From a virus: a stretch of DNA of 23,690 nt. The DNA lies in IMG/VR virus record IMGVR_UViG_3300040815_001820, positions 1 to 23,690 of that record; one strand, 5' to 3'. The stretch's first letter is position 1. Each line of letters opens with the position of its first letter. The notes beneath the pieces are model-generated. The model was not told the origin of the DNA, did not search any database, and saw only the letters and a list, made by a program, of their open reading frames with translations. Made by a program: the position numbers and the translations under genes. This document shows, one piece after another, positions 1 to 23,690 of the stretch.

Positions 1-186
1 CGTAACATGACTTGGTTTGCATTGTTTGGACTATTGCTGTATCCATTTGCAGTTGTAGGCGCTTCGTTAGCAGGTTTAGATGAAGCACAAAAAACACTAG
101 GATCAATGGCTCCAACATACTTTGTTGCTGTTGCTGGTATTGTTGCAGCGTTCTTTGGTGCTCAAGCATATACTAAGAAAAAGTAA
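1..186 (+). CDS. Small membrane protein, C-terminal part only
   Basis: The reading frame is open from the first base and stops at TAA 184-186, leaving 61 residues of a protein whose start lies outside the window. It has two hydrophobic stretches, roughly residues 4-25 and 36-55 of the visible part, separated by a short polar link, and ends in a Lys-rich tail (TKKK). That pattern predicts two membrane helices with a cytoplasmic basic C-terminus. Small two-helix proteins of this kind in phages include holins, but nothing here proves it and no lysin gene is visible beside it. I do not recognise the family. A 43-base gap with no clear promoter or terminator separates it from the J-domain gene. 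Confidence 0.7.
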   Translation, partial: RNMTWFALFGLLLYPFAVVGASLAGLDEAQKTLGSMAPTYFVAVAGIVAAFFGAQAYTKKK

Positions 187-229
187 TCATTACTAGCAAA
201 ATGTAATAGTCTGTGCGATAAGTAATTAC

Positions 230-1048
230 ATGAACTATTATAAAACACTTGGTGTATCTAAAAATGCATCGCAAGATGATATAAAAAAAGCTTATAGAAA
301 ACTTGCGATGCAGACTCATCCCGATCGTAATAACGGTGATGATACAAAGTTCAAAAAAATTAATGAAGCGTACGACACGTTAAAAGATCCTAATAAACGT
401 AGTATGTATGATACTCCGCAACCAAATCTTAATAACAATAACTTTAATCAACAACAAGACTTTCAAGATATATTCAGTCAAATGTTTAATAGAGGAAGGG
501 CGCCCCGACAACCTCGAAATGACGATATAACTGCATTTGCTAATTTAAATTTATCCGAAGTTTTTACAGGTAAAAATGTTATAATTGCTTATAAATTATC
601 AAGTGGTGAACAAGCAACTGTTGACATTGCTATACCAGCTGGTGCTACAGACGGTGATACAGTAAAATATGAAGGATTAGGCGATAATAGAGATAGAAGA
701 TTTCCAAGAGGAGATCTTTATGTAAAAATTAAAATACAAAAAAGCAGATACTGGACTCGTGACGGTAATGATTTACATACATCTCGAAGTGTTAGTGCAT
801 TTGATTTAATATTAGGTGGTGAATTAGATATAAGAACGCCAGAAAGTAAAAGTGTAAGAATAACAGTACCAGAAGGAACAGCGTCAGGAGTAGTAATGAG
901 TATTAAAGGATATGGTATTCCGGATGTAAGAACAACTAAAAGAGGCAATATATACATAAAATTAAATTGCGTTATACCTAAAATAAAAGATCAAACAATT
1001 TTAAATAAAATTAAGGATATAAAAAATGAAATTGATTCTATCACCTAA
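230..1048 (+). CDS. dnaJ: DnaJ/CbpA-type J-domain co-chaperone
   Basis: This 272-residue protein starts with a complete J domain (about residues 1-62) carrying the HPD tripeptide at 30-32, which in this family triggers ATP hydrolysis by DnaK/Hsp70. A Gln/Asn/Phe-rich linker follows (about 65-95), then a C-terminal substrate-binding region (about 100-265) with DnaJ-like elements such as [14 protein letters not shown] and the run DLILGGEL. The CxxCxG zinc-finger repeats of DnaJ are absent, so it is a class B or CbpA-like protein, shorter than DnaJ (about 375 residues). It probably recruits host DnaK to phage proteins during head or tail assembly or replication. Its end overlaps the deformylase gene by 23 bases, so the two are probably translationally coupled. 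The family is certain; the phage role is inferred. Confidence 0.93.
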
Positions 1049-1529
1049 CGAGTGGTTACAAAGAAAAGTAAATAAGTTTGATTTTGATAACTTAGATGCT
1101 GAAAACATATCAAAAGAGATGTTTGATGTAATGCAGTCAAATAATGGCATAGGTCTAAGTGCTAATCAAGTAGGAATTGATGCGCAAATATTTGTAATGA
1201 AGACATATCTCACAGATGATAGAAAACCTATAACAGTAATAAATCCTGAAATAGAAGCTGTAGCAGTAAATATAATTTCAGAAAAAGAAGGCTGTTTAAG
1301 TCATCCAAATTTATTTTTAAATATTAAAAGATCGAGAGGAATTCGAATAAAATATCTTGACATTTCTGGAAAAGAATGTAATAATGAATTATACGATATC
1401 GATGCACGTTGTTTTTTACATGAATATGATCACTTACAGGGGATTGAATTTACAGACAGAATTAGTAAATTAAAACTTAATATGGCAAAGAAAAAACTTC
1501 GAAAAACTACAATAAAGGAATTATTATAA
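1026..1529 (+). CDS. def: Peptide deformylase
   Basis: This 167-residue metalloenzyme removes the N-formyl group from nascent proteins. All three signature motifs are present: GIGLSANQ at 41-48, EGCLS at 88-92 (Cys90 a metal ligand) and HEYDH at 132-136 (His132 and His136 metal ligands, Glu133 catalytic), in the usual order and spacing. Phage deformylases are known from marine T4-like viruses, where they are thought to keep up with the burst of new protein or to sustain turnover of host photosystem proteins. The C-terminus after the HExxH motif is a short Lys/Leu-rich helix. The start lies inside the J-domain gene and the stop is one base before the ClpA start, giving a tight co-translated trio. 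Confidence 0.95.
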
Positions 1530-1530
1530 T

Positions 1531-3783
1531 ATGGTGGAACCGTCAAAAGATTTACAACTGGTTTTTGAAAAAGCAGTTCAAGATGCACGTAAATTAAAAC
1601 ATGAATATGTAACTCTAGAACACTTGTTATTTGCAATGCTTTGTGAAGAAAACTTTGTTAATTTATTGAAAAGTGTTAGAGTAGATGTTGATTACTTAAA
1701 AAGTAATCTAGAACATCACTTGAAGAACGGCTGCGAAGAACTAAAAATTGATGCAAAAAAGTTCAAGCCAAAGAAAACATCGACTGTAGAACGTGTTCTT
1801 AACCGTGCCTTTACTCAAACATTGTTTAACGGCAGAGCCGAAATACATCTTGCAGATGTACTGTTAAGTTTGCTTAACGAAAAGAAAAGTCCTTCTGTTT
1901 ATTTTGCAGAGAAAGCAGGAATTAATAAAGAAAACTTTGCAGAGTATGTGAAAAATGAATTACACGAAATTCATTTAGAAGAAGAAGAAATCTCTCAAGA
2001 TGCAAAACGTGCTCTAGCAAAATTTACAACTGATCTTAATAGTGAAGTTATAAAAGGTAAGGTTGATCCTATTATTGGACGTTCAGAAGAGCTAGAAAAA
2101 TTAGCACTTGCATTAGGGCGCCGTGCTAAAAACAATGTACTAATGGTGGGTGATCCGGGTGTTGGTAAAACTGCTATTGCAGAAGGACTTGCTTTTAACA
2201 TTGTTAACGAAAATGTTCCTAGTTTTCTTAAAGAATATAAAGTATATAATTTAGACATTGGTGCTATGTTAGCAGGTTCAAAATATAGAGGCGACTTCGA
2301 AGAACGTTTTAAGTTAGTACTTACTGCCTTAACAAAACAAGGCAAAACCATTATGTTTGTAGACGAAGCACATATGATGAACGGCGCTGGTGCCGGTGGT
2401 GGCAAAGATTCGAATGATCTTGCTAATATGCTAAAGCCTGCACTTACTAAAGGTGACTTAAAAGTTGTTGCTTCGACTACTTGGGAAGAATATCGTAAAT
2501 ACTTTGAAAAAGATCGTGCGCTGATGCGTCGATTCCAACGTGTTGTAATTGGTGAACCTTCTAAAGAAAACACAATTGAAATCTTAAGAGGTATTAAGAA
2601 ATATTACGAAGAATACCACGGTACAGAAATTACAGAATCTGCTATAGATGCAGCAGTTAAATTGAGTATAAAATATCAAACAGATAAAAAATTGCCTGAT
2701 AAAGCAATTGACTTAATTGACGTTGCATGTTCTAGATTTAAAGTAAATGATCAGTTTGAAAATAAAATTATAGACGAAAAAGAAATTCAGTTTGAACTTG
2801 CTAAAATGCTTAACTTACCAGAAGAGCAAGTTGCCGAACGTGAAACAGAAAATCTAGCAAATCTAGAAAAAAATATGAAACAATCTGTTTATGGTCAAGA
2901 CGAAGCTATAGAAAGTATTGTAGATAAAATTCTAGTTGCACAAGCAGGACTAAAACCAGATGATAAACCGGTAGGTAGTTTTGTATTTATGGGTCCAACT
3001 GGCACTGGTAAAACAGAAACAGCAAAATCTTTATCAAAAGCACTAGGTGTAAAACTTGTACGATTTGATATGAGTGAGTATCAAGAAAAACATAGTGTTG
3101 CAAAACTAATTGGATCACCTCCCGGTTACGTAGGTCATGAAGATACAAGTGGTCAACTTATTGAAAAGTTACAAGAAAATCCTAACTGTGTACTACTGCT
3201 CGACGAGATTGAAAAAGCGCACCCTGACGTATCGCAAATCTTATTACAAATTATGGATAACGGTATTATAACTGGTAGTAATGGTAAAGAAGCAGATGCA
3301 CGTAACTGTATTTTAATATTAACAACAAACTTAGGTGCTAAACAAGCTGAAAAGAATACTATTGGATTTGGTGAAACAATGGAAAACGATTACGAAGACA
3401 AGGAACTAAAGAAGTTTTTTGCTCCAGAATTCCGTAACAGACTCGACGGTACTATAACATTTGCAAGCTTAACAAAAGAAGTAATGATGAAGATTGTTGG
3501 CAAGTTTCTTGTTGAATTAAAGGAAATGGTGCAGGACAAACAAATTATAATCAATGTTACTGATGAAACACTTGACTGGTTAGTAGAAAAAGGCTTTGAT
3601 AAAAAGATGGGCGCTCGTCCTTTACAGCGTGTAATTGATAAAGATATTAAACGTCCATTATCACGTGAGATGCTATTTGGTAATTTAAAAGATGGTGGTA
3701 CAGTAACTATTAATATAGAATCAGATGAGATAAAACTTACTACTACTACTACAAAAGATATTGTAGAAAATGAAAATATTTGA
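1531..3783 (+). CDS. clpA: ClpA-type AAA+ unfoldase
   Basis: This 750-residue Hsp100 protein is almost the length of bacterial ClpA. An N-terminal Clp-N repeat domain (about 1-145) is followed by AAA-1 with Walker A GDPGVGKT at 207-214 and Walker B VDEAH with Asp278/Glu279. AAA-2 has Walker A GPTGTGKT at 488-495 and Walker B LLLDEIEKAH with Asp558/Glu559, then the C-terminal small domain (GARPLQRVI). There is no long coiled-coil middle domain, so it is ClpA-like rather than ClpB-like. An IGF tripeptide at 611-613 sits where ClpA and ClpX carry the loop that docks on ClpP, so this copy probably feeds a peptidase. No clpP is visible here. AAGGA at 1515-1519, inside def, is the likely ribosome site, 11 bases before ATG. 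It overlaps the next gene by 14 bases. Confidence 0.95.
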   Translation: MVEPSKDLQLVFEKAVQDARKLKHEYVTLEHLLFAMLCEENFVNLLKSVRVDVDYLKSNLEHHLKNGCEELKIDAKKFKPKKTSTVERVLNRAFTQTLFNGRAEIHLADVLLSLLNEKKSPSVYFAEKAGINKENFAEYVKNELHEIHLEEEEISQDAKRALAKFTTDLNSEVIKGKVDPIIGRSEELEKLALALGRRAKNNVLMVGDPGVGKTAIAEGLAFNIVNENVPSFLKEYKVYNLDIGAMLAGSKYRGDFEERFKLVLTALTKQGKTIMFVDEAHMMNGAGAGGGKDSNDLANMLKPALTKGDLKVVASTTWEEYRKYFEKDRALMRRFQRVVIGEPSKENTIEILRGIKKYYEEYHGTEITESAIDAAVKLSIKYQTDKKLPDKAIDLIDVACSRFKVNDQFENKIIDEKEIQFELAKMLNLPEEQVAERETENLANLEKNMKQSVYGQDEAIESIVDKILVAQAGLKPDDKPVGSFVFMGPTGTGKTETAKSLSKALGVKLVRFDMSEYQEKHSVAKLIGSPPGYVGHEDTSGQLIEKLQENPNCVLLLDEIEKAHPDVSQILLQIMDNGIITGSNGKEADARNCILILTTNLGAKQAEKNTIGFGETMENDYEDKELKKFFAPEFRNRLDGTITFASLTKEVMMKIVGKFLVELKEMVQDKQIIINVTDETLDWLVEKGFDKKMGARPLQRVIDKDIKRPLSREMLFGNLKDGGTVTINIESDEIKLTTTTTKDIVENENI

Positions 3784-4456
3784 AACAAATAAGTTACATT
3801 ATGCTCAATATTTGTATAAGTTAGATCTAACAAATGCTTTTGCGCCGTTCTTTAGAACTGAGTTTCAAAAAGGACGGCTGCTTTCTGCAAAGGCTGCGTT
3901 AGACGAAGCATACGAACGTATTCAAAAAGGTTTACCATTATATAGAACAGTATACAGAGCACAAGTTCCTGTATCAGATCAAGATTTTTTTGATGCAAAA
4001 ATAATTTATAATAATTTATTAGAAGCAGATAATTATAAACTTAGAGTTAATAGTTGGCATACTATTATAATATATAGTAATGATAAAGAATTTTTATTAA
4101 AAATTGCAAATGAAGTCGAAGAAAAAATGATTTCTTTTTGGGAGCCAAAACAAGAGAATATTAAATTATTAACACAACGGAAAAAAATATTAATTGTTGA
4201 TCACGAACCAGAATTTATATATAAAGTATCTTTAAATTACAAACGTATTGATCCTGGTTTTGGAAACTGGATCGATGCTAATCCTAAACTAGTAAAATGT
4301 GGCAAAAAGGCATTACAAAATATTAAAGAAGGATATGCATTTAATAATTATTTGTATGTAAAAAATTCTAAAGTTTTATCATTATTAAATCTAATGATTA
4401 TAGGTAATATCAGTCGTATCGAAGAATTAGTTTGTAATACAATAATTGATAAATAG
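3770..4456 (+). CDS. Unrecognised 228-residue phage protein
   Basis: I do not recognise this family. The protein is soluble-looking, rich in Lys, Asn, Ile and Tyr, with no signal peptide, clear membrane helix or catalytic motif. Residues about 1-65 look helical and include charged repeats (AKAALDEAYERIQKG). The middle alternates beta-like hydrophobic strands (HTIIIYS, KKILIVDHEP), and a Gly/Asn/Trp patch (GFGNWIDANP) lies near residue 165. The gene starts inside the end of clpA (14-base overlap) and is probably translated with it, so a role linked to the unfoldase, such as a substrate or adaptor, is possible but unsupported by sequence. The TAG stop is embedded in the GATAAATA late-promoter-like box that precedes the next gene, suggesting this is the last gene of its block. 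Confidence 0.75.
   Translation: MKIFETNKLHYAQYLYKLDLTNAFAPFFRTEFQKGRLLSAKAALDEAYERIQKGLPLYRTVYRAQVPVSDQDFFDAKIIYNNLLEADNYKLRVNSWHTIIIYSNDKEFLLKIANEVEEKMISFWEPKQENIKLLTQRKKILIVDHEPEFIYKVSLNYKRIDPGFGNWIDANPKLVKCGKKALQNIKEGYAFNNYLYVKNSKVLSLLNLMIIGNISRIEELVCNTIIDK
4448..4455 (+). promoter_or_regulatory. T4-style late promoter box GATAAATA
   Basis: GATAAATA differs by one base from the T4 late consensus TATAAATA, which is read by RNA polymerase carrying a gp55-type sigma factor. It lies across the stop codon of the preceding gene, and its last base is 5 bases before the ATG at 4461, so transcription would start at or just after that ATG. That spacing favours expression of genes downstream of 4461, or a later start within it. 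The same eight bases recur before the gene at 9194. Eight-base matches do occur by chance in AT-rich DNA. Confidence 0.45.
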
Positions 4457-4460
4457 TTAT

Positions 4461-4817
4461 ATGGCACAGAGCGAAACAATATTATCACAAAACACACACG
4501 ACGGCGACAGTACAATTCAAACTGTTACTGGAGAAAAATATAAAGGCGACGGTTACTACGGTAGATCCGACGGCTTTCACACCGTACAATATAATATAAC
4601 AGGCTTTATTGGCACAGTTAATGTTCAGGGAACGTTAGCTGTTAATCCAACAGCAGATGATTGGTTCACTGTGTATACACAAGCATATCCGGTTGTAAAT
4701 GACGAAGGTACTACTAAAAGTAACTTTACTAATTTTACAGGCAACTATGTATGGATTAGAGCATACATAAGCAATTGGACTGACGGCACAGTTAATAGTA
4801 TTCAACTAAATCACTAA
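4461..4817 (+). CDS. Putative virion structural protein, beta-rich
   Basis: This 118-residue protein is made mostly of short predicted beta-strands with many Thr, Asn, Tyr and Gly residues. Recognisable patches are YNITGFIGTVNVQGTL and the ending FTGNYVWIRAYISNWTDGTV, a pattern I associate with small beta-sandwich proteins of marine T4-like phages that are usually called structural or hypothetical. No enzyme motif is present. An upstream TTG at 4446 would add five residues, but it overlaps the previous stop and has no ribosome site, so I chose ATG 4461. A late-promoter-like box just upstream supports expression with the virion genes. A capsid decoration or baseplate/fibre role is possible; none is demonstrated. 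Confidence 0.7.
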   Translation: MAQSETILSQNTHDGDSTIQTVTGEKYKGDGYYGRSDGFHTVQYNITGFIGTVNVQGTLAVNPTADDWFTVYTQAYPVVNDEGTTKSNFTNFTGNYVWIRAYISNWTDGTVNSIQLNH

Positions 4818-4827
4818 GGTAGGAACC

Positions 4828-5421
4828 ATGGAACATTTTATTAGAGTAGTAATGGAAAAACAAGATAATTTAAACGAAAGTTTAAATGAAGATGTATTTC
4901 CAGGAAGCATAATATACGAATCAGATCAAGGTGCAAGTATATTTGAAATGCCATTAGCAGCAGAACTAAGTGAACAAGAAGCAGATGACTTTGCTAACAA
5001 ACTAGCAGAATATGTTTTTGATCAAGGTTATGAAGACTTTGATATTGAAATTAGTGCAGACGGTGAAGTAGCTGAAGATGAAGAAACATATGAAGACGAT
5101 GACGAGTTTTATGAACAATACGGTGTTATGTGGTACAACGATGATGACATCATGGACGAAGCAGAATACCAAGGACGTACAGTTAAACTAGGCAAGCCTA
5201 TGCAAGGCGATGTTAAGAAGTTTAAGGTATATGTCAAAGATCCTAAGACAGGTAATGTTAAAAAAGTAAACTTTGGACACGGCGGTAGCAGTGTTAAAGG
5301 TAAGTCAATGAAGATTCGTAAAAACAATCCAGCGGCAAGACGTTCATTTAGAGCAAGACACAACTGTGACAATCCTGGACCGAGAACAAAAGCAAGATAT
5401 TGGAGTTGCAGAAAATGGTAA
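4828..5421 (+). CDS. Putative internal head protein, acidic front and basic tail
   Basis: The 197 residues divide in two. The N-terminal 110 or so are strongly acidic (runs such as EDEETYEDDDEFYEQYG). The C-terminal 85 are basic and begin after DEAEYQGRTVKLGKPM, ending in a Cys/Trp motif (RARHNCDNPGPRTKARYW, then SCRKW). That tail is a module I recognise as recurring at the ends of proteins in marine T4-like phages and some large viruses, without known function. Near the start are two tandem LNE tripeptides (15-17 and 19-21), matching the Leu/Ile-x-Glu rule of the T4 prohead protease gp21. AAGG at 4816-4819 is a fair ribosome site; a second ATG at 4852 would put LNE nearer the N-terminus. An internal or scaffold-type head protein is my inference. 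Confidence 0.75.
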   Translation: MEHFIRVVMEKQDNLNESLNEDVFPGSIIYESDQGASIFEMPLAAELSEQEADDFANKLAEYVFDQGYEDFDIEISADGEVAEDEETYEDDDEFYEQYGVMWYNDDDIMDEAEYQGRTVKLGKPMQGDVKKFKVYVKDPKTGNVKKVNFGHGGSSVKGKSMKIRKNNPAARRSFRARHNCDNPGPRTKARYWSCRKW

Positions 5422-5747
5422 TGATTAGAGAATTTTATAATAAACCAATAGATGATGCTAGTCTACCATACGATATAGTTGATGATATGGCTGTATTTGT
5501 ACGTAACGATCCTATGTTTTATCGTAAGAACTTTTTTCCTGCTATTCAAAAAATGAAGGCAAAAGGTTCTAATTTTGATCCGGTAAAAGAATTAGGTCCT
5601 ATGATAGATAAAGCATCACATAACTACTGTAAAAAATTTAATATTAATAAACGCCCAGAAACTCTTTTGAATGCAGAAGAAAAAAAGGTTCTTATTAATA
5701 AATTATATTCAGAAGAGATGACACAGATACGCAACGGAGTGTACTGA
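5415..5747 (+). CDS. Conserved T4-like phage protein, function unknown
   Basis: This 110-residue protein begins MVMIREF and contains a central patch DDMAVFVRNDPMFYRKNFFP followed by charged helices. I associate the pattern with a conserved hypothetical family of marine T4-like phages that often sits among virion genes; no function is known to me. There is no membrane segment and only one Cys. GGAG at 5402-5405 lies 9 bases before ATG 5415, which I prefer to ATG 5421 or a TTG at 5400. The start overlaps the end of the previous gene by 7 bases and the stop shares a base with the next start. An IRE tripeptide at 4-6 would fit a prohead-protease site, but this short motif alone is weak evidence. 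Confidence 0.78.
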   Translation: MVMIREFYNKPIDDASLPYDIVDDMAVFVRNDPMFYRKNFFPAIQKMKAKGSNFDPVKELGPMIDKASHNYCKKFNINKRPETLLNAEEKKVLINKLYSEEMTQIRNGVY

Positions 5748-7465
5748 TGTTATTAAGAGAATTGTTTGAAGCAAAAGCAAGACGTATAGTAGCAGTAATG
5801 CCAGGAGGATTTCATCCTTTCCATCCTGGACATAAAAGTTTATACGACTGGGCTGTAAAAACATTTGGTCAGTCTAACGTATATGTAGCAGCAACAAACG
5901 ACACAGCAGCAAGACCTTTTCCATTTGATGTAAAAAAGAAACTTGCAGGTATGGCAGGAGTTCCCGAAAGTAACTTCATACAAGTTAAATCACCTTTTAA
6001 CGCAATGAGCTACAAAGATATTGTAGATTCAGATACAGCACTAGTATTTGTACGCAGTCAAAAAGATAAAAACGAACAGCCGTTACCAGACCAAACTAAA
6101 AAGAATGGTGAGCCAGGTTACTTGCGTACTTACACAGGTAAAGATCTAAACACAGCAGACGAGATGGGCTATATGGCCTACGGTCCTACTATTAACTTTG
6201 ACTTTAGTGGCATGCAAATCAAGAGTGCGAGTGAACTAAGAACTACTTGGCCTGAAATGTCAGATGAAGATAAACTAAAGGCTGCCAAACTAATGTACGG
6301 CAATGGTGCGCCTGTTGCTGTGAAGCTATTAGATCAAGCACTGGGCGACAAAGAGGCGCCAGTAGGAGAAGATGCAAGCAGTGATGAAGAAGATGAATTC
6401 CACCGTAAGTTAGATAAACTTGTACATAAAACATTCGGTCATAGCTCGGACGAAAAGAAAAAGAAAAAAGAAAAATCAGTAGGCGAAGTTGATATAGTTA
6501 ACAAAAAATCTATGGCAGGTGACACAAAAACACACAGGTATACTGCTACTGGTGCAAGAATTCCAACTAGTGATACTTCAAAGTCTAGTGATATTACTAA
6601 AAAAGCAAAACAAGTAGACATGCCCAACGACACTATCGATGATTTTGATTTTTCAGGAGTAGACGGTGCAAAATTAAAAAAAGTAGTAGCAAGATTAGTA
6701 TCTGAACTTCCTGGTTCTCCAAAGAATATAAAAGTGTTGCAAGCTCGATTTGGATTAGCACCTTTTCAGAAAGCATATACATTACAACAAGTCGCAGACG
6801 CTATGGGAGTAACTCCGGAAGTTGTAAGACAGCGAGAAGCCAAAGCAATACGTATGCTAAAACATCCGAGTCGCTCAAGAGAACTACGCCCATTTTTAGA
6901 TGAATCTAATCCATTTACTGATGCACGTATGAACGCAATTAAAGCAAACAAAGATACATTTACAGTTGGTGGCAAAACATATAAGGTTACTGGGGATACA
7001 AGCGACGAAGAAAAAGCTGTACAAGAAGCAGAACTAAACGAAGTAGCACCGGCAGTTGCAGCAGTTATATGGATTCTTAAATGGGCTGTTAGATACGGTG
7101 CATGGCCAGTACTAAAATGGTTACTAAAGAAACATGGTGGAAAAATTATCGGTGGTGCAGCAGCAGCATACTATATTGATCAAGGCTGGGACTGGGTTAA
7201 GGACAACATAGGTGCAGAATATGCACAAATGCTTATTGATAATAAATTTGAGATTGCCGCAGCAGTAGCACTTATATTAGGAGCAGTTGCTCTTAAAAAA
7301 TATATGGAAAAACAAGGCGATAAACTTGTTAAAGCAAACGAGTCAATGATAGAAAAGGCTCCGCCAGGTAGAGAAAAACAAGTTAAAGCACTAAAGAAGA
7401 AATTTGACGATCCAGGTGCGCCATATGCAATAGCATGGGCGCAGCATAACAAGAAGAAAAAGTAA
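5747..7465 (+). CDS. Putative ejected polyprotein: nucleotidyltransferase + sigma-70 region 4 + hydrophobic tail
   Basis: This 572-residue protein has four visible parts. Residues 1-11 (MLLRELFEAKA) resemble the T4 internal-protein capsid-targeting peptide and include LFE at 6-8. Residues about 12-210 form a nucleotidyltransferase-fold domain with HPGH at 26-29 and a KSASELR stretch in the place of the family's ISSTxxR. After a charged linker, residues about 305-386 match sigma-70 regions 4.1 and 4.2: RFGL at 334-337, YTLQQVADAMGVTPEVVRQR at 344-363, then EAKAIRMLKHPSRS. An LNE at 430-432 precedes hydrophobic segments near 433-450, 467-477 and 503-516. The end (KKKFDDPGAPYAIAWAQHNK) is a basic module I recall from other marine phage proteins. 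GGAG at 5736-5739 sets the start. The domains are clear; packaging, cleavage and ejection are inferred. Confidence 0.85.
   Translation: MLLRELFEAKARRIVAVMPGGFHPFHPGHKSLYDWAVKTFGQSNVYVAATNDTAARPFPFDVKKKLAGMAGVPESNFIQVKSPFNAMSYKDIVDSDTALVFVRSQKDKNEQPLPDQTKKNGEPGYLRTYTGKDLNTADEMGYMAYGPTINFDFSGMQIKSASELRTTWPEMSDEDKLKAAKLMYGNGAPVAVKLLDQALGDKEAPVGEDASSDEEDEFHRKLDKLVHKTFGHSSDEKKKKKEKSVGEVDIVNKKSMAGDTKTHRYTATGARIPTSDTSKSSDITKKAKQVDMPNDTIDDFDFSGVDGAKLKKVVARLVSELPGSPKNIKVLQARFGLAPFQKAYTLQQVADAMGVTPEVVRQREAKAIRMLKHPSRSRELRPFLDESNPFTDARMNAIKANKDTFTVGGKTYKVTGDTSDEEKAVQEAELNEVAPAVAAVIWILKWAVRYGAWPVLKWLLKKHGGKIIGGAAAAYYIDQGWDWVKDNIGAEYAQMLIDNKFEIAAAVALILGAVALKKYMEKQGDKLVKANESMIEKAPPGREKQVKALKKKFDDPGAPYAIAWAQHNKKKK
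5762..5770 (+). other. Predicted prohead-protease site LFE, residues 6-8 of the 5747 protein
   Basis: The codons encode Leu-Phe-Glu followed by Ala, fitting the T4 gp21 rule Leu/Ile-x-Glu with a small residue after the cut. Its position, 8 residues from the start, matches the T4 internal protein III leader (MKTYQEFIAE, cut after Glu10). The motif carries little information by itself; the position is what makes it credible. Confidence 0.5.
7034..7042 (+). other. Predicted internal cleavage site LNE, residues 430-432 of the 5747 protein
   Basis: Leu-Asn-Glu lies exactly where the charged linker ends and the hydrophobic part begins (next residues VAPAVAAV). Cutting here would free a C-terminal piece of about 140 residues with three hydrophobic segments. 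The same kind of boundary, LDE followed by IIPAVAAV, occurs in the protein at 9865-10353, which argues against coincidence. Confidence 0.5.
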
Positions 7466-7692
7466 TGGATGAACTCGAGCGTATAAAGAAACTTGCAGGC
7501 GTAAACGAATTCAAAGGTTACACAGAGTATACTCTTGAAAATATTAGTGATGCTGCAAATTCAAATGCACGTAAGATGCGCAAAGATAATATCAAACCAG
7601 GTGACAAAGAATGGTTTGAACTGTGGTTTGGACTGCCTAAGATGACAGGTGAAAATATGCCGGCAGGCTTTAGAGGACGTAAAAAGAAATGA
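7465..7692 (+). CDS. Small basic phage protein, likely virion-associated
   Basis: This 75-residue protein begins MDELERIKKLAGVNEF, a leader style I have seen in short proteins of marine T4-like phages. It ends with GDKEWFELWFGLPKMTGE and a basic tail (GFRGRKKK). The EWFELWF aromatic cluster also looks like a recurring module. No enzyme motif, Cys pair or membrane helix is present. VNE at 13-15 is close to, but not, the Leu/Ile-x-Glu cleavage rule. Start and stop both overlap neighbours (TAATG with the gene before; ATGA with the Cys-rich gene after), so it is translated within the block. It is probably packaged with the DNA along with its neighbours; its function is unknown. Confidence 0.75.
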   Translation: MDELERIKKLAGVNEFKGYTEYTLENISDAANSNARKMRKDNIKPGDKEWFELWFGLPKMTGENMPAGFRGRKKK

Positions 7693-7805
7693 TAAACGAC
7701 AAAGATACTTGTAAAAGTTGTGGTCATAAGTGTCATTGTCATTCTCCCGATTGTAAATATTGTATTAACGATGTTTGCGTAAAATGTAATTGTAAAGAGA
7801 CATAA
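7689..7805 (+). CDS. Cys-rich metal-binding microprotein, 38 residues
   Basis: A 38-codon ORF between two overlapping neighbours encodes nine Cys (residues 8, 11, 15, 17, 22, 25, 30, 33, 35) and three His (13, 16, 18) in 38 residues. The pairs are arranged as CxxC, CxC, CxxC and CxxC-x-C, a spacing expected of a small zinc knot or double-zinc cluster. The start overlaps the previous stop (ATGA) and the stop overlaps the next start (TAATG), the spacing seen throughout this block, which supports real translation. It is too short for routine gene callers. A role in binding nucleic acid or metal is inferred; related Cys patterns occur in the proteins at 8020 and 9194. Confidence 0.72.
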   Translation: MINDKDTCKSCGHKCHCHSPDCKYCINDVCVKCNCKET

Positions 7806-8023
7806 TGAAAAAATGGTTCTACAAAATATGGCGTAGTTGGAACCCATGGTATGTACTAGAAGTAGATCACCGTGGTAAAATTCGTCGTATTGTTGTGGCA
7901 GATTTTAAAAAGAAAACACCAAATCATATTAAAGGTAGAACTAACCACGGTGAATGGTTTGAATTAAAAAGTGCTACGCCTATGGATTACTATATTGAGG
8001 AATATAAGGAAGATTTGAAATGA
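7805..8023 (+). CDS. Conserved small phage protein
   Basis: This 72-residue protein is rich in Trp and Lys at its start (MKKWFYKIWRSWNPW) and has alternating strands (YVLEVDHRGKIRRIVVADF), a central HIKGRTNHGEWFELK patch and an acidic end (YYIEEYKEDLK). I recognise the general pattern as a hypothetical protein of marine T4-like phages but know no function. There is no membrane helix or Cys. It overlaps both neighbours (TAATG before, ATGA after). It might be a small beta-barrel nucleic-acid-binding protein given its basic strands, but this is a guess from composition only. Confidence 0.75.
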   Translation: MKKWFYKIWRSWNPWYVLEVDHRGKIRRIVVADFKKKTPNHIKGRTNHGEWFELKSATPMDYYIEEYKEDLK

Positions 8024-8799
8024 AAATGTCAGACTTATCCGACTTAAATGAAGATGGAAGAATAGTAAAAGGTGTTAACACAACTCCAGATGTAAGCACT
8101 GATGAAATAAAAACACAAGCTGCAAAATTTGGTTTTAATGTAGACAAGGACGGACGTCCGCCTACACTAAGTAAAAAAGTTAAAGGTAAATCAACTAACG
8201 TATTGTTTAATCTAGGGCTTGCTGAAGGATACAAACTACAGTTAGAACGTGACAAGAAGATGCTAGTTCTAAATATTAAAAACACAACAACAGGACAACG
8301 TACAGAAGTACGTGGTAAACCAGGATACGAAACAGGCGGGTACGATCCTAATGACGATTTACACCAACTGTTAGATACTATCGGTAAGAGCGTTGATATT
8401 TCACAGCTAATGAATGGCGAGCCTGTAGGTATTAATCCTAAACATCCAGACGGTGCTAAAGCAAAGACTGCTACTGATAAAGCATATAACGAACGCTTTA
8501 CAGCAATGGAATGGGCTATTATAGAAGGCGGGCATAGTTTGAATGAATGGGTGTGTGGTAAATGTTTTGCTGAACCTTGTAAGTGTGATAAAACTCCAGG
8601 TGATTTATTTACAGCATTGGAAAACTTTGCTGACGGTAAAGTAAAAGGCAAAAGCAGACCGGGGCGTGTAAAGCGTTCAGGTGCTAGTTGTAATGGAAGT
8701 GTAACAGCACTACGCAAACGTGCTAAGAACGCTAGTGGCGAAAAGGCTAAAATGTATCATTGGTGTGCAAACATGAAATCAGGTAGGAAGAAGAAATAA
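8020..8799 (+). CDS. Putative internal head protein with zinc knot and basic C-terminal module
   Basis: This 259-residue protein starts MKMSDLSDLNEDGR, with LNE at 9-11 as a possible prohead-protease site. Residues about 12-165 form a mixed alpha/beta region I do not recognise. A second LNE at 174-176 comes directly before a Cys knot (Cys179, 182, 187 and 189, spaced CxxC-x4-CxC). The last 65 residues are strongly basic and form a module I recall from several marine phage proteins: GKVKGKSRPGRVKRSGASC, then an HWCANMKSGRKKK end. The layout leader, domain, LNE, zinc knot, basic tail suggests a polyprotein cut into a soluble part and a DNA-binding part. The start shares ATGA with the previous stop. 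Cleavage and packaging are inferred. Confidence 0.78.
   Translation: MKMSDLSDLNEDGRIVKGVNTTPDVSTDEIKTQAAKFGFNVDKDGRPPTLSKKVKGKSTNVLFNLGLAEGYKLQLERDKKMLVLNIKNTTTGQRTEVRGKPGYETGGYDPNDDLHQLLDTIGKSVDISQLMNGEPVGINPKHPDGAKAKTATDKAYNERFTAMEWAIIEGGHSLNEWVCGKCFAEPCKCDKTPGDLFTALENFADGKVKGKSRPGRVKRSGASCNGSVTALRKRAKNASGEKAKMYHWCANMKSGRKKK
8539..8547 (+). other. Predicted internal cleavage site LNE, residues 174-176 of the 8020 protein
   Basis: Leu-Asn-Glu stands three residues before the first Cys of the zinc knot. A cut here would release an 83-residue Cys- and Lys/Arg-rich C-terminal piece. Same motif and module-boundary position as at 7034-7042; not proven. Confidence 0.4.
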
Positions 8800-8948
8800 T
8801 GGACATAGAGCATTACATAGCTAAGTATAAAGAACACGAAGCACGTAACGCTACTACTAATGAACGTGAAGAATATTGGAAACAATATGCTAAGTCACAA
8901 AAACAATTAGATCCAGAAACAAGTTTTGATATGGGAAAATACACATGA
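8799..8948 (+). CDS. Small charged protein, 49 residues
   Basis: A 50-codon ORF fits exactly between its neighbours: its ATG shares the A of the previous TAA and its TGA overlaps the next ATG (ATGA). The product is highly charged and helical (AKYKEHEARNATTNEREEYW), with no Cys or membrane segment. AGGAAG at 8784-8789 can serve as ribosome site. The exact overlaps on both sides, the same as its neighbours, are the main evidence that it is real. I recognise no family or function. Confidence 0.65.
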   Translation: MDIEHYIAKYKEHEARNATTNEREEYWKQYAKSQKQLDPETSFDMGKYT

Positions 8949-9163
8949 AGATGAATGAATTATTAGACGAAGTAGCAACCGCTGGCAGCACTAGTGCTGG
9001 ATCAATTGCTACTGTAGCAAGTGTACCAGGTGCTAAACGTAAAGTAAAAAAAGATAAAAATGGTATACCAAAAGCGCCACAAGCTACAAATGCCGACGGT
9101 ACTGCTAAAAATGCACTTGATATGAATACCAACGTAATGGGCGGCAAGACTATTAAGAGATAA
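8945..9163 (+). CDS. Small basic Ala/Gly-rich protein with N-terminal cleavage motif
   Basis: This 72-residue protein begins MKMNELLDEVATAG, with LDE at 7-9. A low-complexity stretch rich in Ala, Ser, Thr and Gly follows (STSAGSIATVASVPGAKRK), then a basic Lys-rich end (GGKTIKR). The STSAG-SIATVAS patch is a motif I recall from small proteins of marine T4-like phages near scaffold or internal head genes. A leader of this size ending in Leu-x-Glu, with a basic body, is what T4 internal proteins look like. No enzyme motif is present. It is followed by a late-promoter-like box and the only sizeable gap of this block (30 bases). Confidence 0.72.
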   Translation: MKMNELLDEVATAGSTSAGSIATVASVPGAKRKVKKDKNGIPKAPQATNADGTAKNALDMNTNVMGGKTIKR

Positions 9164-9166
9164 ATA
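9159..9166 (+). promoter_or_regulatory. T4-style late promoter box GATAAATA
   Basis: The same eight bases as at 4448-4455 cross the end of the previous gene. They end 27 bases before the ATG at 9194, leaving room for a start site and the GGAG ribosome site at 9183-9186 with a 7-base spacer. One mismatch to the T4 late consensus TATAAATA. Its place before a virion-type gene, in the only gap of the block, makes this the more convincing of the two boxes. Confidence 0.55.
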
Positions 9167-9193
9167 CTACATAATACGTATTGGAGCACCTCA

Positions 9194-9847
9194 ATGAGAG
9201 AAAAAGAAATTAGCGAAGGATTAGGCGACTTAGCACACGCTGCTGAAAGAGACCATGAAGTACAAATGGCTCGTGCTGATCTTTACAAACTAGCAAAGTA
9301 TGCAATCAAACTACACGACATGCTAAAAGGCGTAAGCGAAGCAGAAGGTCTTGAAGGTTGGGTACAATCAAAAATTACTAAATCCGCAGATATGATTGGT
9401 AGTGTTTATCATCATATGGATTATGAAAATAGTCCAATGGGCGAAGTAACAGAAGCAAAAGATACACATTGTTCAGACAAGTGTTGCGGTGCTGATACTA
9501 AAGCAGAAGATTGTACATGTCCTCCCAGCTGTGAACATTGTAATTGTAATTCAGTTAGTGAAGGTAAAAGCCCTCATAAAAAAGGTACTAAAAAGTACAA
9601 GAAGCATATGGCTGCAATGCATGCCGAAAGCCTACAAGATCGTCTAGCAAAAAAACTTTCTGAAGCAACACAAACTTGCAACGAATGTGGCAAAGCTATG
9701 TTAACTGCTTCTGAAAAGAAAGAACTTGCAGAACTTGAAGAAGGCAAGCGTCACGGCAACAGCAAAATCTACAAGAAGTGCTGGAAAGGCTGTCGTAAAG
9801 TAGCAGGCAAGAAGCGTGGCGAGCCAGGCTCGTGCAAGTGTGATTAA
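9194..9847 (+). CDS. Putative modular internal head protein with Cys-rich modules
   Basis: This 217-residue protein begins MREKEISEG with ISE at 6-8. Residues about 9-80 form a helical domain (AHAAERDHEVQMARADLYKL, then KGVSEAEGLEGWVQSKI) that I recognise as recurring in virion-region proteins of marine T4-like phages. A Cys-rich stretch follows (CSDKCC, CTCPPSCEHCNC), then a basic patch (HKKGTKKYKKHMAAMHAE) and LSE at 155-157 before a CNECGK pair. LEE at 181-183 precedes the final basic Cys module (GNSKIYKKCWKGCRKVAGKK, ending SCKCD). Each Leu/Ile-x-Glu site falls between modules, as in a precursor cut into several peptides. GGAG 7 bases upstream fixes the start. Packaging and processing are inferred; metal binding by the Cys clusters is likely. 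Confidence 0.8.
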   Translation: MREKEISEGLGDLAHAAERDHEVQMARADLYKLAKYAIKLHDMLKGVSEAEGLEGWVQSKITKSADMIGSVYHHMDYENSPMGEVTEAKDTHCSDKCCGADTKAEDCTCPPSCEHCNCNSVSEGKSPHKKGTKKYKKHMAAMHAESLQDRLAKKLSEATQTCNECGKAMLTASEKKELAELEEGKRHGNSKIYKKCWKGCRKVAGKKRGEPGSCKCD

Positions 9848-9864
9848 TTATAGACTAAAGTAAA

Positions 9865-10353
9865 ATGAAAAAGTTAGACATAGAACAAGCCGAACCGATT
9901 CGAAAAAAGTTTGCTCCAGACTGGGAGATTCGCAAGGGCAAGTATCTATATAAGAAAGTAGCGTTTGATGATTACAATCAAGTGCTACGCTTTTTAATGG
10001 TTATCGAAAAGCCACAAATCAAACTAGATCACTTTGCTGACGTAGGAGTCTTTTATAACGAAGTTACTATGATGGTATACACACACGATGTGGGCGGACT
10101 TACACAGCTAGACTTCGAACTTGCACTATATATTGATGAAGCATTAAAACTAATGGGTGCAAAAAAGTTAGATGAAATTATTCCGGCAGTAGCAGCAGTT
10201 GCAGGTGGCGTTGCAAGAGCCGCAGGCGGAGCAGTAGCAAAAGCAGCAGGCCGAGCAGTAGGCGGAGCAGTAGCAAATACTATATCTGATAAACTTAATG
10301 CAAATAAAAAAAATAAAAAGAAACCGATTAAATCAAAGAATAGAACAAAGTAA
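9865..10353 (+). CDS. Pterin-carbinolamine-dehydratase-like protein with Ala/Gly-rich tail
   Basis: Residues about 1-95 of this 162-residue protein resemble pterin-4a-carbinolamine dehydratase (PCD/DCoH): a DW..R...L.K...F.DY start and the family core VFYNEVTMMVYTHDVGGLTQ with D83 and ALYIDEAL after it. The usual HHP active-site triad is here HFA (56-58); the second conserved His (His74 in THD) remains. Activity is therefore doubtful and a binding role more likely. LDE at 102-104 then precedes a 58-residue tail with repeated Gly-Gly/Ala-Gly and Arg/Lys spacing (PAVAAVAGGVARAAGGAVAK), an amphipathic glycine-zipper-like segment, and a Lys-rich end. That tail is built like the segment after LNE in the 5747 protein. 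No good ribosome site is visible. A dual-part ejected protein is inferred. Confidence 0.75.
   Translation: MKKLDIEQAEPIRKKFAPDWEIRKGKYLYKKVAFDDYNQVLRFLMVIEKPQIKLDHFADVGVFYNEVTMMVYTHDVGGLTQLDFELALYIDEALKLMGAKKLDEIIPAVAAVAGGVARAAGGAVAKAAGRAVGGAVANTISDKLNANKKNKKKPIKSKNRTK
10168..10176 (+). other. Predicted cleavage site LDE, residues 102-104 of the 9865 protein
   Basis: Leu-Asp-Glu separates the PCD-like domain from the Ala/Gly-rich tail beginning IIPAVAAV. The match to the boundary LNE-VAPAVAAV at 7034 in another protein is the main support. A cut would release a 58-residue cationic hydrophobic peptide. Confidence 0.48.
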
Positions 10354-10991
10354 TGCATTTAGTAAATCTTAAACCAGAGTTTACTAACTATCCTTATCTT
10401 ACAAAACCAATAGAACGACAATTAATCGAAACACTTCCGCTTAAAGACTTTGACAAAGACGGATACGAAGTTCCAACACCCTTAGAACATTTACATTATA
10501 CAGCAAACGGCATAGAACTTAATAGAGAAATACAATATCATATTGCTCCAGTACAAGAGTGGTATTACGATATGGAAGCAAGCGAACATCATTTAGTACT
10601 AGACCATTGTATGCTACTAACACGTTATGCATTTGCAGGCGAAGCTAGAGAACAATTAAAAGAAGTATGTGTAAATCGTCCTATACTAAAAAAACTATTA
10701 AATATCAAACCTAAATGGGGTATTGACTTTAGTTTAGACTTTGTAACACACGAGATTGTTATGGAAGTAATACATATCGAACAAGACTTTGATAGTGTAG
10801 AAGAAGCATACGATGCAAAAGAACGGCTCGAAAATATTATTGATAATACAGACTGGTACGAAGGCGCTGTTAAATTATGGAAGCGCAAAGACGAATGGGA
10901 AAATCTAAGTTCCGATGACCATTCAGATTATAAAGCACAATTCTTTGGATGGGCTCGTGCTTTTGATAATAAAAAAGTATTTTCTACTTGA
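10353..10991 (+). CDS. Conserved phage protein, function unknown
   Basis: This 212-residue soluble protein has an aromatic N-terminal half (HLHYTANGIELNREIQYHI, QEWYYDMEAS) and a charged C-terminal half (WGIDFSLDFVTHEIVMEVIH, then helices rich in Glu and Lys). I recognise the WGIDFSLDFV...VIHIEQDF pattern from hypothetical proteins of marine T4-like phages but know no function; no catalytic motif is evident. It starts on the last base of the previous stop (TAATG) and has no predicted leader cleavage site, so it is probably not an internal protein. The -35 box of the next promoter begins inside its last codon and overlaps the stop codon, which marks the end of the block. Confidence 0.78.
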   Translation: MHLVNLKPEFTNYPYLTKPIERQLIETLPLKDFDKDGYEVPTPLEHLHYTANGIELNREIQYHIAPVQEWYYDMEASEHHLVLDHCMLLTRYAFAGEAREQLKEVCVNRPILKKLLNIKPKWGIDFSLDFVTHEIVMEVIHIEQDFDSVEEAYDAKERLENIIDNTDWYEGAVKLWKRKDEWENLSSDDHSDYKAQFFGWARAFDNKKVFST

Positions 10992-11016
10992 CATTAACCT
11001 AAATATATTATATACT
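10988..11016 (+). promoter_or_regulatory. Strong sigma-70 promoter for dsbA
   Basis: TTGACA (10988-10993) and TATACT (11011-11016) are separated by exactly 17 bases: a perfect -35 and a five-of-six -10. Transcription would begin near 11023, followed by GGAG at 11029-11032 and ATG 11041, a normal short leader. The promoter lies in the only gap between 10991 and 11041, so it is not merely a coding coincidence. It should be used early by unmodified host polymerase. Confidence 0.8.
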
Positions 11017-11040
11017 ATAAGAAACAATGGAGATAATCTT

Positions 11041-11304
11041 ATGAGTGATCGTACCTACGGTAGTGAAGAAAAAGCCAAACTAGAACGACTAGTAAAAGAA
11101 GGCGTAACAGTACTACAAGAAATTGAAGACTTAAATGAAGGTTTAAAGGAAACTGTAAAGGCTGTTGCAGAAGAACTTAATGTAAAACCAAGTTTAATTA
11201 ATAAAGCTATTAAAGTTGCAAAAAATCGTGACTGGGGCAAACATCAAGACGAGTTTGAAGATCTTGAAACTATTGTTGCTACTACAGGATACGATAAAGA
11301 TTAA
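11041..11304 (+). CDS. dsbA: DsbA-like dsDNA-binding late transcription protein
   Basis: The 87-residue product is close in size to T4 DsbA (89 residues) and shares its pattern: a charged helical start (EEKAKLERLVKEGVTVLQEI), then EGLKETVKAVAEELNVKPSL, and a basic helix (NKAIKVAKNRDW). T4 DsbA binds double-stranded DNA and affects late transcription; here it would aid use of the GATAAATA boxes. The ELNVKPSLINKAIKVA part reads as a helix-turn-helix. The frame is open upstream to 10915, but GGAG at 11029 with an 8-base spacer and the promoter at 10988-11016 place the true start at 11041. The stop overlaps the next ATG (TAATG). Family assignment is from remembered pattern and size. Confidence 0.8.
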   Translation: MSDRTYGSEEKAKLERLVKEGVTVLQEIEDLNEGLKETVKAVAEELNVKPSLINKAIKVAKNRDWGKHQDEFEDLETIVATTGYDKD

Positions 11305-12800
11305 TGAAACTTTTAGGATTAAGACTTTGCGAGCACGATAGTAATTTATCTTACTATGACGGCAATAGTCTTCGTTATCACAAAACTGAAAGATTTTATC
11401 AAAAAAAACATCATGCAGTAAATGATGTCTTTAAGTGGAAAGAAGAAATTTATAGAGCTTGGGGAATTACCGAAGCAGAGATTGACGAAATTGCAATTAT
11501 AGTTGACGCATGGAAATACGAAGATTGCGGATTTGATAGATTTTTCCCTGCAATTAACTGGAATTTTTTAAATACAAATATTCCTACAACAAGATTAAAT
11601 CATCATTATGCACATGTTCTAAGTAATTATGAAGCTAGAAATATCACAGATGTATCTATTGTAATTGATGGCTATGGAGATTATGGTGTAGGACATACTG
11701 TTTTCAAAGATAATCTAGTAAAAGATATAGGAACTATACCTAGACATGGGTCTTTAGGTATAGAAATGTGTATGCTTGCAGAAAGCCTAGGAATTAAGGC
11801 TGAACATTTTGCTGACCTAAGTGGTAAATTAATGGGACTACAATCTTTTGGAAAATTAGATAAAGAATTCTATAGTAATACTATTCGTAATTATGGAATG
11901 TTTAATCTAAGAGAATTATTTTCTTTCCAACGATGGGTTGAATATAAAAACAATGAAGTTCTTGCTACACATACTAAATTAGATTGGGTCAAGACTTTGC
12001 ATGATGCCATTGGAGAAATTCTATTAAATTATTTTAAAAATTTTGCAAATAAAACAGATACAATTAACTATACAGGTGGAGTAGCACAAAATGTAATATG
12101 GAATAGTAAAATTAGAGATTATTTTCCAAATTTAATCATTCCTCCACATTGTGCTGATGACGGTCTAAGCCTAGGTGCTGTAGAATATTTAAGAATAAAA
12201 AATGGTATACCTGAATTTAATTTAAATAATTTTCCATATTCACAAGATGATACATCAACTGATTGTGTATCAGACGAAATTATCGCAAAAACTTCACAAG
12301 CATTAAGTGAAAATAAAGTTGTTGCATGGTATCAAGGTAATGGTGAAGTAGGACCAAGAGCACTAGGAAATAGGTCAATCTTAATTAATGCTGCTGATAA
12401 ATTTGCAAAAGAAAAAATTAACAATATAAAAAATAGAGAACAATACAGGCCATTCGGTGCTACTGTATTAGAAGAATATAAAGATGATATTTTTTCTAAT
12501 CTAGGCCACAATCCATATATGCTATATGTAGGCAATACAAAAGACAAAGAAAAATATTCATCTATTACTCATGTTGACGGGACATGTAGAGTACAAACTA
12601 TTTCTAAAAAAGATAATAAATCATTTTACAAATTACTAAAATTGTTGTATAATAAGACAAACGTTCCGGTAGTACTGAACACCAGTTTAAATATAGCAGG
12701 TAACCCTATAGCAGGAGATCCACAAGATGCATATAAGTTATACGAAACATCAGAAATTGATGTTTTAGTTATTGGGAATCAGTATTATGAAAAAATGTAG
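11304..12800 (+). CDS. Carbamoyltransferase (NodU/TobZ family)
   Basis: This 498-residue enzyme of the NodU/CmcH/TobZ family transfers a carbamoyl group from carbamoyl phosphate, via carbamoyl-AMP, to a hydroxyl. Family motifs are in order: the metal-binding HHYAH at 100-104, an ASKHA-type core with IDGYGDYG, GGVAQN at 258-263, CADDGLSLGA, then the YrdC-like C-terminal part with GPRALGNRSI at 350-359, YRPFGATV and VVLNTSLNIAGNPI. The length is somewhat shorter than NodU (about 560-600). In phages such enzymes may act on modified bases or on sugars; the sugar genes at 15481-18577 offer possible acceptors, but the substrate cannot be read from sequence. It starts on the last base of dsbA and probably shares its promoter. 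Confidence 0.9.
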   Translation: MKLLGLRLCEHDSNLSYYDGNSLRYHKTERFYQKKHHAVNDVFKWKEEIYRAWGITEAEIDEIAIIVDAWKYEDCGFDRFFPAINWNFLNTNIPTTRLNHHYAHVLSNYEARNITDVSIVIDGYGDYGVGHTVFKDNLVKDIGTIPRHGSLGIEMCMLAESLGIKAEHFADLSGKLMGLQSFGKLDKEFYSNTIRNYGMFNLRELFSFQRWVEYKNNEVLATHTKLDWVKTLHDAIGEILLNYFKNFANKTDTINYTGGVAQNVIWNSKIRDYFPNLIIPPHCADDGLSLGAVEYLRIKNGIPEFNLNNFPYSQDDTSTDCVSDEIIAKTSQALSENKVVAWYQGNGEVGPRALGNRSILINAADKFAKEKINNIKNREQYRPFGATVLEEYKDDIFSNLGHNPYMLYVGNTKDKEKYSSITHVDGTCRVQTISKKDNKSFYKLLKLLYNKTNVPVVLNTSLNIAGNPIAGDPQDAYKLYETSEIDVLVIGNQYYEKM

Positions 12801-12803
12801 GAG
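12799..12803 (+). promoter_or_regulatory. Ribosome binding site AGGAG fixing a TTG start
   Basis: AGGAG lies 6 bases before TTG 12810, an ideal spacing, and overlaps the stop codon of the carbamoyltransferase gene. No ATG in the polymerase frame lies nearby that would keep the conserved N-terminus (SYVDAFFDRGQDIIRVVERK). The polymerase therefore almost certainly starts at TTG, which may hold its output down. Confidence 0.8.
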
Positions 12804-12809
12804 AAACAT

Positions 12810-15479
12810 TTGAGTTATGTAGACGCTTTTTTCGATCGAGGTCAAGATATCATTCGAGTTGTCGAAAGAAAAGATGGTAAAAGAGAATATCAAGAGTATA
12901 ATGCAAAATATACTTTTTATTACAAAGACGAACGGGGCAAGTATAAAAGTGTGTACGGTGATCCGCTAAGTCGTATTGTATGTAAGAATACAAAAGACTT
13001 CCGCAAAGAAGTTGCTATTAACAGAGATAAGACGCTTTTTGAAAGTGATATTAATCCAATCTTTCAGTGTTTGTCAGCAAATTATCTCAACCAAGATGCT
13101 CCTAAACTAAACATTGCGTTTTTCGATATTGAGACTGACTTTGATCCAGAGCGCGGCTTTGCTGATCCTGCAGATCCGTTTATGCCTATTACTTCTATAA
13201 GTATATACTTACAATGGCTAGAAACTATGATCTGCCTAGCAGTTCCGCCAAAGACACTTACAATGGAAGAAGCTGAAAAAGAACTAGAAGGCATTGAAAA
13301 CGTAATGCTGTTTGCTAAAGAAGGTGACATGATTGACACTTTCTTAACACTGATTGAAGATGCTGATATCTTAAGTGGATGGAACAGTGAAGGTTATGAT
13401 ATTCCGTACACTGTTAACAGAACAAGTCGTGTACTAAGCAAAGATGACACAAGACGTTTTTGTTTGTGGGGGCAGTTGCCTAAAAAACGTGAATATGAAA
13501 AGTATGGGAAGCAAGCGGTTACATTTGACCTAGTAGGTCGTGTACATTTAGATAGCTTAGAACTATATCGTAAGTACACATATGAAGAACGTCATACATA
13601 TCGATTAGATGCTATTGGTGAGATCGAAGTAGGCGAAAACAAGGTGCCATATGAAGGTACACTAGATCAGTTGTATAACAATGACTTCCGTAAGTTTATT
13701 GAATACAACATCCAAGATACTGCACTACTTGACAAGTTGGACAAGAAACTACGTTTTATTGACTTGAGTAATACTGTTGCACACGAAAACACTGTGCTAC
13801 TACAGACTACAATGGGCGCTGTTGCTGTTACAGAACAAGGTATTGTTAACGAAGCACATAATAGAGGTTTACAAGTTCCTAATAGACGTCCACGTGACGA
13901 TACAGAAAATACACAAGCTGCTGGTGCTTATGTTGCGTTTCCAAAGAAAGGTGTACATAAATGGGTTGCTAGTATGGACTTAAACAGTCTATATCCAAGT
14001 GTAATTCGTGCATTAAATATGGCTCCAGAGACTATTGTAGGACAAATACGTCCTGAGATATCTGAGGCCCGAGTACACGAAGACATGAATCTTAAGAAGA
14101 AAAGCTTTGCAGGTAGTTGGGAAGGACGTTTTAGTACTGAAGAATACGAAGCTGTAATGGAGAAACGCAAAGATATTTCGTTAACTGTTGACTGGGAAGA
14201 CGGACGTACAGATGTACTAAGTGGTGCCGAGTTGTATCAAGTTATTTTTGATAGTCACATGCCGTGGATGATTAGTGCTAATGGCACTATCTTTACAATG
14301 GAAAATGAAGGTGTTATTCCAGGACTACTAAAGCGTTGGTATGCTGAACGTAAAGACATGCAGAAGATGCTTAAGAAAGCAAAAGACGCAGGTAACAAGG
14401 CAGAGATCGAATACTGGGATAAACGACAGTTGGTTAAGAAAATTAACTTGAATAGTTTGTATGGTGCGATTCTCAACCCTGGTTGTAGATTCTTCGATAA
14501 ACGCATCGGACAATCTACTACACTGACTGGACGTACTATTGTTAAACATATGAGTGCCGAAGTTAATAAAACTATTACGGGCGAGTATAATCATGTAGGC
14601 GAAGCAATGATATATGGCGATACTGACTCTTGTTACTTTAGTGCCTGGCCAATACTTAAAGATGATGTTAACAATGGTAAACTTGAATGGTCTAAAGAAA
14701 AATGTATTATACTTATGGATCAAGTATGCGAACAGGCAAACACAACATTTCCAAAGTTTATGGCAGAAGCATTTCACTGTCCAAAAACCCGTAGTGATGT
14801 TATTGCAGCAGGTAGAGAAATTGTAGCACAAAGTGGATTGTATATTACTAAGAAACGTTATGCAGCACTAGTAATTGACAATGAAGGTTTTAGAACTGAC
14901 GATGACGGTGTAGGCAAAGTAAAAGCAATGGGTCTAGACTTGCGTAGATCAGATACACCTGTGTTTATGCAGGACTTCTTGAAAGAACTACTGCTAATGG
15001 TACTAACAGATGTTCCGCAACAACAAGTACTAGATCGTATTACAGAATTCCGCAAAGAATTTAGTGCAAGACCAGGTTGGGAGAAAGGTTCGCCTAAACG
15101 TGCAAACAAAGTTGGTCATTATCAGAGACTAGAAGAAAAACAAGGCAAGGCAAATATGCCCGGACATGTTCGTGCAAGTCTTAACTGGAATACACTAAAG
15201 CGTATGAACGGTGACAAGTACTCGCAAGAGATTGTAGATGGTATGAAAGTTATTGTTTGTAAACTAAAACAGAATCCGTTAGGATATACAAGTGTTGCTT
15301 ATCCTACAGATGAATTGCGCATTCCTGAATGGTTTAAAGAACTGCCGTTTGATGATGCGGCTATGGCAGAAACTATTATTGACAACAAACTAGACAACTT
15401 GATTGGTGTGCTTAACTATCCATTAGAGGATACTAAATCACACACTACATTTGGTAGTTTATTTGAATTTGGAGATTAA
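12810..15479 (+). CDS. 43: T4-type family B DNA polymerase
   Basis: This 889-residue replicative polymerase with 3'-5' proofreading is near the T4 gp43 length (898). The exonuclease domain carries FFDIETDFD (catalytic Asp106 and Glu108), GWNSEGYDIPY, and YNIQDTALLD. The polymerase domain has motif A DLNSLYPSVIR (from 390), motif B KKINLNSLYG (543-552) and motif C YGDTDS (602-607, with metal-binding Asp604 and Asp606). The C-terminus FGSLFEFGD resembles the gp43 tail that binds the sliding clamp, and a gp45-like clamp is encoded at 18574. Translation starts at TTG with a strong AGGAG site. The polymerase is probably co-transcribed with dsbA and the carbamoyltransferase; the next gene follows after one base. 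Confidence 0.97.
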   Translation: MSYVDAFFDRGQDIIRVVERKDGKREYQEYNAKYTFYYKDERGKYKSVYGDPLSRIVCKNTKDFRKEVAINRDKTLFESDINPIFQCLSANYLNQDAPKLNIAFFDIETDFDPERGFADPADPFMPITSISIYLQWLETMICLAVPPKTLTMEEAEKELEGIENVMLFAKEGDMIDTFLTLIEDADILSGWNSEGYDIPYTVNRTSRVLSKDDTRRFCLWGQLPKKREYEKYGKQAVTFDLVGRVHLDSLELYRKYTYEERHTYRLDAIGEIEVGENKVPYEGTLDQLYNNDFRKFIEYNIQDTALLDKLDKKLRFIDLSNTVAHENTVLLQTTMGAVAVTEQGIVNEAHNRGLQVPNRRPRDDTENTQAAGAYVAFPKKGVHKWVASMDLNSLYPSVIRALNMAPETIVGQIRPEISEARVHEDMNLKKKSFAGSWEGRFSTEEYEAVMEKRKDISLTVDWEDGRTDVLSGAELYQVIFDSHMPWMISANGTIFTMENEGVIPGLLKRWYAERKDMQKMLKKAKDAGNKAEIEYWDKRQLVKKINLNSLYGAILNPGCRFFDKRIGQSTTLTGRTIVKHMSAEVNKTITGEYNHVGEAMIYGDTDSCYFSAWPILKDDVNNGKLEWSKEKCIILMDQVCEQANTTFPKFMAEAFHCPKTRSDVIAAGREIVAQSGLYITKKRYAALVIDNEGFRTDDDGVGKVKAMGLDLRRSDTPVFMQDFLKELLLMVLTDVPQQQVLDRITEFRKEFSARPGWEKGSPKRANKVGHYQRLEEKQGKANMPGHVRASLNWNTLKRMNGDKYSQEIVDGMKVIVCKLKQNPLGYTSVAYPTDELRIPEWFKELPFDDAAMAETIIDNKLDNLIGVLNYPLEDTKSHTTFGSLFEFGD

Positions 15480-15480
15480 A

Positions 15481-15900
15481 ATGAAGATCGGTTTTACATG
15501 TTCAACCTTTGATTTATTACATGCTGGACATATACAAATGTTACGTGAAGCAAAAGAGCAATGTGATTATCTTATATGCGGATTACAAACAGATCCTAGT
15601 GTAGACAGGCCAGAAAAAAATCCACCAGTGCAGACTATTGTAGAAAGATACACACAGTTAAAAGGTGTAAGCTATGTAGATGAGATTATTCCATACGGCA
15701 CTGAACAAGACCTAAATGATATCTTGACAATGTACAATATTGATGTTAGAATATTAGGTGAAGAGTATCGTGAAAAGGATTTTACGGGCAAGGATATTTG
15801 CAAGAAGCGGGGTATCCAGCTACACTTTAATAAAAGAGATCACCGCTTCTCATCCAGTGACTTGCGTAAAAGAGTCACAGAAAGAGAAACAAATGGATAG
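15481..15900 (+). CDS. Cytidylyltransferase (glycerol-3-phosphate/TagD-like)
   Basis: This 139-residue single-domain nucleotidyltransferase carries HAGH at 14-17, the nucleotide-binding HxGH motif, and a FSSSDLRKR element matching the family's ISSTxxR. It also has the family region TDPSVDRPEKNPPVQT followed by ERYTQLKGVSYVDEIIPYGT. Size and pattern match glycerol-3-phosphate cytidylyltransferase (TagD) and related sugar-phosphate cytidylyltransferases, which make CDP-activated alcohols or sugars. The substrate is not certain. GGAG 6 bases upstream, at the end of gene 43, supports ATG 15481 rather than an earlier in-frame start at 15451. With the PMM-like, UGDH-like and SDR genes downstream it opens a sugar-activation cassette. 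Confidence 0.9.
   Translation: MKIGFTCSTFDLLHAGHIQMLREAKEQCDYLICGLQTDPSVDRPEKNPPVQTIVERYTQLKGVSYVDEIIPYGTEQDLNDILTMYNIDVRILGEEYREKDFTGKDICKKRGIQLHFNKRDHRFSSSDLRKRVTERETNG
15724..15752 (+). promoter_or_regulatory. Possible intragenic sigma-70 promoter
   Basis: TTGACA (15724-15729), a 17-base spacer and TAGAAT (15747-15752) sit inside the cytidylyltransferase gene, about 140 bases before the small genes from 15893. The -10 has one mismatch to TATAAT. The spacing equals that of the three stronger promoters here, but the site is fully within coding sequence and may be chance. Confidence 0.3.
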
Positions 15901-16033
15901 GCAAACTGACCCTACTGCACGTGAGTTAAGAAAAATTTTTGTAGAAAATCAACTAGAATTTTTTGTTAAAGAAGAAAATGAAGGTGTTATCAAAGTACAC
16001 TTTATAATAAACACTGACAAAAAGGATATATAA
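15893..16033 (+). CDS. Small hypothetical protein, 46 residues
   Basis: A 46-residue ORF starts inside the end of the cytidylyltransferase gene (8-base overlap) and ends directly before the next ATG. The product has a charged helix (DPTARELRKIFVENQLEFFV) and a beta-like end (EGVIKVHFIINTD). No Cys or membrane segment. An AGAG at 15881-15884 is a weak ribosome site. The evidence that it is a gene is its tight fit in a compact run of small ORFs; no family is recognised. Confidence 0.6.
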   Translation: MDRQTDPTARELRKIFVENQLEFFVKEENEGVIKVHFIINTDKKDI

Positions 16034-16213
16034 ATGACTGACGGACCTTTTAAGAACGCATTTGATGCAGACATAGACGGCGTGATTCGACGTGAGATTG
16101 TAACCTATCGTATGCGTAACGGTATAATGATTAAAGAAAGCGCATGTCGCGATTATTATACAAGTGGCGATTATCACGATAGTGAAAGCACACAGCCACT
16201 AGTGGAGAGATAA
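16034..16213 (+). CDS. Small conserved-looking phage protein, 59 residues
   Basis: A 60-codon ORF begins immediately after the previous stop (TAAATG) and ends one base before the next ATG. The central pattern VTYRMRNGIMIKESACRDYY followed by SGDYHDSE resembles short hypothetical proteins I recall from marine T4-like phages. It is a mixed-charge soluble protein with a single Cys. AAAGGATATATAA just upstream supplies an AAGGA ribosome site, 9 bases before the ATG. Function is unknown. Confidence 0.65.
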   Translation: MTDGPFKNAFDADIDGVIRREIVTYRMRNGIMIKESACRDYYTSGDYHDSESTQPLVER

Positions 16214-16214
16214 T

Positions 16215-16373
16215 ATGTGGACACTTTGGATCGTAAGTAGTGTAATTTATAGCACAGAACCTAAATACACTCGTTATGAAGAGTTTGAAACTGCTATGAG
16301 CTGTCATATTGAACAAGCTGTACTAGAAACAGAATTTATACAAAACGAAAAGGCATTTTGCATAAATGAATAA
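16215..16373 (+). CDS. Small protein with hydrophobic N-terminus, 52 residues
   Basis: A 53-codon ORF with GGAGAG 5 to 10 bases upstream of the ATG (within 16204-16209). The start MWTLWIVSSVIYS is hydrophobic but too short for a confident membrane helix and may be a buried strand; the rest is acidic and helical with two Cys (30 and 49). It overlaps the PMM-like gene by 8 bases. The pattern resembles tiny hypothetical proteins of marine phages; no function is known. Confidence 0.62.
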   Translation: MWTLWIVSSVIYSTEPKYTRYEEFETAMSCHIEQAVLETEFIQNEKAFCINE

Positions 16374-17064
16374 ATTTATTTTTGATGTGGACGGTACACT
16401 TACTCCTAGTAGAGGATTAATGGATGCAGAATTTAAGTCTTACTTTTTTAAAGTTATAGAACAGTTTGATGTGTTTCTTGTAACAGGAAGCGATTATGCT
16501 AAAACAGTAGAACAATGTGGTCAAGATATTTGTGAGTCAGTAAATGCAGTATATAATTGTAGCGGAAGTGAAAAGTGGATATCAGGAGAATGTGTAGTAA
16601 CTACTGAATGGATGATGGAACGGAAGCCGTTTCAATGGTTAGAAAAAAGACTAGAATATAGTAAATTTCCGTTGCGTACTGGAAATCATTACGAACACAG
16701 AACTGGCATGATGAACTTTAGTATTGTGGGGAGAAATGCAAATAAAAAACAAAGACAACAATATGTAGAATGGGATACTAAAGTAGGTGAACGAAATCTA
16801 ATTGCAGATAAGTTTAACGAATTTTGGTTAGACCTTGAAGCAAGGCCAGGTGGTGAAACAGGAATTGATATAGGTCCAAAAGGTTCTAATAAATCTCAAA
16901 TATTAAAAGATTTTAATCAAACTGATAATTTAATCTTTTTTGGAGATCGTATGGACGAACAAGGTAACGATTTTCCACTATCTGATGCTATTGTACATGG
17001 AGTAAATCATCATGTAAGTGATTGGCAAGATACAATGAAGATACTACAGGAGAATTATTTATGA
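16366..17064 (+). CDS. Phosphomannomutase-like HAD-superfamily protein
   Basis: This 232-residue protein resembles the eukaryotic-type phosphomannomutase (HAD subfamily IIB), about 15 residues shorter. HAD motif I is DVDGT at 7-11 with catalytic Asp7 and Asp9; VTGSD gives motif II. The cap carries NFSIVGRNA (117-125), close to the PMM signature NVSPIGRN, and the end has FFGDRMDEQGND (191-202), matching PMM's FFGDKT...GGND metal site. PMM turns mannose-6-phosphate into mannose-1-phosphate for GDP-mannose; a general sugar phosphatase is the main alternative. The start overlaps the tiny ORF before it by 8 bases and the stop overlaps the UGDH-like start (ATGA). Family reading is firm, exact substrate inferred. 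Confidence 0.85.
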   Translation: MNKFIFDVDGTLTPSRGLMDAEFKSYFFKVIEQFDVFLVTGSDYAKTVEQCGQDICESVNAVYNCSGSEKWISGECVVTTEWMMERKPFQWLEKRLEYSKFPLRTGNHYEHRTGMMNFSIVGRNANKKQRQQYVEWDTKVGERNLIADKFNEFWLDLEARPGGETGIDIGPKGSNKSQILKDFNQTDNLIFFGDRMDEQGNDFPLSDAIVHGVNHHVSDWQDTMKILQENYL

Positions 17065-17816
17065 AACTAGGAATTGCAGGATATGGATTTGTAGGCAAAG
17101 CACATCATGAATTTTTTAAAAATTATAACGATGTAGTAATTACTGATCCAGCATATGATAATTTATTAGATAAATTTCCTACAGATGTATCAGCTATAAT
17201 AATATGTGTTGCAACTCCGCAAGACAAAGATGGAAGTTGTTATGTACAAAATATATTAGATGTAATTGAGAAATCACCAAATGTACCTTTCTTAATTAAA
17301 TCAACATTAAGCTTAGAAGGTTGGAATAAAATTAAAGAACATTATCCAAATGCAAGTCTAACATTTTCTCCAGAATTTTTAAGAGCAGAAACTGCTGTGA
17401 ATGACTTTTTAAAGACAAAAGTATTTTTACTAGGAGGTGACGACATAGGCTTTTGGAAGACAATTTTTGCAAACACGAATAAAGATTTACAATTTGAAGA
17501 ATACAGTGCCGAAGAACTTATACTAACAAAATATGTTAGAAATAGTTTTTTAGCATTAAAAGTAGCATTTTTTAATCAAATATACGATTTGTGTCAGGCA
17601 TCTAATATTGATTATAATAACGTTACTAAAGGTGTAACACAAGATAATAGAATAGGTAGTAGTCATACTACAATCACTGAGCAACGAGGTTTTGGAGGAC
17701 ACTGTTTTCCAAAAGACACAAGTGCTATTTGTTATACAGCAAATAATAAATATGGAGTAAATTTGAGTATATTAGAAAAAGCAATAGAATATAATACTCA
17801 AATAAGAAAAAAATAA
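17061..17816 (+). CDS. UDP-glucose 6-dehydrogenase-like protein lacking the UDP-binding domain
   Basis: This 251-residue protein matches the first two thirds of the UDP-glucose/GDP-mannose dehydrogenase family. The Rossmann motif GYGFVG is at 7-12, followed by VATPQDKDGS, SPEFLRAE, the central helix region LTKYVRNSFLALKVAFFNQ and the catalytic-Cys motif GFGGHCFPKD with Cys215. Family members run about 390-450 residues; this one stops about 35 residues after the Cys and lacks the C-terminal UDP-sugar-binding domain. The next gene is an unrelated SDR, so the missing part is not split off beside it. AGGAG at 17048-17052, 8 bases before ATG 17061, supports the start over an upstream in-frame codon at 17022. 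It may oxidise another substrate or need a partner. Confidence 0.88.
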   Translation: MKLGIAGYGFVGKAHHEFFKNYNDVVITDPAYDNLLDKFPTDVSAIIICVATPQDKDGSCYVQNILDVIEKSPNVPFLIKSTLSLEGWNKIKEHYPNASLTFSPEFLRAETAVNDFLKTKVFLLGGDDIGFWKTIFANTNKDLQFEEYSAEELILTKYVRNSFLALKVAFFNQIYDLCQASNIDYNNVTKGVTQDNRIGSSHTTITEQRGFGGHCFPKDTSAICYTANNKYGVNLSILEKAIEYNTQIRKK

Positions 17817-18577
17817 TGAAAATTTTATTAACTGGACATCGAGGATTTATCGGTAGTGCATTATTAGAACGACTTCGTAAAAATAATCAAGTAATCGGTT
17901 TTGATCTAAAAGACAGTGCAGACCAAGATTTATTAACTTGTGACTTTAGAGAAGAGTTTGATTTAATTATACATCTCGCAGGTAAAAGCGGTGTACGTGA
18001 AAGTTTGAAAGACCCTGCAGGATATTGGAACAACAACGTAGAAGCAAGCAGACGCTTGTTTGAACGCTATCCTGATACACGTATACTATATGCGAGCAGT
18101 TCGAGTGCTTACGAGCCCGATTTGAACCCTTATGCAGCATCTAAGTACATACTAGAAGAACTAGCATCACGTTATCCTGACACACTAGGCATGCGTTTCC
18201 ATACAGTTTATAGTGACAGTTGTCCTAGAGAGAATATGTTCTTTAACAAACTACGCAACGGTACACTAGAATATACAACTAGGCACTACAGAGATTTTAT
18301 TCATTTAGAAGATATATTAGATGCAATTGAAGTCTTAATAGCAAAAGAACATGTCAATGGTATAGTTGACATAGGTACGGGGCATCCAGTTAGGATCCAA
18401 GACCTAGCACCGGACTTGCCAGTGCGTCTAAATACCCCGGGAGAGCGGAACTGGACTTGTGCTAATATGGAAAAAATTCGAGCATTAGGCTTCGAACCTA
18501 AATACACAATAGAAAAGTTCTTGACAAACACCGATTTAGGTAATATAATAAAACTACACAATGGAGAAACAGTATGA
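17816..18577 (+). CDS. NAD-dependent sugar epimerase/dehydratase (extended SDR)
   Basis: This 253-residue protein has the extended-SDR layout: GHRGFIG (7-13) as the NAD-binding GxxGxxG, HLAGKSGV after the third strand, a Ser-rich YASSSSAYE stretch and the catalytic YAASK at 106-110. RDFIHLEDILDAI and GIVDIGTGHPV are typical of the NDP-sugar epimerase/dehydratase family. At 253 residues it is shorter than GalE-type enzymes (about 310-340), mainly in the substrate-binding part. Reaction and sugar cannot be named. It begins on the last base of the UGDH-like gene (TAATG) and completes the sugar cassette. A consensus promoter for the following clamp gene is embedded in its last 60 bases. Confidence 0.9.
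   Translation: MKILLTGHRGFIGSALLERLRKNNQVIGFDLKDSADQDLLTCDFREEFDLIIHLAGKSGVRESLKDPAGYWNNNVEASRRLFERYPDTRILYASSSSAYEPDLNPYAASKYILEELASRYPDTLGMRFHTVYSDSCPRENMFFNKLRNGTLEYTTRHYRDFIHLEDILDAIEVLIAKEHVNGIVDIGTGHPVRIQDLAPDLPVRLNTPGERNWTCANMEKIRALGFEPKYTIEKFLTNTDLGNIIKLHNGETV
18521..18549 (+). promoter_or_regulatory. Perfect-consensus sigma-70 promoter for the sliding clamp
   Basis: TTGACA (18521-18526), 17 bases, TATAAT (18544-18549): both hexamers and the spacing are ideal. The start site would be near 18556, with GGAG at 18563-18566 and the clamp ATG at 18574, a leader of about 18 bases. It lies within the 3' end of the SDR gene yet is ideally placed for the clamp, so I regard it as a genuine early promoter. 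Confidence 0.82.
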
Positions 18578-19308
18578 AAGACATCCTACAAGATATTGTA
18601 GCACACACGCACTCGCTAGGCTTTTTAAGTATTGTAAAAGTTTCAGGCGAAAACGAAACAACAATTGATTCAATGGCAGAAGATCGTTCTGTTATTTTGA
18701 GTGCAACAACAAACCATAAAATTGCAGATGGTACATTTGGTATGCCTAACTTAGAAAAGTTAGCATTACATTTGAAAAATCCAGAGTATCAAAAAGATGC
18801 TAAGATTGAAGTAGTACAAGCAGATCGTAACGGCGAAACTATTCCAACACACATTCATTTTGAGAACAACGCTGGTGATTTCCAAAATGATTATCGCTTT
18901 ATGAACAAAGCAATTATCGAAGAGAAATTAAAGACTGTAAAGTTTAAAGGTGCAAGTTGGAATGTGAGTATTAATCCGAGCATCGGTGCTATCGGACGTA
19001 TGAAGTTGCAAAGTGCAGCACATTCAGAAGAACCTACGTTTAATGTAACAACTGCTGAAACAGGCGGAGTAACTGATCTTGTGTTTAGTTTTGGTGACGC
19101 AAGTACACACGCAGGTAAATTTGTATTCGAGGCTGCTGTAGAAGGCAATCTAGCTCACACATGGAGTTGGCCAGTATCACAAGTGCAAGCAATTCTTGGA
19201 TTAAGTGGTGATAAAACCATGAGTATTTCAGATCAAGGAGCAATGCAAATTAGTGTTGATAGTGGTATGGCAACTTATGACTATATTCTGCCTGCACAGA
19301 GTAAGTAA
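18574..19308 (+). CDS. 45: Sliding clamp, gp45-like
   Basis: The 244-residue protein is close in length to T4 gp45 (228). Its pattern matches the clamp form I know from marine and vibrio T4-like phages: FGMPNLEKLALHL early, then IHFENNAGDFQNDYRFMNKA, LKTVKFKGASWNV, a FVFEAAVEGNLAHTWSWPVS strand-helix block and the ending MSISDQGAMQISVDSGMATY. The clamp is a ring-shaped trimer that tethers the polymerase to DNA and, in T4, also activates late transcription. Start at the ATGA overlap with the SDR gene has GGAG 7 bases upstream and its own consensus promoter. The loader genes 44/62 are not in the window. Identity rests on pattern, with no catalytic motif to confirm. Confidence 0.82.
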   Translation: MKDILQDIVAHTHSLGFLSIVKVSGENETTIDSMAEDRSVILSATTNHKIADGTFGMPNLEKLALHLKNPEYQKDAKIEVVQADRNGETIPTHIHFENNAGDFQNDYRFMNKAIIEEKLKTVKFKGASWNVSINPSIGAIGRMKLQSAAHSEEPTFNVTTAETGGVTDLVFSFGDASTHAGKFVFEAAVEGNLAHTWSWPVSQVQAILGLSGDKTMSISDQGAMQISVDSGMATYDYILPAQSK

Positions 19309-19311
19309 TTT

Positions 19312-19668
19312 ATGACATCAGATCAAATAATATTTGCAATATTAAGTTGGCTAGCGTTAACTAGTTTCATTTATACTGTTACTGGTTGGCGCAATATTAT
19401 AGAATGTTACAAACTTTGGTTTACTAAAGCGTATTGGACAAACTATAATATTATTGAAGCAGCTAGCTGGATTGCTAAAGCTATTATTATCATTCCGGCA
19501 CTTATATTTGGCATTAATATTTGGCAACTATATTTTATTGCACTTTTTACTAGTCTATCTCTTATATGGGCAAGTAATAAAAAACTTTTACCTACACTCG
19601 TTGGCTTTAACACTTTGTGGATTTGGTTAAGTATGATGGTAATTTCACAGAATTTAATAGGAAATTAA
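19312..19668 (+). CDS. Multi-pass membrane protein, function unknown
   Basis: This 118-residue hydrophobic protein has about four predicted membrane helices, near residues 5-24, 51-69, 71-87 and 93-112, with a Trp/Tyr-rich loop between the first two. No conserved catalytic motif, Cys pair or signal cleavage site is seen and I do not recognise the family. It lies between the clamp and the TGT-like gene, three bases after the clamp stop, so it is probably on the clamp transcript. Possible roles include a nutrient or superinfection-related membrane factor; the sequence does not distinguish them. No strong ribosome site is visible (AGTAAT before the ATG). Confidence 0.75.
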   Translation: MTSDQIIFAILSWLALTSFIYTVTGWRNIIECYKLWFTKAYWTNYNIIEAASWIAKAIIIIPALIFGINIWQLYFIALFTSLSLIWASNKKLLPTLVGFNTLWIWLSMMVISQNLIGN

Positions 19669-21198
19669 ATGAATAGAGATTTAACTACTACACAAAAAGA
19701 TTATGCTGTTTTCCTACCTGCGCTAAGTGGTTTTTATGCTACTTACGTAGGTAAACAGCGTTACGACGAATATGTACTTAAAGATAGAATGCCTAGTAAC
19801 TTTCCAAACAGTTGCGAAAGTTTAAATTATCTTAATCCTGATCAAGGACTATTTAATTATCACTGGACATTGTACTCTGCAGGACACGCTGAACTAGATG
19901 TCAATAAACACGCTCCTAAAGAAGATATGGTTCGTAACAGAGATAGGAACAACAGTTGGATACTTGGAGACTCAGGTGGTTTCCAAATTGGTAAAGGCGT
20001 TTGGGAAGGTAACTGGAAAGATCCTAGTTGTCCTAAAGCACAGAAAAAACGTGAGCAAGTTCTTACATGGATGGATGCTTATATGGACTACGGAATGATC
20101 CTTGATATCCCAGCCTGGGTAGCACGTTCGCCTGAAGGACAGAAAGCAACTGGTATTAGTAGTTATATGGAAGCAGTTGAAGGTACTTACATTAACAACG
20201 ACTGGTTTATTCGTAACCGTAATGGTAACTGTAAATTCCTAAATGTTTTACAAGGTGAAAATCATGCTGATGCAGAAGATTGGTATCAACGTATGAAACA
20301 ATATAGTGATCCTAAGAAATATCCAAACGAACACTTTAATGGGTGGTCAATGGGTGGACAGAATATGTGTGATGTACACTTAGTTTTAAAAAGAATTATT
20401 TCTCTTCGTTATGACGGATTATTAGAAAAAGGTGTGCAAGACTTTATGCACTTCTTGGGTACCTCTAAATTAGAATGGGCTACGTTGTTAACTGACATAC
20501 AACGAGCTGTTAGGAAACATCATAATGAAAACTTTACTGCCACATTTGACTGTGCTAGTCCTTTCCTCGCAACCGCTAATGGACAGATATACATACAGAA
20601 TGAAACAGAGGATCGCTCGAAATGGACATATCGAATGGTGCCATCCGTTGACGATAAGAAATATGCTACAGACAACCGTGGATTTAGAGACACTGTTATA
20701 TCAGATGGGGTATTTAAAAACTTTGAAGACTCACCGATTACAGATGGACTCAAAGTATCAGACATTTGTACATATGCTCCCGGAGATCTAAATAAAATAG
20801 GCAAAGAAGGAAAGACATCATGGGATAGTTTTAGTTATGCTATTCAAATGGGTCACAATGTATGGAGTCATATTAATGCTGTACAAGAAGCTAATAGACA
20901 ATACGACAACGGTATTGTGCCTAGAATGCTTGTACAAGAAAAACATGACAGACTTTATTTTAGAGATGTTGTAGATGAAATTTTTGCCACTGACGATAAA
21001 GAAAAAGCATTAAAGTTAGTCGACGAGCATAGTCGATTTTGGATGGCTATACCTGGTACAAGAGGTGCGATAGGTAAAAAGACTGTAAATGCAAGTACAT
21101 ACTTTGGAGCACTATTTGACGTAAAAGAAACTAAAGACACTGACGGAAAAGAACTAGACGAAACTAAATTAGAGGAACTTGAGGATGAGCAACTTTGA
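19669..21198 (+). CDS. tRNA-guanine transglycosylase / DpdA-like protein
   Basis: This 509-residue protein carries landmarks of the TGT fold: DSGGFQ at 101-106 (binding-pocket motif of TGT), FLNVLQGEN, GWSMGGQ at 225-231 in the place of TGT's GGLAVGE, HFLGTS, and FDC at 293-295, where TGT has its nucleophilic Asp (here Asp294). It lacks the CxCxxC zinc site near the C-terminus of bacterial TGT. Divergent TGT relatives in phages, called DpdA, insert 7-deazaguanine bases into DNA. DNA modification is therefore likelier than tRNA modification, but this is inference. The 70 or so C-terminal residues are acidic and extra. The stop overlaps the DUF465-like gene by 14 bases. A QueD-like protein is encoded 0.7 kb downstream. 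Confidence 0.72.
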   Translation: MNRDLTTTQKDYAVFLPALSGFYATYVGKQRYDEYVLKDRMPSNFPNSCESLNYLNPDQGLFNYHWTLYSAGHAELDVNKHAPKEDMVRNRDRNNSWILGDSGGFQIGKGVWEGNWKDPSCPKAQKKREQVLTWMDAYMDYGMILDIPAWVARSPEGQKATGISSYMEAVEGTYINNDWFIRNRNGNCKFLNVLQGENHADAEDWYQRMKQYSDPKKYPNEHFNGWSMGGQNMCDVHLVLKRIISLRYDGLLEKGVQDFMHFLGTSKLEWATLLTDIQRAVRKHHNENFTATFDCASPFLATANGQIYIQNETEDRSKWTYRMVPSVDDKKYATDNRGFRDTVISDGVFKNFEDSPITDGLKVSDICTYAPGDLNKIGKEGKTSWDSFSYAIQMGHNVWSHINAVQEANRQYDNGIVPRMLVQEKHDRLYFRDVVDEIFATDDKEKALKLVDEHSRFWMAIPGTRGAIGKKTVNASTYFGALFDVKETKDTDGKELDETKLEELEDEQL

Positions 21199-21388
21199 AG
21201 ACGAAGTAGACAAACTACAGGCGCATTTAGAAGAACTTACACGCAAACACAGAGAGCTCGACGTTGAGCTTGAAGTAGAGTATAATAATATAAACATTAC
21301 TCCAGAAGTTCGACGTTTAAAAACTATGAAGCTATATCTAAAAGATGAAATACATCGTATTCACACAAAACTAGAGCAGCTACAATGA
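21185..21388 (+). CDS. DUF465/YdcH-like small coiled-coil protein
   Basis: This 67-residue, almost wholly helical and charged protein matches the DUF465 pattern: a first helix with HLEELTRKHRELDVELE and a second ending in RRLKTMKLYLKDEIHRIH. Such proteins form short antiparallel coiled coils; their role is not known. AGAGGA at 21171-21176 lies 8 bases before ATG 21185, which I prefer over the in-frame TTG at 21179. It overlaps the end of the TGT-like gene by 14 bases and the next gene by four (ATGA), so all three are likely co-translated. Confidence 0.8.
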   Translation: MSNFEDEVDKLQAHLEELTRKHRELDVELEVEYNNINITPEVRRLKTMKLYLKDEIHRIHTKLEQLQ

Positions 21389-21906
21389 AGCGTGATTATA
21401 AAACAGGTGAAGCAGACAGTATTACATTCTTTACAGGCATAGAAGTTGAAAAGACTCCTGCGTTTGGAATGAAGACATTGTTTGTTACTGGCATTCAGAG
21501 CTTTCATGATATTATGGAGTTCTACAACAGAGAAGGTTGCGAACACATATTCTTTGGTGCTAATCACAGTTACAATCCTGTAACAGCAGATGAGTTTGAA
21601 ACTTGGGATCTAATGATTCGTGCCTTTACAGATCAAGATATCCTTTGTAGTTTGGACATTCCTAGCACTATTAACCTAGAATGGTTCTTAGACGGTGGAC
21701 TTGTCGAAAGCAATAACTTTATTCCGCAACTTCGTGTTGTTGTTCCATATGTTGCACAGTGGGGCTACAATGCAATGATTAAAATCGACGACAAAGATTT
21801 TAAAGCATCTAATCCGGGTGTATGGTGTCACAGCCTACACGATCTAATGGATAGAGAAAAGTTTACTGATTGGAGTAAATATGGTCTTGACAAAGTTATT
21901 AAATGA
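21385..21906 (+). CDS. Conserved phage protein, function unknown
   Basis: This 173-residue soluble protein begins MKRDYKTGEADSITFFTGIE and contains TLFVTGIQSFHDIMEFYN, HIFFGANHSYNP, a SLDIPST strand and the ending GVWCHSLHDL...FTDWSKYG. I recognise this as a recurrent hypothetical family of marine T4-like phages located near replication genes; its alternating strands and helices look like a small alpha/beta barrel or sandwich. No catalytic motif is clear. GAGCAG just upstream is a weak ribosome site. The -35 element of the next promoter lies in its final codons. Its place next to the TGT-like and QueD-like genes could mean a shared pathway, but nothing in the sequence proves it. Confidence 0.8.
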   Translation: MKRDYKTGEADSITFFTGIEVEKTPAFGMKTLFVTGIQSFHDIMEFYNREGCEHIFFGANHSYNPVTADEFETWDLMIRAFTDQDILCSLDIPSTINLEWFLDGGLVESNNFIPQLRVVVPYVAQWGYNAMIKIDDKDFKASNPGVWCHSLHDLMDREKFTDWSKYGLDKVIK

Positions 21907-21915
21907 AAGTATACT
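21887..21915 (+). promoter_or_regulatory. Strong sigma-70 promoter before the QueD-like gene
   Basis: TTGACA (21887-21892), 17 bases, TATACT (21910-21915), identical in both hexamers to the dsbA promoter. The expected start site, about 7 bases after the -10, falls on or next to the ATG at 21922. The transcript would then be leaderless or translated from a later in-frame ATG. Confidence 0.75.
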
Positions 21916-21921
21916 AGTAAT

Positions 21922-22413
21922 ATGGAACAACGTGAATCATATCATAACTATATGGGACGAAGAATGAGAGAAGAAGACGCTAAAATGACAAAACAAAATG
22001 CAGCTATTAATGTACCCATGACAACAGCAGAACGTAGTATTTGGGTAACTTTCGCTAAAGAAGGTGTACATATGTACCCAGGTGCAGATACTGACCCTAA
22101 ACTAGCAACCGGCGATTGGGATGATGTATCATTTCTAGGCATTCCACATCGTCATATCTTTCACTTTAAAGTACGCATCGAAGTGTTTCACAACGATCGC
22201 GATATTGAGTTTATTCAGTTTAAACGCTGGATGGAACGGTTGTATGCTGAAGTAGATAGTTCTACATCAGTATTGCAATTAGATCACAAGAGCTGCGAAA
22301 TGATTGCAGATGACTTGTACAAAGAAATTTCTGCAAAGTATCCCGGCCGCTTTGTAGAAATCAGCGTAGCTGAAGATAATGAAAATGGCTGTCAAATTAT
22401 TTACCCAGCATAA
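21922..22413 (+). CDS. 6-pyruvoyl-tetrahydropterin synthase/QueD-like protein
   Basis: Up to 163 residues. From about residue 40 the layout resembles the PTPS/QueD fold: WVTFAKEGVH with His50, then PHRHIFHFKVRIEV with His76 and His78 in the place of the family's HGH metal site. DIEFIQFKRW matches the VMDF...LK strand-helix; LDH (120-122), SCEMIADDLY in the place of PTxEN, and VAEDNENG with Glu151 follow. The catalytic Cys normally four residues before HGH is Leu72 here, so the activity may differ. QueD makes a precursor of 7-deazaguanines. ATG 21922 has no ribosome site and lies at the promoter's start site; in-frame ATG 21985, preceded by AGAGAAG, may be the true start. Confidence 0.65.
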   Translation: MEQRESYHNYMGRRMREEDAKMTKQNAAINVPMTTAERSIWVTFAKEGVHMYPGADTDPKLATGDWDDVSFLGIPHRHIFHFKVRIEVFHNDRDIEFIQFKRWMERLYAEVDSSTSVLQLDHKSCEMIADDLYKEISAKYPGRFVEISVAEDNENGCQIIYPA

Positions 22414-22426
22414 AGGAATTAGGTAA

Positions 22427-22624
22427 ATGACTATCAAAAATCCGGTAGTAAATAAAGTGTTTAACGATCTTGAAGCTTTTCTCGACTTTTGTCGCTTCGA
22501 AGGTCCAGGCTATGTTTATAATGAAAAAGATTTATATAAACGTGATGCCCCTGTATGGATTGCATATCAAAAGTGGCAAAACTGGAAACGAGCAAAAGCT
22601 CGGGCAGAAAGTAGGAAAAGATAA
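22427..22624 (+). CDS. Small basic protein, 65 residues
   Basis: The product has an aromatic middle (EAFLDFCRFEGPGYVYNEKD) and a Lys/Arg-rich helical C-terminus (WQNWKRAKARAESRKR), which could bind nucleic acid. AAGGA at 22413-22417 lies 9 bases before the ATG. The stop shares its last base with the start of the glycosyltransferase gene (TAATG). The pattern looks like conserved tiny proteins of marine T4-like phages, without known function. Confidence 0.72.
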   Translation: MTIKNPVVNKVFNDLEAFLDFCRFEGPGYVYNEKDLYKRDAPVWIAYQKWQNWKRAKARAESRKR

Positions 22625-23682
22625 TGACAATTCACATTGTAGACATCGAAGCAGTAGACACACGTTATACTAAACAGTGGAAAGAACATCTTCCACGGCA
22701 ATTGCAACGAGCTACAAATGAGAAAGTAAATGTTATTAGTGGTGGAGAAACTCCTCAAGCAACCACGCCTGGGGCGTTTTTAAACTTTGGCGGTACAAAT
22801 GTTTACAAAAGTAAACAACTAGAAACCATCGGTGAAATGTTCTGCAAAGGACAAGTAGCCGATGGTGACTATTTTTTATATACAGATGCTTGGAACCCTA
22901 CTGTTATACAACTACGCTATATGGCAGAACTATTAAGCGTTGACATTAATGTTGGTGGGTTATGGCATGCTGGTAGTTATGATCCTCAAGACTTCTTAGG
23001 TAGACTTATAGGTGATAAGCCTTGGGTTAGACATGCTGAAATGTCAATGTTTGAATGTTATGATGACAACTTCTTTGCAAGTGACTTTCATATTGATATG
23101 TTTACAGATGTGTTCGATGAAGACTATGCAATAGACTGGGATAAAATACATCGTGTAGGTTGGCCTATGGAGTATCTAAAGAACAGTTTAGATAGTTACA
23201 AAGGTATGGAGAAACGCAATCTTATACTCTTTCCGCATCGTGTTGCTCCTGAGAAGCAAGTTGATATCTTTAGAGACTTAGCAGATCAACTTCCTGAGTA
23301 CGAGTTTGTTATATGTCAAGAACGTGAACTTACTAAAAATGAATACCATAACTTGCTAGGTGAAGCTAAACTAGTGTTCAGTGCTAATCTACAAGAAACA
23401 CTAGGTATTAGTTGGTACGAAGGTGCATTAGTAGATGCTATTCCTATGGTGCCAGATAGACTAAGTTATACTGAAATGGCATTACCCGAGTTCAAATATC
23501 CTAGTAAATGGACAGACGACTATAGCAATTATAGAATACATAGATCAGAACTTGTTGCTAAGATACGTGACTATATGGAAAACTATAATGATTATCTTGT
23601 AAGTTTAGAAAAGCAACGCACGAAACTTAACAAAGAATTTTTTAGCGGAGCAGCTCTTTATGACGCAATCAAAAGCGAGTGA
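22624..23682 (+). CDS. GT-B glycosyltransferase
   Basis: The 352-residue protein has a divergent N-terminal half and a C-terminal half with the nucleotide-sugar-binding features of group 1 (GT4-like) glycosyltransferases: LFPHRVAPEKQVDIF, the strand YEFVICQE, and ETLGISWYE, an E-x7-E pair at Glu258 and Glu266, followed by GALVDAIPMVPD. It transfers a sugar from an activated donor to an unknown acceptor. In T4-like phages GT-B enzymes may glucosylate modified DNA bases or decorate proteins or surface sugars. The sugar-activation genes at 15481-18577 could supply the donor. It is complete; its stop is 8 bases before the end of the window. Confidence 0.88.
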   Translation: MTIHIVDIEAVDTRYTKQWKEHLPRQLQRATNEKVNVISGGETPQATTPGAFLNFGGTNVYKSKQLETIGEMFCKGQVADGDYFLYTDAWNPTVIQLRYMAELLSVDINVGGLWHAGSYDPQDFLGRLIGDKPWVRHAEMSMFECYDDNFFASDFHIDMFTDVFDEDYAIDWDKIHRVGWPMEYLKNSLDSYKGMEKRNLILFPHRVAPEKQVDIFRDLADQLPEYEFVICQERELTKNEYHNLLGEAKLVFSANLQETLGISWYEGALVDAIPMVPDRLSYTEMALPEFKYPSKWTDDYSNYRIHRSELVAKIRDYMENYNDYLVSLEKQRTKLNKEFFSGAALYDAIKSE

Positions 23683-23690
23683 AACTATTA

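Follow-up and report, generated by a model that had tools for sequence, protein, structure and literature searches.

A mosaic nucleotidyltransferase and sigma region 4 protein of a T4-type phage, probably a capsid-internal preprotein built from interchangeable modules

Packaged internal proteins that are trimmed by a protease are known from T4 and from phiKZ-like phages. The T4 internal proteins are made with a propeptide of 10-19 residues, of which the first 10 are enough for capsid targeting, and the protease gp21 cuts after the triplet L/I-x-E (PMC9026906). Alt of T4, which is cut at both ends, is ejected and modifies the host RNA polymerase (PMC9026906). Moreover, the cytidylyltransferase/NMNAT-like proteins S-CREM2 gp154, S-SZBM1_140 and S-SCSM1 ORF91 of cyanophages were detected by mass spectrometry in CsCl-purified virions (PMC10665884, PMC9146016, PMC9602691), where, according to the authors of the virion proteomes, carry-over in the CsCl purification is possible (PMC10665884, PMC9602691).

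Here we analysed a viral DNA stretch of 23,690 nucleotides (IMGVR_UViG_3300040815_001820, hereafter the window), in which a single unbroken reading frame runs on the plus strand from an ATG at 5747 to a stop at 7465 and encodes 572 amino acids. It had been noticed as an unusual fusion of a nucleotidyltransferase (NTase), a Lys-rich linker, sigma region 4 and a hydrophobic part, and all of these parts are found in the one frame. Their order is HPGH NTase, acidic/Lys-rich part (with the Lys-rich linker at about residues 238-243), sigma-70 region 4, short linker module, hydrophobic helical domain and basic tail. What the original prediction had overlooked is an N-terminal tag, MLLRELFE/A, and the [LIVMF]-x-E triplets that stand where modules meet (a slash marks the position of a putative cut). 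We consider it likely that this large T4-type phage makes the protein as a capsid-internal preprotein of the ejection type, which is composed of interchangeable modules, cut in the prohead and delivered with the DNA. Its features are as follows.

5747-7465, plus strand: candidate mosaic preprotein, 572 amino acids plus stop; the architecture is repeated in contig L002, and NTase plus sigma4 in L003 and L004.
5747-5770, plus strand: putative capsid-targeting sequence (CTS) MLLRELFE/, residues 1-8; L-F-E/A is a prohead-protease-type site under the gp21 rule of L/I-x-E and a CTS of about 10 residues (PMC9026906); M1, L6 and E8 are invariant in 23 aligned relatives.
5771-6370, plus strand: nucleotidyltransferase module, residues 9-208, HIGH superfamily by profile and fold matches; dN/dS 0.10.
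5822-5833, plus strand: HPGH catalytic motif, residues 26-29, invariant in 23 relatives.
6221-6241, plus strand: KSASELR, residues 159-165, the family form of ISSTxxR, 90% or more conserved; MSSATEIR in the G016 homologue.
6371-6487, plus strand: acidic/Lys-rich module /DASSDEEDEFH...KKKKKEKSVGE/, residues 209-247; portable, with E at -1 in 10 of 10 distinct upstream contexts.
6488-6904, plus strand: sigma4 module, residues 248-386, in five different protein contexts.
6719-6904, plus strand: sigma-70 region 4 proper, residues 325-386, by Pfam and PDB matches.
6905-7042, plus strand: short module /SNPFTDARM..., residues 387-432; again in L038 after VEE/, with a different upstream NTase.
7043-7354, plus strand: hydrophobic all-helical module /VAPAVAAVIW..., residues 433-536; 13 distinct upstream contexts with [LIV]xE before each; AlphaFold2 (AF2) pLDDT 84.
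7355-7462, plus strand: basic C-terminal module /KAPPGREKQVKALKKK...IAWAQHNKKKK, residues 537-572, pI 10.2; 6 distinct upstream contexts with E before each; weak phrog_1820 match.

A frameshift or assembly artefact, named at the outset as something that would undo the fusion, was ruled out by L002-L004. The gene in L002 is identical, and two contigs of separate metagenomes, L003 and L004, have NTase and sigma4 in one frame that ends directly after sigma4 (74% identity over residues 1-386). The fusion is nevertheless not the rule. A scan of viral contigs gave 69 relatives, nearly all of which, besides L002-L004, keep the NTase alone (residues 1 to about 210 are common) and continue with differing tails, and the hydrophobic domain is found elsewhere in small proteins without an NTase. 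In a 300-kb phage that has a sigma4 protein of about 744 residues, the NTase homologue is a separate gene. In the survey of domain order that had been proposed, NTase plus sigma4 recurs and the tails vary. The concern that homologues would have the domains in separate genes with no virion link was justified for the separate genes and not borne out for the virion link. Because such separate-gene homologues do have a virion link, the picture shifts, and on sequence comparison the fusion is one of shuffled modules rather than a fixed chimera. The histories of the modules differ as well, since between the window and L003 dS is 0.64 for the NTase and 2.2 for sigma4. Two further contigs (L026:7914-10400 and L028:7896-10082) carry versions of this mosaic that exceed 700 amino acids and include the NTase, the hydrophobic, acidic, GYKLQLERD and NFADGK modules and others, which suggests that the number and order of modules vary freely.

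Using module starts defined by all-against-all BLAST boundaries, with no hand-picking, we found [LIVMF]xE at 191 of 418 starts compared with 53 ± 6.6 when positions in these proteins were drawn at random (z=21). Glutamate is found at the first shared residue in 34% of cases against a background of 7%, and none of the other 19 residues is positively enriched (none above z 0.6). An earlier, cruder junction count (194 vs 117) pointed in the same direction more weakly. The enrichment reaches z 20.9 in proteins with a CTS-like N-terminus and 6.3 in the remainder. For seven modules, with seeds chosen by eye, E lies directly upstream in 13/14, 10/10, 10/10, 6/6, 10/10, 27/27 and 5/5 distinct contexts, the single exception among the 14 being a spurious pattern match. 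The window protein itself has ten such triplets, eight of them belonging to the tag or lying on a border or next to one (E5, E8, E208, E247, E386, E427, E432, E536) and two within folded domains (E74, E320); their density is 0.48 per 100 residues in the NTase domain and 2.25 outside. The triplets at the module borders are of the kind that the T4 prohead protease gp21 cuts.

Such sites might also be relics of gene fusion, in which formerly separate tagged genes left their junction E behind and no internal cleavage takes place today, so that the chain could be packaged in one piece. The KWSxxYKKS module, which occurs behind an N-terminal tag (MRWSEVTE/KWS) as well as at internal positions, fits this explanation. 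However, the internal upstream stretches are unlike relic tags, and the neighbours of the hydrophobic residue and the E vary freely while the E is kept in nearly every context, which suggests selection on the site. We therefore regard a pure fusion relic as highly improbable.

The tag MLLRELFE/A, with a length close to 10 residues, an end of the form L/I-x-E and L6 and E8 invariant in 23 sequences, resembles a T4 capsid-targeting sequence. In a 236-kb relative, CTS-like N-termini are found in 6 of the 10 genes around the NTase as against 30 of 226 (p=0.001), and N-terminal [LI]xE is barely raised genome-wide (0.164 vs a background of 0.135), so that the enrichment is local. The homologue in the 300-kb phage (G016) has no N-terminal tag, and no clear one was seen on the NTases of PAC2, Cr30 and HTVC008M. 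Genes for gp21 (PF03420) and gp23 are present on the contigs of five relatives, including the 300-kb contig with the sigma4 module, and gp23 of the 236-kb relative has LSE/S ahead of its conserved part. No gp21 gene was found in L002-L005, nor on the NTase-bearing contigs of the 275-kb and 237-kb relatives, which may be incomplete; the window is itself a fragment of 23.7 kb. The genes close to the ORF in the window are these.

4828-5421, plus strand: neighbouring gene of the same cluster, in which the phrog_7595 module forms the C-terminal part, behind IMDE/.
7465-7692, plus strand: neighbour MDELERIKKLAGVNEF..., syntenic in the 236-kb relative.
8020-8799, plus strand: neighbour with the tag MKMSDLSDLNE/DG and the modules LAE/GYKLQLERD and ALE/NFADGK.
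8945-9163, plus strand: neighbour with the CTS-like tag MKMNELLDE/V.
9194-9847, plus strand: neighbour with the CTS-like tag MREKEISE/G.
9865-10353, plus strand: Pterin_4a-domain protein (pterin-4a-carbinolamine-dehydratase-like), Pfam E 3e-17; its homologues in L098, L100, L101 and L104 have the sigma4 module behind it.

The phrog_7595 module offers a natural experiment among cultured phages. Where gp21 is present, in four of them (C48C1, HTVC008M, Flavobacterium immuto and Melnitz-3), it follows a longer N-terminus that ends in ELTE/, PLEE/, ELDE/ or MME/, and in four phages without a gp21 match (Kolga, Aegir, CRP-902 and HTVC111P) it starts directly after the Met, in sets that are small and in part made up of close kin (Kolga and Aegir are identical here).

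The NTase domain spans residues 12 to 200 approximately. In isolation it scores 21.2 bits with Pfam CTP_transf_like, at a cut-off of 21.0, and 20.1 bits within the whole protein; the match to TIGR00125 (E 2e-5) lies under the family cut-off. A structure prediction and a comparison with NadM, TagD and NMN adenylyltransferases had been suggested, and the AlphaFold2 model (mean pLDDT 72) aligned in VIA-align with Z scores of 11.3 to PPAT/CoaD, 9.9 to NadD and 9.8 to NadM, CoaD ranking at least as high as NadD. With its Rossmann-like fold, HPGH at 26-29, KSASELR at 159-165 and the fold match to CoaD and NadD, the domain belongs to the HIGH superfamily, and according to the model its fold is that of a small-molecule adenylyl/cytidylyltransferase of the CoaD, NadD and NadM type. 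An NAD- or CoA-type adenylyltransferase is a plausible predicted activity.

In the original prediction KSASELR was taken as a hint that activity might be lost or altered, a reading that we reject. The motif is the conserved form of the family, kept at 90% or more in 23 members, a counterpart (MSSATEIR) stands at its position in the diverged G016 homologue, HPGH is invariant in the 23 members, and dN/dS, a rough value because many pairs are close to saturated at synonymous sites, is 0.10 for the NTase, 0.16 for sigma4 and 0.21 for the hydrophobic module, indicating purifying selection. The conservation of the motifs together with the low dN/dS argues for domains that are probably active. The suggested nucleotidylation of a host protein, as by AMPylators, found no support, given the small-molecule transferase fold and an NTase that mostly occurs without sigma4, so that sigma4 does not appear to be its targeting subunit. 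No Fic or pseudokinase-type fold appeared among the Pfam, NCBIfam and fold-search results, although absence from these lists is no proof. A pattern scan of 84,980 genomes, with a reach limited to close relatives, confirmed no cellular relative of the HPGH NTase, and the best cultured relative, from Microcystis phage Mel-JY01, is not close (26% identity over 29% of the protein). An arms race between phages and bacteria is centred on NAD and includes the NARP pathways (e.g. PMC12774641). As a guess, an adenylyltransferase of the NAD or CoA type that is injected by the phage would be in keeping with it.

The same fold matches to CoaD and NadD could mean that the NTase is simply an auxiliary NMNAT/CoaD-like metabolic enzyme, made after infection and never packaged, with C-terminal modules that are passengers of recombination. 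In cyanophages the homologues mostly bear the annotation cytidyltransferase and are counted among the auxiliary metabolic genes, and the G016 homologue has no tag. We consider this unlikely because the tag residues L6 and E8 are invariant, the border sites are of the protease type, a protein of virion-structural type holds a copy of sigma4 and homologues were detected in virions by mass spectrometry.

Two of the virion-detected NTases begin with CTS-like sequences, MKNFSSFLTE/A in S-CREM2 and MRFRQFIIE/A in S-SZBM1, and the NTases of Syn9 (gp184), P-SSM2 and Melnitz have CTS-like N-termini too. These virion-detected cyanophage NTases are of the FGRFNPP type and are related to the HPGH type only at the level of the superfamily. 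Entry with the DNA, as proposed originally, is plausible in view of the tag, the border sites, the virion NTase homologues and the presence of sigma4 in a protein of a virion-structural family.

The sigma-70 region 4 at residues 325-386 scores 31.9 bits with Pfam PF04545 (curated cut-off 24.1), and its best PDB match is region 4 of RpoD (E 4e-11). A sigma-70 factor has region 2 plus region 4, and only region 4 was matched here; as regions 2 and 3 are absent, the sigma4 piece cannot be a complete sigma factor. In sigma-70 numbering, it retains E585, R588 and Q589, and R584 is changed to P and R586 to V. Across the viral contigs the module occurs in five contexts, namely the architecture of the window, NTase plus sigma4 (L003/L004), the Pterin_4a proteins (L098, L100, L101, L104), a mosaic of about 550 residues (L099) and the protein of about 744 residues (L096/L097), whose front part in L096 matches a virion-structural-protein PHROG (E 7e-15). 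In the window it starts with VGE/VDIV, compared with the usual xxE/A[MI]PYTGKSP. Among cultured phages, the search matches resemble ordinary sigma factors only, most of them in unannotated records. The most economical role for sigma4 would be binding at the region-4 site of the host RNA polymerase.

A functional chimera would act differently: the uncut protein would dock on the host RNA polymerase through sigma4 and be anchored in the membrane, and the NTase would nucleotidylate the polymerase or a nearby protein. That all domains share one reading frame, and that NTase and sigma4 are again joined in L003 and L004, is in line with such a protein. It is made extremely unlikely by the relatives, as sigma4 is missing from most relatives of the NTase and the NTase from most proteins with sigma4, and further by the L-D-E immediately after sigma4, the small-molecule transferase fold and the differing dS of the two modules.

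The hydrophobic part, at about residues 433-536, contains two 19-residue stretches with a mean Kyte-Doolittle value of 1.5-1.6. Its AF2 model is all-helical, and a solved-structure match was found neither by sequence nor, to any useful degree, by Foldseek (all E 5 or more).

The modules may also be inert filler, that is, scaffold-like core-protein pieces and relic domains packaged without any activity in the host. In T4, the core proteins are cleaved to fragments that for the most part leave the head (PMC9026906), and the low-complexity modules of the present family are variable. Values of dN/dS of 0.1-0.2 across three domains and the invariant catalytic motif make inert filler very unlikely. 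The retention of E585, R588 and Q589 in sigma4 also speaks against it, though R584 and R586 are changed.

Other genes of the window were observed as well. At 12810-15479 lies a T4-type DNA polymerase (gp43), closest (about 46-50%) to those of the Rhizobiales jumbo phages Phosso and Atu_ph07. Since these closest gp43 relatives infect Sinorhizobium and Agrobacterium, one may reasonably guess that the host is an alphaproteobacterium. Consecutive genes at 230-3783 encode DnaJ, peptide deformylase and a ClpA-like ATPase, in synteny with the 236-kb relative (G004). A second, unrelated NTase at 15451-15900 is HldE/TagD-like (TIGR02199, E 3e-21, below the family cut-off) and is followed at 16366-18577 by PMM-like, UDP-glucose dehydrogenase-like and epimerase genes; together, the genes at 15451-18577 perhaps form a small sugar-nucleotide pathway. 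No Pfam, PHROG or NCBIfam family matched the 509-residue protein at 19669-21198 under the thresholds applied.

Returning to the capsid-internal preprotein, which we favour, we infer its packaging, cleavage, ejection and host targets as follows. The MLLRELFE tag would bring the preprotein into the prohead core in the manner of the CTS of T4 internal proteins. A gp21-type prohead protease would then cut after the [LIVMF]-x-E sites at E8, E208, E247, E386, E432 and E536, giving an NTase of about 22 kDa, an acidic/Lys peptide, a sigma4 piece of about 15 kDa, the SNPFT piece, the hydrophobic helical piece and the basic tail. As the virion proteomes with related NTases suggest, these pieces may remain in the head until they pass into the cell together with the DNA. 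The freed NTase, acting on small molecules like the adenylyltransferases NMNAT and CoaD, could plausibly support the pool of NAD or a related cofactor as infection begins. The sigma4 piece may compete for or remodel the sigma-region-4 site on the host RNA polymerase and so play a part similar to that of Alt in T4, and the hydrophobic piece may act at the membrane. Under this scheme the domains would be joined for the sake of packaging and not to act as one functional chimera.

A wider proposal, which we put forward tentatively, is that T4-type phages possess a capsid-loaded system of effector polyproteins, in which exchangeable modules, including a host-like sigma-70 region 4 and adenylyltransferases, are placed behind one tag and released in the head when the prohead protease cuts. 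Their injection would then affect host RNA polymerase and cofactor metabolism before the first phage transcription. In the literature searched, we found neither packaged sigma factors or a packaged sigma-70 region 4 nor a modular prohead-protease polyprotein with a site at each border. If true, the [LIVMF]xE borders would be a simple rule for reading from sequence which effectors uncultured T4-type phages inject, and the recurrent 'cytidyltransferases' in cyanophage virions would be easier to explain.

Compared with the T4 internal proteins and Alt, the window protein shares a short tag with L-x-E at its end, relatives that encode a gp21-type protease, a likely packaged enzyme for host takeover and RNA polymerase as a plausible second target. 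It differs by several unrelated modules per preprotein with internal border sites, by NTase and sigma4 in place of the ADP-ribosyltransferase, and by extensive shuffling between phages. With the virion cytidylyltransferase/NMNAT-like proteins of cyanophages (PHROG 395), found there by mass spectrometry, it has the HIGH superfamily and, in the two checked, CTS-like N-termini in common, whereas those proteins are of the FGRFNPP type, only distantly similar, and have no reported sigma4. The sigma4 module has the helix-turn-helix and the HPSRSxxLRxFLD end of RpoD region 4; unlike RpoD, the window protein is without regions 1-3, carries region 4 in a capsid-type module and has the changes R584 to P and R586 to V. 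Finally, the NTase shares the fold and both motifs of CoaD, NadD and NadM at only 10-20% identity, with His in place of the usual Asp (GGFHP vs GGTFDP).
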